64,000 nt of DNA from Bacteroidota bacterium (lineage in GTDB: Bacteria > Bacteroidota > Bacteroidia > Chitinophagales > Saprospiraceae), in the NCBI GenBank assembly GCA_029567325.1, contig JAKQLF010000115.1, forward strand, positions 1 through 64,000, given 5' to 3'. Shown piece by piece: positions 1 through 64,000 of this stretch (positions are counted from its first letter, which is position 1; each line of letters begins with the position of its first letter). The translations under genes and the position numbers were made by a program. The notes beneath the pieces are model-generated. The model was not told where the DNA came from. It did no database searches and saw only the letters and a list, made by a program, of their open reading frames with translations.

Positions 1-65
1 TTCTTTTATTTGACATTCTTCACCTTTTTTGGGCGAAGGTCTCGAATCACTTTCCCTTTTTATCC

Positions 66-134
66 TGGTACACTTTGGATGAGATTTAGTGGTACACTTT
101 AGATGAGATTTGATGGTACACTTTGGATGAGATT
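66..134. repeat. three direct copies of a 22-bp motif, 24-bp period
   Basis: Three near-identical copies of tggtacactttggatgagat begin at 66, 90 and 114; the middle copy has one substitution (tttaga for tttgga). They lie directly in front of, and run into, the truncated reading frame that follows. Short iterated motifs containing gtacactt are typical of the ends of some insertion sequences (IS21-like elements carry multiple terminal repeats), so this may be the end of an element lying to the left of the window. That is inference; no transposase is visible here. Confidence 0.75.
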
Positions 135-546
135 ATGCAAAATGTATGAAGACATTGAAAACAATAAAGCTAAGCCATTTATTTTAAAATCAAAAACAAA
201 TTTAGAAAGAGCGAAGAGTTTTTTTAAACAAAAAGAATTTGCAGCATCGGCCAACCATTTAAGAAAAGCAACTGAGTTTTTTGTCCATGAATATGTACCA
301 ACAAGAAACCAATATGATCGTAATTTTAAACCACTTGATTTAAGTTCTCTTATTGGGAAATCACGAGCAGTAGCAAGAATGAACAGATTACCTGCATCAT
401 TAATACAAGACCTTGATTTAATGCGGACACATATTTTCAATCCAGGTTCACATTATGACGTTTATACACCAATTTTTCAAAATGATTTAAAAAGAGCTAT
501 CGAAACATTAGAACAAGTATCAACTTTAACAAATATAAACCTGTAG
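103..546 (+). CDS. hypothetical protein, probable C-terminal fragment of a larger (ATPase/HEPN-type) protein
   Basis: The frame is open for 147 codons, but its first eight codons are read from the 24-bp repeat array, so the native start is doubtful; in-frame ATGs at 127 and 142 are alternatives. The protein is helical and charged. Its ending (RTHIFNPGSH followed by a helix with AIETLEQ) resembles the helical C-terminal tail, with an NPxSH motif, seen in many uncharacterised AAA/SMC-like ATPases and HEPN-like proteins. No ATPase motif is present. I read it as the tail of a gene whose 5' part was removed when the repeat-bearing element arrived. Function is unknown, and it is probably not expressed as a native protein. 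Confidence 0.5.
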   Translation: MRFDGTLWMRLCKMYEDIENNKAKPFILKSKTNLERAKSFFKQKEFAASANHLRKATEFFVHEYVPTRNQYDRNFKPLDLSSLIGKSRAVARMNRLPASLIQDLDLMRTHIFNPGSHYDVYTPIFQNDLKRAIETLEQVSTLTNINL

Positions 547-850
547 AAAATGTACACCCTTAGCATCCAATTTCATGCTGCATAACCCCGCGCTACCTCC
601 CTTCTTTAGCAAAGAGTTTATCTGCCCTATCTAGCCATTCAAAACAACTGCCAAACCTCTGGACCAAAAAGAACCTCGCTATGATAACAGAAGCTACAAG
701 AAATTGAAGGTTTCGTGGATGAATGAAGCTTTGTGCTTCTTAACATCCTAAGTGGTGGGTAGTGTCTGATAGTTTTTGAAATCGAATACTTATTGCTGAT
801 TAACCAACGATATTTCTATCATATGTTTGACCTACCATTCTGCCCTCAAG
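547..850. other. intergenic, no recognisable feature
   Basis: About 300 bases between the truncated frame and the end of the minus-strand carboxylesterase. I see no credible reading frame, RNA gene or strong hairpin. Confidence 0.5.
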
Positions 851-2392
851 TTACTTCGCCCAATCTTTTCCTTCAGCCGTTCTTCTCCAAGCAAAGTATT
901 TATCCAATACCAGAAGTGCATCTTGGCTCGGTACTGGTCCTACAAATGGCTTTTGTTGGAAATACATTACTTGAGGTTTTTTATTGGTGAAATTTGGCCA
1001 ATTGGGTACACCCTTACCATTAGGATTTAGGTTTTTGGCAAAATTGGTCCAATAGGTACCCATGGCATCTGAAATTGCAAAGTCACTTGACGTGAGATCT
1101 GGTTTATTTTTATCTAAATTTTCAAAAACATAAGCAACTTCTTGACCGTGTGGTGAACCAGCCCCATATTTTGGAGAATCGGCCGCATAATCTGGATGTT
1201 GGTCAAAGTAATAGTAGTATACTTTTGACTTTCCTGTTTTCGCTTGCAAGGTCGCCCATACCCATGTTTGCCAGCCAAAAGCAGCGTCTCTTGCCAAATC
1301 TCTCGCAGTTTTTGGCACCGTTTCTTTTCCAACCGGATAGGCTTTGATCAAGTCATCAGCAAATTTGCCGTATCTTTTTTGTACACCGCTGATGTAGTCT
1401 TGAGGTGTTTTTGGCGGTGAAAAACTTGCACCTTCATCAGAATTATAACCCACCAAAATAGGAACGTCATTATATTTTTTTTGCTGATACAAAATGTGTT
1501 GGTCGTCAGGAATGACAAATCCATCCACAATAGGCCAGCCCCTTCCACCTGGCAATTTATCTGCCTCTACTTTTCTGAGATCGGCAATCGATGTAAAACC
1601 AGCTTGTTTCACATATGCCACGCCACTTTCCTCTGCATCTTTGAGTAACTTCATATTTTCACCTGGGTATGTGGTAACACGTGATGGGCCAAATGAACCT
1701 CCGCTCTGAGAAATCGCCCCATGAAACAAACCCTTTGCTTTTGGAGAAGCGCACAACATGCTCACCGCAATTCCACCAGCTGATTCGCCAAATATGATCA
1801 CTCGATTGGGGTCGCCGCCAAATTTATCGATGTTCTTTTTTACCCATTCCAAGCCAGCTATCATGTCCATTAAACCATAATTACCAGAAGCGTGGTTGGG
1901 ATTTTCGGCAGAAAGCTCGGGGTGCGCAAGAAATCCCAAAAGCCCTACCCGATAGGCTATGCTCACTAAAACAACGCCTTTTTTGGCCAATTGCTCACCG
2001 TTGTAAACAGTTTCTGAAGTTGCTCCTGCACCAAAACCACCTCCATAAATCCATACCAAAACAGGTACTTTCTCTTTGGCAGTTTTTGCTGGCGACCAAA
2101 TATTTAAATACAAACAATCTTCACTTTTACCTGATGGTGGCGTGCCTCCCTGCATCGGACCAGGCGCAAATTTATCCGCATTTTTGATACCAGTCCAATT
2201 GCTTGGAGCCTGAGGTGCTTTCCATCTCAAATCACCTACTGGAGGTGCTGCAAAAGGAACACCAAGGAAAACTTGCAATCCATCTTTTATGCTACCCTTC
2301 AGTTCCCCTTGTGCCACCTTCACAATCGGAGATTCTTGAGCTAAGATCAGATTACCAATAAACAACAGTAAAAACCATGTGAGCTTTTTCAT
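851..2392 (-). CDS. secreted type B carboxylesterase (COesterase family)
   Basis: A serine hydrolase of the alpha/beta-hydrolase fold that cleaves carboxylic esters. The start is the ATG at 2392, followed by a signal peptide (MKKLTWFLLLFIGNLILAQ); the longer TTG frame from 2413 adds nothing. Family hallmarks are visible: the EDCLYLNIW motif, the oxyanion GGGF, the nucleophile elbow GESAGG (Ser204), the acid in NSDEG (Glu320) and the His in GSPHG (His415). At 513 residues it is full length. It is the last gene of the minus-strand PUL, 121 bases after the GH2 gene, so it may remove acetyl groups from the incoming glycan (xyloglucan galactose is often acetylated). That substrate is inferred from position only. 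A second member lies at 54528-56129. Confidence 0.93.
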   Translation of the reverse strand: MKKLTWFLLLFIGNLILAQESPIVKVAQGELKGSIKDGLQVFLGVPFAAPPVGDLRWKAPQAPSNWTGIKNADKFAPGPMQGGTPPSGKSEDCLYLNIWSPAKTAKEKVPVLVWIYGGGFGAGATSETVYNGEQLAKKGVVLVSIAYRVGLLGFLAHPELSAENPNHASGNYGLMDMIAGLEWVKKNIDKFGGDPNRVIIFGESAGGIAVSMLCASPKAKGLFHGAISQSGGSFGPSRVTTYPGENMKLLKDAEESGVAYVKQAGFTSIADLRKVEADKLPGGRGWPIVDGFVIPDDQHILYQQKKYNDVPILVGYNSDEGASFSPPKTPQDYISGVQKRYGKFADDLIKAYPVGKETVPKTARDLARDAAFGWQTWVWATLQAKTGKSKVYYYYFDQHPDYAADSPKYGAGSPHGQEVAYVFENLDKNKPDLTSSDFAISDAMGTYWTNFAKNLNPNGKGVPNWPNFTNKKPQVMYFQQKPFVGPVPSQDALLVLDKYFAWRRTAEGKDWAK

Positions 2393-2513
2393 TCTATTTA
2401 AATTTCTTTTCAAAACTATGAGTTATTTTTAATTATACCAAAATGGATAAGAATACTTTGTTTTTTATTTGTTTGGTAAATATCGATTTTATTATTTTAT
2501 CAAATTATCAGGC

Positions 2514-6284
<3,771 letters not shown>

Positions 6285-6499
6285 TTACGTTTTTTGTTTT
6301 TGGAAAACTATATTTTTCTCAACGATAGCCTATATGCCATTGCCCTAAGCCCAATTTTACCAATAAGCCTGACCGTTAGTTTTTTCGAAGATTTCATTTG
6401 AGCTAAGCTCCAATTTCTCTCTTCTATTTCGATCAAATTTTCTAAACAAGAAATTCTGGTCAATCCATTTTCCGACTAGTATACACTTCAAATAATTAA

Positions 6500-9112
6500 T
6501 TATTTCAAGTCAACAATTTTTTTCTTTCCAGAATAATTAATCAACTTTTCATTGAAATTTTCGCTGGCAGCAATTCCTTTTTGTTCCGATACCAAAACAA
6601 TGCTGAACACTTTATTTTTTGATTGTTTGGCAAAAGAACCCAGCAATTTCCCGATCATCAATTGTTGTTTTTTATCATTCCATTGTAGCTCTATGGTGCT
6701 ATAATTGCCCTTTTCGTAATTGTAATTATCCCCTTCATCTTCGTACAAGGTAAAAGAGCCATCAGCACCCGGATAGATACGAATTTCTAAAGTATCCAAT
6801 GGCTTTTCTTTGGTGTATTGCATTACTCTACCCATTGGGATAATAGACCCTGCCTTTATCAACAGTGGCAACTTATCTTGGGGTGAAGGAAGTGATACTG
6901 TTTGCCCACCTTTGTATTTTTTGCCAGACCAGAAGTCAAACCACTCAACTTTTTCTGGAAGATAAACTTCCCAGTTTTGCACGCCCGCTTCAGTCACTGG
7001 AGCAACCAAAATCGATTTTCCAAACATGTACTGATAGGCTTGAGCAATGGCTTTGGAATCTTGGCCAAAGTCCATGATCAATGGCCTCATCATGGTTGAA
7101 TTTTCAGAAGAAGTTTGCCATGCTTCAGAATATATGTAAGGCATGAGCCTGTATCGTAGATTCATCATTTCGCGCATATTGTTTTCAACGATGCTTCCAT
7201 ATTTCCAAGGCTCGGTTTCTGTCTGATAACCATGCATTCTGAAAATCGGGTTGAAAGTTCCCCACTGAAACCAACGTGTAAGTATATCGTGATAGGCAAC
7301 ATCGTTGTATTGATCGTTGCGAGGCCTGAAAAATCCACCAATGTCGGTTGTCCAGTAAGGCATTCCAGTGAGGTTATAATTTAAACCAGCCACAATTTGA
7401 CGTTTATAAGTATCCCAATTCCAGCCAATATCTCCGGACCAATTGATGGTGCCATAACGTTGTTGTCCTGGGAAAGCAGATCGTGTGAGGATGGCCACCC
7501 TTTTGGAAGGATCTGTTTTTCGTTGTCCGTCATAAACAGCTTTGCTTACAAAAAGTGGATAGGTCAATCTGTAAAAATCACCGGGTCCAAAGAAGGTTGG
7601 TTTTCCAGCCAGCGCATCGTTTTCAGGTTCTGTTGCGTCCATCCACCAAGAATCAACGCCAAGCGTAAACAGGTTGTCATTCAATGCTGTCCAGTGAGTT
7701 TTTTGGGTTTCTGGGTTGTAAATATCAATCCAAGGGCTATCCTGAATGTACAAATTTTTATCCATGTAGGGTTTTGCAACATCTGATTTTTTGTCGAGGT
7801 TTTCCCATACAGAAATCGAGAAGTGCGCATTTAAATCGTGGATTTTTTTGATGAATTTTTCGGGTTCTGGATAATTGGTTTCATCAAATTTTGGAACACC
7901 CCAACCATATTTTCCCCAATATTGCCAATCTTGTACAATGACGTCTACTGGCAATTTCCGTTTTCTAAACTCCTCTACAGTTGACACCAAATGATCTCCA
8001 GATGTATATCGTTCTCTACATTGCCAAAAGCCAAAAGCCCATTCTGGAAGCATTGGTACTTCACCCGTAAGTTTGCGATAATCCGCTATGATTTCATCGG
8101 CTTCTTGTCCAGAAAATATGACATAATCCATTGATTTGGCATGTGGGGATCTGAAGGTCGTAACATCATTTGTTTTTCTCCAGGCAAGTGTCGGCACATT
8201 GGTCGCTTTACCTACTATTTGTACCGTGTGATTACCCGCTTTTAAGTTTATCAAAGTACTAGCGGCAGGAGGCAACCATTGGTTGGTTTGATCAATATAA
8301 GCTACATCGTCAATAACCAATAAGTGTTTGCTTTCCATATTCTGGTAATCCAGCATGAAATCATACACTCCATCTGCGGGAATGGAGAAACTACCTTTGT
8401 ACAAGGATTGCCTCTGTGAAACTTTTTGCGTACCTGAAGTGGTGGTTACTTCCACCATATTATTTTCGCCCGCGGCCATTTCCTTCTTCACGAGATTGAC
8501 AGCGTTATCTGCTGGATTGAAATGAGTAATGCCGTATTGATTCCATAAAATACCAAATCCTCTGCTTGAATACAAAAACGGAATGGCTATTTGAGAATTG
8601 ACTTGTATCAGCTTTCTAGAAATATTGCGCAGGTTATAATGCCCGTCCTGAAACTGACCAAGTCCAAAAAGAAATTCTTCATTTGGAGAATCAAAACTTT
8701 GCTCGGCTATGAAACAGTCCTCATTTTGAACTGTATTTGCTTCGAGTTTCTTTGATCCCGCAATTTCCGTCAAAAAAACTTTGCCATCAGCATGTGCATA
8801 CGACAACACATTGTCCGTTTTGTTGTATGAAACCATCAATTCAGATGTAGTAAGCTTGAGCAAATTGCCTTGATCTGTTACCTTAAATTTTGGTGTTGGA
8901 AGTTTATTCATGAAAACAAAGTCTCGATCTTCCTTTTTCCCAGCTTTTTCCCATTGCACCCTTACCGATTTCTTGGTCAATGGGGCCAAGTTTAAATTAC
9001 CCTCCGAAAGATGAATTACCAACTTCCCAGATTTTAATTCATGACTTTTATATGTTTGACCATAGGCCAAAGATTGCAAACACAACAATGCAATTAAAAT
9101 TATAAACCTCAT
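6500..9112 (-). CDS. GH31 alpha-xylosidase-like glycosidase with PA14-like insert
   Basis: A retaining alpha-glycosidase of family GH31, 870 residues with signal peptide (MRFIILIALLCLQSLAYGQ). A PA14-like beta domain (about 225-315) sits between the N-terminal beta-sandwich and the barrel, as in xyloglucan-active alpha-xylosidases such as Cellvibrio Xyl31A. The nucleophile is Asp492 in WWMDATEPE and the acid/base is Asp561 in WSGDIGW. The remaining barrel motifs (PYWTTDIGGF, RWFQWGTFNPIFRMHG) are intact. With GH95, GH2 and GH3 neighbours the best substrate is Xyl-alpha-1,6-Glc at the non-reducing end of xyloglucan oligosaccharides; alpha-glucosidase activity cannot be excluded from sequence. 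It lies 19 bases after the end of GH97, in the same operon. Confidence 0.94.
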   Translation of the reverse strand: MRFIILIALLCLQSLAYGQTYKSHELKSGKLVIHLSEGNLNLAPLTKKSVRVQWEKAGKKEDRDFVFMNKLPTPKFKVTDQGNLLKLTTSELMVSYNKTDNVLSYAHADGKVFLTEIAGSKKLEANTVQNEDCFIAEQSFDSPNEEFLFGLGQFQDGHYNLRNISRKLIQVNSQIAIPFLYSSRGFGILWNQYGITHFNPADNAVNLVKKEMAAGENNMVEVTTTSGTQKVSQRQSLYKGSFSIPADGVYDFMLDYQNMESKHLLVIDDVAYIDQTNQWLPPAASTLINLKAGNHTVQIVGKATNVPTLAWRKTNDVTTFRSPHAKSMDYVIFSGQEADEIIADYRKLTGEVPMLPEWAFGFWQCRERYTSGDHLVSTVEEFRKRKLPVDVIVQDWQYWGKYGWGVPKFDETNYPEPEKFIKKIHDLNAHFSISVWENLDKKSDVAKPYMDKNLYIQDSPWIDIYNPETQKTHWTALNDNLFTLGVDSWWMDATEPENDALAGKPTFFGPGDFYRLTYPLFVSKAVYDGQRKTDPSKRVAILTRSAFPGQQRYGTINWSGDIGWNWDTYKRQIVAGLNYNLTGMPYWTTDIGGFFRPRNDQYNDVAYHDILTRWFQWGTFNPIFRMHGYQTETEPWKYGSIVENNMREMMNLRYRLMPYIYSEAWQTSSENSTMMRPLIMDFGQDSKAIAQAYQYMFGKSILVAPVTEAGVQNWEVYLPEKVEWFDFWSGKKYKGGQTVSLPSPQDKLPLLIKAGSIIPMGRVMQYTKEKPLDTLEIRIYPGADGSFTLYEDEGDNYNYEKGNYSTIELQWNDKKQQLMIGKLLGSFAKQSKNKVFSIVLVSEQKGIAASENFNEKLINYSGKKKIVDLK

Positions 9113-9131
9113 TTCTTTTATTTATAATGTA

Positions 9132-11091
9132 TCAATTAATAGGTGATAACCTGGCAGCAAATCCACCCCTTCTCAAAGAGTTGACAGTTATGTTACTTGT
9201 GCTATCCACAATGGCATACTCGATTTCCAATTCCTGGTCATAACTGCCATCTTTAATTAAAGTCAATTTGAATTTAGTATTGGGAGGTAAAAAATCAAAC
9301 TTCAACGCTTTCCTTTGTCCCCATCTGGTATTACAAATACTTCCCAAATACCAATCGTTGCCTTTTCTTCTCGCCATCAATACTTCCCTACCTGGATATC
9401 CATCTAATAATTTGGTTTCATCCCACGCATTAGGCAATTCACTCAGAAATAACTTTGCTGCAAATGGGAGTTGCCGATATCCTTCTGGTCTATCTGCCAA
9501 GTGTTGCAAACCAGATTCAAAAACTACACCCAATGCCAATTCATGACCAAAAGAAGTGATGTGCGCAAATTGAGAATTAGTAAATGTGACCGGAGTATAA
9601 TCCATAGAACCAATAACATTTCTGGTAAAAGGCAATATGGTATTGTGTTCTGGTGCAATGGCGGTAAATGTTGGCACATTATTGTACCATTCAGCCCCGC
9701 GAACACCTTCATATGTCATCAAGTTTGGATAAGTTCTAGCCCATCCCCTTGGAACCAAACATCCGTGAAAATAGACCATCATTTCAAAAGCTGCAGCATC
9801 TTCCAAAATATCCAAATAGTATTGAATCATGTGTTGCTTTTCACTTTCAAAAAAATCAACTTTTACACCAACAAATCCCATTTTTTTGAGTTTTGCAAAT
9901 TCTTCCAACCTATTTTCATGCGTCAACATTCTATCTTTCGGAGTAGAGGTAACTGGTGTGTGATCGCCACCTGAATTATACCAAATCAGCGGTTTAACAC
10001 CAATAGACTGGATGTACTTTGCTGCGTCTTCAACATTGCCACCATTGGACATGCCATCCCATTCCCAGTCCAATAGGGTGTAAGGCCAATTCATTTCCGC
10101 GGCCAAATCAGCAAACTTTTTTACAATTTGAAAATCCTTCGTTCCGTGGTTGCTTGACCAATAATTCCATGAAACCAATCCAGGTTTGATCCATTCAGTG
10201 TTTTTTATTTTGGAAGGGGTAGAGACGTCATCAACCAAGGTAGAAGCTACAATATCTGGCAAACCACCGATGATGATTACTCGCCAAGGTGACTTCCAGG
10301 GCAATTGTATGGTCGGCTTTGATTCTCCAAATCCTCTAGCATCCTTTGGATTGTGGAAGGTAAGTTTTCATACTATCCGCAACATTACTGAGTTTGGTAC
10401 CGCAGTAATTTCTATCCAAATCTGCTTCATGAATTAAAAACCAACAAGTGGTATCTTGGGTGTGAAAAAGGGCAGGATAACCCCATTCTCCACTTTCTAG
10501 TTTACCAGGTGCAATGGTGGAATATGTGCCTTCATTTGCTGGATTCCAAGGCTCCATCCACCTTTTGGTAACATTTGGAATTTCATAACTGGTATATTCC
10601 TCATTCATAATTAAGGAAGATCCTGTTTGCGGGAATTCATATCTAAAAGTAACTCCATCATTGTAAGCCCTGATGTGCAGATTTAATTTTGTCTTTTGGT
10701 CATTTTCAAATTGCGCTATTATTTCATTGGCCTCATTGGTGCATTTCGATTTTTTCCCAAATGGCACATCGTATTGCTCCATGATTTTTTTAGCTGGATC
10801 AAACTTTAATAATCTCAGATTTGAGGCAAATTCTTGGTCACTTCTAGAAAGTCCGAGGTCTATTTTGGTAATTGATTTTTCTTCTTTTCCATCCAATTTT
10901 TGTGAAACCTCCAAATACCAAGCATCCAATTTTTGGTTTTGTTTATTTTTTAAGGCGACAACTACTTTTTTATTGGGTGATTCCAAGCGGACCGTTTGTG
11001 ATTGAAGGAATGTAGCATTACCGCCCACAAAAACCATTAATACAATAAACACTTGTATGTATTGGCGGGCATTCTTAAATACATTTGACAT
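9132..11091 (-). pseudogene. GH97 family alpha-glycosidase, interrupted by a frameshift
   Basis: Two adjacent minus-strand frames (N-terminal part ending at 10336, C-terminal part ending at 9132) join into one GH97 protein of about 653 residues. The N-terminal frame runs to KTYLPQSK and then a stop; the other frame continues DARGFGESKPTIQLPWKSPWRV, the normal family sequence. The break is one extra base in the aaagg run near 10343-10347. The downstream frame has no ATG, supporting one broken gene. The signal peptide follows the ATG at 11091. The C-terminal part has KVDFFES, with Asp at about residue 411, matching the position of the nucleophile in retaining GH97 alpha-galactosidases. It could be a sequencing error or a true mutation. 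Its fit to xyloglucan is unclear. Confidence 0.88.
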
Positions 11092-11191
11092 ATTTTCTGT
11101 TTTATTTTTAAAAATCAATGACAGGCATCATTTTCTACATGAATGCCATTTTTCTGCACACCAATAGCAACTCTCAACAGTAAGTTCTTGA

Positions 11192-13840
11192 TTATAAGAT
11201 GGTGATGATTTGTTTGATCAAATCTTCCTGTTTTGAACTATTCCCATACAGCACTTCATAACTCCCAGCTTTTACAGTCATCTTATAACTTTCCTCGTCA
11301 TAAGTTTCAAAAGACTCCATTGGCAACCCAATTTTTGCGACCTGCGTTTCTCCCTTTTTAACACTAACTCTTTGATATCCCTTGAGTGATTTGATGGGCC
11401 CTTTGGTATCGTCCGTTTTCCTGACATATACTTGAATGATTTCAGTTCCATCCATTTTACCTGTATTTGAAATTGGTATTTCTATTTCCAGATTTTGATT
11501 TTTTGACAATGTTTGTGCAGAAAACTTAGCTGGTGAAATCTTATATTGGGTATAACTCAAGCCAAAACCAAATTCAAATAAGGGCTTATCTGTCAAATAT
11601 CTATAAGTTCTGTTGGTCATACTGTAATCTTCAAAATCTCTCAATTGTGTGGTGTCCTTATAAAATGTAATGGGCAATTTTCCAGATGGATTGTAATCAC
11701 CAAACAAAACATCGGCAACGGCTTGGCCTCCAGATTCTCCACCATACCACGCTTGCAAAATGGCGTCGCAACTTTCAGTTTCTGGCACCAGACCAATGGC
11801 AGAACCCGAATTATTGACAAAAATCACTTTCTTTCCTGCAGCTTTGAGTGCTTTGAGGCAGTTGCGCTGTACTTCAGGAAGTTGGATGTCCGTGCGATCT
11901 CCTCCTTTAAATCCAGGAAAATTTACGGGCATTTCTTCTCCTTCTAAGAGTGTCGAAAGACCTCCCACAAAAATTACCGTTTCCGCATCTTTTATTTTTT
12001 GAATGAGATTTCCAAAATCAATATCCACTTCTTTGCCAAAATCAAATTCCAAGTTTGCTTCCCAATTATTGAGCTGTTCATACCTCATTTCGATTTTATA
12101 CGTTTTCCCGGCTACAACAGAAAAAGGAACTCGAGAAGGCAAAGTTCTCCAGTTACTATATCTGGCGATGGATTTGCCATCAACAAACAATTCAAAATAT
12201 CCTGTTGCACCGCATTTAAAAACAATTTCTTCAGTAGCTGAGGCAGTAAATGTGGCTTCGTATAGGGCAGAAAATCCGAGTAGTTGAACGCCGGATGCAA
12301 ACTCATGCTGACCAGCTGTAGTCAATTTCATAGGATTGGTAATATATTCGGAAATTACTGGTGTTCCTATTCTTTTGGGATTGTTCCAATAAGTCGCTTT
12401 AAAACCCTTTTTGTTTTCGAAAGATGCAAGGCCAAAATAACTTTCTGTCACCTTGTTTTCAACCAGGTCACACGCTTTATCATATATGATACTTTTTTCT
12501 GCAACCTTGGTTTTAATACCATCCAAAATGCTGATAGTCCTGACTGGAGTACCGTTGTAATTGCCCCACAACATGGGTTTATTATCAGCATTTGGGCCTA
12601 TAATTGCAATCTTTTTTTGCTTTTTCATCAAGGGCAAAACATTGTTTTTATTCTGCAAAAGGGTCATAGATTTTTGAGCCATTTCCAGTGCTAATTTCCG
12701 GTGTGCATCATTATTCATAATAGAAAATGGAATATTTGCCCATGGGACCAATTTATCGTCATCAAATTCACCCAAATCCATGCGCTGAGTGAGCAATAAT
12801 GAAACACGCTGATCTACCAAAGATGCTGGTATCAGTCCTCGGGAAACGGCTTCTGGGATATTTTTGTAGGCATATCCCTCCCAAACGCATTCCAAATCTG
12901 TTCCAGCAAGTACTCCTTTGGCAGCAGCGTGTACTGGATCTGAGGATACTTTGTGGCTGGTGTAAAAATCAGTAATGGCTCCACAGTCAGAGACCACGAC
13001 GTGTTTAAACTTCCATTCATCTCTCAAGATCGTATTCAACAATCTGTCACTTGCGCAGCAAGGCTCATCGTCCAATCTTTGGTAGGCACACATGACTTGT
13101 CTCACATCTGCCTCCATTACCAAAGATTTGAACGCGGGAAGGTAGGTTTCCCAAATATCACGATTACTTACTTTATTAAGATTCAATCGGTGTCTGCTCC
13201 ATTCAGGTCCAGAGTGAACTGCATAATGTTTGGCGCAAGCCAGCAATTTTCTATATTTTGTATCTTTTAGACCTTGCAAGCCATTGACAACAGAGACACC
13301 CATTCTACTCGTGAGGTATGGATCTTCGCCATAGGTTTCTTGACCTCGTCCCCATCTGGGATCTCTAAAAATATTGACATTGGGCGTCCAAACCGACAAA
13401 CTCAAAAACCTTCTATTTTCTTTACCATTTCTGATTCCTTCGTGGTATTTGGCCCGCACTTCATCAGAAGTAGCATCAAATATTTTATAAACCAATTGAT
13501 CATCAAAAGACGCAGCCATTCCTATTGGCTCGGGGAAAACAGTAACACTATCATTGTTCGCCAGTCCATGCAAAGCTTCGCTCCACCAATTGAATTTTCC
13601 AATTCCCAATCTTGGAATTGCCGGGGATTGGTCAAACATGAGAGAAGCCTTTTCTTCCATGGTCAATTTTGAAACAAGGTCTTTTACCCTTTCTTCAGTA
13701 CTGAGATTTGGATTTCTAAATGCTTCTTGGCCAATCATGGACCATGTCAATAACATGCACAGAACAAAAGCTTTTTGCTTCTGATAATTATGCAATTGAT
13801 TCATCCATTTTAGACTGATTAGATAGCAGGCTGTTTTCAT
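11192..13840 (-). CDS. GH3 beta-glucosidase/beta-xylosidase with PA14 domain
   Basis: An exo-acting GH3 enzyme of 882 residues. Order: signal peptide, TIM barrel (about 45-355), alpha/beta sandwich (395-475), PA14 domain inserted in that sandwich (about 477-602), sandwich remainder (605-720), fibronectin III-like domain (to about 875). The nucleophile is Asp285 in VVSDCGA. The KHYAVHSGPE motif followed by RH is typical of the xylosidase/glucosidase branch. The ATG at 13840 is 11 bases after the GH95 stop; a second in-frame ATG at 13804 gives a more usual signal peptide. The PA14 domain in this position shapes the substrate pocket in characterised relatives. In this locus it probably releases glucose from the xyloglucan backbone once xylose is removed. 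Beta-xylosidase is the alternative. Confidence 0.93.
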   Translation of the reverse strand: MKTACYLISLKWMNQLHNYQKQKAFVLCMLLTWSMIGQEAFRNPNLSTEERVKDLVSKLTMEEKASLMFDQSPAIPRLGIGKFNWWSEALHGLANNDSVTVFPEPIGMAASFDDQLVYKIFDATSDEVRAKYHEGIRNGKENRRFLSLSVWTPNVNIFRDPRWGRGQETYGEDPYLTSRMGVSVVNGLQGLKDTKYRKLLACAKHYAVHSGPEWSRHRLNLNKVSNRDIWETYLPAFKSLVMEADVRQVMCAYQRLDDEPCCASDRLLNTILRDEWKFKHVVVSDCGAITDFYTSHKVSSDPVHAAAKGVLAGTDLECVWEGYAYKNIPEAVSRGLIPASLVDQRVSLLLTQRMDLGEFDDDKLVPWANIPFSIMNNDAHRKLALEMAQKSMTLLQNKNNVLPLMKKQKKIAIIGPNADNKPMLWGNYNGTPVRTISILDGIKTKVAEKSIIYDKACDLVENKVTESYFGLASFENKKGFKATYWNNPKRIGTPVISEYITNPMKLTTAGQHEFASGVQLLGFSALYEATFTASATEEIVFKCGATGYFELFVDGKSIARYSNWRTLPSRVPFSVVAGKTYKIEMRYEQLNNWEANLEFDFGKEVDIDFGNLIQKIKDAETVIFVGGLSTLLEGEEMPVNFPGFKGGDRTDIQLPEVQRNCLKALKAAGKKVIFVNNSGSAIGLVPETESCDAILQAWYGGESGGQAVADVLFGDYNPSGKLPITFYKDTTQLRDFEDYSMTNRTYRYLTDKPLFEFGFGLSYTQYKISPAKFSAQTLSKNQNLEIEIPISNTGKMDGTEIIQVYVRKTDDTKGPIKSLKGYQRVSVKKGETQVAKIGLPMESFETYDEESYKMTVKAGSYEVLYGNSSKQEDLIKQIITIL

Positions 13841-13851
13841 TTTATGGTCAT

Positions 13852-16344
13852 TTAAAGTGTTGTGAAACTATATTTTTTTCCTTTTTTTGTGGGTACATCA
13901 ACCATGATATAATGGTCAAGTTCTGATGGTTTGATCGTTGATTTACTAGAAATAATGGGTTCAGTTACCTGGTCAACTTTGTAAAACATATTGGGATTTT
14001 CATTTTGAGCAGTAGCCAGACTACCGCCGCCATTTAATTTAACTGCATTAGGAAGCCTTAATCTCAAATTACCTCCCAAGTGTGAAACAACTTCCAATTT
14101 TACAATTTTTTGATTTTCCCACTGAAGGTTGGTGATCTCAAAACCACCTTTTGCCATCAATCCTTTGATACTGCCGTCCTTCCAAACATCGGGCAGTGCC
14201 GGTAATAAGTGTACGGCCTCGTCAGAGCATTGCATCAACATTTCTGCAATTCCTGAAGTACATCCAAAATTGCCATCAATTTGGAATGGTGGATGTGCGT
14301 CAAATAAATTGGTGTAAGTGCCACCACTACCCCTCTGATTGGTAAGTGGCGTCAATTGTTTTTGAATTAAAACATAAGCGTGATTGCCATCTAAAAGTCT
14401 GGCCCACCAGTTGACTTTCCAACCCATACTCCAGCCCGTAGATACATCTCCGCGTTGTATCAAAGTATTACGTGCTGCTTCAAAAAGTTTGGGTGTCCTG
14501 AATGGAGATATTTGATTGGCAGGAAATAAACCATAAAGGTGAGAAATATGTCGGTGTTTGTCATTTGGATCATCTAAATCCTCTAGCCATTCTTGTAATT
14601 GATTGTGTTGACCTATTTGCATGGGTGGCAATAAGGCGCGTTTCATTTTCAAAGTATCCATAAATTGCTGGTCAACTCCAAGGATTTCGGCTGCTCTGAT
14701 AGTGGTGCTGAAAATTTCAAATACCAATTGATTATCCATGGTTACTCCTGCATTTACGGCAATATCATCGTATTCCTTTGGCGCATTTTCTGGCGAGGTA
14801 CTTGGCGTCACCACCAACCATTTAAATTTGGGATGCTCAATGAGAAAATCCACAAAAAATGTAGCTGCACCTTTGATGGTTGGATATATTTCTTCCAGAA
14901 ATTTTTTGTCTCCTGTGTATAAATAATGCTCCCAAAGATGTTGACTCAACCATGCGCCACCTGTTGGCCAAACTCCCCATCTTGCCCCATCAATTGCTCC
15001 TGTTGCCCTCCATATGTCGGTGTTGTGATGTGCAACCCAACCACGGGCTCCATACATCGTTTTTGCAGTTTCTTGACCTGTTATTGCCAATTCCTTGACC
15101 ATCTGCAAAAAAGGTTGGTGCAATTCGCTGAGGTTTGTCCTTTCTGCAGGCCAATAATTCATTTCCGCATTTATATTGATCGTGTATTTGCTATCCCATG
15201 GTGCATTCAATCTGTTGTTCCAGATACCTTGTAAGTTTGCTGGTTGTCCACCACTTTGGGATGAAGAAATCAATAAATATCTGCCAAATTGAAAGTAGAG
15301 TTCTACAAATTGTGGGTCATTATTATCATTGAATTTTTTGAGTCTTTCATCAGTAGGTGAAGTGAGGTCTTTGGCCACTCCCAGGTCAAGGTCAACTCTG
15401 TTGAAAAAGTTTTGATACGCCTTGATGTGTTTTTTCTTCAGTTTGTCAAAAGATATTTTACTCGCTTGTTCAAGTGCTTGTTTTGCCCTGAGTTTTTCAT
15501 TGCCGCTTACATCCTTATAGCTATTGAAATTGGTCGCTATTGAAATATAAATGGTAGCCTCTGTTGCATCTTTTACCGTGATGGATGTGTCGTTGCGCTG
15601 TAAACTTCCTCCTTTGATGGCTATGTGACTGATGCCTTCAAAATTTACGACACTGGGCACACCTTCATGATCACTTGTTTTTCCATCAATGACCAATTCA
15701 TTTTGTCCGTTGATGGTTGTTTTTTTATTCAAATGCGGGCTGGTGTATGAAGTAGTAAAGGATAATTTGCCTTTTTGGGAAGCTTTTAATTTGATCGCTA
15801 TGACCCTTTCTGTAAATGATGCCAATGCTTCCCTGGTATATGTTACCCCATTTGAAACATATGAAGTAGTAGCAACTGCTGTTCTCAGATCTAACTCTCG
15901 GTGATAATTACTAAATTCTGTGTGGCCAGGAAAATCTATTTGCAAATTGGCCACTGGTTGAAACATCTGGCCATGAGATTTTTTGGTGATGATGACTTGA
16001 TTGGCCATTTTATCAGCTTCCTTATATTTCCCGTCGAAAATAAGTTTCCGCAATTCGGGTAAAGCCTCCAATGCCAACGGGTTGTCATTTCTATTGGGTC
16101 CACCACTCCAAACTGTATGTTCATTTAGTTGAATGGTTTCTGTTGCTACATTCCCATAAATCATTGCACCCAACCTACCATTGCCAATTGGCAAAGCACT
16201 TTCCCATTGATTGAGTGATGGCGCTTTATACCATAACTTTAGATCTGACTGACTTTGTGCACTCATAGAAATAATCGAGCACAGGAAAATCAATAAAAAT
16301 AAATGGGCGGTTTTCAACGGTAACTTTTTACTTAATCTGATCAT
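13852..16344 (-). CDS. GH95 alpha-L-fucosidase
   Basis: An inverting fucosidase of family GH95, 830 residues, exported (N-terminal hydrophobic stretch ending ISMSAQ). The N-terminal beta-sandwich starts with LWYKAPSLNQWESALPIGNGRLGAM split around residue 50, and the (alpha/alpha)6 barrel follows. Residues matching the Bifidobacterium AfcA active site are visible: Asn390 and Asn392 in NINAEMNYW, Glu519 in STSPEN, and Asp690 in QIDGNFG. Family members remove terminal L-Fuc-alpha-1,2-Gal; some members act on L-galactose in the same linkage. This is the strongest single pointer to fucosylated xyloglucan as the target. It precedes GH3 by 11 bases in the operon. Confidence 0.95.
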   Translation of the reverse strand: MIRLSKKLPLKTAHLFLLIFLCSIISMSAQSQSDLKLWYKAPSLNQWESALPIGNGRLGAMIYGNVATETIQLNEHTVWSGGPNRNDNPLALEALPELRKLIFDGKYKEADKMANQVIITKKSHGQMFQPVANLQIDFPGHTEFSNYHRELDLRTAVATTSYVSNGVTYTREALASFTERVIAIKLKASQKGKLSFTTSYTSPHLNKKTTINGQNELVIDGKTSDHEGVPSVVNFEGISHIAIKGGSLQRNDTSITVKDATEATIYISIATNFNSYKDVSGNEKLRAKQALEQASKISFDKLKKKHIKAYQNFFNRVDLDLGVAKDLTSPTDERLKKFNDNNDPQFVELYFQFGRYLLISSSQSGGQPANLQGIWNNRLNAPWDSKYTININAEMNYWPAERTNLSELHQPFLQMVKELAITGQETAKTMYGARGWVAHHNTDIWRATGAIDGARWGVWPTGGAWLSQHLWEHYLYTGDKKFLEEIYPTIKGAATFFVDFLIEHPKFKWLVVTPSTSPENAPKEYDDIAVNAGVTMDNQLVFEIFSTTIRAAEILGVDQQFMDTLKMKRALLPPMQIGQHNQLQEWLEDLDDPNDKHRHISHLYGLFPANQISPFRTPKLFEAARNTLIQRGDVSTGWSMGWKVNWWARLLDGNHAYVLIQKQLTPLTNQRGSGGTYTNLFDAHPPFQIDGNFGCTSGIAEMLMQCSDEAVHLLPALPDVWKDGSIKGLMAKGGFEITNLQWENQKIVKLEVVSHLGGNLRLRLPNAVKLNGGGSLATAQNENPNMFYKVDQVTEPIISSKSTIKPSELDHYIMVDVPTKKGKKYSFTTL

Positions 16345-16431
16345 GTGAACTTAGCTTATTTGAATTATTTGAATCATACCAATTAGGCTTATTTATGACT
16401 ATTTGGTATCGTCTAACATTTGAATTTTTAT

Positions 16432-17451
16432 CTATTCTTTCATTTTAATTATGGCTTTTATAACATCGGTATTTGCTTGTAGTAAATCTGGAAATTGATC
16501 TTTTACATCATCAAAATTCAACGTATTGGTAATGTATTTTTCAGGATCTATTAGTTGATTTTCTATACAACTTATGACAAAGTCAAAATCTGCCTTGGTA
16601 GCATTTCTACTACTCATCAATGTACTTTCTCTTTTGTGAAATTCTGGATGACTAAAAGTAATTTCACCACTCTGTAGGCCAATCAAAACATACCTGCCCC
16701 CATGCGCCAAATATTGGAAAGCTCCATTGATCGCCTTTTGATTGCCAGTTGCATCGATGACAACTGTTGGCATATCTCCATTGGTCATTATTTTTAATGT
16801 TTGATTGACGTCTTCTCTCAGTGGATTGATGGTATGGTTGAACCCAAGTATATCTACACAAAAATCTAGGCGCTTACTATTGACGTCCATCAATATCACA
16901 TTTCCTCCAGCAATTCTGGCAAATTCTGCTGCGGCAATTCCAATAGGACCAGTACCGATGACTAAAACAAAATCATTAGCATTAACAGCTGCTCGTCGTA
17001 CGCCATGTGCTCCAATGGCTAATGGCTCAACCAAAGACAAAGCTTCCAAACTCAAACCTTTACCTTTGATTAATGAGGTTTCAGGTACACAAAGATATTC
17101 CACCATTCCACCGTCCTGGTGCACACCACTTACCCGCATTTCTACGCAACAATTTGTTTTTCCAGACCTGCAAGCAACACACTTACCACAATGAAAATAA
17201 GGAATAAATGTCACCATATCTCCAACAGAAAAATCATCTGTTCCTTGATATTCAACCAAAGTACCCGACAATTCGTGTCCCAAAATTCTTGGATATTGAA
17301 AATAAGGTTGGGTTCCTTCAAAGGCATGCAAATCAGTGCCGCAAATTCCAATCCTTTTTATTTGAATAATTGCTTGGCCTTCTTGTATTGTTGGTTTATC
17401 TAGTGTTATATAATTGAAACTTCCCGGTTTTTCGCAAACTATACCATTCAC
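16432..17451 (-). CDS. zinc-dependent alcohol dehydrogenase, L-galactonate 5-dehydrogenase (LgoD/YjjN)-like
   Basis: A cytoplasmic medium-chain dehydrogenase of 339 residues. Catalytic zinc ligands are Cys37 and the His-Glu of GHE (59-60); structural zinc ligands are Cys88, Cys91, Cys94 and Cys102; the Rossmann motif GTGPIG is at 166-171. Stretches such as GVHQDGG, PEFHKRES and SRNAT closely resemble E. coli LgoD, which oxidises L-galactonate at C5. L-fuconate is 6-deoxy-L-galactonate, so oxidation of the L-fucose-derived acid is a reasonable guess. The start is GTG at 17451: an in-frame TAG lies four codons upstream and no ATG is available. It follows the aldo/keto reductase by 60 bases in the PUL operon. 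Exact substrate is inferred. Confidence 0.85.
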   Translation of the reverse strand: MNGIVCEKPGSFNYITLDKPTIQEGQAIIQIKRIGICGTDLHAFEGTQPYFQYPRILGHELSGTLVEYQGTDDFSVGDMVTFIPYFHCGKCVACRSGKTNCCVEMRVSGVHQDGGMVEYLCVPETSLIKGKGLSLEALSLVEPLAIGAHGVRRAAVNANDFVLVIGTGPIGIAAAEFARIAGGNVILMDVNSKRLDFCVDILGFNHTINPLREDVNQTLKIMTNGDMPTVVIDATGNQKAINGAFQYLAHGGRYVLIGLQSGEITFSHPEFHKRESTLMSSRNATKADFDFVISCIENQLIDPEKYITNTLNFDDVKDQFPDLLQANTDVIKAIIKMKE

Positions 17452-17511
17452 TTTATGATTCTATTTAATTTATTTTTTAATATAATGCTTCATGACTTTT
17501 TTCTCAAATTT

Positions 17512-18549
17512 TCAATCCATGGATGCAACATGAATATTTTTTTCAAAATCAATTTGAATCAAACCTTTTTCATAAAGTTCCTTCCAAAATGATGGAGAGA
17601 TTTTTTTCTCCGTCATAGCAATATTTTGTTTTACTCTTTTGGGATCTGTTGTATTGAGTGCAATGCTTCCTACTCCTGGAATTTGTAATGCAAACTGCAC
17701 ACAGGCCTCAGCTGGCGTGACTTCGTATTGTTTGCAAATCAGGTAAAATTTTTCCCTCCAATCATAGAGGTGTCTGGTTGCAGGATCATGTGGGTCGAGC
17801 AATTTGTAATCAAAATAATCACTACCAACTAAAAATCCTGAATGAAAAACTGCTGAATTAATCACCCAAACACCGCGTTGCGAAAATTCATAGATTAAAT
17901 TTAATAATTCCTGCGGATGACTTTTGATGGTCATGCTATTGGCAATCATTACCCAATCTAAAATTACATCGTGAGATAATTCCTGGATAACTCTCCAGTC
18001 TTTTGCGCCAATACCAATTGCACTTACAATGCCCTCCTTTTTTAAATCATATAAGGCTCTATATGCTTCCAAGATATCATTGTATAATGACAAATAATGA
18101 TCGCGACTCTCAGCCATTGCAAGATATTCGTCTGGGTCATGAACAGAAACCATTTGTGGAATATATCCGCCTAATAACTTATTACCTTGGTCAAAACATT
18201 CAATCACTCCTTTATAACTGATCGTTTGCTTTGCATCATTTTTGAGATTTTTCCAAACTCCTGGCTCAAAAGTTGGTTCTGTGCCTTTCAATTCTGTTCT
18301 CAGCCAACCTAGTTTATTACTTATCTGTACTTCACTTTTCTGGATATTTAATTGATTCAAACATTTTCCTAAAACCTCTAAAGCTAAACCTGCTCCATAC
18401 TTTCCAGCAGAATCAAACATCACCAAACCGTTTGATTCTTCAAAACAATTTTTCACCAATTCAAACTTCTGTTCTTCAGGTATTTCTGTATACAAATTAC
18501 CCAAACTACTGGTCCCAAAAATTATTTTTGGAAACAAGCTACCTTTCAT
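17512..18549 (-). CDS. aldo/keto reductase, L-fucose/D-threo-aldose 1-dehydrogenase-like
   Basis: A 345-residue AKR-fold oxidoreductase without signal peptide. The catalytic tetrad is recognisable: Asp46 and Tyr51 (FDSAGKYGAG), Lys79 (SNKLG) and His137 (VSVHDPD). Sequence character (DSAGKYGAGLAEVLGK-type start, VHDPDEYLA) is that of the aldose 1-dehydrogenase branch that oxidises L-fucose, L-galactose or D-arabinose to the lactone. Placed between SusD and the LgoD-like dehydrogenase, it would begin oxidative use of the fucose freed by GH95. No lactonase, dehydratase or aldolase follows in this window. General AKR function is secure; the substrate is inferred from context. Confidence 0.83.
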   Translation of the reverse strand: MKGSLFPKIIFGTSSLGNLYTEIPEEQKFELVKNCFEESNGLVMFDSAGKYGAGLALEVLGKCLNQLNIQKSEVQISNKLGWLRTELKGTEPTFEPGVWKNLKNDAKQTISYKGVIECFDQGNKLLGGYIPQMVSVHDPDEYLAMAESRDHYLSLYNDILEAYRALYDLKKEGIVSAIGIGAKDWRVIQELSHDVILDWVMIANSMTIKSHPQELLNLIYEFSQRGVWVINSAVFHSGFLVGSDYFDYKLLDPHDPATRHLYDWREKFYLICKQYEVTPAEACVQFALQIPGVGSIALNTTDPKRVKQNIAMTEKKISPSFWKELYEKGLIQIDFEKNIHVASMD

Positions 18550-18652
18550 ACTTCAACTTTTTACTTTAACTCTAAAAACATCGGATACAGATGCACCCTA
18601 AAGATGTGAATAAAATCTCATCCTTAATAATTCCCAAAGATGAAAAGAAAAT

Positions 18653-18696
18653 ATTGAAGCAGGTATCATTTTTTTCATAAGATACCTGCCCTCAAT
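18653..18696 (-). terminator. stem-loop between susD and the downstream PUL genes
   Basis: A 9-bp perfect inverted repeat (gcaggtatc at 18659-18667 with gatacctgc at 18681-18689), extended after a small bulge by attga/tcaat at 18653-18657 and 18692-18696. On the minus strand the stem is followed by a T-rich stretch. It sits 27 bases after the susD stop and about 100 bases before the AKR start. It could be a partial terminator or a 3' protective structure that lowers expression of downstream enzymes relative to susCD. Confidence 0.6.
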
Positions 18697-18722
18697 ACTT
18701 GTTAAAATAGCTACTTTTGTTA

Positions 18723-20411
18723 TTAATAACCTTGAGTTTGTTCCAACTCAGGGTTTCTTAATATTTCATTTGTTTCTATGGGAAGTAAATTAAACTTAGG
18801 ATCAAATTGTCCTCTGTCCAATAGTTGATTTAAAACGTAGTTTTTCTTTCCTGCAGCGTCTTTGATGATGTCCATGCCATAGATGATTCCAGACTCAGCA
18901 ACGTCAGATATTTTCCATCTTCTCACGTCCCAATATCTGTGTTCTTCAAAAGCTAGTTCAATTCTTCTTTCGTTGTACAATCTGCGTCTGAGTTCAGCGC
19001 CTGTTACACTGGCTGGAATGGCTGGCATACCCACTCTGGCTCTTACTTTTGAGAGGTATTCTCTGCATGTCGCCTCGTCGCCCAGCTCAAATTTCGCCTC
19101 TGCGTAATTTAAGTAAATCTCTCCCAATCTGAATATGATCCAAGGATTGGTATAGGGTTGTTGCCAACTCAAAGGAATGTTTGATTCTGGCATGAATTTC
19201 TTCAAAACATAATTTGATCTTGGATTATCACCACTTTGTTTGTAAGAATCAAATCCCCATTTTGAGCCATCTGGTGAAACCCACATTTCAAAAATATCAC
19301 CTCTATATTCAGATCCATCATGAATAATGGTTGCTTCAAATCTAGGATCTCTGTTTGCATATGGATTTTGTGGGTCATAACCTGAAGCAGGATTTACTGT
19401 CTTCACACCTCCTGGATAAATAAATGGAGGTTCACCATTTGTCATATCGTAGTCATCAACCAGGTTTTGCGTAGGTCCGTTACTTGCCCACCAACCACCG
19501 TATGCTCCGTACCTTCTATTGAGGTTGTGCATTGGGGCTTGGTGTGAATTGGTAGCTGAAAAACTACGGACAAAAATCATTTCATTATTTGGAGCACCAC
19601 TTGGTTGATTAAATACTTGCGAATAATTTGGCTCTAAAATATAATCGCTTTTCATCACTTGCTCTGCATATGTTGCTGCTTTTTGCCATCTGTTTTTGTC
19701 ATTGGCAGTGTTGAAAAGCGGAGAAGCTGCATAAAGCGTCAACCGAGAAAGCAATGCATTGCACGCATCTTTTGTCGCCCTACCAAAATTACTATCTGTT
19801 GATGCATACTTGGTTGCCAAATCAGGAATGGCAGCTAATAATTCAGTTTCTATAAATGTAGCAACTTCATCAAATGAACTTCTTTTGAATGAAACTTCCT
19901 CTCCCAAATCATAAACTTCGGTCACAATTGGTGCACCTCCAAAACGCTCAATGAGATTGAAATAAATGAAAGCTCGTAGAAATTTTGCCTCAGCAACCAA
20001 TCGAGCTTTGTTCTGGATAGCTATTGCATCTCCTTCCATCTTCTCTAGAAAAACGTTGATTTTACGAATGGCTTGGAAAGCAGTACCCCAATAATAAATA
20101 TTTCCTCCACCAGTCCAGTGGTTGGTAGCTGCACTGGTAATGTTATCAGGATTCATTGTGCGACGTGCGACGTTACCCAAATCCCAAGCAATTGAACAGT
20201 AAGCCTCATCAGTGGCCTTTGACTGCATGTGGATTTTAAATCCGTGTTCTATACTATTTTGATACAATGCATTGTGATAGGCTTTGATCAAATTTTCATC
20301 CGACCAAACCGCATCCTCTGCTATTCTATCTTTTGGTGGAATATCCAGAATGTCATCATTACAAGCGGATATAAAAGCCAATAATGTAAATAAGAATAAT
20401 ATCTTTTTCAT
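18723..20411 (-). CDS. SusD/RagB-like glycan-binding outer-membrane lipoprotein
   Basis: A 562-residue SusD-family protein. The signal peptide ends in a lipobox (LAFISAC, lipidated Cys17). TPR-like helices and the family C-terminal region are visible, including YLNYAEAKFELGD, RRRLYNERRIELAFEEHRYWDVRRWK and a closing LLPIETNEILRNPELEQTQGY region. SusD proteins sit on the cell surface over the SusC pore and capture oligosaccharides. It starts 12 bases after susC ends, so the two are translated together. Residue-level ligand contacts cannot be read from sequence; the ligand is inferred from the downstream enzymes. It is transcribed with susC from the LacI-controlled promoter. Confidence 0.96.
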   Translation of the reverse strand: MKKILFLFTLLAFISACNDDILDIPPKDRIAEDAVWSDENLIKAYHNALYQNSIEHGFKIHMQSKATDEAYCSIAWDLGNVARRTMNPDNITSAATNHWTGGGNIYYWGTAFQAIRKINVFLEKMEGDAIAIQNKARLVAEAKFLRAFIYFNLIERFGGAPIVTEVYDLGEEVSFKRSSFDEVATFIETELLAAIPDLATKYASTDSNFGRATKDACNALLSRLTLYAASPLFNTANDKNRWQKAATYAEQVMKSDYILEPNYSQVFNQPSGAPNNEMIFVRSFSATNSHQAPMHNLNRRYGAYGGWWASNGPTQNLVDDYDMTNGEPPFIYPGGVKTVNPASGYDPQNPYANRDPRFEATIIHDGSEYRGDIFEMWVSPDGSKWGFDSYKQSGDNPRSNYVLKKFMPESNIPLSWQQPYTNPWIIFRLGEIYLNYAEAKFELGDEATCREYLSKVRARVGMPAIPASVTGAELRRRLYNERRIELAFEEHRYWDVRRWKISDVAESGIIYGMDIIKDAAGKKNYVLNQLLDRGQFDPKFNLLPIETNEILRNPELEQTQGY

Positions 20412-20423
20412 TGTTCTTTAATT

Positions 20424-23400
20424 TTAGAATTTAACATTTGCTCCAATATTGAGCACTCTTTGTTGTGGATAATATAAAAATCCACCATTCATTTCTGGGT
20501 CTGCCCACTTGATTTCTTTGGCCCAAGTCAACAAGTTTGACCCACTTAAATAAATTCGAGTTTGGCTCAATCCAGCCTTTCCAGAAAGACTCGCTGGTAA
20601 TGAATAGCCAATTTCCATGTTTTTCAACCTTGCAAATGTGGCGTCAAACAACCACATCGTATTGTTGCTTGGTGCATTGTCCGCAGCTCGTGGTAAACTA
20701 CCATTTGGATTATCTACTGACCATCTATCTTCTGCTCTGTATACAGAAGCATTATCAAAGTTGGAGTTTCCAAGTGAAGCAAATCCTCCATCATAGTTAT
20801 AAGCATTGGTTTGCCCCTGGAAGAACATGTTGAGATCAAAGCTTTTATAGCTCAAATCAAAGTTTAATCCAAAAACTATTTCTGGAATTGCAGTATAATT
20901 GAATCTAAACTGATCTGCTGCATTGATCATGCCATCACCATTTAAATCCACAATTTTGGTATCACCCAATTGTGCATTGGCCAATCGAGGAGAGCTTTCC
21001 AATTCTTCTTGAGTATTGAAAATTCCATCGGCTTGGTAAAATAAGCCAGCACCAACAGGGCGACCTGTCTGATTTTTGACCTCTTCGTCTTGTGGAACTT
21101 CATCCATGAAGATGATTTTACTTCTGGCAAATGAAGTACTTCCACCGATTCTATATCTAAATTCACCTACTGTGCGATTGTGTGACAATTCCAATTCAAA
21201 TCCATGGCTCTTTACTTCACCAATGTTTTCATCTGGTATTGATGAGAATCCTAAAACATTACTGATAGATACATTTTTCTTGGCAAGAATATTGGATCTG
21301 TTTTGATTCCAAAGCGTAAAATTCACGCCCAATAATCCTTTTAACATCGTAGCCTCTACACCCAAATCCAATTTTTCACTTACTTCCCATGTAATGTTGG
21401 GGTTTGGCAATGTATTTGGGAAAATACCCGGAACATCACCACTGCCAAATACATAATTTTGACCAAAAGAAAAAGATTGCAGATACTGATATGGAGCAAC
21501 TCTATCATTTCCAATTTGTCCAAAAGATCCTCTCAATTTCAAGAAGTCGACAAAATCAACGTCTTGCATAAATGATTCCTCAGAAACCAACCATCCTGCT
21601 GACATGGCTGGGAAAAATCCGTACCTCTTTTCGTTGGGAAATATTTGGGAACCATCATATCTAAATAAAACTTCAGCCAAATATCTACCCTTGAAACTGT
21701 AGTTAAATCGACCAAAATAATTGTTATAGGCACTTGCAGATGTGGATCCACCATTGTTTTTGTCCTCTGGTGCCGTGCTACCTACGTTGATCTGATCAAT
21801 AGCAGAACTGACAAAGTTTCTTCTATAAGCTTGTGCCCATATGTTGTCATTTTGTTGACGTTCTACTCCAAGCATTGCGCCAATATTGTGGTTGTCTCCT
21901 ATGAGTTTATTGTAGTTGATTCGAGCATTTGCAAGTCTAGTGGTCCACCTGTTGTATGTATCCCACAATTCTGTTGTTGACGAACCAGTACCTTGTTTTC
22001 TGTCGTAATTTTGCGTATTGACATTGTATTCATTATAGAAATATGGCTTTACAAATCTTTTTTCAAATCTGTTATTCAAGTCATAATTGTAACTTCCAGT
22101 TATTTTCAAACCTTCTACACCAGGAATTTGGTAAGTCGCAGTAAGCGTAGAATATATAGGACTGTCACTATTGGAGGTAAGGCCTCTTTGATCTACCAAT
22201 AATGGATTCTCACCCAATCTTCCTGGAGCTATCAATCCATTTGGATATCTGGCCACCAACGTTGGATTCGCAAGGATGATGTTTGTAAAATCCGTTGTAT
22301 TGTTATTGACAGCCGAATTGGTAGTTTTATTCAATATTGCTGAAATATTGGCTCCTATTGTCAGGTGTTTACTGACATTTATATCCGTTGTCAATCGGAA
22401 GTTGTACTGGTTATAATCAACTGGTGTATTTCTAAAGTTTCCATCTTGATTCATGTACCCAAATGATAAGAAATACTTTGCAGCTTGGGTACCTCCAGCA
22501 ACTGACATGTTGATTCTTTGTTGCACAGAATGAGGTCTTAGCATTTCATCTACCCAATCAGTATTTGGATAGAGTACAGGATCTGATCCGTCTGCATATT
22601 TTCTTATTGCATCTGCTGAATAAAAAGGAGTAAAAGTAGCTGGCCGACCTGCTCTATACCATTCAGCTTCATTGAATACTTGTGCGTAGGTTGCGGCATC
22701 CATAACATCGACAATCTTGGTAGGAGCAGAAAAAGATTGATTCATTGAAACATTAAATTCTGGTTTTCCCAATGCACCCTTTTTGGTAGTTATCAAGATT
22801 ACACCATTAGCCGCCCTTGCTCCATAAATGGCAGCACTTGCGTCTTTCAAAACGGAGATACTTTCTATATCACTTGGGTTGAGTCGCCCCATAAAACTTC
22901 TTGGAACACCATCAATAATGATCAACGGTGATGCAGGATTGATTCCATCTCCAGTATTACTGTCAAATGTGCCACTACCTCTGATCAAAAGATTGGGATC
23001 ATCAGCACCAGGTTGACCAGAGCGCTGATTGACAATCAAACCTGGTAGACGTCCTGCCAGTGAACTGGTAACATTGGCAGTAGGGCTCTTGACCAATTCT
23101 ACACCTTTGACACTCGATACAGAACCAGTAAGAGTTTCCTTCCTTTGTTCTCCGTAACCTATTACAACTACTTCGTCAAGTGCAGCAACATCAGCTGCCA
23201 AGACAATGTCAATATTTGTCTGTGACCCAACATTTATTTCTTGAGTCATAAAACCAATAAAGCTGAATACCAAAGTGGAATTTTGTGGCACTCCATCCAC
23301 TTCATAGAATCCATCAACGTCTGTGATGGTACCTATGGTTGATCCTTTTACAATAACATTGACTCCGATTACTGGAGGACTACCCTCTTCATCAGATACA

Positions 23401-23528
23401 ATTTTTCCAGAAATTTTTAAATTCTGGGCATTTAATCCCACTGAGTATAGGATTAAGCAGATAAACCACAAACTGTGCCTTACAATCCACGGCCTACCAT
23501 AATGTGATGTGGTAAACTTTTTTAGCAT
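20424..23528 (-). CDS. SusC/RagA-like TonB-dependent transporter
   Basis: A 1034-residue TonB-linked outer-membrane protein of the SusC type. Order: signal peptide (to LNAQ, residue 35), carboxypeptidase-regulatory-like beta domain (about 37-115), the conserved EVVVIGYGEQRKETLTGSVS segment (about 120-135), plug domain with the family motif ending GVILITTKKG, then a 22-strand beta-barrel ending in NIGANVKF with a C-terminal aromatic residue. It imports oligosaccharides into the periplasm using TonB/ExbBD energy. No N-terminal STN domain is present, so it is not an anti-sigma-linked receptor; this agrees with control by the adjacent LacI regulator. It heads the minus-strand operon. Confidence 0.97.
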   Translation of the reverse strand: MLKKFTTSHYGRPWIVRHSLWFICLILYSVGLNAQNLKISGKIVSDEEGSPPVIGVNVIVKGSTIGTITDVDGFYEVDGVPQNSTLVFSFIGFMTQEINVGSQTNIDIVLAADVAALDEVVVIGYGEQRKETLTGSVSSVKGVELVKSPTANVTSSLAGRLPGLIVNQRSGQPGADDPNLLIRGSGTFDSNTGDGINPASPLIIIDGVPRSFMGRLNPSDIESISVLKDASAAIYGARAANGVILITTKKGALGKPEFNVSMNQSFSAPTKIVDVMDAATYAQVFNEAEWYRAGRPATFTPFYSADAIRKYADGSDPVLYPNTDWVDEMLRPHSVQQRINMSVAGGTQAAKYFLSFGYMNQDGNFRNTPVDYNQYNFRLTTDINVSKHLTIGANISAILNKTTNSAVNNNTTDFTNIILANPTLVARYPNGLIAPGRLGENPLLVDQRGLTSNSDSPIYSTLTATYQIPGVEGLKITGSYNYDLNNRFEKRFVKPYFYNEYNVNTQNYDRKQGTGSSTTELWDTYNRWTTRLANARINYNKLIGDNHNIGAMLGVERQQNDNIWAQAYRRNFVSSAIDQINVGSTAPEDKNNGGSTSASAYNNYFGRFNYSFKGRYLAEVLFRYDGSQIFPNEKRYGFFPAMSAGWLVSEESFMQDVDFVDFLKLRGSFGQIGNDRVAPYQYLQSFSFGQNYVFGSGDVPGIFPNTLPNPNITWEVSEKLDLGVEATMLKGLLGVNFTLWNQNRSNILAKKNVSISNVLGFSSIPDENIGEVKSHGFELELSHNRTVGEFRYRIGGSTSFARSKIIFMDEVPQDEEVKNQTGRPVGAGLFYQADGIFNTQEELESSPRLANAQLGDTKIVDLNGDGMINAADQFRFNYTAIPEIVFGLNFDLSYKSFDLNMFFQGQTNAYNYDGGFASLGNSNFDNASVYRAEDRWSVDNPNGSLPRAADNAPSNNTMWLFDATFARLKNMEIGYSLPASLSGKAGLSQTRIYLSGSNLLTWAKEIKWADPEMNGGFLYYPQQRVLNIGANVKF

Positions 23529-23558
23529 GCTTCAACGATTAAAAATTAAAATAATTTT

Positions 23559-23566
23559 CAAATATA
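23559..23566 (-). promoter_or_regulatory. putative -7 box of the susC promoter (TATATTTG)
   Basis: Read on the minus strand, this is TATATTTG, an exact match to the Bacteroidota -7 consensus TAnnTTTG, 31 bases upstream of the susC start. The first operator arm (23580-23594) would then cover the -33 region, as expected for repression. Confidence 0.55.
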
Positions 23567-23579
23567 TAGTAAAGTATGT

Positions 23580-23594
23580 AATCGATTAACTATT
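23580..23594. promoter_or_regulatory. susC-proximal LacI-type operator
   Basis: The sequence aatcgattaactatt contains the CG-centred palindrome TAATCGATTA (23579-23588), the architecture bound by LacI/PurR-type regulators. It is an exact 15-base reverse complement of the second site at 23661-23675, with CG centres 88 bases apart. It overlies the expected -33 region of susC. Confidence 0.7.
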
Positions 23595-23660
23595 ATTTAC
23601 ACATAAATATTATTGTAAATCATTATACATTGTATTACAACATTTTAAATGTCATAAGTA

Positions 23661-23675
23661 AATAGTTAATCGATT
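23661..23675. promoter_or_regulatory. second LacI-type operator, inverted copy
   Basis: The sequence aatagttaatcgatt is the exact reverse complement of the susC-proximal site and has the same CG-centred core. A pair 88 bases apart, about eight helical turns, would suit looping by a tetrameric or paired dimeric LacI protein. It also lies upstream of the divergent regulator gene, allowing autoregulation. Confidence 0.65.
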
Positions 23676-23697
23676 GTATAAAGTTTCATAAATTGTT

Positions 23698-23730
23698 TTT
23701 GTTGCTTCAAGGATAGCACACTTAATTTTG
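23698..23730 (+). promoter_or_regulatory. candidate promoter for the LacI-type regulator
   Basis: TTTG at 23698-23701 is followed after 21 bases by TAATTTTG (23723-23730), matching the Bacteroidota -33/-7 pattern TTTG-N19-21-TAnnTTTG. The leader to the ATG at 23994 would be about 255 bases, which is long, so a promoter closer to the gene is possible. Confidence 0.35.
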
Positions 23731-23993
23731 AAAATTTTGACCTTATTTTATAAATTTTGTCATTTAAGTTTTTGTTGATCACAGTGATTTTGAATTATAA
23801 AGGCCATCGGGTTTTGTACTTTTTAGATACTTTTACAACCTATTTGCAGAAATCCAAAATATTTCTAAGTGCAAAACTTTTTAAATACTATTGGCTAAAA
23901 TTGTGAATATCAGTAGCTTTATGGCGCTGTACCTATACTTCGTTTATTTATGTATAGTTTTTGAGAAGACAAACAATTAATTCGTATTTTTAA

Positions 23994-25025
23994 ATGCAAA
24001 AAAAACGTGTGACCATATATGACATTGCTAGAGCGCTCAATGTCTCAGCTTCATATATCTCACGTGCACTGAATGATCATTCTACAATCAGTGAAAAAGC
24101 GAAAGAAAAAATTAAGAAAAAAGCGGCTGAATTAAATTATAAGCATAATTCTCTGGCTGCGAACTTGAGGCAAGGAGGTTCCAAACTTCTTGGTGTGATT
24201 GTACCCTTGATCAATCAAAGATTCTTCTCTGATACCATCTCAGGAATCGAAGAAATTTGTTCTGATAAAAACTACAGTTTATTGATTTGTCAATCACATG
24301 AAAACTTTTCAAAAGAGGTTCACGCAGTAGACACATTGATCAAACAAAATGTGGAGGGCATTCTCATTTCTGTATCCTCAGAAACAAACTCTTCAGATCA
24401 CCTTCAAAACGTTTTAAGTCACGATATCGAATTAATCCAATTTGACAGATGTTTGGACGAGCTAGAAAGCATTAAGGTGGAAAATAACAACTTAGAAATA
24501 AGCTATAAAGTCACCAAAAACATCATAGAAAGTGGATATGATAAAATTGCATTTTTGGGGGGCCCAAACCACCTCTCTACTTTCAAAAATAGAAAGGACG
24601 GTTTTTTAAAAGCAATCAAAGAATTCAATTTGCCCATCCCTTTCAATTTTATTCAGGAAGATCTTTTGTTACCTGAAAATAGCTATAAAGTGGCGCGCGA
24701 ACTTTTGCTTTTGAAAGATCCACCAAATGCCTTTCTCACGGTTTCTGACCATCAATCTCTTGCCATTCTAAGGCTCGCAAATGAACTCCAAATTGATGTT
24801 CCAAATGATTTGGCAATTTTTGGTTTTGCCAATGAGGATTTTACAACAATCACCAATCCTTTTTTATCTTCTGTCGATCAAAAAAGTAAGGAACTTGGAA
24901 GACAAGCTGCCTTGGCTTTCTTTGCTAAAACAAATATTGAACGGGCCAAAGGTGAAAAGATTGAACCTATTATTGTTGAAAGCGAAATCATTGTAAGACA
25001 GAGTTCTACAAAATTATTGGTTTAA
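23994..25025 (+). CDS. LacI-family transcriptional regulator of the PUL
   Basis: A 343-residue regulator. The N-terminal helix-turn-helix (about residues 4-48: VTIYDIARALNVSASYISRALN, then the hinge helix near NYKHNSLAANLRQG) is followed by a periplasmic-binding-protein-like sugar sensor domain with characteristic LLGVIVPLINQRFF and DLAIFGFANED segments. It is divergent from susC, with two mirrored CG-centred operators between them. Most SusCD loci use hybrid two-component or ECF/anti-sigma control; LacI control is less common but known. The likely effector is a mono- or disaccharide from the imported glycan, and de-repression on binding is the usual mode. DUF6807 follows after 90 bases and may be co-transcribed. 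Confidence 0.93.
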   Translation: MQKKRVTIYDIARALNVSASYISRALNDHSTISEKAKEKIKKKAAELNYKHNSLAANLRQGGSKLLGVIVPLINQRFFSDTISGIEEICSDKNYSLLICQSHENFSKEVHAVDTLIKQNVEGILISVSSETNSSDHLQNVLSHDIELIQFDRCLDELESIKVENNNLEISYKVTKNIIESGYDKIAFLGGPNHLSTFKNRKDGFLKAIKEFNLPIPFNFIQEDLLLPENSYKVARELLLLKDPPNAFLTVSDHQSLAILRLANELQIDVPNDLAIFGFANEDFTTITNPFLSSVDQKSKELGRQAALAFFAKTNIERAKGEKIEPIIVESEIIVRQSSTKLLV

Positions 25026-25115
25026 ACTCACAGTATTGCCGGCCTTGAATTTTTGAATAGAAGAAGTATTTTGTTTTGCAAAATATAAAATTTAATTTGC
25101 GAGATAAATATCGTT

Positions 25116-26213
25116 ATGGGCAACACTAAACATACCACCTATCCAACTTCTGGTCTCATCTTTACTTTTGTATTTATATGGCTTTTCTTGTCTTCAACCA
25201 TACAAATTACCGCACAAAACAGCGGATCAAAAGTTAATAAACAAAAAAGAATTACACTAATCAGCAATGAAGTAGACAGAAAAGTAGACGTGCTGATTGA
25301 TGGCAGATTATTTACCTCCTACATATATCCTTCAACTATTAAAAAACCTGTTCTATATCCTTTGATTTCGCCAAGTGGCACCAAAATTACTAGAAAATTT
25401 CCTTTAGAACCTTCAGTAGGCGAACGCGTCGATCATCCTCACCACGTTGGATTATGGTTTAATTATGGTGACGTCAATGGTTATGATTTTTGGAATAATT
25501 CCGATGCCATTCCAGTAGATAAAAGAGATGGCTATGGCACAATATATCATCGAGCCATAAACAACATGGAGAACGGTGATGATGAGGCAAAGTTGTCAGT
25601 AACAATGGAATGGGTTTCTGCCAAAGGCGATGTATTATTGGAAGAACAAACTACTTTTGTATTTAGAGGCAAAGGCAACGAATATTCGATAGATCGCATC
25701 ACCAAATTGACTGCAAAAAATGGTGATGTAAGCTTGATAGACAACAAAGAAGGTGTATTGGGCATCAGGCTCATCCGCGAATTAGAACACCCAAGCGATA
25801 AGCCAGATATTTTCACTGATGCAAATGGCATTGCCACCAAGGTTGCTGTATTAAATAATGATGGGGTATATGGAAAGTACACCAATGCCGAAGGAATACA
25901 AGGCGACGATTGCTGGGGCAAACGTTCCAATTGGGTAAATTTATCATCTCATGTTGGCAATGAAATTATCAATTTAGCCATCCTGGATCATCCAAAAAAT
26001 GTAGGTGCACCAACTTACTGGCACACTAGAGGATATGGTTTATTTGCCGTCAATCCACTTGGTCAATCCGCTTTGAGCAATGGCAAAGATGTGCTCAACT
26101 TTGGGTTGAAAAAAGGTGAGAGCACCACCTTCAGACATCGCATAATTATTGCCAATGAGGATTTGGGGAAAAAGCAAATGGATGCCAGGTTCGATGCTTT
26201 TTCTAAGCAATAA
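25116..26213 (+). CDS. secreted DUF6807 (PmoA) family protein
   Basis: A 365-residue secreted protein. The N-terminal hydrophobic segment (FTFVFIWLFLSSTIQITAQ) is a signal peptide. The body matches the DUF6807 family, once labelled methane oxygenase PmoA: conserved HPHHVGLWFNYGDVNGYDFWN, EQTTFVF, GIRL and GDDCWGKRSNWV segments are present. The PmoA label is misleading; these proteins are common in Bacteroidota and Planctomycetota carbohydrate loci and have no established reaction. The conserved His pair and Asp/Asn residues suggest a sugar-active or metal-binding pocket. It lies just after lacI, on the same strand, so a link with the PUL is plausible. Confidence 0.85.
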   Translation: MGNTKHTTYPTSGLIFTFVFIWLFLSSTIQITAQNSGSKVNKQKRITLISNEVDRKVDVLIDGRLFTSYIYPSTIKKPVLYPLISPSGTKITRKFPLEPSVGERVDHPHHVGLWFNYGDVNGYDFWNNSDAIPVDKRDGYGTIYHRAINNMENGDDEAKLSVTMEWVSAKGDVLLEEQTTFVFRGKGNEYSIDRITKLTAKNGDVSLIDNKEGVLGIRLIRELEHPSDKPDIFTDANGIATKVAVLNNDGVYGKYTNAEGIQGDDCWGKRSNWVNLSSHVGNEIINLAILDHPKNVGAPTYWHTRGYGLFAVNPLGQSALSNGKDVLNFGLKKGESTTFRHRIIIANEDLGKKQMDARFDAFSKQ

Positions 26214-26221
26214 GAGGCGAT

Positions 26222-26262
26222 TGAGTTCATAAAGTTGAAAGTAAAAAGTTCATAAAGTTATT
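26222..26262. repeat. dispersed actttatgaact-type repeat
   Basis: Two copies of gttcataaagtt separated by aaagt-rich sequence begin a few bases after the DUF6807 stop codon. The same motif recurs at about 33690-33780, 37670-37710 and 39690-39840, each time next to a gene end. Confidence 0.6.
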
Positions 26263-26280
26263 AATGCTAGTGGCTCAATG

Positions 26281-26479
26281 GGCTTCCGCCAGTTCAACTG
26301 TGACAATGCTCTGAAAAGGTGTATGAAGGGCGAATTGGCTTCCGCCTGTTCAACTGTAGCAATGCTGAGAGAAGGTGTATGAAGGGCGAATTGGCTTCAG
26401 CCTGTTCAACTGCGACAATGTTGAGAGCAGGTGTATGAAGGGCGAATTGGCTTTAGTCTGTTCAACTGTGACAATGTTA
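26281..26479. repeat. 56-bp tandem repeat, about 3.5 copies
   Basis: Copies start at 26281, 26337, 26393 and 26449, each beginning ggctt and containing ttcaactgt, gacaatg and gtgtatgaagggcgaatt. Copies differ by a few substitutions and there are no spacers, so this is not a CRISPR array. It fills the gap between two convergent genes (DUF6807 and the delta-60 protein). Confidence 0.85.
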
Positions 26480-26506
26480 TTGAAAGACAAAAACTAATTT
26501 CAACAA

Positions 26507-28969
26507 TTATTTTACTACCATAATTTTTATGAAAGATTGTAAATCATCTGTACTTCTTTGTAACAAATACATACCTGTTCCAATGTTTTGAGTATTAATA
26601 ATTGCGTTATTAGTATTTGTCACTGTTGAGTATATCATTTTCCCTGTGGCAGCTTCTATGACAGATATTTTTGATTTCTTATTTGTTGCTTCCTTACCTA
26701 AATCAATATAAATATTTGAGCCGGCAACTACCGGGTTTGGAAATGCATTCATTTCATTATCAAGTCCGGTTTGATTTACATTTGTTTGTAAATCTGTCAA
26801 TTTTATCAAACTTGCATTTTTCCCATCGGCTAAAAATCTGCCACCAATGTACATTTCATTGTCTTTGTTTACTGTAGCACAAGAAATAGCCTCTACATTT
26901 GACAATCCAATTGGAAATTCCTTAATATAGTTTCCAAAGCTGTCTATTAATGCAGTGTTTGATACTTGGAATCCATTGTAGGTATCAAAAATTCCGGTAA
27001 GTAGATATCTGTTTGGGTAAATCTCCAGGATATTGGAAACATTGGAATTTAAGGAGGTGTGTGAAATAGTCCCAGTGAAATTATTGTCTTTACTCCCGTC
27101 CGGATTAAGTTTGGTAATAAAAGCCTGTGTGGTAAAGTTTATAGAATTTTGAATAAATCCTGCAACTAGAACCCCATCATTTATTGAAATTGCACTTTTA
27201 GCCCAATAGTCTGTAGGTAGGCTCGGATTGAATGTTGTATTCCTGCTACCATCAGCATTTACTTTTACAACACATGAGGTGTCATATCCCTCATAGCCAA
27301 TTTGATACCCGTAAAGCAAAAGCTTATTATCTTTTTCTAATTGATATCCATTGAACCTGTAAATTGATGTAAAATATCCATTGTTTAAGTTCAACGGTTT
27401 TTCACCAAAGTGATCATATATTACCAGATTTTGACCACCTTTTCCGTTGATATTGTAAGCCGTACTTTCTCCTGCGTAAATTTTATCTTCGCTTACCTCC
27501 AGATTTATGATGGCTCCTTGCCCATTCGCAAAGTAAGGAAACGCTACATTTCGAATCAATTTGCCTTCTTTAGTCAAAATAGCCAAGCCATTAATTTTAG
27601 TGAAATCTCCAGTTGAGATGTAAGTAGCTGCTACAACCAGCAAACCATTTGGCAAAGTTTTCACACTATAAGGAGTAATTTCTTTCGTAATGTCTGGAGC
27701 AAAAGTTTTGTCCAAACTTCCATCGGCATTCAACCTGATCAGTTTAGGAGTAAATTCCCCACCCACAATTGTAAAATCACCCGCAACTACTAATTTTCCA
27801 TCCTGTTGTGCGGTTATTCCGTACACTGATCCAGGAGTCAAAAGTTTTGCCTCAAAAGTAGTGTCCACATTGAGTAAATCTTGGTAGTTTAATCTGACAA
27901 TTCCTAAAGCTTTGGTTCCTAATGCAAAACTTACATCACCCACACTGATGATAGAAGTATCGCTGTCTTCACTTGGATTTAGAATCGGCGTGGTGAAAAC
28001 ATTAGTTCCCACTTGCAAAATATAAGGTTCGTTTTCAACATTGATTTCATAAACATTTCTGCCCGTAGCTAAAACTCCATCCTCACCCAGTTTGGTTATA
28101 TAATACACTTGATCCAAAAAAGAAAAAGGAGGGTTCACTGCAAGCTGATTTACAAAAACAAGTTGACCCGTGGAGTCAAAAACATTGATGGTGTTGAAAT
28201 CAGTTAATAAAACAACCAGCTGTTGTTTGGATGCTACAATTCCTTTTCCATAAGCCTGACTTCCCCCTGTCACAGTCATTAAGATAGGGTTATAAGATTC
28301 AATTCGATTACCCAAAGTATCCAAAGCAATCACATTTCTCGATTCTCCATTCACAAGGAAACTGCCACCAACAATGATTTTATTTTCATTCAACACCGTC
28401 AACTCAGTTTGCTCTTGGGATATGAAGGGTGTAAAATCTGCATGGATACTTCCATTCTCGTTGAGCAATAAGGTACGATATTGAGTGTTGTTGAGACTGT
28501 CAAGTGTTCGCTCAATAATGGCTATCTTTCTATCTGGTAATAAGTCAAAATGGATTACTTGAGCATTGTTGGACGTATATTTTTCAAAGGATTGGTCAAT
28601 GTCACCATTTTCTTTTAGCCTCAAGATTCCTGCCAAATATTGGCCCTGGTGTGAATAAATGTTCCCAGAAATTAAAATATTTCCTAAGCCATCATCTTTA
28701 ATTTTACTTATTGTCCTACCAATTGTTGGATCAATCTGGAAAGTGCTGTCCAAACTGCCATCTTGATTAAATCGGATCAACCCCGATAAAACCTTGCCTG
28801 CAACGATGCTATTGGCGTTTAAATCAACTATATATTTTTGCCCTGATACCTTTGTTACTAAAGAAGCTCTACCCTCTTTAAAGACACCTGCATTAAAATC
28901 ATTGTCTATGTTTTGAGCAAATAAAGTGTGGGTAATAAAGCAAATGATCAATAATGGAAAATTCTTCAT
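26507..28969 (-). CDS. secreted delta-60 repeat protein with T9SS C-terminal sorting domain
   Basis: An 820-residue cell-surface or secreted protein. After a signal peptide (to LFAQ) it carries many copies of the delta-60 repeat, recognised by segments such as LIRFNQDGSLDSTF, LRLKENGDIDQSF, LIRLNADGSLDKTF and LNPDGSKDNNF, which fold as a beta-propeller-like array. The C-terminal about 80 residues (AFPNPVVAGSNIYIDLG through GTGMYLLQ to IKIMVVK) are a type A sorting domain for type IX secretion. Catalytic motifs are absent; the role is unknown, perhaps adhesion. It converges on the DUF6807 gene and diverges from the esterase cluster, and shows no clear functional link to either. Confidence 0.9.
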   Translation of the reverse strand: MKNFPLLIICFITHTLFAQNIDNDFNAGVFKEGRASLVTKVSGQKYIVDLNANSIVAGKVLSGLIRFNQDGSLDSTFQIDPTIGRTISKIKDDGLGNILISGNIYSHQGQYLAGILRLKENGDIDQSFEKYTSNNAQVIHFDLLPDRKIAIIERTLDSLNNTQYRTLLLNENGSIHADFTPFISQEQTELTVLNENKIIVGGSFLVNGESRNVIALDTLGNRIESYNPILMTVTGGSQAYGKGIVASKQQLVVLLTDFNTINVFDSTGQLVFVNQLAVNPPFSFLDQVYYITKLGEDGVLATGRNVYEINVENEPYILQVGTNVFTTPILNPSEDSDTSIISVGDVSFALGTKALGIVRLNYQDLLNVDTTFEAKLLTPGSVYGITAQQDGKLVVAGDFTIVGGEFTPKLIRLNADGSLDKTFAPDITKEITPYSVKTLPNGLLVVAATYISTGDFTKINGLAILTKEGKLIRNVAFPYFANGQGAIINLEVSEDKIYAGESTAYNINGKGGQNLVIYDHFGEKPLNLNNGYFTSIYRFNGYQLEKDNKLLLYGYQIGYEGYDTSCVVKVNADGSRNTTFNPSLPTDYWAKSAISINDGVLVAGFIQNSINFTTQAFITKLNPDGSKDNNFTGTISHTSLNSNVSNILEIYPNRYLLTGIFDTYNGFQVSNTALIDSFGNYIKEFPIGLSNVEAISCATVNKDNEMYIGGRFLADGKNASLIKLTDLQTNVNQTGLDNEMNAFPNPVVAGSNIYIDLGKEATNKKSKISVIEAATGKMIYSTVTNTNNAIINTQNIGTGMYLLQRSTDDLQSFIKIMVVK

Positions 28970-29372
28970 GGCTCATCATTTATTGTTTGTCATTAAAATT
29001 TGAAATAGTATTTACATTTCAAAATCAAAAATAAAACATATTGAGCATACAATGTTTAAATATTATTGGCCTAACATCTTTGCATTAAAAACTTTAACAC
29101 AATTTAAGAAATACCATTCTTTAGCATAGTTGAATCTTTCAAAGCAGTATAAAAGTCAAATTCCTGTTAAGAATTAACTGTTTGGGTGTGTATTTGATAT
29201 ATTTGTTTTGCTTATTGTATTGGTAACTTATAAGGTGAATCAATGCGGGTTGGATATTCAAGACAATTATAATTTACTGAATGAATGCAGTTATTTTGTT
29301 GCCTAATAATTTCCACCAAATCACCTTATTTGGTATTATTTTATTTTTTTGAAAAGATCAAATCGTTTTTTT
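28970..29372. other. divergent intergenic region
   Basis: About 400 AT-rich bases between the delta-60 gene and the SGNH-CE4 gene. A TATATTTG sequence at 29198-29205 matches the -7 consensus for the plus-strand cluster, but I found no well-spaced -33 element. No operator-like palindrome matching the PUL sites is present. Confidence 0.35.
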
Positions 29373-32069
29373 ATGAGAATTATTTCGGCATTGTTGGTCA
29401 TTCTTTGTTTACAAGCCCAAGCTCAAATCAGTCTTCCAAAGTTGGTCAGTAACGGGGCTGTTTTGCAAAGAGACGAACCTATTAATTTATGGGGCTACGC
29501 ATCTCCAAAGGAAAAAATAACCATTCAAATAAACAAAGAAAAATACAAAACCAAGGCTGATGAAAAGGGACATTGGGAGGTAAAAATACCCGCTCATCCT
29601 GCGGGAGGTCCTCACACCATCATACTCAAAGGCAAGAATGAAATCAAGATAGAAGACGTACTTTTTGGTGATGTTTGGTTGGGCTCAGGACAATCCAATA
29701 TGGTGGTAAACATGGAGCGGGTAAAAGAAAAATATCCTGATGATATTGCCTCAGCAAACTATCCACAAATTAGAAATTTCTTTATCAAAACCATGACCGA
29801 CCTGACAGGGCCTCAAAAAGATTTTCCAGATGGGCAGTGGGTGGTAGTTTCTCCCCAGAATGTTCTTACTATGGGCGCTGTTACTTACTTTTTTGCAAGG
29901 GAACTACATACCAGATACAACGTTCCAATTGGTATCATCAATTCTAGCGTTGGCGGTACACCCATAGAAGCTTGGATCAGTGAAAAAGGCTTTAAGGATT
30001 TTGATAAAATTTTGAAAACCATCGAGACAAACAAAGACACTGCCGCTATCAGCCAAAGACTTGCTGCATTCAGAAACAGAACTGGCGGTGGAGGACAGCA
30101 AAGACAACCAAAGGACTTAGGAACGTCAGAAAATCCAAAATGGTACGAAACAAGTTACAAACCCAAAGCATGGGCAGACATCAATATCCCCGGCTTTTGG
30201 GAAGATCAAGGTCTAAATAACTTGGATGGCGTTGTTTGGTTCAGAAGAGAAATTGAAGTCCCCAAAGAAATGTGTGATATGGATGTAAAATTATTTATGG
30301 GTCGCATTGTAGATTCAGATCACGTATACGTAAATGGCACTCAAGTAGGAAATATCACTTATCAATATCCACCTCGCAGGTATATCATTCCAAAAGGCGT
30401 TATGAAGCCTGGTAAAAACATTATAGTCATAAGGGTGCAAAACAATGGAGGTAAAGGCGGGTTTGTACCTGATAAACCTTACTACATGACTGCCAATGGA
30501 ATGGAAATAGATTTAAAAGGAACTTGGCAATATAAAGTAGGAGAAGTTTTCGTTCCCACACCATTTGGTGGAGGAGGCGGCGGCGGAGGATTTACTGCCC
30601 AAAACCAGCCAACAGCTTTATTCAATGCCATGTCTGCACCTATAGTTGCTCAAACCTCCATCAAGGGTATGTTATGGTATCAAGGAGAATCAAATACGGG
30701 TAATCCTATCATTTACAAAGATTACATGGAAGCCTTGGTCAACGATTACCGTCGCATGTTTAACAAACCAAATCTGCCAGTTATTGGAGTCCAGTTGGCC
30801 AATTTTATGGAGCAGGATTTTGTACCGGTAGAAAGCAATTGGGCTGCCCTGCAACATTCCCAATTTTTAGCAACCAAGATGCCCGGAACTGCATTGGCTG
30901 TAATCTCTGATGCAGGCGAATGGAACGACATTCACCCACTCAACAAAAAAGCTGTGGGAGATCGTTTGGCTTTGGCAGCAAGAAAATTGGCTTATGGTGA
31001 AACCAATTTGACCATTTCTGGACCAAGGTTTTCGTCCTACACCATGGAAGGTAATAAAATGATCCTAAGTTTTGATGAAGTTGGCAAAGGCCTCAGAACC
31101 ATTGATGGCGAACCTTTAAAATATTTTTCCATCGCTGGTGATGATCGAAAATTTGTTTGGGCCGATGCAAAAATTGTTGGAGATAAAATTGAAGTAAGTT
31201 CACCTGAGGTTTCAAAGCCACAATTTGTAAGATACGCTTGGGCAAATAATCCTGTAGGAGCAAATTTGACCAATGATACAGGCATTCCTGCTTCGGTTTT
31301 TGAGGCCGGAGTTGGCAACGAGAAAAAGTTGTGGCACGGCAAAAAAGCAACCGTTGTGCTTACCTATGATGATGCGCTCGACGTACATTTGGATAATGTT
31401 GTTCCGGCACTCAATCGATTGAGTTTTCTCGGAACCTTTTACATGACAGCATCAGCGCCTGCTAGTGAAAACAGAATAAATGACTGGAGGCGAGCAGCTC
31501 AAAGAGGGCACGAATTGGGAAATCATACTTTGTATCATCCTTGTGATGGAAGTAAACCAGGTCGATCTTGGCTCACTCCGTTAAACGATTTGAGTAAATA
31601 TACAACCGAACAAATTGTGCGAGAAGTGAAAATGACCAATGCTTATTTGGAAAGTATTGATGGAAAAAAACAGCGCACTTTTGCCTATACCTGTGGCGAT
31701 ACAGAAACCGCTGAAGGCTCTTTCATCAATGCTATCAAAGACGAGTTTGTAGCACTTAGAGGGGTAAGGGGACAAAACAGTACGATCGACAATGTCAATT
31801 TGGAAAACGTAGATTGTTATTCCATTGATAATAGTAATGCCGATAAACTGCAATCCTGGGCAGAAAAGGCAATTGAAGATAATGCGCTGATGGTTGTATT
31901 ATTCCATGGAGTTGGTGGCGGACATAGCATCAATACCGATCTAGACAAACACAATGCTTTTTTACAGTTTTTGAAAGATCACGAAGATGAAATTTGGGTT
32001 ACCACAATGGTAGACGCTGCGCAAAACATCATTGATTATAAATCTGCTGTCAAAAAAGAAGGAAAGTAA
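29373..32069 (+). CDS. SGNH acetylesterase fused to NodB/CE4 polysaccharide deacetylase
   Basis: An 898-residue secreted protein with two esterase/deacetylase modules. The ATG at 29373 gives a signal peptide (MRIISALLVILCLQAQAQ); the longer TTG frame at 29349 is not needed. The first module is sialate-O-acetylesterase-like: GSGQSNM (Ser108) and DIHP (Asp519, His521). It is interrupted at about 265-395 by a jelly-roll, GH2-like sugar-binding domain, then a run of eight glycines. The second module (about 655-890) is a NodB domain with TYDDA (Asp666-Asp667) and HELGNHTLYH (His718, His722), giving the Asp-His-His metal triad. It would remove O-acetyl and possibly N-acetyl groups from a polysaccharide. 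CE15 follows after 51 bases. Confidence 0.9.
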   Translation: MRIISALLVILCLQAQAQISLPKLVSNGAVLQRDEPINLWGYASPKEKITIQINKEKYKTKADEKGHWEVKIPAHPAGGPHTIILKGKNEIKIEDVLFGDVWLGSGQSNMVVNMERVKEKYPDDIASANYPQIRNFFIKTMTDLTGPQKDFPDGQWVVVSPQNVLTMGAVTYFFARELHTRYNVPIGIINSSVGGTPIEAWISEKGFKDFDKILKTIETNKDTAAISQRLAAFRNRTGGGGQQRQPKDLGTSENPKWYETSYKPKAWADINIPGFWEDQGLNNLDGVVWFRREIEVPKEMCDMDVKLFMGRIVDSDHVYVNGTQVGNITYQYPPRRYIIPKGVMKPGKNIIVIRVQNNGGKGGFVPDKPYYMTANGMEIDLKGTWQYKVGEVFVPTPFGGGGGGGGFTAQNQPTALFNAMSAPIVAQTSIKGMLWYQGESNTGNPIIYKDYMEALVNDYRRMFNKPNLPVIGVQLANFMEQDFVPVESNWAALQHSQFLATKMPGTALAVISDAGEWNDIHPLNKKAVGDRLALAARKLAYGETNLTISGPRFSSYTMEGNKMILSFDEVGKGLRTIDGEPLKYFSIAGDDRKFVWADAKIVGDKIEVSSPEVSKPQFVRYAWANNPVGANLTNDTGIPASVFEAGVGNEKKLWHGKKATVVLTYDDALDVHLDNVVPALNRLSFLGTFYMTASAPASENRINDWRRAAQRGHELGNHTLYHPCDGSKPGRSWLTPLNDLSKYTTEQIVREVKMTNAYLESIDGKKQRTFAYTCGDTETAEGSFINAIKDEFVALRGVRGQNSTIDNVNLENVDCYSIDNSNADKLQSWAEKAIEDNALMVVLFHGVGGGHSINTDLDKHNAFLQFLKDHEDEIWVTTMVDAAQNIIDYKSAVKKEGK

Positions 32070-32120
32070 TCCATCGTTAAAATTCAATTTCTATTGATGT
32101 CAAAAGTTAAAATTAAAGTC

Positions 32121-33638
32121 ATGAAAAACATATTTTTTTTACTCTTATTGATACTAGGTTTTTATCAGGTTAATGCTCAAAAATACCCAGCTCCTGTCAC
32201 TTTCAACAATGAACAAGATCACCAAAACATGATGGATCAGCTGGGCATTAAAGTATTGAGGCCAGGCCCAAGTGGTAATGAATCGGCACCCAATGCAGCC
32301 AATTATAAGGAAGAACTCGCAAATCCTTGCCCACAACTTCCTGATTTACTCATGACTAAAAAGGGGAAGAAAATCAGTACGGCTGCAGATTGGTGGTCAT
32401 TGAAAAGACCAGAAATTTTGGAGGGCGTAGAGCGTGAGTTATATGGAAAATTACCTGCTAAAATTCCAGCAGTTACCTGGACTGTAAAAATTGAAGACAA
32501 GGAGTTTGTGGGTCGTGTACCTGTGGTGGCTAAACAACTCATTGGCCATGTAGACAATAGTGAATATCCACTCATCAATGTAGACATCAATATGATGCTC
32601 GTGGTTCCTACGAATGTGAAAGGACCTGTTCCGGTATTGATGATGTTTGGCAGGCCTTCATTTCCGGCTCCAGCTCAACCAAGTCCAGAACACATGGAAA
32701 TCATCAATCAATCATTTAAAGACATGATGATCAAAAATGACCCGAAAATGAAGGAAATTTTTGATCTATATCCAGCATATAATCCCATAACGAGGTTACC
32801 TGGACGGAATCCTTTTGCGCCAGCACCAGAAGGAGATTTACCACCAACAGAACAATTATTGGCTGCTGGTTGGGGATACGTAACCATTGATCCGTCCAGT
32901 ATTCAAGCAGACAATCATGCCGGTATTACAAGAGGCATCATTGGTTTGGTCAACAAAGGCCAACCTAGGTCACCAGATGATTGGGGCGCATTGCGCGCTT
33001 GGGCATGGGGCGCTGCAAGAGGATTGGACTATTTAGAAACTGATCCTTTGGTCGATGCTAAAAAAGTTGGAATTGAAGGTGTATCCAGGTATGGAAAAGC
33101 AGCTTTGGTCACCTTGGCATTTGAAGAAAGATTCTCAGTTGGTTTAATAGGCTCTTCCGGAAAAGGAGGCACCACTCTGCATCGTAGAGTTTGGGGTGAA
33201 GCTGTAGAAAGCCTCACTGGCGGAGAAAATTACTGGATGTGTGGTAATTACATGCGTTTTGGTGCTGAAGAATCTTCTTTTGGCAAAAAAACAGGGTGTG
33301 ATCTTACTGTAGATTCACATGATATGTTAGCACTTTGTGCTCCAAGATTGGCTTTTGTAAGTTATGGAATTCCAGAAAAAGGAGACGCTAAGTGGCTGGA
33401 TCAAAAAGGTAGTTACATGGCAACCATTGCCGCTGGTTCCATTTATAAATTATTGGGTGCCAAAGATTTGGGAGTTTCAAACGATTATATGAAAGAAGAA
33501 ATGCCACCCATGTTGACAGACATGCTCGATGGACAATTAGCCTGGAGGCAACATGACGGAGGTCACACCGATGCTCCCAACTTCAAACACTTCATCCCTT
33601 GGGCAAGTAAGAATTTGGGTTATAAAGTGACTAGGTAG
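32121..33638 (+). CDS. CE15 glucuronoyl esterase-like protein
   Basis: A secreted alpha/beta-hydrolase of 505 residues (signal peptide MKNIFFLLLLILGFYQVNAQ; ATG at 32121 preferred over the TTG/ATG at 32094/32097). The nucleophile motif is GVSRYGKAA (Ser322), the CE15 signature where family members have G-C/V-S-R-x-G-K. A candidate catalytic His is His482 in HDGGH. The segments WGALRAWAWG and GGENYWMCGNYM also fit CE15. CE15 enzymes cleave esters between 4-O-methyl-glucuronic acid of xylan and lignin. The acid residue could not be placed: the usual Ser-Gly-Glu-Gly stretch reads SSGKGG here. Substrate is therefore uncertain. Probably co-transcribed with the SGNH-CE4 gene. Confidence 0.85.
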   Translation: MKNIFFLLLLILGFYQVNAQKYPAPVTFNNEQDHQNMMDQLGIKVLRPGPSGNESAPNAANYKEELANPCPQLPDLLMTKKGKKISTAADWWSLKRPEILEGVERELYGKLPAKIPAVTWTVKIEDKEFVGRVPVVAKQLIGHVDNSEYPLINVDINMMLVVPTNVKGPVPVLMMFGRPSFPAPAQPSPEHMEIINQSFKDMMIKNDPKMKEIFDLYPAYNPITRLPGRNPFAPAPEGDLPPTEQLLAAGWGYVTIDPSSIQADNHAGITRGIIGLVNKGQPRSPDDWGALRAWAWGAARGLDYLETDPLVDAKKVGIEGVSRYGKAALVTLAFEERFSVGLIGSSGKGGTTLHRRVWGEAVESLTGGENYWMCGNYMRFGAEESSFGKKTGCDLTVDSHDMLALCAPRLAFVSYGIPEKGDAKWLDQKGSYMATIAAGSIYKLLGAKDLGVSNDYMKEEMPPMLTDMLDGQLAWRQHDGGHTDAPNFKHFIPWASKNLGYKVTR

Positions 33639-33642
33639 GTGA

Positions 33643-33838
33643 CAGTTATCAGTTGTCAGTTGTCAGTTGTCAGCTATCAGTGGTTAACTTTATAAAGTAC
33701 AGGAGAAAAGCTTTTCGCCCCCTTAATTACAAACTTTAAAACTTTCCACTTTATAAACTTTCTACTATATGAACTCAGTTTTAAATGTTTATTTGTTTAC
33801 TTCTTTATAAACGAATAGATGCAAGGTCTCTCTGCAAA
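33643..33838. repeat. heptamer array plus composite dispersed repeat
   Basis: Positions 33643-33682 hold six CAGYTNT-type heptamers (cagttat, cagttgt and variants, period 7). These are followed by a gaaaagcttttcgcccc hairpin and actttataaactttc repeats up to about 33780. The same parts recur at 37.2-38.0 and 39.4-39.8 kb. The stretch sits between the CE15 and pyruvyl-transferase-like genes and could end or separate transcripts. Confidence 0.7.
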
Positions 33839-33854
33839 TTAAAATTGGCAACAA

Positions 33855-35120
33855 ATGTACACACGTCGACATTTTTTAAAAGATAGCTCTCTCACGGCAT
33901 TTGGGCTTGCTTTATCAAATGTTCTGTACGCTACAACTGCTGGTGAAAAGCATATTTTGCTTCGAAATGGTTGGCAGGTAGAAAACATTGGAGATATTGC
34001 ACATACCCCAGGAATGTTGCAACTTATAAAGCAATACATTCCAAAAGCCAAGGTTACATTTTGGCCACATTACCATGTTTTACCTGCTGAAGAAGTAGAC
34101 TTGTTAAAGCGCGATTTTCCTGATTTGAAAATTGTCGAAGGAAAGTTGGATGCTGCAGGGAATGTTCCAGAAGAAGTTGCCAAAGTGATGGATACAGCTG
34201 ACTTTTTTCTACATGGTTCAGGACCTGCTACCATTGGATGGGCTGAGGCACTTGCATTTAAAAAGCGTACAGGAAAACCGTATGGAGTATATGGTGTAAC
34301 TTATGGATTGTATGGCACTCCAGAAAATGAAATGTTGAATGAAGCTGCTTTCGTGTATTTCCGCGATACCATTTCATTAGAATTAGCCAAAAAATCAGGT
34401 ATTCATGCCCCAATTATGGGATTTGCCCCCGATGCTGCATTTGCGTTTAAAGGGAAAAATGATAGAAAAGCAAAGGCTTTTTTAGAGGTAAATAATTTGA
34501 CTAAAGGACAGTTCTTATGCTGTATTCCTAAACACAGGGCAACACCTGTTTGGCTACATCCCTTAAAAGGAAGACCTTTTGACAAAACAAGAAATGATCG
34601 CAATGAAGCCATGATGGAACACGATCATGGACCTTTGCGCCAGGCGATAATTGATGTGGTGCGCCAGACAAATCTTAAGGTCTTAATAGTTGCAGAAGAT
34701 TTGACACAAACCGAATTGGGTAAAAAGGAAGTTTGGAATAAACTACCTGAAGATGTACAGCAAAAGACCGTTTGGAGATCTGAATTTTGGCTACCAGATG
34801 AAGCCTTAAGCATTTACCTTCAGTCGAGCGGTTTGTTTAGTTTGGAAATGCACAGCCCTATTATGTGCATTGGCAACGGTATTCCCGCTTTGGTGGCGCG
34901 CTGGCAGGAGCAAAGCAGCAAAGGAATTATGTGGCGAGATATTGGATTGGACGATTGGTTGTTCGACTTTGATAATGATGATGAATTGCAAAAGTTTGCT
35001 CCAAAAGTTTTGGAGATGGCAAAAAATCCGACAACATTTAGAAAAATGGCTCAAACTGCCCAAAAGAGGGTAACAGAATTTCAGAAAAATACCATGTCCA
35101 TTTTGAAAAAATCTGTTTAA
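33855..35120 (+). CDS. Tat-exported polysaccharide pyruvyl transferase-like protein
   Basis: A 421-residue protein of the polysaccharide pyruvyl transferase family (PF04230-like): the NIGDIAHTPGMLQLI segment near residue 37, the ADFFLHGSGPATIGW stretch, KPYGVYGVTYG, and the YFRDTISLELAKKSG/MGFAPDAAFAF pair near 150-185 are typical. It begins with a twin-arginine signal, TRRHFLKDS, followed by a hydrophobic segment ending near ATTAGEK, so it is probably exported folded. Family members normally work in the cytoplasm adding ketal-pyruvate from PEP to cell-wall or exopolysaccharide sugars, so an exported member is unexpected because PEP is absent outside the cytoplasm. It may have a different activity. 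Follows the CE15 gene by 216 bases. Confidence 0.82.
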   Translation: MYTRRHFLKDSSLTAFGLALSNVLYATTAGEKHILLRNGWQVENIGDIAHTPGMLQLIKQYIPKAKVTFWPHYHVLPAEEVDLLKRDFPDLKIVEGKLDAAGNVPEEVAKVMDTADFFLHGSGPATIGWAEALAFKKRTGKPYGVYGVTYGLYGTPENEMLNEAAFVYFRDTISLELAKKSGIHAPIMGFAPDAAFAFKGKNDRKAKAFLEVNNLTKGQFLCCIPKHRATPVWLHPLKGRPFDKTRNDRNEAMMEHDHGPLRQAIIDVVRQTNLKVLIVAEDLTQTELGKKEVWNKLPEDVQQKTVWRSEFWLPDEALSIYLQSSGLFSLEMHSPIMCIGNGIPALVARWQEQSSKGIMWRDIGLDDWLFDFDNDDELQKFAPKVLEMAKNPTTFRKMAQTAQKRVTEFQKNTMSILKKSV

Positions 35121-35446
35121 AGTAGGATCAAACAATTAGCATTAATTTTTATTTCTACCACAACCAGACCTTCAAATCAAGGGAGTGATCTGAAAATTTA
35201 CGTTTGATTTGGGACATCCTACCTGTCGTTTGTTGTACAAATAATTTTCTAAAATGGCTAGAATTACATTTTTATCTAGGAATAAATGTAGTCTAAAACA
35301 CTTTTATCCAGGAATTAATGGGGGAAATCACACTTTTATCCACATAAAGCAAAATTAATTTTTTCAATTCTTGATTTAAAATAAAAAAATGAAGGTGATT
35401 AAAAATTAAACTATTTTTGCCATTATTTGATTTTTACAAATAAATC
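35121..35446. promoter_or_regulatory. upstream region of the AraC gene with 32-bp phased boxes
   Basis: Three imperfect copies of acacttttatccagga-like sequence start at 35266, 35298 and 35330, exactly 32 bases apart (three helical turns). A TATTTTTG -7-like box lies at 35412-35419, and an inverted repeat ATTTG-N7-CAAAT at 35425-35441 ends five bases before the AraC start codon. No gene is present in this stretch. Confidence 0.55.
35422..35441. promoter_or_regulatory. AraC-type operator, copy 1 (before araC gene)
   Basis: The 20-base sequence attatttgatttttacaaat is repeated exactly at 36373-36392, in front of the SDR gene. It contains the inverted repeat ATTTG-N7-CAAAT. Identical sites before a regulator and its neighbour indicate shared control. 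Confidence 0.65.
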
Positions 35447-36373
35447 ATGGCCGATATTTCAATAAAAGAATTTTATAAAGATGTATTCAGCAAAGATTGT
35501 TGTTTGCTGGATAATATACTTAGTGAAGAAAATGGACAAGACATTGGCAACTTCAATGTTTTTGATATCGCAACAATGTTCCAGTCCTGCAAGTCACAAC
35601 CCATGCCTTACAATCGTCGAACTTACTACAAAATCAGCTTGATCAAAGGTCGCAATAAAGTAGAATTTGCAGACAAAGAAATCGAAATCTCTGACTGCGC
35701 AGTGCTCTTTGCATCACCAAAAATTCCTTATCGGTACACTCCTCTAGACCAACTACAAACAGGACATTTTTGTGTATTTACCAAAGAATTCATGTCATTG
35801 CCAAAAACAGCATTACTACTCGACAATTTACCAATATTCAACCCAAACGGCGACTTTGTTTACGAAATCACCACTGAGCAATTTCTTGAGATAGAGCATA
35901 TATTTCTCAAAATGCACAAAGAAATAAAGGCAGATTATACATTCAAATATGATCTGCTGCGCAACTATGTGATAGAACTCATCCATACGGGTCAAAAGCT
36001 CAAACCCATGTTTGCCCAAGCACAAAACCACAACGCTGCTGAGAGAATTTCTACGCTTTTTGTCGAATTGTTGGAAAGACAATTCCCCATTGAGTCACCC
36101 AATCAAGTATTACAATTAAAAACGGCAAAGGAATTTGCTGCCACACTCCATGTGCATGTCAACCACCTCAATAAAGTATTGAAAGATATGACAGGAAAGA
36201 CCACTACCGAAATCATTAGTAGCCGCATCACCCAAGAAGCAAAAATTTTATTACAACAGACCAATTGGAACATTTCGGAAATCGCTTTCAGCCTTGGATT
36301 TGATGAAATAGCTCATTTCTCCAATTTCTTTAAAAAGCAAACCTTTCAATCTCCAATGGCATTTAGAGCATAA
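35447..36373 (+). CDS. AraC-family transcriptional regulator
   Basis: A 308-residue regulator. The N-terminal cupin-like sensing domain (about 20-190) is followed by a two-HTH AraC DNA-binding domain (about 215-308) with FAATLHVHVNHLNKVLKDMTG and ISEIAFSLGFDEIAHFSNFFKKQTFQSPMAFR. The last segment is the family signature. It ends 93 bases before the SDR gene. The exact 20-base repeat in front of both genes, with a second related site before the SDR gene, makes the SDR its likely target along with itself. Architecture resembles regulators that control an adjacent short-chain reductase; the inducer is unknown. Confidence 0.93.
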   Translation: MADISIKEFYKDVFSKDCCLLDNILSEENGQDIGNFNVFDIATMFQSCKSQPMPYNRRTYYKISLIKGRNKVEFADKEIEISDCAVLFASPKIPYRYTPLDQLQTGHFCVFTKEFMSLPKTALLLDNLPIFNPNGDFVYEITTEQFLEIEHIFLKMHKEIKADYTFKYDLLRNYVIELIHTGQKLKPMFAQAQNHNAAERISTLFVELLERQFPIESPNQVLQLKTAKEFAATLHVHVNHLNKVLKDMTGKTTTEIISSRITQEAKILLQQTNWNISEIAFSLGFDEIAHFSNFFKKQTFQSPMAFRA

Positions 36374-36413
36374 TTATTTGATTTTTACAAATCATGGTTT
36401 GATAATTACAAAC
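36373..36413. promoter_or_regulatory. paired AraC-type operator before the SDR gene
   Basis: Two inverted repeats with the same layout: ATTTG-N7-CAAAT at 36376-36392 and GTTTG-N7-CAAAC at 36397-36413, 21 bases (two helical turns) apart. The first lies within the exact 20-base match to the site before the AraC gene. Tandem sites with two-turn phasing are typical for AraC dimers. Confidence 0.65.
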
Positions 36414-36466
36414 TACCCCATTCATTATTAGTCCACATTTGCACCATAAATCAAAAACAAATATTT

Positions 36467-37228
36467 ATGGGTAATTCTAAAATAGCACTAGTTACTGGTG
36501 GTAGCAGAGGTCTTGGGAAAGACATGGCCATTCAATTGGCAAAAAAATCATTTGATGTGGTAATTACTTATCACAGTAAAAAAGACGAAGCACTCAAAGT
36601 AGTCACAGAAATCGAAAACCTGGGTCAAAAGGCCCTCGCCATTCAATTGGATGTGGCAAACACTGCCTCTTTTGACACATTTATTCAAACACTTTCTGAT
36701 CAATTGTCAGAAAAATTTCAAACTGACCAGATCAATTCCCTTGTCAACAATGCCGGTGTTGGTGTTTATGCACCTGTAGCCAGTACGACAGAAGATCAAT
36801 TTGACACTATGGTCAACATTCACCTCAAGGCACCTTTCTTCCTCAGTCAAAAACTACTTCCTTTGATTGCAGATGGAGGTAGCATTGTCAACATTTCTTC
36901 AGGGTTGACAAGGTTTAGTTACAATGGTTACGCTTCTTACGCCATTATGAAAGCCGCTGTAGAATCTTTTAGCAGATATTTAGCTTTGGAATTGGGTGCT
37001 CGAAAAATAAGGGTCAATACCGTTGCTCCCGGAGCCATTGAAACAGATTTTGGAGGTGGAGCTGTAAGGGACAACAAAGACCTCAATCAAATGATTGCTG
37101 GACAAACAGCCTTGGGAAGGGTTGGTTTACCTGATGACATCGGTGGTGTGGTTGCCTTTTTGTGTAGTGAAGATGCCAAATGGGTCAATGCACAGAGAAT
37201 CGAGGTAGCTGGCGGAGTTCATATCTAA
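36467..37228 (+). CDS. short-chain dehydrogenase/reductase (SDR)
   Basis: A 253-residue classical SDR. The cofactor motif TGGSRGLG (10-17), the NNAG motif (94-97), catalytic Ser144 and the YAIMK pair Tyr158/Lys162 are all present, and the C-terminal substrate loop is normal. Basic residue Arg14 in the glycine motif suggests NADP(H) preference. Such enzymes are often labelled 3-oxoacyl-ACP reductases, but the setting (single gene behind an AraC regulator) fits a detoxifying or small-molecule carbonyl reductase better. Control by the AraC protein is likely from the matching operator sites. Confidence 0.93.
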   Translation: MGNSKIALVTGGSRGLGKDMAIQLAKKSFDVVITYHSKKDEALKVVTEIENLGQKALAIQLDVANTASFDTFIQTLSDQLSEKFQTDQINSLVNNAGVGVYAPVASTTEDQFDTMVNIHLKAPFFLSQKLLPLIADGGSIVNISSGLTRFSYNGYASYAIMKAAVESFSRYLALELGARKIRVNTVAPGAIETDFGGGAVRDNKDLNQMIAGQTALGRVGLPDDIGGVVAFLCSEDAKWVNAQRIEVAGGVHI

Positions 37229-37982
37229 TTTGAATGGTCAGTTTTCAGTGATCAGCTTTCAGTTTTCAGTTTTGCTGAATGCTGAGAGCTGAATGCTGAA
37301 ATGAATTCGTGGGTATAAGTTCTCAGCTATCAGTTTGTATGTGATAGCCTTGCTCATCCACGCTTTAAATACGTCGTACCTACGGCACGATGTATGCTTT
37401 CCTTTTTTTTGATGTCCCAATAGTTTGTCCCTAGCGGGACGTTGCGTTATCGTTTCCATATTTTCTGAATCTGAGCACTGAGAGCTGAAATCATTTCGTG
37501 GCTCTCAGTGCTCAGTTGTCAAAGATAAAAGATCAGAGACGAAAGATGAGAGATGAAAGATGAGAGGCGAATGGTGAGAGGTTGAAATTTAGATGTTACC
37601 AAGGTTAAAAAATGAAAGAAATCCGTGAATTCGGGCCAAACGGTGGTCTGATGTCTGCGATCACTTTTCACTTTACAAACTTTTCACTTTATAAACTTTC
37701 TACTTTATGATCTATATACTTTATACAGTACGGGCGAAAGCGTTTCGCCCCTTCTATTCCTTTAATTTAAAAACTTTCCATTTTACCTGTACAGACGCAA
37801 GGCCTTGCGCTACGGGCGGAAGCAATCCGCCCCTTCAATTACAGACGCAAGGCCTTGACTCTCTCCATATTTATAAACTCCACTTTATGGTGTACGGGCG
37901 GAAGCGTTCCGCCCCTTCAATTACAGACGCAAGGCCTTGCGCCTCTACATGTTTTCAAACTTTATACTTTATGAACTTTAAA
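37229..37982. repeat. repeat-filled intergenic region (about 750 bp)
   Basis: No credible gene. In order: heptamer CAGYTNT array (37238-37272); ctgagagct/gaatgctga repeats; a copy of the cgtacctacggcac...gtccctagcgggac repeat (37351-37457); a gagaYgaaaga array (37521-37581); actttataaacttt repeats; three gggcgaaagc/gcttccgccc hairpins; and three acagacgcaaggccttg palindromes. All parts recur elsewhere in the window. An open frame at 37707-37991 is read entirely from these repeats and is not a gene. Confidence 0.85.
37351..37457. repeat. dispersed ~100-bp repeat, copy 1
   Basis: Contains cgtcgtacctacggcacga, a T-rich tract, then caatagtttgtccctagcgg and gac. Related copies are at 54126-54227 and 56411-56512. 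The gtccctagcgggac part is a near-perfect palindrome. Confidence 0.8.
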
Positions 37983-39392
37983 CTACAGTAATGTTGTAGG
38001 ACATACATATTCCGTACGAGGAACGTCTGTTTGTGCAATTGCTTTAAAACCTCCAATCACATCTACAAAATTGTCCCAACCTCTTTGTTTGAGAATAGAC
38101 GCTGCAATCATCGTTCTATATCCACTTCCACAATAAATGATAAAAGGTTGATCCTTTGGAATTTCCGATAAATGTTGGTTGATCTCATTGAGTGGAATAT
38201 TGATGGCAGTGGTGATATGCTCAGAATCAAACTCACTTTTTTTCCGCACATCAAATACCATCTTTTGGTCGAATTGTTGAGCAAATGTTTCTGCATTTAT
38301 TCTCTCTACCGTTTCATAAGGTTTTCCTGCGTTTTTCCAGCTTTCAAAACCACCACCAAGGTGACCAATGCTATTGTCATAACCAACTCTCGCCAATCGT
38401 GTAATGCTTTCTTCTTCTTTTCCAGCTTCAGTAACCAATAATATTTCTTGATTGATATCTGGAATCATTTCACCAACCCACATAGCAAAATTGCTATCTA
38501 AGCCAATATTGATGCTATTGGGAATAAACCCTTCCGCAAATTGAGAGGCACTTCTGGTATCCAATACCAAAGCCTGGGTTTCATTAGCCACTAGTTCAAA
38601 TTCCTGCACATTGAATGTCTTTTTACCTCTGTCCAAAACCTCATCGATGCTTTCATAACCTTTGATATTCATGACCACATTTTTAGGGAAATATGCAGGG
38701 GGAGCGACTAGACCTGTCAATACCTCCTTGATAAATTCAGGTTTAGTCATATCTGGACGCAACGCATAATTTGTCGCCTTTTGATTCCCTAAAGTATCGG
38801 TTGTTTCCTTACTCATATTTTTGCCACAAGCACTACCCGCACCGTGATTAGGATACACGATCAAATCGTCTGAAAGGGGCATTATCTTGTTGCGAAGAGA
38901 ATCAAACAAATGGCCCGCCAACTTCTCTTCTGTTAAGTTTGCAATGACATGTTGTGCCAAGTCTGGTCTTCCAACATCACCAATAAATAAAGTATCACCT
39001 GTGATCAGACCATGTTCTTTTCCTTCCTCATCTATCAACAAATAAGTAGTACTCTCCATTGTATGACCAGGAGTGTGAATGATTTTCACTTTGCAATCTC
39101 CCACTTCAAAAACTTGATCGTCTTCAGCAACTATGGCATCAAAACCAGGTTTTGCGGTTGGACCATATACTATTTCAGCGCCCGTCTTTTTTGCCAAATC
39201 AATGTGACCACTCACAAAATCAGCATGAAAATGGGTTTCAAAAACATACTTTATTTTCGCTTTGTTTTTATTTGCGCGATCAATATATGGTTGCACTTCC
39301 CTCAGTGGGTCAAATATAGCAGCTTCTCCATTGCTCTCTACGTAATATGCTGCATGCGCCAAACATCCGGTATAAATTTGTTCTACTTTCAT
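37983..39392 (-). CDS. MBL-fold persulfide dioxygenase-like protein with two rhodanese domains
   Basis: A 469-residue cytoplasmic protein. The N-terminal metallo-beta-lactamase domain (about 1-225) has THFHADFVSGH (His54, His56, Asp58) and HTPGHT, matching ETHE1-type persulfide dioxygenases, which oxidise glutathione persulfide to sulfite. Two rhodanese domains follow. The first (about 260-350) lacks an active-site Cys and looks structural; the second (about 370-465) has the active loop CGSGYR. This MBL-rhodanese-rhodanese layout is common in Bacteroidota and links sulfide oxidation to sulfur transfer. It stands alone between two repeat blocks. Confidence 0.92.
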   Translation of the reverse strand: MKVEQIYTGCLAHAAYYVESNGEAAIFDPLREVQPYIDRANKNKAKIKYVFETHFHADFVSGHIDLAKKTGAEIVYGPTAKPGFDAIVAEDDQVFEVGDCKVKIIHTPGHTMESTTYLLIDEEGKEHGLITGDTLFIGDVGRPDLAQHVIANLTEEKLAGHLFDSLRNKIMPLSDDLIVYPNHGAGSACGKNMSKETTDTLGNQKATNYALRPDMTKPEFIKEVLTGLVAPPAYFPKNVVMNIKGYESIDEVLDRGKKTFNVQEFELVANETQALVLDTRSASQFAEGFIPNSINIGLDSNFAMWVGEMIPDINQEILLVTEAGKEEESITRLARVGYDNSIGHLGGGFESWKNAGKPYETVERINAETFAQQFDQKMVFDVRKKSEFDSEHITTAINIPLNEINQHLSEIPKDQPFIIYCGSGYRTMIAASILKQRGWDNFVDVIGGFKAIAQTDVPRTEYVCPTTLL

Positions 39393-39824
39393 CTGTAATA
39401 ATTATTTTAAACAAATGTATCCGTATGTGGATTGGCCATTCGTAACCAATGTTACAGAAACGGTTTTTATTTGGGATGACTTTGGTCATGGGACAGGGTC
39501 CGGCTGTCAGCTATCAGTTTTCAGCGGTCAGTTTATTTAACTCGAGCTACGAGCCACGAGCACGAGCTTTTGTTTATTTGTTTATTCGTTTATTCGTTTA
39601 GTTCTGGCGATTCAGGAATACAGCAGTTCAGCAAATTACATTTCGCTCGTTTTATTCCTATAAAGAATCAAGGCTTTGCGTCTCTCTAGAAATATAAACT
39701 TTATGAACTTTATAATGTACAAAGTACGGGCGAAAGCTTTTCGCCTCTTCTATTCCGTTATAGACGCAAGGCATACGTTTCTCCATAATATAAAATACCT
39801 GAACTTTCAAACTTTATGAACTTT
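39393..39824. repeat. repeat-filled intergenic region
   Basis: No gene. It holds a heptamer CAGYTNT array (39507-39533), a cgagccacgagc array (39541-39569), and the composite repeat: caaggctttgcgtctct, actttatgaact, a gggcgaaagcttttcgcc hairpin at about 39726-39745, and a tagacgcaaggc element. The repeat runs up to the stop codon of the next gene. Confidence 0.8.
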
Positions 39825-40472
39825 CTACTTTATGAACTCAAACAAACTTTCAAAAATAATTCTGGCCGCAAATTTGCCGCCCTCTAATGAAGGATGAAAA
39901 CCATCTGGGCCATAATAACTGTAATCTTTAGTGTTTTCAATGTGCAATTTCCATTCTTTGCCCACAGGACATATAATCGCATTGTTGGCTTTAGCCGCTT
40001 GGTCGTAGTTTTTGATTACACCATCAAAGGTTGACCAATTTTGTATAGATGGCCAAACCATAAAAAATGCCAATTTAGTTTGGTGTTTATCACACAGTGA
40101 TTTAATGCGTGCGCCAAATTCTAACAAAGAAGTTCACCCATCTTCTTGGGAGGAGGGTCCTTGCTGCATTACCAAATAATCAATCGATCCTTTGGCAATG
40201 GTTTCTTGTAATTTGCCTTCATTCCAGTGATCTTCCAATGCGTAATTTGGATAAGCTAACATCAACGTTTTGATTTTCTTACCTTGCTGTTCACCAATCT
40301 TTGCCACTAGATCGGGTAAGGAATTAGAGTAGGTAAGGCTATTTCCTACAAATAAAATAGTTATTATTTTTGTTTCATTTTCTGTTGGAATATCACCTGA
40401 AAACCTATTGGTTGTACATGAAAAAACCAATACTAAGCCTATAAAAATTATAAATTTTCTAATCATAATCAT
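39825..40472 (-). pseudogene. SGNH/GDSL hydrolase lipoprotein split by an in-frame TGA
   Basis: Two frames (40472-40134 and 40127-39825) are in the same register, separated by a single TGA at 40136-40134; reading through gives SSQEDG-stop-TSLLEFGA, the normal continuation. The N-terminal half has a lipobox (LVFSC), the SGNH nucleophile GNSLT, and VMQQGPSSQEDG; the C-terminal half has YYGPDGFHPSLEGG with the Asp-His pair. Together they make a complete SGNH esterase of about 215 residues. The TGA may have come from an arginine CGA by one transition. The last codons (EFIK) are read from the adjacent dispersed repeat. It follows the PD40 gene by a single base, so it was part of that operon. Confidence 0.85.
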
Positions 40473-41486
40473 CTATTGCTTTTTTGCTTGATTGAATACT
40501 TCCTCAAAACTCACCCTATAAATATCTCCATTTCCATTCTGTGGTCCGTTGTAATCATTTAGCAATTCCTCCAAGGTAATATCTTTCTCTGAGTAAGTTG
40601 ATTTTAGGGTGTTTCTTTCACTCGTAAAATATAATGTCTTCTTATCAAAACTGACAAAAGGGCAATAATCCAATTTATCTGAATTGAAGATTTGAAGATT
40701 TTTAGCCTGCTGCCAGTGACCAAACTCATCCTTCAAACTCATGTACAAATCACCCCTTCCCATGTCGTCTTTTCTACCATAAGATGTGAAAATGATGTAA
40801 TCTTCATCCGGCGAAACAAAGGCATTAAATTCATATAATTTTGAGTTAACTGCAGAATCCAAAGCCACAGGATTATTGTATTTTCCATAGGCAAATGTGG
40901 ATACAAATATGTCTTCTTTACTAATCGCGTTATTGTAAGCCGCCGTAAAATAAATGTTTCCAGAGTTCGTAATGGAAGGGTAAAATTCATCTGCTGCCGT
41001 ATTGATTGGAGCACCCAAATTGATAGGGTTTTTCCAAATTCCGTCCACTTTCTCGATGTACCAAATATCAAAATCCTTGATCTCTTTACCAGAAGTTGGT
41101 CGATTGGAAACAAAATACAATCGCTTTCCGTCTGGAGCAAAGGTGGGTTCTAAATCACTGAAATGACCAGCAAATGAAGCAATTTGTGGTTCAGACCATA
41201 TGCCATTTGTTCCCTTTTTTCTATGAATGATGGTTTGGAATTTCCCTCCAGGTGATTGCAAAGTATAAAACAATTCATCACCAGTCGGAGACATTGCAAA
41301 ATCCCTTTCATATTGACCAGAATTTATTTCTCTTACCAATTCAAGTTTATTAGCTACTGAATCTGTTTCAAATAAATTTTGAGAGAAACTAATATTTGCT
41401 ACAAATAAAAATAAATAAACATTTGCATATTTCAGGGTATTGAAAAACTTCACACTCACCTTTCTAAAAGTCAAATTATCGATCAT
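40473..41486 (-). CDS. exported PD40 (WD40-like) beta-propeller protein
   Basis: A 337-residue protein with an N-terminal hydrophobic segment (YANVYLFLFVANISFSQ) and WD40-like PD40 repeats: SPTGDELFYTL, APDGKRLYFVSNRP, FDIWYIEKVDGIWKNP, SPDEDYIIFTSYG, DLYMSLKD and SFDKKTLYFTSER. Such TolB-type propellers bind proteins or peptidoglycan at the envelope; no enzyme motif is present. Its ATG overlaps the stop of the upstream lipoprotein gene by four bases, and its stop abuts the SGNH gene, so the three form one operon. Confidence 0.88.
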   Translation of the reverse strand: MIDNLTFRKVSVKFFNTLKYANVYLFLFVANISFSQNLFETDSVANKLELVREINSGQYERDFAMSPTGDELFYTLQSPGGKFQTIIHRKKGTNGIWSEPQIASFAGHFSDLEPTFAPDGKRLYFVSNRPTSGKEIKDFDIWYIEKVDGIWKNPINLGAPINTAADEFYPSITNSGNIYFTAAYNNAISKEDIFVSTFAYGKYNNPVALDSAVNSKLYEFNAFVSPDEDYIIFTSYGRKDDMGRGDLYMSLKDEFGHWQQAKNLQIFNSDKLDYCPFVSFDKKTLYFTSERNTLKSTYSEKDITLEELLNDYNGPQNGNGDIYRVSFEEVFNQAKKQ

Positions 41487-42190
41487 TGGTTATTATCTAT
41501 TTTTATGAAATTAGTACTGTTGATTAAAATTTCTTTGAATTCAAAATGATAATAATTATCACCTTGTTTAATTGAAACTTTATAGGGTAAAGATATTTGA
41601 TTGATTAGTTTCCAGTTTGTAAATTGGGTTATAATAAATTCATTTGCATTGTCGGGATTAACCAATACTATTTTGTCCAAATATTGATGTCTTTTATTGA
41701 AAAATAAACTACATGATTTACCCAAAGCTGTTTTCGCATGAATTATATGATCATCTTTTGATACGGTATCTTTTGATATTTCAAAATCATTATATCGTTT
41801 ATTGATTGAAAGTAACATCTGGTGAAATTCATGACTTCTGATGACAAAAATATTTTCTTCGTTCAATTCTTGTAAAGTGTCACCAAAAACAACTCCTGTT
41901 GTATCATTATAAATTACAGCTTCGTAATTTTGCTTTGAATCATAATCTTTTATTTGCTTGAAGTAAGTATATCCTAAATCATCACTATGGACAATCGTCC
42001 GATACTTGCCATTTGGACCAATGCATTCTGCTACGGTCACAATATTTTTGATGTTTTCTCGAATTTCCTTAGGCCCAATCTTATATAGAGAAGCATTGAC
42101 AATTTCCAATGCACTCACAGGTTTGGTACCGCAGCAACTGAATAAAACACTGTAGAAGCCTAAAACAAAAATGGTTCTTCCGAAAACCAT
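41483..42190 (-). CDS. hypothetical lipoprotein
   Basis: A 235-residue protein with a short signal ending in a lipobox (VLFSCCG), so it is probably an outer-membrane lipoprotein. The rest is beta-rich (repeated hydrophobic/polar strands, e.g. EAVIYNDTTGVVFG and NYYHFEFKEILIN). The fold resembles LolA/outer-membrane-lipoprotein sorting carriers in general character, but I cannot name a family. It is the first gene of a three-gene operon with the PD40 protein and the broken SGNH hydrolase. Confidence 0.8.
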   Translation of the reverse strand: MVFGRTIFVLGFYSVLFSCCGTKPVSALEIVNASLYKIGPKEIRENIKNIVTVAECIGPNGKYRTIVHSDDLGYTYFKQIKDYDSKQNYEAVIYNDTTGVVFGDTLQELNEENIFVIRSHEFHQMLLSINKRYNDFEISKDTVSKDDHIIHAKTALGKSCSLFFNKRHQYLDKIVLVNPDNANEFIITQFTNWKLINQISLPYKVSIKQGDNYYHFEFKEILINSTNFIKIDNNQ

Positions 42191-42427
42191 TGATAGATAA
42201 AATTTGATTCATAAATATATTTGTTATTTGCTTTCCAAAATGTTCACAACGTCTATACGGCAAGAATCTACCTACTAATACCATCAATCATAAGATCTTA
42301 TATGAATACCGTTGGAAACGATTATTCATATGGAATTCATTGCATTCTATGGATTAAAACCACAAAGCAATACTTTTGTCCAGTATATTACTAGCCAAAA
42401 ACTGAATTGAGGGAACTTAACTTCAAT

Positions 42428-43483
42428 ATGAAACAAAAAAGACTTTTATTACACATTGCATTTTGGGTTTCTTACATCCTATTTAAGACATCTCAAAACG
42501 TTGGATCTGAGCTGGCTCCTTTGTCCAATAATTTAACCATACAAGACATCCTCCCACTATTCTATGCCCAATTGACCCTTCTGCTCATAAAAATTCCCAT
42601 GGTTTATGCATTCTTTTTCATTATTGACAAATATTTGGAAAAGACTTGGAGCTTATTGTTGCCCATTTTTTGTGGAATAAGTGTTTTAATTTTGTGTCTT
42701 ATAGCTTACTTCCCGCTGCGCAATTTTATCATTTTAAACATTTACCATCTTGAATATTCGCCTTCAAAAAGTTACAGCTTTGTAAGCATCATCTCTGCAC
42801 TTTTCATTCTGCTTTTTATTGCAAGTTTGGCCATTTCCATAAAGGTAGTAAGAATAAATATCAAACAAAGAGCGCATGAGCAAGCATTGGTAAAAAACAA
42901 ATTAGAAAGTGAATTACAATTTCTCAAAGCTCAAACCAATCCACATTTTCTATTCAACACCCTGAATAACATCTATGCGCTGGCCAGAAAAAAATCTGAT
43001 GATACTGCTGATGTGGTTATGAAACTTTCTAAACTATTGCGGTTTATGCTCTATGAATCTCAGCATAAATTCATTACCATCAGTCAGGAAGTTCAAGTTC
43101 TGCAAGATTATATTGAATTGGAAAAAATTCGTCTTTATAAAAAATTGGATCTAAATTTTACTCGCGAAATTGACAATTTGGATCAGGCAATTGCTCCTTT
43201 AATACTACTGCCTTTTGTAGAAAATGCATTCAAACACGGTGCTTCAGAAAGTTTGGAAGAATCCTTTATTCACATTACCTTAAATTTAAAATCAGGTATT
43301 CTCCATTTCAGTGCGATCAATTCAAAAAATGAAATTCCGGAGGAAATAAATGGTGATCATTTGGGTTTGAAAAACATCAAAAGACAATTGGAATTACAAT
43401 ATAAAATTCACGAATTATGGATAGAAAATAATTCCAATGATTTTAAAGTTTCATTAATGATTAATTTAAATAGCCATGCATAA
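42428..43483 (+). CDS. LytS/YehU-type sensor histidine kinase
   Basis: A 351-residue membrane kinase; the ATG at 42428 is chosen over the TTG at 42407. Four hydrophobic helices (about 5-140) are followed by a His_kinase domain with the phospho-acceptor motif QTNPHFLFNTLNNI (His173) and a HATPase_c domain containing ILLPFVENAFKHG and GLKNIKRQL. There is no recognisable periplasmic sensor, so the signal is probably sensed in the membrane. Its end overlaps the response-regulator start by eight bases, so they are translationally coupled. Confidence 0.95.
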   Translation: MKQKRLLLHIAFWVSYILFKTSQNVGSELAPLSNNLTIQDILPLFYAQLTLLLIKIPMVYAFFFIIDKYLEKTWSLLLPIFCGISVLILCLIAYFPLRNFIILNIYHLEYSPSKSYSFVSIISALFILLFIASLAISIKVVRINIKQRAHEQALVKNKLESELQFLKAQTNPHFLFNTLNNIYALARKKSDDTADVVMKLSKLLRFMLYESQHKFITISQEVQVLQDYIELEKIRLYKKLDLNFTREIDNLDQAIAPLILLPFVENAFKHGASESLEESFIHITLNLKSGILHFSAINSKNEIPEEINGDHLGLKNIKRQLELQYKIHELWIENNSNDFKVSLMINLNSHA

Positions 43484-44180
43484 AATCAATTGCATCATCG
43501 TAGAAGACGAACCATTGGCAATGGAAATTTTGGAAGATTATATTCAACAAGTTCCGTTTTTGAATTTAGTTGCAAAATGCAACGACGCCATCAAAGCCCT
43601 GGAGGTTTTGAAAACCAATGTCATTGATTTGATATTTTTGGATATCCATTTACCAAAATTAAAAGGATTTGAATTCATCACGACATTGGCAAGTCCTCCG
43701 GCCATCATTATTACCAGTGCCTATCATGAATACGCACTTAAAGGCTACGAACACAACGTAATTGATTATCTTCTAAAGCCAATCGAATTTTCCCGTTTTA
43801 TCACAGCGGTTAATAAACTGGAAAAGAAGATACCTCAACCAAAAATTACGACTACAAAAAAAGAAAGACCAAGTATCTTCTTTAATGTCAACAAAAAAAA
43901 TGTCCGCATTTACCTTGATGAAATTTTATTTGTGGAGAGCTTGAAAGAATACGTCAAAGCAGTCACAACGACAAAGAACATTGTGACAAAATTTCAATTA
44001 GGTCAAATCGAAGAAATCCTCCCAACCGACAATTTCCTGCGTGTGCACCGATCTTTCATTGTCGCTCTCGATAAAATTTCATCCTATTCTGCCACAGAAA
44101 TTGAAATTGACAAATGGACCATTCCCATTGGCCGTGCCTATAAGGAAAATGTAGAGGCAAGTATTGTCAATCGGAATTGA
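43476..44180 (+). CDS. LytTR-family response regulator
   Basis: A 234-residue response regulator. The receiver domain (1-120) has acidic residues DEP near 11, phospho-acceptor Asp56 in LIFLDIHLP, Thr80 and Lys101 (LLKPIEF). The LytTR DNA-binding domain (about 135-232) has the family sequence VESLKEYVKA and LRVHRSFIVAL. It is the cognate partner of the overlapping LytS-type kinase. Target genes cannot be read from the neighbourhood: the next gene is 137 bases away behind two hairpins. Confidence 0.95.
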   Translation: MHKINCIIVEDEPLAMEILEDYIQQVPFLNLVAKCNDAIKALEVLKTNVIDLIFLDIHLPKLKGFEFITTLASPPAIIITSAYHEYALKGYEHNVIDYLLKPIEFSRFITAVNKLEKKIPQPKITTTKKERPSIFFNVNKKNVRIYLDEILFVESLKEYVKAVTTTKNIVTKFQLGQIEEILPTDNFLRVHRSFIVALDKISSYSATEIEIDKWTIPIGRAYKENVEASIVNRN

Positions 44181-44242
44181 AAAATGAAATAAAATTTAAA
44201 ACCATTGCGACGGTGCGGATGGTTTCAAAAATTATAATGAGT

Positions 44243-44286
44243 GTAGGCGCGTAAAATTTTACGCCCCTACATGCCCCAACGGGCAT
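44243..44286. terminator. two consecutive hairpins between LytTR and radical SAM genes
   Basis: The first is a perfect palindrome, gcgtaaaattttacgc (44249-44264), flanked by gtagg/cctac. The second is atgccc-caac-gggcat (44271-44286). They resemble the GC-rich hairpins in the dispersed repeats, and may terminate the two-component operon. Confidence 0.5.
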
Positions 44287-44317
44287 TATCTATTACATTT
44301 GCAAAAAGGATTAAAAC

Positions 44318-46522
44318 TTGCAAGACCTCTTACTCATCACCCCCCCGTTTACCCAACTCAACACACCATACCCCGCTACTGCTTATTTAAAAGGTTTTTT
44401 GAATACCAAAGGTATCTCGAGCTTTCAAATGGATTTGGGCATCGAGGTAATATTAGAGCTTTTCACACCCGTGGTTTTGCGCTCAGTGTTTGACACAGCA
44501 AAGGCTCGTCAAAGTGTAACTTCAGATAATGCGCGTAGAATATATTCCATCAAAGAAGATTATATCCAAACCATCGAAGAGGTTATTGGCTTTCTACAAG
44601 GCAAAAACCAAACGCTGGCGAGGCAAATAGCCAGTGAAAATTTCTTACCGCAGGCATCGCGGTTTGCGCAGCTTGAAGACATGGAATGGGCTTTTGGGGC
44701 CATGGGTATTCAGGACAAGGCCAAACATTTGGCCACACTTTATCTGGAAGATTTATCTGATTTTATCGTTGAATGCGTCGATGAAAATTTTGGCTTTTCC
44801 CGATATGCTGAGCGTTTGGGGAGGAGTGCGAATTCCTTTGACGAATTACATGCATTATTAGGCCAGGATGCCACTTTTATTGATCGAATTACCCTCCAGA
44901 TTTTGGAAGAAAAATTGGTCGCGATAAATCCAAAATTGGTTTGTTTTTCTGTGCCCTTTCCGGGCAATCTTTACAGCGCTTTTAGATGTGCCCAATACAT
45001 CAAAAAACACCATCCTTTGATGAAAATTGCGATGGGTGGTGGCTTTCCAAATACCGAATTGCGCACCATCAAAGACAAACGGGTTTTTGAATTTTTTGAT
45101 TACATCACTTTGGATGATGGCGAATTACCCATTGAATTGTTGGTTTCAAATGTCCTGCATCCCGACGAAAAAAACCCCAATTTCAATTTTTATAAAAGGA
45201 CTTTTTTACTTCAAAATGGTGAAGTCATTTACAACAATTTTTCGCTCAGAAAAGACTATAAACAAAGCGAAGTTGGCACCCCAGATTATAGCGATTTATT
45301 GCTCGATTTATACATTTCTGTCATTGAAATTGCCAATCCGATGCACAGTTTGTGGAGCGATGGCCGGTGGAATAAATTGACCATGGCCCATGGTTGTTAC
45401 TGGGGTAAATGCACCTTTTGTGACGTTTCTCTGGATTACATTAAATTATACGAACCCATTGCCGCGAAATTGCTCGTTGACCGAATGGAAACCATCATCG
45501 CTCAAACGGGAGAAAAAGGTTTCCACTTCGTAGATGAAGCTGCTCCTCCGGCTTTGATGCGGGAATTGGCTATTGAGATTTTGCGGAGAAAACTCAATGT
45601 CACGTGGTGGACCAATATCCGTTTTGAAAAGCGTTTTACCAGAGACCTTTGCCGTTTGTTGCAAGCCTCGGGATGCATTGCTGTTTCCGGAGGTCTGGAA
45701 GTTGCCTCAGACAGATTGCTGGAACTGATCAAAAAAGGAGTTACCGTAGAACAAGTTGCCCAAGTCACCCGCAATTTCACCGAGTCGGGCATCATGGTTC
45801 ACGCTTATCTCATGTATGGTTATCCCACTCAGACGGTTCAAGAAACGGTAGATAGTTTGGAAATGGTCAGACAAATGTTTGAATTGGGCATTTTACACTC
45901 CGGATTCTGGCACCAGTTTGCACTCACCGCTCACAGTCCGGTAGGCCTTGATCCAGATGCTTATGGCATCATTCCTGAATACAAATCGATTTCATTTGCC
46001 AACAATGACATCCAGTTTGTGGACAGTACAGGCATAAACCACGATCAATTTAGCTTTGGCCTCAAGAAATCTTTATTCAATTACATGCACGGCATGTGTT
46101 TTGATTTTCCCCTACAGGAATGGTTTGATTTCAAAATTCCAAAGACAAAAATCCCAGGTAATTACATCCAAAATTGTCTGGAATTGGTAGAAGAAATTGA
46201 CCTCAAACCCAGCACAAAAGTCATTTATTTGGGCAAAGATCCTGAGATAAATCCCTTCACCAAAGTAAAAAGAGGCCATATTTACGAATGGCTCAATCTC
46301 ATGTTTCACGATAAAAGAGACACCATAGAAATAGCCGTTGAAAAACCACTTGCTCAATTATTTCTGGAATTAATTCCCCAGCTCAAAATAACTGAAGATG
46401 AAGTTTTGACCGTTGAAAACATTCGAGTTTTTGCAGTGCAAAATGGTATTGATTTTGAGGAATTTTGGCAGAGTGAATTGGTGGTGAGATTGAGGGAGGA
46501 TGGGGCTTTGTTGATGTTTTAA
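44318..46522 (+). CDS. B12-binding-domain radical SAM protein
   Basis: A 734-residue iron-sulfur enzyme. The N-terminal half carries a cobalamin-binding-type Rossmann region (MGGGFPNTEL near 239). The radical SAM domain has the cluster motif C360-YWGK-C365-TF-C368 and continues with FVDEAAPP and GLEVASDRLLELIKKG. The spacing is C-x4-C-x2-C, seen in part of the B12-radical SAM family. Start: TTG at 44318, with AAAAGGA about eight bases upstream and an in-frame stop six bases before, so no ATG start is possible. Such enzymes often methylate or rearrange inert carbons; this one is uncharacterised and stands alone, with no biosynthetic neighbours. Confidence 0.87.
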   Translation: MQDLLLITPPFTQLNTPYPATAYLKGFLNTKGISSFQMDLGIEVILELFTPVVLRSVFDTAKARQSVTSDNARRIYSIKEDYIQTIEEVIGFLQGKNQTLARQIASENFLPQASRFAQLEDMEWAFGAMGIQDKAKHLATLYLEDLSDFIVECVDENFGFSRYAERLGRSANSFDELHALLGQDATFIDRITLQILEEKLVAINPKLVCFSVPFPGNLYSAFRCAQYIKKHHPLMKIAMGGGFPNTELRTIKDKRVFEFFDYITLDDGELPIELLVSNVLHPDEKNPNFNFYKRTFLLQNGEVIYNNFSLRKDYKQSEVGTPDYSDLLLDLYISVIEIANPMHSLWSDGRWNKLTMAHGCYWGKCTFCDVSLDYIKLYEPIAAKLLVDRMETIIAQTGEKGFHFVDEAAPPALMRELAIEILRRKLNVTWWTNIRFEKRFTRDLCRLLQASGCIAVSGGLEVASDRLLELIKKGVTVEQVAQVTRNFTESGIMVHAYLMYGYPTQTVQETVDSLEMVRQMFELGILHSGFWHQFALTAHSPVGLDPDAYGIIPEYKSISFANNDIQFVDSTGINHDQFSFGLKKSLFNYMHGMCFDFPLQEWFDFKIPKTKIPGNYIQNCLELVEEIDLKPSTKVIYLGKDPEINPFTKVKRGHIYEWLNLMFHDKRDTIEIAVEKPLAQLFLELIPQLKITEDEVLTVENIRVFAVQNGIDFEEFWQSELVVRLREDGALLMF

Positions 46523-46731
46523 TAAGCCGCGAGCATCGAGCCACGAGCTTCGAGACTATTTTAAAATTGCAACTCTCGGTGGACTGCGAAATTTATTTCG
46601 CAGGAATTTATTAACTTCTGTCTATCTATCATTTACTTTCATATTTAATATCCTTCTAAAATATAGATTACTCTCACGTTTAAGAAAAGAATTCGTTTGT
46701 AGCTAACTTCCTAAATAATAAAATATATCCT
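46523..46731. repeat. gag-array and truncated structured repeat
   Basis: After the radical SAM stop come gccgcgagcatcgagccacg (46526-46550) and ctgcgaaatttatttcgcag (46584-46603), a perfect stem-loop. These are the 5' part of the composite repeat whose fuller copies are at 48480-48650 and 49270-49410. Confidence 0.7.
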
Positions 46732-47253
46732 TTACTCTATAGAAATGAAAGTAGAATGAGGATAATTTTCCAATACTCTTTCTTTGTTCGTGTCGTATAT
46801 TATGCCTAAAACACCATCTTGGTCAATTGCAATAATTAACTCTTTTGCCTTTGCCTTTACAAGAATGTTTTCAAATCCTTCCTTTTTAAAATAAACCTCC
46901 TTAGCAAAAGGATACTTATCCATTATTTGAACAATATCTTCGATCGTTTTAGCTTTTTTGAATTCCTCTTGAGATTTATCAATTTCATCATTTTCATGCA
47001 AAATTTTTGAGTTGGTTTTTAAAAACAAGCTAAGTTCATTTGGGTGAATATTTAGAAGACCCTTTTGATTATTCTTAATTTCCCCATTATCCTGGAAAAT
47101 AAATTCATATAAAATTTTATCATCTCCAATAAATTTTTTTAAGTCATTTTCAGATGCTAGAATTGATGATGACTTAGTTTGTCCGTTTAATATTTCGGAT
47201 ATTCCAATCATAGAAGATATTAAGACTAAAAAAATAATTATTTTATTTTTCAA
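46732..47253 (-). CDS. hypothetical secreted protein
   Basis: A 173-residue protein starting with a signal peptide (KNKIIIFLVLISSMIGISEILNGQ). The start codon is TTG at 47253: the codons just upstream include an in-frame TAG and the next ATG would remove most of the signal peptide. The mature part is acidic and lysine-rich with no motif I recognise. It follows the short gene at 47257-47520 by three bases and is probably co-transcribed with it. Function unknown. Confidence 0.65.
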   Translation of the reverse strand: MKNKIIIFLVLISSMIGISEILNGQTKSSSILASENDLKKFIGDDKILYEFIFQDNGEIKNNQKGLLNIHPNELSLFLKTNSKILHENDEIDKSQEEFKKAKTIEDIVQIMDKYPFAKEVYFKKEGFENILVKAKAKELIIAIDQDGVLGIIYDTNKERVLENYPHSTFISIE

Positions 47254-47256
47254 ATT

Positions 47257-47520
47257 CTATTTTTTAAAAATTAGTGCAAAGTATTTATTAAAACTTTCAT
47301 AATGGTCACTAGACCTTGCATGGGTATTTAGATCTCCTAACAAAGGCACCGAAGTTGTCACATTTCCCCTTACAGTCCATTGAGTAAAAGTTATGTTTGT
47401 AAATATGTCATCTTTTGATATTCTATGAAATTCAATATTCTCTTTTAGTAGATAAAAAATGATTTTATCAGTTGTCTTATCAAATGGCGAACTAAAAATA
47501 ATAAGTTTATTATTCTGCAT
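47257..47520 (-). CDS. short protein resembling the N-terminus of a grasp-with-spasm ATP-grasp maturase
   Basis: An 87-residue protein (ATG at 47520). Its start, KLIIFSSPFDKTTDKIIFYLLKENIEFHRI, has the look of the N-terminal domain of GwsG-type ATP-grasp peptide maturases (I-L-I-F-S-x-x-x-D-x-S/T-T-x-x-V-I-x-W-L), but no ATP-grasp body follows; a typical maturase is over 300 residues. The C-terminal half has no known motif. It may be a truncated remnant. It is flanked by a lipoprotein gene overlapping by a few bases and the small secreted gene. The resemblance is by eye only. Confidence 0.45.
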   Translation of the reverse strand: MQNNKLIIFSSPFDKTTDKIIFYLLKENIEFHRISKDDIFTNITFTQWTVRGNVTTSVPLLGDLNTHARSSDHYESFNKYFALIFKK

Positions 47521-47522
47521 AC

Positions 47523-48014
47523 TCAATGAAAGGTAGTTCTATTAAAGATTGTAGTATCTAATTTCCAACTTTTTAGAGCAAGCAGAAATAAAGGTTTGAA
47601 ATCTTTTTTATATTCCCCAAAGGAAGTGACTTTACATGCTGTGTAGAATAAGTTCTTATCAATTACTCTTTCATTTATTTTTTGCTCAATAAGTTTAATT
47701 CTTTGCAAAGTATAAAGTTCTTCAGGCCAGCTTTGCGAAATGTGAGTAAGTGTGGCCAGATAAGCATAATATTTGCACGAATCTGGTCCTGTTTTTGAAA
47801 TTCCAACTTTTAGATTTGGAGAGCTTTGTAATTCATGTAGCAATAATTTCCAATTGGAGAAAATTATTTTACTTCTTTTCTCATTTGCAATCAAGGTTGG
47901 CTCTAGATTAGATTGATCATTTTTAAAGATCAAACAATAGTCTAAATGAGGTGTATCTGCTGAACCACAACCTATTAGTAAAAATAAATTCAACACAAAA
48001 AACATTGATTTCAT
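47523..48014 (-). CDS. hypothetical small lipoprotein
   Basis: A 163-residue protein with a lipobox (LFLLIGCGSAD, Cys16). It contains seven or so further Cys/aromatic residues (for example DSCKYYAYLATL and YTACKVTSFG) and no recognised domain. It is the first of three short minus-strand genes, with ends that overlap or abut, so an operon is likely. The set resembles the small accessory genes near grasp-with-spasm peptide loci, but no precursor peptide or SPASM protein was seen. Confidence 0.65.
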   Translation of the reverse strand: MKSMFFVLNLFLLIGCGSADTPHLDYCLIFKNDQSNLEPTLIANEKRSKIIFSNWKLLLHELQSSPNLKVGISKTGPDSCKYYAYLATLTHISQSWPEELYTLQRIKLIEQKINERVIDKNLFYTACKVTSFGEYKKDFKPLFLLALKSWKLDTTIFNRTTFH

Positions 48015-48810
48015 AAAAAGTTGAGTTAATACTAACTAAATAAACAAAAAATATAACATTTTTCTCTCAGAAAGGAAATACTAAAATCCTTTCCATAGTA
48101 TCCTGCCACCATTTTCAAACAAGTGGGTCCGCATTCCATCGAGTTTACCTGTCTATATGTAATAAAATTTTTCAAAAGCTGTTTTCAATATTTATTTTAA
48201 TTAACCAAATACATTACCAATACTCCCGCAGCATGAACATACATTCATGAGCATAAAATCTTCAGCCACATTAGCGTAAGCTTATGCAGCGTTTATTCAA
48301 AAAATACTACTTGGATAATAGTTGAAACACTCCAGACAAATCAATCATAGTATAATATAGATTTTGGGGTCTGTATTTATGTTTCTTATACAAATATATA
48401 CGATGGGCATAAATATTTGTTGTTTAGAACCTATTTTTTTTATTAGATGTCAGCGGTCAGTTTTCAGTGATCAGATTTGATAAGGTGGTGTTGGCCGCGA
48501 GCCACGAGCCACGAGCTTCGAGCTTTCAAATTAAAGTTTAATTGCCAAAGAGCTGTTTGCCATCAAATCTCATTGGAATGCGAAATTTATTTCGCAGAAA
48601 ATAACTTTTAATTCTTTCTGCCAAATAAATTTGGCTTTCCACTGGGCTTGGTAGATTATTTTATACTGTGCAAAGCTCTGAGTTTAAGAGCCTGATTTCT
48701 TTATTGCAGGATGATTGATCAATTAAACCTGATATCAAAAGAAAATGCTTCAACTTATAATCAAATTGTCAAGGAAAAGGAGCATTTTTGGTGAATTAAA
48801 TTTGAAATCT
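48015..48810. repeat. intergenic, AT-rich then repeat-filled
   Basis: From 48015 to about 48440 I see no gene or structure. From 48450 come a CAGYTNT heptamer array (48450-48475), a gccgcgagccacgagcc array (48494-48525), and the structured repeat with two hairpins, tgcgaaat/atttcgca (48579-48596) and gccaaat/atttggc (48620-48635). A very similar arrangement follows the ACT gene. Confidence 0.75.
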
Positions 48811-49209
48811 ATGGCAGGACAAACAGACCTCAAATTACTCATTTCACAAATGGAACCCACTCTCAATGAAGGTGAGTATGTTTTTGTCAACATCAATGAT
48901 CTGGAAAAAATAAGTAGGTCAGATACCTTATTTGAATTTAAGGAAGTAGAAGGAGCAACAATTGTTTTAGAAAGACAAAAAGCTGATTTATACAATTTAT
49001 CATACGACTTTGTTGCAAGTTGGATTACATTAAAAGTGCATTCCGCTTTGGAAGCAGTCGGATTTACAGCAGCCTTTAGTTCTGAGTTGACTAAACATAA
49101 AATCAGCTGCAATGTCGTTGCTGCCTATTTCCACGATCATATTTTTGTTGATGTTAAAGATGCGGAGAGGGCTATGAAAGTTTTAAAAGAAATGAAGACC
49201 GAAGTCTGA
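48811..49209 (+). CDS. ACT-domain protein
   Basis: A 132-residue cytoplasmic protein; ATG at 48811 (MAGQTDLKLLISQMEP) is preferred because upstream residues are read from repeat-adjacent DNA. Two ACT-type halves can be seen: the N-terminal MEPTLNEGEYVFVNINDL region and the C-terminal WITLKVHSALEAVGFTAAFSSELTKHKISCNVVAAYFHDHIFVDVKDAERAMKVLK core split over residues 72-128. This is the small stand-alone ACT type often annotated as amino-acid-binding regulators. The effector is unknown. It is enclosed by two copies of the structured composite repeat. Confidence 0.85.
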   Translation: MAGQTDLKLLISQMEPTLNEGEYVFVNINDLEKISRSDTLFEFKEVEGATIVLERQKADLYNLSYDFVASWITLKVHSALEAVGFTAAFSSELTKHKISCNVVAAYFHDHIFVDVKDAERAMKVLKEMKTEV

Positions 49210-49707
49210 AATCAATTCAATGAATTCTTACGACCGGCTGTCAGCGATCAGTTTTCATCGATCAGTTTTAATGAAGTGGGCGTTGGCCGCGAGCATCGAG
49301 CCACGAGCTTCGAGCCTTTTTAACTGTAATTTTCAGTGGAATGCGAAATTTATTTCGCAGAAAATATCTTTTAATGCTTTCAGCCAAATAAATTTGGCTA
49401 TCCACTGGGTATGGCAAAATCTTTTTGGAATATTGGTCAGCCTAATTAAGGTATTGAATATTGCTGTTTGGCAATGATAATCTGATTTCAATTCGTGAAT
49501 TTGTGTCATTCAGCTGTCACCGATCAGTTGTCAGTGGTCAGTTTTGAATGCTGAATTCAACTCACTTGCTCAAAGATTGTATTTAGTCTGGGAAAACCAT
49601 AAGCCATACTTAAACGTATATTTTGAAAATAATTATTACGTAGAAAATATTCCAGTATCATCATTTAACAAAGAAAAGAAATTTGATCAGTTTGACAATC
49701 ACAGCAA
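49210..49707. repeat. repeat-filled intergenic region
   Basis: Heptamers (49240-49267), gag array (49284-49317), full structured repeat (49334-49407), more heptamers (49506-49542), then about 150 AT-rich bases with no feature up to the DoxX gene. Confidence 0.8.
49334..49407. repeat. structured repeat with three-way-junction shape
   Basis: An outer 7-bp stem (cagtgga at 49334-49340 with tccactg at 49401-49407) encloses two hairpins: tgcgaaat/atttcgca (49342-49359) and agccaaat/atttggct (49382-49399). The copy at 48573-48641 has the same two hairpins and a weaker outer stem; the one at 46584-46603 has only the first hairpin. Confidence 0.75.
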
Positions 49708-50127
49708 TTGATATACAACTATAAAGAAGTCAGCTGGCTTACATTGGCTCAAAATATCTGTAGGATTTTACTGGCTTTGTTTATGATTTATGCCGGATAT
49801 ACGCATTTGACAATTTATAGAGTCGAATTTCAAGCTTTGGTGCCAGATTGGTTCGCCTTGGATAAAGACTTTGTGGTAGTGTCATCTGGACTTGTGGAAA
49901 TTGCATTGGGATTAGCCTTCCTTTTTTGGGAAAATAGGCGTAAACAGATTGGATGGGCATTGGCAATTTTCTTCCTCCTCGTTTTTTTGGGGAATATCAA
50001 CCAATACTTCAAAGGAATTGATGCTTTTGGTTTGACAACAGATCGGGTGAGATTGATCAGGCTATTTTTTCAACCAATAATTGTTATTTGGGCGTTGTGG
50101 TCATCCGGAAGCTTAGACAAAAAATGA
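49708..50127 (+). CDS. DoxX-like/MauE-type small membrane protein
   Basis: A 139-residue integral membrane protein with four predicted helices (about 15-35, 52-72, 80-97, 113-132). The start of helix 1 (ICRILLALFMIYAGYTHL) and the VSSGLVEIALGLAFLFW segment are typical of the DoxX-like family. The start codon is TTG at 49708, since an in-frame TGA lies 15 bases upstream and the first ATG (residue 26) falls inside helix 1. Members are linked to redox or respiratory functions without a fixed reaction. The PRC-barrel gene follows after 52 bases on the same strand. Confidence 0.8.
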   Translation: MIYNYKEVSWLTLAQNICRILLALFMIYAGYTHLTIYRVEFQALVPDWFALDKDFVVVSSGLVEIALGLAFLFWENRRKQIGWALAIFFLLVFLGNINQYFKGIDAFGLTTDRVRLIRLFFQPIIVIWALWSSGSLDKK

Positions 50128-50179
50128 AGAAAATACCCTAGCTGCAAATTGAGAATTGATATAACTAAAATAAAAAGAT

Positions 50180-50923
50180 ATGAGACGTAAAATTGAAAAT
50201 CTGAATGGTTTCAAAATAATGGCCACAGATGGAGAAATAGGCAAGGTGAAAGAATTTTACTTTGATGACAGCACCTGGACGATTAGATATTTGATCGTCG
50301 AAACTGGAAGTTGGCTTTTTGGTAGATCAATACTTTTATCTCCAGAATCCCTTCTTACCCCAGATTGGGAAAATAAAGTATTTCCTGTTAACCTCACAAA
50401 GGCCCAGGTAAAAGGCAGTCCGGATATTGATACAGACAAATCCATCACCCGACAACATGAAATGGATTTATACAATTATTATCCATGGGGAGCTTTCTAT
50501 TGGGGTGACATGGGTAGTGCTGGTATGGGTATGTCATATCCTATCCCAATGGAAAATGCTGTACCAATACAAAAAGACCAATCTGAAAATGACCCTCATT
50601 TAAGGAGTACAGATGCCGTGAAAGGTTATCAAATAAAAGCATCTGACGGAGAAATTGGTGAGGTTGAAGATTTTATTGTCAACGACCAAAATTGGACCAT
50701 CGATTTTATGGAAGTGGATACTGGCAATTGGTTTCCAGGGAAAAAGGTATTAATATCACCAAATTGGATCACTGAAATTAATTGGGAAACTGCTTCAGTA
50801 ATAGTAAATAAATCAGTGGATCAAGTAAAAAACAGCCCGGAATATGTACCTTCTCAGGAAATACTTGACTCTTATGACTCCAATTTGCAAAATTATTACG
50901 GAAGATATATTTCTAATAAATAA
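50180..50923 (+). CDS. tandem PRC-barrel domain protein
   Basis: A 247-residue protein with two PRC-barrel domains in tandem (about 8-75 and 147-215), each carrying the same string: ASDGEIG or ATDGEIG, then W-T-I, then ETGSWLFGR or DTGNWFPGK, then a V-L-I-SP strand. A Gly/Met/Pro-rich linker (about 100-125) separates them. There is no signal peptide or membrane segment. PRC barrels occur in photosynthetic reaction centre H subunits and in RNA-processing factors; stand-alone bacterial copies are often stress-related. The function here is unknown. Confidence 0.88.
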   Translation: MRRKIENLNGFKIMATDGEIGKVKEFYFDDSTWTIRYLIVETGSWLFGRSILLSPESLLTPDWENKVFPVNLTKAQVKGSPDIDTDKSITRQHEMDLYNYYPWGAFYWGDMGSAGMGMSYPIPMENAVPIQKDQSENDPHLRSTDAVKGYQIKASDGEIGEVEDFIVNDQNWTIDFMEVDTGNWFPGKKVLISPNWITEINWETASVIVNKSVDQVKNSPEYVPSQEILDSYDSNLQNYYGRYISNK

Positions 50924-51040
50924 TAAATAATTCCCTACATTTAAATGTAAACAGATCATAAGAAACAAGCCCATCATTCCATTGATATTTTCAAAAAAAT
51001 TACTCTTTTATTAAGGAATTATTTGCATTAAAAGGAGCTG

Positions 51041-51943
51041 ATGATGATGAAGAAAATACTTTATTTCATATTATTAACTGTTTTGGCAACCATAGCAGGT
51101 TTTTTCATTTGGAGGTTTATTGATTATAGTAAAGAAGACAACCCAAATAAAACCTTTCTACTTCCTCGCGCTGAAATCTCCATTGTAGAAATTACCTCCT
51201 TAACGGATGAAGAAATTGAAATGGATGTAAAGCTGCTCTTAAAAAACCAACTTCCCATTTCATTTTCTGCCGATAGCGTGCAATACAGCATATACATCAA
51301 TCACGTGGAAGTAATTAAAAACCAATATAAAAAATCTGTTTCTTTAGAGGGAAGTGACAGCACCTGGATTTTACTGCCAATTAAACTTTTGAGTGAGCAA
51401 TTATTTTCCATTTTAAAGGAAAGTGATCAACAGCAGTTAGATTCGGTTGAATACGAGATAAAAACCACCTTTTATACAGATCTCATTTTCAAAAAACAAT
51501 TTGATTTGAAAGTCACCAAACTGCTCCCTTTGATCCGCCCTCCACAACTCCTTTCCAAACAAGTTCAATTGGAATCTATTAATTTTTCAAGAGCTTCCCT
51601 ACTGTTTGAAGTTGAAATAAAAAATAGAAATGTTTATTCAATCCAAGCAAAAGACATCAACTTCAGAATTGCGATTGAAGACAATGAATGGATAGAAGGT
51701 AAATTGCCAGGACTTACTGTTATCCCGGAAAAAAGTGTTAAAGACCTTCAAATTCCGCTAGAGCTTTCATTAAAGGATGTTGGTAAAACCATATTCGATT
51801 TGATCAAGAAGGGTAAAGCAGTAAAATATAAATTAGATGTGCAATTCAAGATAGCGTCTGAAAACAAATCTGTGAATGATAGTGAGGTATTTTTGAAGAG
51901 TACTGGGTCTGTAAAATCACTATTGAATTTCAGTAAGGGGTAG
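51041..51943 (+). CDS. membrane-anchored LEA type 2 (WHy) domain protein
   Basis: A 300-residue protein anchored by one N-terminal helix (about 5-25, ILYFILLTVLATIAGFFIW). Two repeats of the late-embryogenesis-abundant type 2/WHy beta-sandwich follow (about 40-155 and 170-295); strand patterns such as VKLLLKNQLPISFSADSVQYSIYINH and EIKNRNVYSIQAKDINFRI are typical. An AAAGGAG sequence stands just before three consecutive ATGs at 51041-51049, any of which may be used; the second or third gives better spacing. LEA2 proteins stabilise cell structures under desiccation. With the PRC-barrel and DoxX genes nearby, a stress function is plausible. Confidence 0.82.
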   Translation: MMMKKILYFILLTVLATIAGFFIWRFIDYSKEDNPNKTFLLPRAEISIVEITSLTDEEIEMDVKLLLKNQLPISFSADSVQYSIYINHVEVIKNQYKKSVSLEGSDSTWILLPIKLLSEQLFSILKESDQQQLDSVEYEIKTTFYTDLIFKKQFDLKVTKLLPLIRPPQLLSKQVQLESINFSRASLLFEVEIKNRNVYSIQAKDINFRIAIEDNEWIEGKLPGLTVIPEKSVKDLQIPLELSLKDVGKTIFDLIKKGKAVKYKLDVQFKIASENKSVNDSEVFLKSTGSVKSLLNFSKG

Positions 51944-52224
51944 CGGCACAATGGTTCAGAAATAATTCTAAATACTTCTCTAGATGATAGACAAAGGAGG
52001 AGAGACGAAAGTTATTTAATGATATTTATCCTGGTTGCAAAAGGCCTTACAATATCATCCTTTATCTTTCATCTTCTAAACTATTATTATTTAAAAGTGT
52101 CAACTTTTCTAGTGCGATATAGTTTAATTCTTTGCAAAGAATGTTTGTTTTATCTTCAAATTGATTTAGTTGAATCAATTACAAAAAACATCATTCCCAT
52201 ACATTCAAAAAATTAAAAATTTAC

Positions 52225-53238
52225 ATGAAAGCAATCGGATTTAAAACCTCACTACCCATAACTGAAGCCAATAGTTTTATCGAAATTGATGCCCCGAAGC
52301 CTATCCCATCGGGCCATGATTTATTGGTGAAGATCGATGCGGTTTCTGTAAATCCTGTAGATTATAAAGTAAGGCAAAACAGTGCTAAGGACAAGGTTTT
52401 GGAGACGCCAAAAATTATTGGTTGGGACGCAGTAGGTACGGTGGAAGCGGTGGGCTCAGCAGTTTCTTTGTTTAAAGTTGGGGACAAAGTTTATTACGCA
52501 GGCGATCTAAACAAACCAGGTTGCAATGCAGCATATCAAAGCATCGATGAGCGAATAGTCGGAAAAAAACCTGCGACTTTGAGTGATGTAGAAGCTGCTG
52601 TCATCCCCTTGACCGGTTTGACAGCTTGGGAAATATTATTTGATAGAATGCGCATCATTCCAGAAAAAGACAAGGGTAGGACTATCCTGATTATTGGTGG
52701 CGCAGGAGGTGTAGGTTCTATTGCCATCCAATTGGCCAAACAATTGGCAGGGCTTAAAGTGATTGCAACCGCTTCCAGACCAGAAACCATTGATTGGTGT
52801 ACAAAGCTCGGAGCAGATGTGGTTGTCAATCATCATGATTTGGTCAATGAAGTCCAACAGGCTGGATTTAAAAATGTAGATTTTATTCTTGATTTTGTGG
52901 ATGCAAACGCTTACTGGGACGCAATGGTTACGTTGATAAGACCTCAAGGCCACATTGGTTCGATCACTGGTAGTAGTGAACCAGTTGCCCTGAATAAATT
53001 GAAATCAAAAAGCGTAAGTTTTTCTTGGGAATTGATGTATACCCGATCTATGTTTGAAACAGAAGATATGATTGAGCAACACCACATTCTAAATAAATTG
53101 GCAGATTTACTCGATGAGGGCATTTTAAAAACCACTTTGAATACCACACTAAATGGCTTCACCGTCGATAATTTTAAAGCAGCACATCAATTATTGGAGT
53201 CTGGAAAAACTATTGGGAAAATAGCTATTAATTATTAG
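52225..53238 (+). CDS. zinc-type alcohol dehydrogenase/quinone oxidoreductase family protein
   Basis: A 337-residue MDR-superfamily NAD(P)H-dependent oxidoreductase without the zinc-binding cysteines of classical alcohol dehydrogenases. Visible are the GroES-like domain (VNPVDYKVR, GWDAVGTVEAVG), the nucleotide-binding motif GGAGGVGS (about 155) and the family string AVIPLTGLTAWEILFD. It belongs to the zinc-binding alcohol dehydrogenase family protein group (TIGR02817-like), reductases of quinones or enals. It is transcribed alone. Confidence 0.92.
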   Translation: MKAIGFKTSLPITEANSFIEIDAPKPIPSGHDLLVKIDAVSVNPVDYKVRQNSAKDKVLETPKIIGWDAVGTVEAVGSAVSLFKVGDKVYYAGDLNKPGCNAAYQSIDERIVGKKPATLSDVEAAVIPLTGLTAWEILFDRMRIIPEKDKGRTILIIGGAGGVGSIAIQLAKQLAGLKVIATASRPETIDWCTKLGADVVVNHHDLVNEVQQAGFKNVDFILDFVDANAYWDAMVTLIRPQGHIGSITGSSEPVALNKLKSKSVSFSWELMYTRSMFETEDMIEQHHILNKLADLLDEGILKTTLNTTLNGFTVDNFKAAHQLLESGKTIGKIAINY

Positions 53239-53415
53239 AAAATTGTAACCATTACTGCTGAAATTTTTTGTTCCGTTTATTAATGATGAATCTTTTCAAC
53301 GTTGAAATGGGTTTTTAAATTAAAAATAAACTTACGTTTAGCTATTCATTTTGAGCAATAAAAAACCTAAATTGGACACTCTTTTTGTATTTTAAGTTGA
53401 ACTTTCTCCGCTGCA

Positions 53416-54000
53416 ATGAATGATCAAAAAATAACTTCGATTGAAACATCCAATCCTGCCGCCATCAAAATGACAGAACTGACCACACCACTAGGTACCA
53501 TGTATGCGGGAGCAACAGAAGAAGGCGTGTGTTTGTTGGAATTTACAAATAGGATCAGGCTAGAGCAGGAAATAAAAGGCTTGAAAGATGCACTTCAGGG
53601 GGGAATACAAAATGGAAGAAATGTCCACTTGGATCAATTGGAAGTCGAACTTCAAGAATATTTTGAAGGAAAACGCAAAGTTTTTTCTGTACCTCTACAC
53701 ACACCCGGTTCTGAATTTGAAAAATCTGTCTGGAAGAAATTGCAGGAAATACCTTATGGACGCACGTGGTCGTATAAAGAGCAATCATTGGCAATGAATA
53801 ATCCCAAAGCAATAAGGGCTATAGCTACTACCAATGGCCGCAACAGAATAGCCATTGTGATTCCTTGTCATCGGGTGATAGGTAGTGATGGAAGCATGAC
53901 GGGATATGCAGCTGGTGTTGAGCGAAAAAAATGGTTGCTCAGATTTGAAAGGAGCAATTCTGAAACACCTGTAGGGGAATTGCCATTTGTGAATGATTAG
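53416..54000 (+). CDS. ogt: methylated-DNA--protein-cysteine methyltransferase
   Basis: A 194-residue DNA-repair protein that transfers the O6-methyl group of guanine to its own Cys151 in IPCHRVIG. The N-terminal ribonuclease-like domain and the C-terminal DNA-binding part (FEKSVWKKLQEIPYGRTWSYKE, about 101-122, and the SDGSMTGYAAGVERKKWLL stretch after the active site) are complete. There is no fused Ada regulatory domain, so it is an Ogt-type stand-alone enzyme. A CAGYTNT heptamer array starts just after its stop codon. Confidence 0.95.
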   Translation: MNDQKITSIETSNPAAIKMTELTTPLGTMYAGATEEGVCLLEFTNRIRLEQEIKGLKDALQGGIQNGRNVHLDQLEVELQEYFEGKRKVFSVPLHTPGSEFEKSVWKKLQEIPYGRTWSYKEQSLAMNNPKAIRAIATTNGRNRIAIVIPCHRVIGSDGSMTGYAAGVERKKWLLRFERSNSETPVGELPFVND

Positions 54001-54527
54001 TTGTCAGCTGTCAGGGATCAGCTATCAGCTTTGAGATTGGTTGTGTTGGCTGTGAGCTTCGAGTCACGAGCAGCGAGCTTTTTGTGACCAAAAGATCTGT
54101 TTTTATCTTTTTTGGTTTGAATGGCTGGCTCCTCCACACGTATAATGTCGTACCTACGGCATGAGAGCTTCTTTTTCTTTTTTTTGTACCAATAGTTTGT
54201 CCCTAGTGGGACTCTGTGTTATCATTTCAATTTGCTGAAAGCTGAGAGCCGATAACTGAAAGCAATTTGTGAATTCGTAGCAATCAGCGGTCAGCCTCGA
54301 GCAATGAGCTGCGAGCCATTTAAAATGATGTATTTATACCAATAGCTTGCTTTATCGAGTTTGCTGAAGGTTGAGAGCTGATTTCAATTAGTGAATGCCC
54401 CAATAGATTGCCCACAGCTCAAAAATTCCGATCTCCTATTTCGGTCCTCTGTTTTCCTTTCGATAGCTATCGGAACCGATTTCCGAATTCCACTGAAAAT
54501 TGAGAGCTAAAGCTAGCTTCCCCAATT
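54001..54527. repeat. repeat-filled intergenic region
   Basis: Heptamers (54003-54030), a gag array (54049-54080), the second copy of the cgtacctacggc...gtccctagtgggac repeat (54126-54227), scattered ctgagagct and gagc repeats. No gene. Confidence 0.8.
54126..54227. repeat. dispersed ~100-bp repeat, copy 2
   Basis: Carries gtataatgtcgtacctacgg, a T-rich tract and ccaatagtttgtccctagtg, matching copies at 37351-37457 and 56411-56512. Confidence 0.8.
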
Positions 54528-56129
54528 CTACTGACCCGTTACCAACTCAATCAACTCTTTATCCAATTGTGGCTTCACTGTACAAACGTTGTCAAAATGC
54601 ATGGTAGAAGTATTTTGCTCAGTGTATGCGGGCCATTTTGGTAGTCCTTTGTGGTTGGGATTGCCTGTTTTTGCAAAATTTACCCAAGCAAGGTTTACTT
54701 TATCTGCAAGTTTTTGAGCCTCTTTTGTGCCACCAGTCATATTGCGAGTCCGCTGTATGGTGTTGAAAGCAAAAGCAATTTCCATACAATGCACAGATTT
54801 ATATTTGCCGTCCAAAACAGGAGATTGCCAGTCGAAAAGATATATATAAACAGGAGCTCCACCTGACACGGCTGATTTTACATTTGCCTGATAAACTGCA
54901 CCAGGTCTGAAACGCATATCTATATCCATCAAATCGGAAGGTCGTTTATGAGTTGGCCATGCTTTTTTCGCATATTCCAAATATTTATCCGTTTTACCCG
55001 GATAGGTTTTATCTAGATAGCTTCTTACAGATTCATTGCTTGCATTCAACATATTGAGACCGATGGAAGGCATAAACTCCGTGATCGTAGTACCAATCAT
55101 GAGTGGGATATTTTTTGATAATTGAAGGGCTTCTTGTGAAAGCATATCATAAGGTAAAAGATCTCCATCAAGGCTGGGACCCCAACTTAGCCCAAAACCA
55201 GCAACAGGTCGTCCTTCACTTCTAAATTTTTCTGAAACAGTTCTGATTGCTTTATTTCCCGCCGCGCTCAATTTTTCAAACGGTACGATTTGTATATCGT
55301 CCAAATTATTGGTAGAGATTCCTAGTTCTTTTAATACTTCTGCGCTTATTTGTCTGGTTACTTCTTGGCCAAGCATGTTACCTCTAAAAGCACCACTTTG
55401 ATTGATTGCTTTGTGAAATAATCCTTTTGCGGAAGGCATTGCCATCAAAGTATTGACCTTTGCGCCTCCTCCAGACTGACCAAATATGGTCACATTGTTG
55501 GGGTCTCCGCCGAAATTGGCAATATTATCTCTTACCCATTCCAATGCCAAACGCATGTCCAAAACTGAATTATTTGCCGAATATTTATATTTTTCTCCAT
55601 AAGCAGATAAGTCCAGAAAGCCCAAAATGTTGAGCCTGTGATTGATGGAAACCACCACTACATCTCCGCCTTTAGCCAAGTTCTCACCGTGATAGGAGGG
55701 TAATTCTTGTGAAGAACCAGCTGTAAATCCTCCTCCGTGTATCCAAAACATGACGGGTCTTTTTTTGCCATCATTGATGCCATTTGTCCATACGTTGAGC
55801 ACAAGGCAATCTTCATTTGTATAACCAAAATCATGGTCAAATACCCATTCTGTTTCATCTTGAACTGAAGTCGTTGGTGAAAGTAAAGGCGCAACCGGTC
55901 CCCAAGTCATGGTACTTCTGTTTTCCGTCCAAGGCTTTGGCTTTTGAGCAGTTTCAAATCTTTTGGCTGTGCCGTATGGAATGCCCATATATGTGTAGAC
56001 GCCATTACTTTGATATCCCCTTACTTTGCCACTGTTGGTGTTGACTATTCCAAAATTTAGTCCTGTTGTGAGTTGTGCAAATGATGATACAGAGAACAAT
56101 AGAAAGGATAAAAACAGGTAGTTTTTCAT
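54528..56129 (-). CDS. secreted type B carboxylesterase (paralogue)
   Basis: A 533-residue carboxylesterase with signal peptide (MKNYLFLSFLLFSVSSFAQ). The hydrolase features are present: NEDCLVLNVW, oxyanion GGGF, and the nucleophile elbow GQSGGG (Ser219, with Gln instead of the usual Glu before it), Glu in TITEFMPSIG as candidate acid and His in SVHCMEIAF as candidate base. It is a distant paralogue of the PUL esterase at 851-2392, not a recent copy. It is isolated, with repeat blocks on both sides. Substrate unknown. Confidence 0.92.
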   Translation of the reverse strand: MKNYLFLSFLLFSVSSFAQLTTGLNFGIVNTNSGKVRGYQSNGVYTYMGIPYGTAKRFETAQKPKPWTENRSTMTWGPVAPLLSPTTSVQDETEWVFDHDFGYTNEDCLVLNVWTNGINDGKKRPVMFWIHGGGFTAGSSQELPSYHGENLAKGGDVVVVSINHRLNILGFLDLSAYGEKYKYSANNSVLDMRLALEWVRDNIANFGGDPNNVTIFGQSGGGAKVNTLMAMPSAKGLFHKAINQSGAFRGNMLGQEVTRQISAEVLKELGISTNNLDDIQIVPFEKLSAAGNKAIRTVSEKFRSEGRPVAGFGLSWGPSLDGDLLPYDMLSQEALQLSKNIPLMIGTTITEFMPSIGLNMLNASNESVRSYLDKTYPGKTDKYLEYAKKAWPTHKRPSDLMDIDMRFRPGAVYQANVKSAVSGGAPVYIYLFDWQSPVLDGKYKSVHCMEIAFAFNTIQRTRNMTGGTKEAQKLADKVNLAWVNFAKTGNPNHKGLPKWPAYTEQNTSTMHFDNVCTVKPQLDKELIELVTGQ

Positions 56130-56669
56130 AACTTATATAATTTAATGTATGCTTTAAGATTTGTGCTCAAATAGATATTTATAAACATCTTTTCTATCTA
56201 ATGTCGCAAATTGAGACAATGATAATAAGAGAATAGAAGATATTTAAATTTTGTCCGGTGTTTTTCCAAAAAAAAGACCTTTAGCCTGCTTTAAGTTGTA
56301 AGCGGGCGGCTGTCAGTTTTCAGCTATCAGCTATCAGTTTTGTAGAGATTTGTGGGTTTGCAGCGTGCTTCGAGCTTTTGAGAATGCCCAAAAGATCTTT
56401 TTCAGCATAGCTTGCTCCTCCGCGTGTATAATGTCGTACCTGCGGCACGAAAGCTTCTTTTTGTTTTTTTGACGTACCAATAGATCGTCCCTAGTGGGAC
56501 ATTGTGTTGCCTATTTGCCTTAAATATCATTATTTCAACACCCTATTTAATAATTGTATCTTTATAAAAATTTTCAATCTTTGCAATTACTCAACATTAT
56601 CCTTATGAATTTTTAAGTGACCACAATAGGGAAACAATATTATAAATGTTCCAACCTAATATAGATATT
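56130..56669. repeat. intergenic with heptamers and dispersed repeat, copy 3
   Basis: Heptamers at 56311-56340 and the third ~100-bp repeat at 56411-56512, ending in gtccctagtgggac. The last 150 bases before the next gene are AT-rich without a recognised feature. Confidence 0.75.
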
Positions 56670-57488
56670 ATGATATCAAAATTCTTGAGTTTGTTACTGC
56701 TACTCTTGCTGTTGAGTATTGAATTAAAGGCGCAAGATTATTTTCCTTTGGAGGAAAATATCTATTGGATATACAACCGATATGATTTATCCAACAATTC
56801 ATATCTACAGAAAGACTCCAATACTATTATCCTATTGGAAGAACAAAGTGATACTACTATTTATCTATTTGAGCAATTCTACAATATTCCGACTATTGAT
56901 AAAGAGTTGATTCAAAAAATAGCTGTAGTTAAACAAAAGCCAAATGATATTTATTACATGGATGATGATTTGGATTTATATAAAATATTTCAGCACCAAT
57001 ATCAGGAAGGAGATTCAATACAACATGGACCAGACGAAGATTTGATTTTAGGTGCATCGTTTATTGGAGATTACATTACACAAGAAGGTATCACTCATCA
57101 AAACTGTTATATTTTAGGGAATGGTAAAGATATTGACTATATATTTACTCCTACTGTAGGACTAATTGCCGGAGTGTGCTACTCTGATAATTATTATGTA
57201 GAATTAACTGGTGCAAAAAAAAGATTTATCACAACAACCCAAATCAATGAATCCGTTAATGAATTCAAATTATATCCAAACCCATCTGTAAATGTCTTGA
57301 ATATTTCTGGAGTTGAAAATATTCAAGACATTATTATCCTTGGAGTTGGTGGTAAAATCGTTAAACATTTTTACAATTCTAATCAAAATAACTTTGACAT
57401 TTCAGATTTACCATCCGGATACTATATTATTTCATTTAAAGGAAACAATAAAAGATTTGCCCAATCTTTTATAAAAGTAAGGGAATAG
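56670..57488 (+). CDS. secreted protein with T9SS C-terminal sorting domain
   Basis: A 272-residue secreted protein; the ATG at 56670 gives a clean signal peptide (MISKFLSLLLLLLLLSIELKAQ). The middle part (about 25-190) has beta-rich sequence with acidic loops and no known domain. The last about 75 residues (NEFKLYPNPSVNVLNISG, DLPSGYYIISF, SFIKVRE) are a type A sorting domain, so the protein is exported through the type IX system. Function unknown. Confidence 0.85.
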   Translation: MISKFLSLLLLLLLLSIELKAQDYFPLEENIYWIYNRYDLSNNSYLQKDSNTIILLEEQSDTTIYLFEQFYNIPTIDKELIQKIAVVKQKPNDIYYMDDDLDLYKIFQHQYQEGDSIQHGPDEDLILGASFIGDYITQEGITHQNCYILGNGKDIDYIFTPTVGLIAGVCYSDNYYVELTGAKKRFITTTQINESVNEFKLYPNPSVNVLNISGVENIQDIIILGVGGKIVKHFYNSNQNNFDISDLPSGYYIISFKGNNKRFAQSFIKVRE

Positions 57489-57586
57489 AAAAAGTAATTG
57501 GTGGGCAGCTGTCAGTTTTCAGCTATCAGTTGAGATGCGAAAAACTAATACGTATATTAAAAATTAACTTGAGCTTTGAGCCAAAC

Positions 57587-57997
57587 CTAGCATTTATTGC
57601 AAATGCCGTTGACAATTACAGAGGCATTTTCTACTCGATAACCAGAAGGTAATGCAATAGTTGGGACAGAGGACTCTTCTATACAGAAAGTATTACCACA
57701 GGCATTACAATGAAAATGAACATGTTCATCATGGTGATGGTCTTCGTCGCAATGACCCTCGCAAAGAGCATATTTTGTATTATGACTTCCATCATTGATA
57801 CTGTGGATGAGCCCCTTTTCTTCAAAAGATTTGAGCGTGCGGTACAAAGTAATACGGTCAATTTGATGGAGAGCAGCTTCTATTGTAGCAGTTGTTATTG
57901 CACAATCAGCATTCAAAAACACAGAAAGCACATCTTTCCTCACGGCAGTTATCCGCAAGTCCGATTGATTCAACAACTTTAAAACCTTTTCAGTCAT
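57587..57997 (-). CDS. Fur-family transcriptional regulator
   Basis: A 136-residue metalloregulator. The N-terminal winged helix (about 1-75: LRITAVRKDVLSVFLN, ITLYRTLKSFEEKGLIH) precedes a metal-binding dimerisation domain rich in His (GHCDEDHHHDEHVHFHC). Structural zinc Cys pairs are Cys97/Cys100 and Cys133/Cys136. The sequence lacks the extended C-terminal tail of true Fur; its compact form fits Zur- or Fur-like proteins. I cannot choose between zinc, iron and peroxide sensing. No metal transporter is adjacent. Confidence 0.9.
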   Translation of the reverse strand: MTEKVLKLLNQSDLRITAVRKDVLSVFLNADCAITTATIEAALHQIDRITLYRTLKSFEEKGLIHSINDGSHNTKYALCEGHCDEDHHHDEHVHFHCNACGNTFCIEESSVPTIALPSGYRVENASVIVNGICNKC

Positions 57998-58277
57998 GGT
58001 ACAAAGATATAAATTTGTGCTTTCTTCTATATTGTTTTTTGATATTGCCTATCCATTTTGATTGACTATTTCCACACTTTTACACAGATACAACGCTAAA
58101 AGATGGATAGAGTTTTGTATAAAAATTGAAATAGTGAACTCAATTGAATTTTAATCAAAACGAAAGTGAGATAAAAATATGAATGCTATTCGCAAAAAGC
58201 ATAAAATGACTTAAACACAAGTCCCATTTAAGTTAAGGTTCGTTGAATGGAGGTAGGCAATAAAAGGAAAACTCTCA

Positions 58278-58961
58278 TCAAAGTATGACACCCAAAAGTT
58301 GATATAATTCCTTTTTACCCTTTGAAGTGACTACTAACTCTCGGCTAAATGTGACTTTTCTCATCCAATCCTCTGCTAACATTTTCTGCAATAAAAAAGC
58401 ACCGAGTTGGCCTGCAATGTGGTGTTTGCGCTCGCTCCAATCTAGGCATTGTAATGCAATCGGTCTCCTCTTTGATGCCAATTGATCTGGGGTGATATTC
58501 AATTTTTTCAACCATTCCCAGCCAGCTTCAGAAATGAGGAAATCCTTACCAGATTTCTTTATTAAAAAGTTGTGCTCCAAAGCTTCCGTAATTTGAATGC
58601 TTACTTTTCCAGCCAAATGATCGTAGCACGTTCGGCAATATTTGATGCCAGTAATTTCATGGACATTTTTTTTTACAAATGAGTCTGGTTGATTAAGATT
58701 TGCAAGAGATTCAACGACATAGGCAACTTCTGGGCGGTCGTAAGAGTAATAGCGATGTCTCCCTTGAGTAACTACCTTGACCAGCCTCGCCTCCAAGAGT
58801 TTTGACAAATGATTGCTGATGGAAGTCGGCGAAATTTCGATCGATATTGCTAATTCACTTGCAGTGTAAGCCCTTCCATCCAATAAATTCCATAAAATTT
58901 TGGCCCTATTGGGTTCGCAAATCAACCCTGCAATCTCTGCAAATTTTTCGCCATCAATCAT
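58278..58961 (-). CDS. ArsR-family winged-helix regulator with C-terminal extension
   Basis: A 227-residue protein. The first about 80 residues are an ArsR-type winged helix (AKILWNLLDGRAYTASELAISIEISPTSISNHLSKLLEARLVKVVTQGRHRYYSYDR). The rest is longer than usual ArsR proteins and includes a Cys pair (YCRTCYDHLAG) and the LDWSERKHHIAGQLGAFLL stretch, found in one ArsR subgroup. It diverges from the antibiotic-monooxygenase/ACT pair with 65 bases between starts, so it probably controls that operon. Confidence 0.9.
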   Translation of the reverse strand: MIDGEKFAEIAGLICEPNRAKILWNLLDGRAYTASELAISIEISPTSISNHLSKLLEARLVKVVTQGRHRYYSYDRPEVAYVVESLANLNQPDSFVKKNVHEITGIKYCRTCYDHLAGKVSIQITEALEHNFLIKKSGKDFLISEAGWEWLKKLNITPDQLASKRRPIALQCLDWSERKHHIAGQLGAFLLQKMLAEDWMRKVTFSRELVVTSKGKKELYQLLGVIL

Positions 58962-59026
58962 TATTCAGTGTAAAATGAAATGTAAAGGTAAAAAGCGTAT
59001 TTTATTTGTGCTAATAATAAATAGAT

Positions 59027-59389
59027 ATGATAGCAGTAATTTTTGAAGCTCACCCAAATGAAGGAAAATGGGACGACTATATGCAATTGGCCCAAAACCT
59101 TCGCCCATTTTTGGAAAAAATAGAGGGATTTATTTCCATAGAAAGATTTCAAAGCACCGTAACACCTGAAAAAGTATTGTCACTATCCTTTTGGGAAAAC
59201 GAAGAATGTGTGCATGCATGGCGAAATGTAGAGCTCCATCGAATGGCACAAGAAAAGGGCAGACAAGAGATTTTTGAGAATTATCGAATAAGAGTAGCTC
59301 ATGTAAACCGAGACTATTCAATAGAAAGCAGGGCGGAAGCACCAGATGATAGTAAATCCATTTTAGATCAAATAAAACATAAAATATGA
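59027..59389 (+). CDS. ABM-fold (antibiotic biosynthesis monooxygenase) protein
   Basis: A 120-residue ferredoxin-like dimeric alpha/beta-barrel protein: MIAVIFEAHPNEGKWDDYMQ start, GFISIERFQS and VLSLSFWENEECVHAWRNVELHR. Family members include cofactor-free monooxygenases and heme-degrading enzymes; no cofactor residues identify this one. It overlaps the following ACT gene by four bases (ATGA), so the two are coupled, and it diverges from the ArsR gene. Confidence 0.9.
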   Translation: MIAVIFEAHPNEGKWDDYMQLAQNLRPFLEKIEGFISIERFQSTVTPEKVLSLSFWENEECVHAWRNVELHRMAQEKGRQEIFENYRIRVAHVNRDYSIESRAEAPDDSKSILDQIKHKI

Positions 59390-59784
59390 AAGACATTACT
59401 GTAAAATTGAGCAATGAGCCAGGCATGTTGGCTCTATTTGGCAAAACTTTGGGTTCACATAAAATCAGTTTAGAAGGAGGCGGTATATTTGACAACGGAG
59501 TATATTGTATTGGACATTTTTTGGTTAAAGAAGCAGAACAAGCACGTGATGTCCTTGCTCAAGTTGGAATTGAAGTAACAAAGATCAGTGACGTGCTCAT
59601 CCAACGATTGAGGCAAGATGTGCCAGGCCAATTGGGTTTATTTTGTCAGAAAATGGCTGATGCTGGTGTCAATATATTGGTGCAATACAGCGACCATGAC
59701 CACCAATTGATTCTGGTAGTTGATGATTTTGATAAAGGAATGCTTGTTTCAAAACAGTGGATGAAAGATAATTTTGGGGAGTAG
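59386..59784 (+). CDS. tandem ACT-domain protein
   Basis: A 132-residue protein with two ACT-like halves: the first (about 1-65, KLSNEPGMLALFGKTLGSHKISLEGGGIF) and the second (about 70-130, PGQLGLFCQKMADAGVNILVQYSDHDHQLILVVDD). Both contain the beta-alpha-beta pattern and a PGxLxxxxxxL motif for small-ligand binding. It is coupled to the ABM gene. Together with ArsR they look like a small-molecule-responsive module; the ligand is unknown. Confidence 0.87.
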   Translation: MKDITVKLSNEPGMLALFGKTLGSHKISLEGGGIFDNGVYCIGHFLVKEAEQARDVLAQVGIEVTKISDVLIQRLRQDVPGQLGLFCQKMADAGVNILVQYSDHDHQLILVVDDFDKGMLVSKQWMKDNFGE

Positions 59785-60349
59785 TTTTTTGGGGATTGAG
59801 TGAGATTTTAGACCTAATGGTTGTGCCTCTAACAAGCTAAAACTAAAGATTGAAGATTTAACATATTCGATCTTTGCCAGCCAAACCGTGCAATTGTTTT
59901 ATGATTTAACATATTCAATCAGTCGTGACGGAGCTCTGATCCCGAAGATCGAACATTCAACATATTCGATCTTTGCCAACCGAACCAAACTATTATTTTA
60001 TGATTTAACATATCCAATCAGTCGCTGCGGTGCTCTGAATCCAAAGATCGAAGATTCAACACATTCGATCTTTGCCAACTCAAGTTGTTTTGACGAAGCC
60101 CCAAATCCAAAGATCGAAAATTCAACATATTCAAACGTTTCCAACCGAATTATACCATTGATTTATGATTTAACATATTCAATCAGTCGTGGCGGAGCTC
60201 TGTAAAAAACCGGTTTCCAGTTCTCGGTTTCCGGTTTCCCTCTAAGCTCGTGGCTCGAAGCTCGCTGCAAGAAGACAACTGATTGCTGACCACTGATTTT
60301 TCCAATTGAAAATAGTCAAACCTATTTCCACATGGTTTATCTTTGAATC
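59785..60349. repeat. intergenic: 99-bp tandem repeat and other repeats
   Basis: About 60 bases after the ACT gene a tandem array begins (59846-60204). The rest, to 60349, has gag-type and heptamer repeats in reverse orientation (60244-60300). No gene supported; an open frame at 59888-60205 is produced by the repeat length being a multiple of three. Confidence 0.75.
59846..60204. repeat. 99-bp tandem repeat, four copies
   Basis: Copies start at 59846, 59945, 60044 and 60110; the third is shortened to 66 bases. Each starts aagatcga and contains ttcgatctttgccaacc, then (except copy 3) tttatgatttaacatat and aatcagtcg plus a gagctctg segment. In copies 2 and 3 aagatcgaa pairs with ttcgatctt over 11 bases, forming a hairpin. 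Confidence 0.85.
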
Positions 60350-60904
60350 ATGGCAAAACAATACACAGAACTATCAGAGGAATTGAGCAGCTTCATAAGT
60401 GCTCAAAAAATATTTTTTGTTGCTACCGCAATGGCAGAAGGACATGTAAATCTCTCGCCAAAAGGCATGGATACCTTCAGAGTGATCGCACCCAATCGAG
60501 CACTTTGGTTGAATGTAACTGGTAGTGGCAATGAAACAGCTGCTCATGTACAAAAAGATGGTAGAATGACCGTCATGTTCTGTGCCTTTGAAGGCAAGCC
60601 TATGATCCTCCGCCTATATGGCGCGGCGAAAGTGTATCATCATTATGATGAAGCATTTACCTCATTTGTTGATCTTTTCCCTACTCTCCCTGGCACCAGA
60701 CAAATTTTTGATTTAAAAATCGAATTGGTTCAAACTTCCTGTGGCTTTGCTGTGCCTTTTATGGATTTCGTGGAAGAGCGTACTCAACTCAAGGAATGGA
60801 CAATAAAACAAGGCGAAGAACGCATTCACAATTATTGGAAAGAAAAAAATGTTTTGTCTATTGACGGCGTGGAGACCAATGTCTTGGGCAAGTCAATAGA
60901 TTGA
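60350..60904 (+). CDS. pyridoxamine 5'-phosphate oxidase-fold (PNPOx) family protein
   Basis: A 184-residue FMN-binding split-barrel protein: FFVATAMAEGHVNLSPKGMDTFRVI and GSGNETAAHVQKDGRMTVMFCAFEGKPMILRLYGAA are typical of the pyridoxamine-phosphate-oxidase-related family. It lacks the strict PNPOx C-terminal signature, so true vitamin B6 oxidation is not assumed; F420- or FMN-dependent reductase roles are possible. The stop lies eight bases from the end of the helicase gene, and the two genes converge. Confidence 0.9.
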   Translation: MAKQYTELSEELSSFISAQKIFFVATAMAEGHVNLSPKGMDTFRVIAPNRALWLNVTGSGNETAAHVQKDGRMTVMFCAFEGKPMILRLYGAAKVYHHYDEAFTSFVDLFPTLPGTRQIFDLKIELVQTSCGFAVPFMDFVEERTQLKEWTIKQGEERIHNYWKEKNVLSIDGVETNVLGKSID

Positions 60905-60912
60905 TTTTTTCC

Positions 60913-62490
60913 TTACTTTTCCAAAGGCCACATATACTTATCTTTCAATGGTTGATGGTCTGATTTACCTCCGCGATTGGGCTTATGGTTGCTTGCAAAC
61001 TTTGGCTTGTGCTCATTGCTCTTTGGCTTTGGAGTTTCTCCTTCTGCTTTCTGCTCTCCAGGTCCGGTTTTATTATGATCATTTCGACCTTGATTACTTC
61101 CAAACTTTGGTCTTTCATTATTAAACCGAGGTTTATGATGATCAAATTTTGGTTTATTTTCTACCTGAACTGGCTTGGGCGCTTCTACCTTATTCTGTAC
61201 AGGTGCCGAAGCTTGTGCTGCTTTCTTTTCTTCAATTTTTTTACTCAATCGAGGATGATTGGGATTTTGTGCCTTCAAATTAGCAAAGAATTCTTGCTTC
61301 CTTTTGTTCTTTTCTTTGTTTGCTTCCTTCTTTTCTGACTCTGTCATAGCGGCATCAGTTTGTGGAAAAGGATTGGTATTGACCACAGGTATTTTTTGGC
61401 CAATCAATTTCTGAATGTCCAAGATGAATTCATTCTCCTCTGGTTCACAAAGAGATATTGCAAATCCGGATTCTCCTGCTCTACCAGACCTGCCAATTCT
61501 GTGAACATAGGATTCTGGTTCGTTTGGAATTTCATAGTTAATGACAAACTTGAGTTTATCAATGTCAATACCCCTTGCAGCAATATCCGTCGCTACTAAA
61601 ATTCTCGTTTTTCCATCTTTAAAAGCATTGAGTGCTTTTTGACGCTGAACCTGAGTTTTGTTACCGTGGATGGCACTTGCAGAAACGTTGTGTTTCAACA
61701 ATTCTTTGGTCACTTTGTCTGCACCATGTTTGGTTCTGGTAAAAACAAGTGCTTGGTCAATGGCTGTGTCTTCCAAAAGGTGCAATAGCAATTGATTTTT
61801 CGTCCCCTTATTGGTGTAATAAAGCTCTTGCTGAATGGTTTCTGCCGTCGTTGATGCTGGAGTTACTTCAATTCTCTTTGGGTTTTTGAGAATGGTATTG
61901 GAGAGTTGTACGATATTTTCTGGCATGGTGGCCGAGAAAAATAAAGACTGTCTTTGCTCAGGTAATAATTTGAGGATTTTTTTAATGTCGTTGATAAATC
62001 CCATGTCCAACATTCTATCTGCTTCGTCCAAAACAAATAGTTTGATGCTTCCTAATTTTACAAATCCTTGGTTGATCAAATCGAGTAAACGGCCAGGTGT
62101 GGCAACCAATAAATCTACGCCTCGTCTGAGTTTATCCACTTGACTAGATTGATTGACACCGCCAAAAATGACCGCATGTTTGATGGGCATATATTTGGAG
62201 TATTCCTGAATATTTTCTTCTATTTGAATGGCCAATTCGCGCGTAGGCGTAAGGATCAAAGCTTGTAATTTACCATCTGCAGGAGTTTTTTCCATACCAT
62301 GCAGCAACTGAATCATAGGCAATGCAAATGCGCCTGTTTTTCCTGTCCCAGTTTGAGCACAACCCAAAATGTCATGGTGGTTTAAAATGAGGGGTATTGC
62401 TTGTGATTGAATGGGTGTTGGAATTTCGTATCCTTTTTCGATGAGGGCTTTTATAATTGAGGCGTTTAAGCCTAATTTCTCAAATGTCAT
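60913..62490 (-). CDS. DEAD-box RNA helicase, RhlE type
   Basis: A 525-residue ATP-dependent RNA helicase. The core (about 1-370) has the Q motif (YEIPTPIQSQAIPL), AQTGTGKT (45-52), PTREL, TPGR, DEAD (155-158), SAT (186-188), RGIDI and HRIGRSGR. The basic C-terminal tail (about 380-525) is low-complexity, rich in Lys, Asn, Gln and Pro, with repeated KP/KFGS-type segments, as usual for bacterial RhlE that binds rRNA. It probably assists ribosome assembly, cold adaptation or RNA decay. Confidence 0.96.
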   Translation of the reverse strand: MTFEKLGLNASIIKALIEKGYEIPTPIQSQAIPLILNHHDILGCAQTGTGKTGAFALPMIQLLHGMEKTPADGKLQALILTPTRELAIQIEENIQEYSKYMPIKHAVIFGGVNQSSQVDKLRRGVDLLVATPGRLLDLINQGFVKLGSIKLFVLDEADRMLDMGFINDIKKILKLLPEQRQSLFFSATMPENIVQLSNTILKNPKRIEVTPASTTAETIQQELYYTNKGTKNQLLLHLLEDTAIDQALVFTRTKHGADKVTKELLKHNVSASAIHGNKTQVQRQKALNAFKDGKTRILVATDIAARGIDIDKLKFVINYEIPNEPESYVHRIGRSGRAGESGFAISLCEPEENEFILDIQKLIGQKIPVVNTNPFPQTDAAMTESEKKEANKEKNKRKQEFFANLKAQNPNHPRLSKKIEEKKAAQASAPVQNKVEAPKPVQVENKPKFDHHKPRFNNERPKFGSNQGRNDHNKTGPGEQKAEGETPKPKSNEHKPKFASNHKPNRGGKSDHQPLKDKYMWPLEK

Positions 62491-62915
62491 ATTTTATTTT
62501 TTTATTCAAATGCATCGGTATGCACTACTAAATTTTGGATAAAGGTAACCTATAATATATAAATTATTAGAAACTAGCCAAATATTATCTTTTATATAAC
62601 TTTGAATTGATCAATGCAAAGTGTCATTCAATGGTTCGGAAGTAATTTTAGATTTTTATCAAGACGTGAGATGAAAGACGCGAGATGAAAGACGAAAGTT
62701 CAATGTAAGGCACAAATTTATAACCGTTTGGAAAAAATACTTTCATTTTTTTAAGTTTTGCTTTTATCCCGAACTTTGAAATAATAACGGGCAGAAAAAA
62801 AGAATTTTTTGCCACTTAAAAGTAATAATGAAGAATTTGAAAGAGACAGTATTAGACAACTAAAATCCTCTTTCTTTCTTCTTTTTTCTTTCGTCTTTCT
62901 TCTTCCTAATTATTG
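62491..62915. other. intergenic, mostly featureless
   Basis: AT-rich DNA between the helicase start and the sulfatase end. A short gagatgaaagacg repeat at 62661-62699 resembles arrays at 37521-37581 and 51981-52011. No gene or hairpin stands out. Confidence 0.45.
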
Positions 62916-64000
62916 TTATTTGTAGTCTTTATTATTAAGAATTACCACATCACTTTGTTCATAACCAATTCGTTGAGCTACCACGTAAAGTGAATCCCCC
63001 GCCCTTGCCCGTATAGGTTGTTGATAAACTCCCCATGTTTTTTCATTCCAATGGTTTTTAAAAGCAATTGAGGCACCTTTTGTTACACAAGAGATAAATA
63101 TCTTGCCTTTCTTATGTTCAATGACTGGTGTTTGTGTTTTGGGAGGACCATTTTTTCCATCCCACCATTTTGCGATCAACTCTTTTTCAGGGATAGCTCC
63201 TAAGTCTCCATAGGTATTTATCCAAACTAAATGTTTCTCTCTCAGCTCATCCAGTTTGTCTTGATATTGAGGCTCATTTGCTAAATTGTGCAATTCGTTT
63301 GGGTCCGAATGTACATCAAAGAGTTCTTCATCAGGTTTTGTTTTTCTAAACCAATACATTTGCACGGCATCTAACTTTCCCTCATCTCTCAATCTCAGTA
63401 TTTCTACCATACTTTTTTGGCTCAGCCTGTATTGAATGTTTTGATAATAGGGTTTTTCGGGCATGTAGTTTTTGAGATATTTGAATCTTCCATCACTTAC
63501 AGCTCTCACTCTATCGTATTCTGAATCCATTCTATCACGCGCTGCATAAATGTATTGCCTTTTTTGTCTGGATTTTTGTTTTCCTAAAAAAGCTTGACCT
63601 TGGATATATTTTGGAATCGGAATATCCGCAAGAGACAAGATTGTTGGTGCAAAATCGACGAAGCAAATCAGTTGATCATCTACCTTACCACCATCTTTTC
63701 CTTTCGGATATTTGATCAGTAAAGGTATTTTCAAACCTCGATCGTAAAGTTCTCTTTTGACAAAAGGTAAACCATCCCCATGATCGCTGAAAAAGAATAT
63801 TATGGTATTATCATAAAGTCCATCAGCTTTCAATTTTTGAATGATTTCCCCAACTTGTTTATCCATTGTTTCCACATTGGTTAAAAATCTGGCAACATCT
63901 GTGCGGATGATTTCATTGTCTGGATAAAAAGGTAGTAATTGTACTTGTTTTGGATCAACCGTTAAGGGTTCTTTTTCTCTCATAAAAACCTGACTTTCGT
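62916..64000 (-). CDS. sulfatase (S1 family), C-terminal part, gene runs off the window
   Basis: The frame is open to the right edge (the ATG at 63983 is internal), so only the C-terminal 360 or so residues are seen. Visible are TIIFFFSDHGDGLPFVKRELYDRGLKIPLLIKYP split by the metal-binding SDHG, the FVDFAPTILSLADI block and the FDVHSDPNELHNLA region, typical of S1_8-type/N-sulfoglucosamine sulfohydrolase-like enzymes. A C-terminal beta domain (about the last 75 residues) resembles the chitobiase-like CHB_HEX_C domain. The formylglycine site (CxPSR) lies outside the window. Substrate unknown; the next PUL may start beyond. Confidence 0.9.
   Translation of the reverse strand, partial: ESQVFMREKEPLTVDPKQVQLLPFYPDNEIIRTDVARFLTNVETMDKQVGEIIQKLKADGLYDNTIIFFFSDHGDGLPFVKRELYDRGLKIPLLIKYPKGKDGGKVDDQLICFVDFAPTILSLADIPIPKYIQGQAFLGKQKSRQKRQYIYAARDRMDSEYDRVRAVSDGRFKYLKNYMPEKPYYQNIQYRLSQKSMVEILRLRDEGKLDAVQMYWFRKTKPDEELFDVHSDPNELHNLANEPQYQDKLDELREKHLVWINTYGDLGAIPEKELIAKWWDGKNGPPKTQTPVIEHKKGKIFISCVTKGASIAFKNHWNEKTWGVYQQPIRARAGDSLYVVAQRIGYEQSDVVILNNKDYK

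Follow-up and report, generated by a model that had tools for sequence, protein, structure and literature searches.

Three consecutive genes of a Saprospiraceae bacterium raise the question whether they encode one system for editing the substituents of a complex polymer, as the initial annotation proposed, or separate activities. They lie in a stretch of 64,000 nucleotides of contig JAKQLF010000115.1, here called the window. ORF calls confirm the three in a row on one strand (+), near where they had been placed. The interval is best explained as two unrelated things, a CE20-CE4/CE15 esterase pair and an exported PF04230-related protein. These genes and their surroundings are as follows, with the basis of each assignment in brackets.

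851..23528, minus strand: divergent glycan-utilisation locus with carboxylesterase, GH2, GH31, GH97 (two ORFs), GH3, GH95, ADH, aldo/keto reductase, SusD and SusC (profiles; SusC by eye)
18723-20411, minus strand: SusD (profile)
20424-23528, minus strand: SusC (named by eye from sequence)
23994..25025, plus strand: LacI-type regulator that may control the neighbourhood (profile, context)
25116..26213, plus strand: DUF6807 protein (profile, context)
29373..32069, plus strand: gene 1, CE20-type SGNH acetylesterase with an inserted beta-sandwich and a C-terminal CE4-type deacetylase, putative (profiles, structure alignment, motifs)
32094..33638, plus strand: gene 2, CE15/glucuronoyl-esterase-like protein (profile, solved relative, motifs)
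33855..35120, plus strand: gene 3, exported (Tat-type signal) PF04230-related protein (profile, model, fold search, alignment)
33855..33944, end approximate, plus strand: Tat-type signal region at the N-terminus of the gene 3 protein, MYTRRHFLKDSSLTAFGLALS (motif only)
35447..36373, plus strand: AraC-type regulator downstream of gene 3 (profile, context)

The esterase pair and its surroundings

The first ATG of gene 1 is at 29373, with a TTG upstream at 29349, and its 906-aa product begins with a Sec-type signal by eye. It matches the SASA profile PF03629 (77.2 bits) and the polysaccharide deacetylase profile PF01522 (59.2 bits against a cut-off of 23.1), and contains a GH2-N-like insert (PF02837, 29.0 against 28). 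The motif SGQSN at 113 is presumably of the SGNH type, and TYDDA at 672 with HELGNHTLYH at 721 presumably makes up the CE4-type Asp/His metal motif. The protein aligns end to end to CE20 structures, namely 9ega (24-652, 2.2e-215), a named sialate O-acetylesterase, and 9h4u (15-652, 3.4e-182), which we take to be Fl8CE20_II; both group with the CE20 xylan cluster. Hence the SGNH-CE4 fusion first annotated here is present, and its SGNH part is, judged by sequence, CE20-type and not generic, with the sequence features of both CE20 and CE4 in one protein.

Xylan O-deacetylase activity is reported for Fl8CE20_II, and CE4 and CE15 domains are reported alongside the CE20 xylan cluster (PMC12313940, in excerpt). 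Gene 1 aligns with this cluster over residues ~15-652 and differs from it by the C-terminal CE4 fusion.

Gene 2 encodes 514 aa, with a Sec-type signal at the N-terminus by eye. The matches to PF22244 (98.5 bits) and to the CE15 protein 6hsw, the best solved relative (6.5e-86), bear out its naming as a CE15-like esterase, and the similarity extends to Ser and His motifs that we take to be CE15-type. It shares these motifs with the CE15 glucuronoyl esterases (6hsw, OtCE15A) and aligns to 6hsw over two stretches, but is longer, an insert separating these stretches.

A gap of 24 bp separates genes 1 and 2, and their relatives adjoin in 9 of the 16 genomes compared, a count drawn from gene 1 places in 28 genomes and from 19 of 40 genomes with a gene 2 match. 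They are a recurring pair, of a kind already described (PMC12313940, in excerpt). The pair would strip a xylan-type polymer of its acetyl groups and its glucuronoyl esters.

Gene 3 follows after a gap of 216 bp and was not found beside such an esterase pair elsewhere, which speaks against calling the three a cluster. Among 30 CE15 loci with 1.5-kb flanks, where the window's own place is counted twice, gene 3 is seen at one, the window's own. Around gene 3 relatives, CE15 occurs at none of 83 loci and a gene 1 relative, weakly, at four (21-29 bits); ORF calling missed the family gene in six of these 83 (L036, L041, L043, L050, L073 and L081). The three-gene order was thus found nowhere else when its conservation was checked, and on these comparisons we reject a single conserved decorating system made up of all three.

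The proposal of a new system acting on acetyl, ester and pyruvyl substituents is only partly upheld: the pair is of a known kind, gene 3 stands outside it and glycosidases lie nearby. The wording 'without glycosidases' suits the narrow interval but not its setting, with GH2, GH31, GH97, GH3 and GH95 within 30 kb. The SusC/SusD pair is divergent from the three genes and lies at least 5.8 kb upstream. A promoter and terminator scan gave no excess over shuffles.

An exported family related to pyruvyltransferases

The 421-aa gene 3 protein belongs to the PF04230 sequence family (polysaccharide pyruvyl transferase; 44.8 bits against a cut-off of 25.3), and is the sole match in a PF04230 profile search of its own genome (97% complete). 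Its N-terminus looks Tat-type, so the earlier description as a Tat-exported pyruvyl-transferase-like protein is upheld as a prediction. The predicted model (confidence 92.6) has a GT-B fold, and the closest folds among the best 50 matches listed are UDP-GlcNAc 2-epimerases and GT4 enzymes rather than a pyruvyltransferase. Pvg1p and CsaB are not among these 50, which excludes neither, and a sequence search found no related solved structure.

One scan returned at least 520 relatives, of which 80 were examined, and the family is apparently undescribed and widespread. The window protein and 97 relatives form one clade apart from 23 canonical PF04230 proteins (SH-aLRT 100, by a quick method). The canonical set, drawn entirely from Bacteroidota and from the stronger end of the PF04230 matches, consists of 24 of 35 loci (11 frames were too short) less L106, whose frame was wrong.

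Position 331 is Glu in 97 and Asp in one of the 98 family rows, versus Arg in 17, Ser in four, Thr in one and Lys in one of the 23 canonical proteins, six of which are thus non-Arg and none acidic at this site. R170 and H333 are kept throughout both sets (98/98 and 23/23), and invariance at H50, E281, R349 and K356 is confined to the gene 3 family. The pattern was first seen on 58 family and 24 canonical rows. CsaB depends on R148 and H308 for its activity, with some kept by H308K and H308S, K328R is slower, and R306 contacts PEP in docking (PMC10435577, in excerpt); in Pvg1p, R337 is a predicted PEP contact (PMC4872226, in excerpt). The family has the Arg and His equivalent to CsaB R148 and H308 and has Glu or Asp for the second PEP-site Arg, where the equivalence of E331 to R306/R337 is read from the (R/E)-x-H register rather than from an alignment of the CsaB and Pvg1p sequences.

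Export-like N-termini, Tat- or Sec/lipoprotein-like, occur at 72 of 74 loci in six Gram-negative phyla (Bacteroidota, Verrucomicrobiota, Planctomycetota, Lentisphaerota, Kiritimatiellota and Acidobacteriota), as classed by a home-made motif and hydrophobicity rule with phylum labels assigned by hand. None of the four Bacillota loci has one and, unexpectedly, neither of the two in Armatimonadota, a phylum usually called Gram-negative. The unexported members at L062 and L004 are surrounded on the same strand by ABC importer genes, for a permease and a solute-binding protein, as well as by genes for DUF2264 or heparinase II/III. These signals predict that the family would mostly work outside the cytoplasm and its PEP.

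Neighbours of canonical PF04230 genes include GT1 (12/73), GT2 (9/73) and flippases (7/73), versus SusD (5), beta-helix (5), DUF2264 (3), GH88 (2) and GH38 (2) among 121 family neighbours, where no glycosyltransferase model has two or more members. These raw counts cover 73 of 74 canonical ORFs (one PF04230 gene itself was dropped), from Bacteroidota only and not phylum-matched, and 121 of 153 family ORFs, without 12 loci (near-duplicates, L003-L005). An earlier family tally covered 92 of 104 remaining ORFs. By both this comparison and the window neighbours, the family is not in a biosynthesis-cluster setting.

The degradative families are each few, with at most five of the 121 neighbours. The neighbours selected by eye include GH92, GH38, GH88, GH10, GH28, PL8, heparinase II/III and a polysaccharide-lyase-fold protein that is PL33/heparinase-III-like. 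Settings this mixed, with alpha-mannosidases, uronate lyases and xylan-type enzymes, point to several different substrates, and pyruvylation is not known for every one of them. At 13 of 77 family loci, some at contig ends, there is no same-strand gene within 250 bp. Spirosoma, Larkinella and Runella carry gene 3 relatives in tandem. We rejected a xanthan-specific reading, since the L055 PL8 neighbour resembles chondroitinase AC (9.7e-76) more closely than xanthan lyase (1.1e-28) and GH10 and GH28 neighbours point elsewhere.

Candidate functions of the family

The family probably works in glycan degradation. It often sits among sugar-polymer-degrading genes and is kin to sugar-pyruvylating enzymes, and therefore may strip pyruvate off polysaccharides; ketal hydrolysis itself is a possible reaction, put forward tentatively. 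The analysis itself establishes the clade, the export-like signals, the neighbourhood, the residue replacement and the predicted fold, whereas the loss of PEP use, hydrolysis and a pyruvate ketal as the substrate are what we infer. The initial suggestion of an enzyme that removes or moves pyruvyl groups fits with the export signal, the lack of a glycosyltransferase neighbourhood, the acid in place of the PEP Arg and the sole PF04230 match, while the activity stays a prediction.

Mechanistically, the ancestors would have put pyruvate onto sugars from cytoplasmic PEP, and the PEP-contacting Arg would have become Glu, whereas the other Arg of the donor site stayed, as did the His. The gene 3 protein would bind a pyruvylated sugar in the periplasm, and the kept Arg and His would grip the pyruvate carboxylate. 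The acid/base role would fall to Glu331 and His333, possibly helped by His50, and water would open the ketal, giving pyruvate and a sugar open to ordinary glycosidases or lyases. More broadly, it is conceivable, if rather doubtful, that a large, multi-phylum exported GT-B family of former pyruvyltransferases now hydrolyses the pyruvate ketals of algal, plant-associated or bacterial polysaccharides ahead of their degradation, the unexported versions acting intracellularly after ABC import. The explanation as a whole, an esterase pair plus an exported glycan-breakdown protein that uses no PEP and is most likely a pyruvate-ketal hydrolase, is a serious possibility that stops somewhat short of probable.

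The invariant Arg170 and His333 suggest an acidic, pyruvate-like ligand, which makes it somewhat unlikely that this GT-B protein acts otherwise on glycans, be it as a hydrolase, phosphorylase or transglycosylase without pyruvate handling or as a mover of pyruvyl between sugars, although the epimerases and GT4 enzymes among the best 50 structural matches listed and the diversity of neighbour-implied substrates agree with this. Another candidate target of the family is the unsaturated (delta-4,5) uronyl group that polysaccharide lyases leave as an end, on which GH88 and GH105 enzymes act in this way. This group is an alpha-keto-acid enol ether and, by analogy with PEP, protonation and addition of water at a PF04230 site could set the sugar free; the donor-site Arg and His, which might bind a carboxylate, are kept with the other PEP arginine lost, and PL8, heparinase II/III-like, DUF2264, beta-helix and PL33/heparinase-III-like proteins are among the neighbours. 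However, GH88 is co-encoded at L010, L014, L049 and L060, so the uronyl step would often be doubled. Moreover, a profile search of the window's own genome gave no match for GH88 or DUF2264 and a single weak one for heparinase II/III, and inspection of the window by eye revealed no lyase, so we consider this activity unlikely.

A conventional PEP-dependent pyruvyltransferase decorating the cell's own surface polymer would agree with the PF04230 score above cut-off, but the export signal that leads away from PEP, the Arg-to-Glu change at the donor site and the lack of any glycosyltransferase model with at least two of the 121 neighbours render it highly improbable. It is also quite improbable that the protein only binds glycans with its catalysis lost. 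One donor-site residue is indeed lost and the tandem copies in the three genera could be a binding set, but the invariance of H50, R170, E281, H333, R349 and K356, with E/D at 331, across several phyla is typical of enzymes.

Relation to known systems

The family proposed here as pyruvate-ketal hydrolases shares with the PF04230 ketal-pyruvyltransferases (CsaB, Pvg1p, WcfO type) the Pfam match, the NxGD motif, the donor-site Arg and His and the GT-B fold. Unlike them, it is mostly export-like, has Glu or Asp for the PEP-contacting arginine and the extra invariant H50, E281, R349 and K356, lacks a glycosyltransferase neighbourhood, and would work in a compartment where PEP is not expected. If the proposal is true, the label 'polysaccharide pyruvyl transferase' misleads the annotation of this family and would be corrected.

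PvGal-ase has a fold unrelated to that of the gene 3 protein. This GH1 beta-galactosidase from Bacillus sp. HMA207 also acts in the degradation of pyruvylated glycans, but it cuts the glycosidic bond and releases pyruvylated galactose with the ketal still on (PMC6090015, in excerpt). The xanthan lyases of PL8 likewise release pyruvylated mannose, by lyase chemistry that does not remove the ketal (PMC12827396, in excerpt); a PL8 protein adjoins the tandem family members in L055.

Many bacterial polysaccharides carry pyruvate ketals, as do algal galactans (PMC6801904, in excerpt). The excerpted literature on their degradation describes no ketal-removing enzyme, the xanthan lyase and PvGal-ase both freeing the pyruvylated sugar. 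The gene 3 family, if it hydrolyses ketals, could fill this gap and offer a possible tool for de-pyruvylating xanthan and similar gums.

The esterase pair and gene 3 in the window

The three genes that the initial annotation joined into one glycan-decorating cluster are all present in the window.

29373-32069, + strand: gene 1, SASA/CE20-type SGNH esterase (alternative TTG start upstream at 29349)
32094-33638, + strand: gene 2, CE15 relative
33855-35120, + strand: gene 3, PF04230 match (44.8 bits, cut-off 25.3) with a Tat-type signal at the N-terminus

Gene 1 has a jelly-roll domain inserted and a polysaccharide deacetylase fused on, and its residues ~15-652 align end to end with the solved CE20 enzyme 9h4u and with 9ega. 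The best match of gene 2 among solved structures is 6hsw. Each of the two sequences has the active-site motifs expected for its type. Each searched against 296 genomes of the phylum, gene 1 has matches in 143 and gene 2 in 40. Among the 16 compared genomes having both, the relatives lie within 4 kb in nine, on separate contigs in four and distantly in three, and in the compared genome G010 a CE15 gene is 84 bp from a complete CE20-CE4 fusion. The available text of PMC12313940 places the Fl8CE20_II relatives in a xylan cluster, some with attached CE4 and CE15 domains. Genes 1 and 2 are ordinary.

Gene 3 is no regular companion of these two genes. Among 30 CE15 loci with 1.5-kb flanks, it is seen only at the window's own, and CE15 is at none of the 83 examined loci of gene 3 relatives, many of which extend up to 10 kb per side, the others being short contigs. 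A gene 1-like match occurs in 4 of these 83, weak in each. In a single-protein search, gene 3 turned up in 0 of 59 other relatives and, within the phylum, in 1 of 394 further genomes. The single cluster is not borne out: the trio is two separate things, and the membership of gene 3 is probably accidental.

The cluster had also been called free of glycosidases. The window holds a divergent glycosidase locus, therefore this is true only for 29.4-35.1 kb.

0.85-23.5 kb, divergent: glycan locus with SusC, SusD, GH2, GH31, GH97, GH3 and GH95
9132-10304 and 10336-11118, - strand: GH97 in two ORFs (N-terminal domain; catalytic and C-terminal domains)
25116-26213, + strand: DUF6807 protein adjoining a LacI regulator
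26507-28969, - strand: DUF5122 beta-propeller protein whose tail is of the type IX secretion sorting kind; it separates the LacI/DUF6807 genes from the esterases
37983-39392, - strand: metallo-beta-lactamase-fold protein, apparently fused to rhodanese-like domains, judged by eye

The split GH97, searched as its two pieces, is either a disrupted gene or an error in the assembly. The DUF6807 protein has no relative in the 83 loci.

The gene 3 family and its donor site

The AlphaFold2 model of gene 3 (mean pLDDT 92.6, pTM 0.89) predicts a GT-B protein. Its best solved fold matches are UDP-GlcNAc 2-epimerases and GT4 enzymes, the top row having Z 23.9 and an rmsd of 3.9 over 340 residues at 12% identity. 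A sequence search for a solved relative found none.

A genome scan with an alignment of four sequences gave at least 594 pattern matches, at least 520 of them encoding a gene 3 relative. The 80 loci retained (45-59% identity) span Bacteroidota, Verrucomicrobiota, Planctomycetota, Lentisphaerota, Kiritimatiellota, Acidobacteriota, Armatimonadota and Bacillota, and two further members are in Nonomuraea, an actinomycete, and on a Spirosoma plasmid. The window protein and 97 family rows split from 23 canonical PF04230 proteins with an SH-aLRT of 100, in a tree made by a quick method whose program warns of long canonical branches. This is a large, coherent family, and apparently an undescribed one. 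In the openly licensed literature, we found no paper on such a family in polysaccharide-utilisation loci.

The donor site is described for two PEP-dependent pyruvyltransferases of PF04230. In CsaB, activity is lost when R148 is changed and lost or reduced when H308 is changed; K328R slows turnover, and R306 is a contact by docking (PMC10435577). In Pvg1p, R217 and R337 are predicted PEP contacts conserved in its homologues (PMC4872226). All 98 family rows retain R170, the first donor-site Arg, as well as the donor-site His, H333. Position 331, equated with R306/R337 by the register of a shared (R/E)-x-H motif set without CsaB or Pvg1p sequences in the alignment, is Glu in 97 rows and Asp in one; in the 23 canonical proteins it is R in 17, S in 4, T in 1 and K in 1. 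H50, E281, R349 and K356 are invariant in the family only, as against the canonical proteins.

Compartment and gene neighbourhoods

By a simple rule on the N-terminus (Tat- or Sec/lipoprotein-like), 72 of 74 loci from six phyla appear exported: Bacteroidota 32/32, Verrucomicrobiota 20/21, Planctomycetota 12/13, Lentisphaerota 3/3, Kiritimatiellota 1/1 and Acidobacteriota 4/4. L020 and L023 depart from this pattern; L023 is truncated at a contig end. None of the four Bacillota and two Armatimonadota loci has such an N-terminus. Armatimonadota are usually described as Gram-negative, therefore these two loci misfit a plain rule of Gram-negative export.

In Paenibacillus harenae (L062), the genes for two ABC permeases and for a solute-binding protein come first, then the unexported family protein, then DUF2264. 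In Nonomuraea (L004), a LacI-like gene flanks the family gene on one side, and on the other is an ABC importer with heparinase II/III. In both, the family protein is located where imported oligosaccharides arrive. In SusCD organisms the periplasm is the equivalent place, and no PEP is expected there.

Canonical neighbours (n=73, ~1.5-kb flanks) include GT1 (12), GT2 (9) and a flippase model (7). Among 121 family neighbours with such flanks, no glycosyltransferase model reaches two members; the models that do include SusD (5), beta-helix (5), DUF2264 (3), CitMHS (3), Gfo/Idh/MocA (3), GH88 (2) and GH38 C-terminal (2); these counts are small and scattered over 107 families, and the canonical control differs in phylum make-up. 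Of the 83 family loci, 21 hold a SusC relative and 19 a SusD relative, and 13 of 77 loci have no same-strand gene within 250 bp.

Thirty neighbours picked by eye were scanned singly. They include GH92 (L006, L008), GH38 (L008, L017, L049), GH88 (L010, L014, L049, L060), GH10 (L008, L014), GH28 (L012), PL8 (L055), heparinase II/III (L010) and DUF2264 (L009, L014). Four match PFL-like, WbsX, beta-propeller and FMN oxidoreductase families instead, and six have no match. An L057 neighbour matches GH88 marginally below the cut-off. One neighbour protein, without a Pfam match in L006 and L012, has relatives at five loci in all.

L006:8037-9962
L012:3701-5638
L025:11323-13299
L048:18041-19945
L049:3339-4268

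The model of the L006 protein (pLDDT 78) has a fold like PL33 and heparinase III lyases, so a new polysaccharide lyase family is possible.

Further observations concern neighbours at L018, L065 and L067.

L018:11170-12072: activase-like ORF, named by eye
L018:12074-14452, + strand: PFL-like glycyl-radical enzyme, nearest solved relative glycerol dehydratase 1r8w
L065:8332-9918 and L067:647-2227: ~528-aa protein directly upstream of the family member in two Verrucomicrobiota

The glycyl-radical enzyme ORF, preceded by a family member and the activase-like ORF, opens with a Tat-type signal; an exported enzyme of this type would be strange, and the ORF start may be wrong. The ~528-aa protein is probably a CitMHS/sodium-sulfate symporter-type anion transporter and could take up a released carboxylate.

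The predicted reaction

On the simplest account, a ketal-forming, PEP-dependent ancestor would have turned into a putative ketal-opening enzyme. The Arg and His holding the carboxylate would be retained from that ancestor, one donor-contacting Arg would be exchanged for an acid, and the protein would be exported to the site where foreign glycans are cut. Gene 3 opens a family that gives a sharp, testable prediction. We found no mention of an enzyme taking a pyruvate ketal off a glycan in the openly licensed literature. Among the papers listed, the term "depyruvylation" occurs in one, on xanthan modification (PMC13209923). The parts available of a pyruvylation review (PMC6801904), of the xanthan papers PMC12827396, PMC10881899 and PMC12772297, and of PMC6090015 deal with pyruvylated sugars and with how these are released, and describe no enzymatic removal of the ketal.

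Ranked next among specific reactions is a putative hydration of the unsaturated uronyl ends made by lyases, which are chemically PEP-like. But the own genome (5.8 Mb, 97% complete, 402 contigs) shows no GH88, no DUF2264 and a single, weak heparinase II/III match. For this organism, that argues against a function linked to the products of lyases. Gene 3 is its sole PF04230 match, therefore the organism shows no pyruvyltransferase of PF04230 for its own polymers.

As to ketal opening, the substrates may vary. Several Cytophagales carry three or four family copies in tandem within SusCD loci (L044, L055, L057, L083 and the near-identical L046, L061 and L064), possibly for different ketal positions or sugars. 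One copy type in these arrays is merely 30-32% identical to the window's gene 3 protein.
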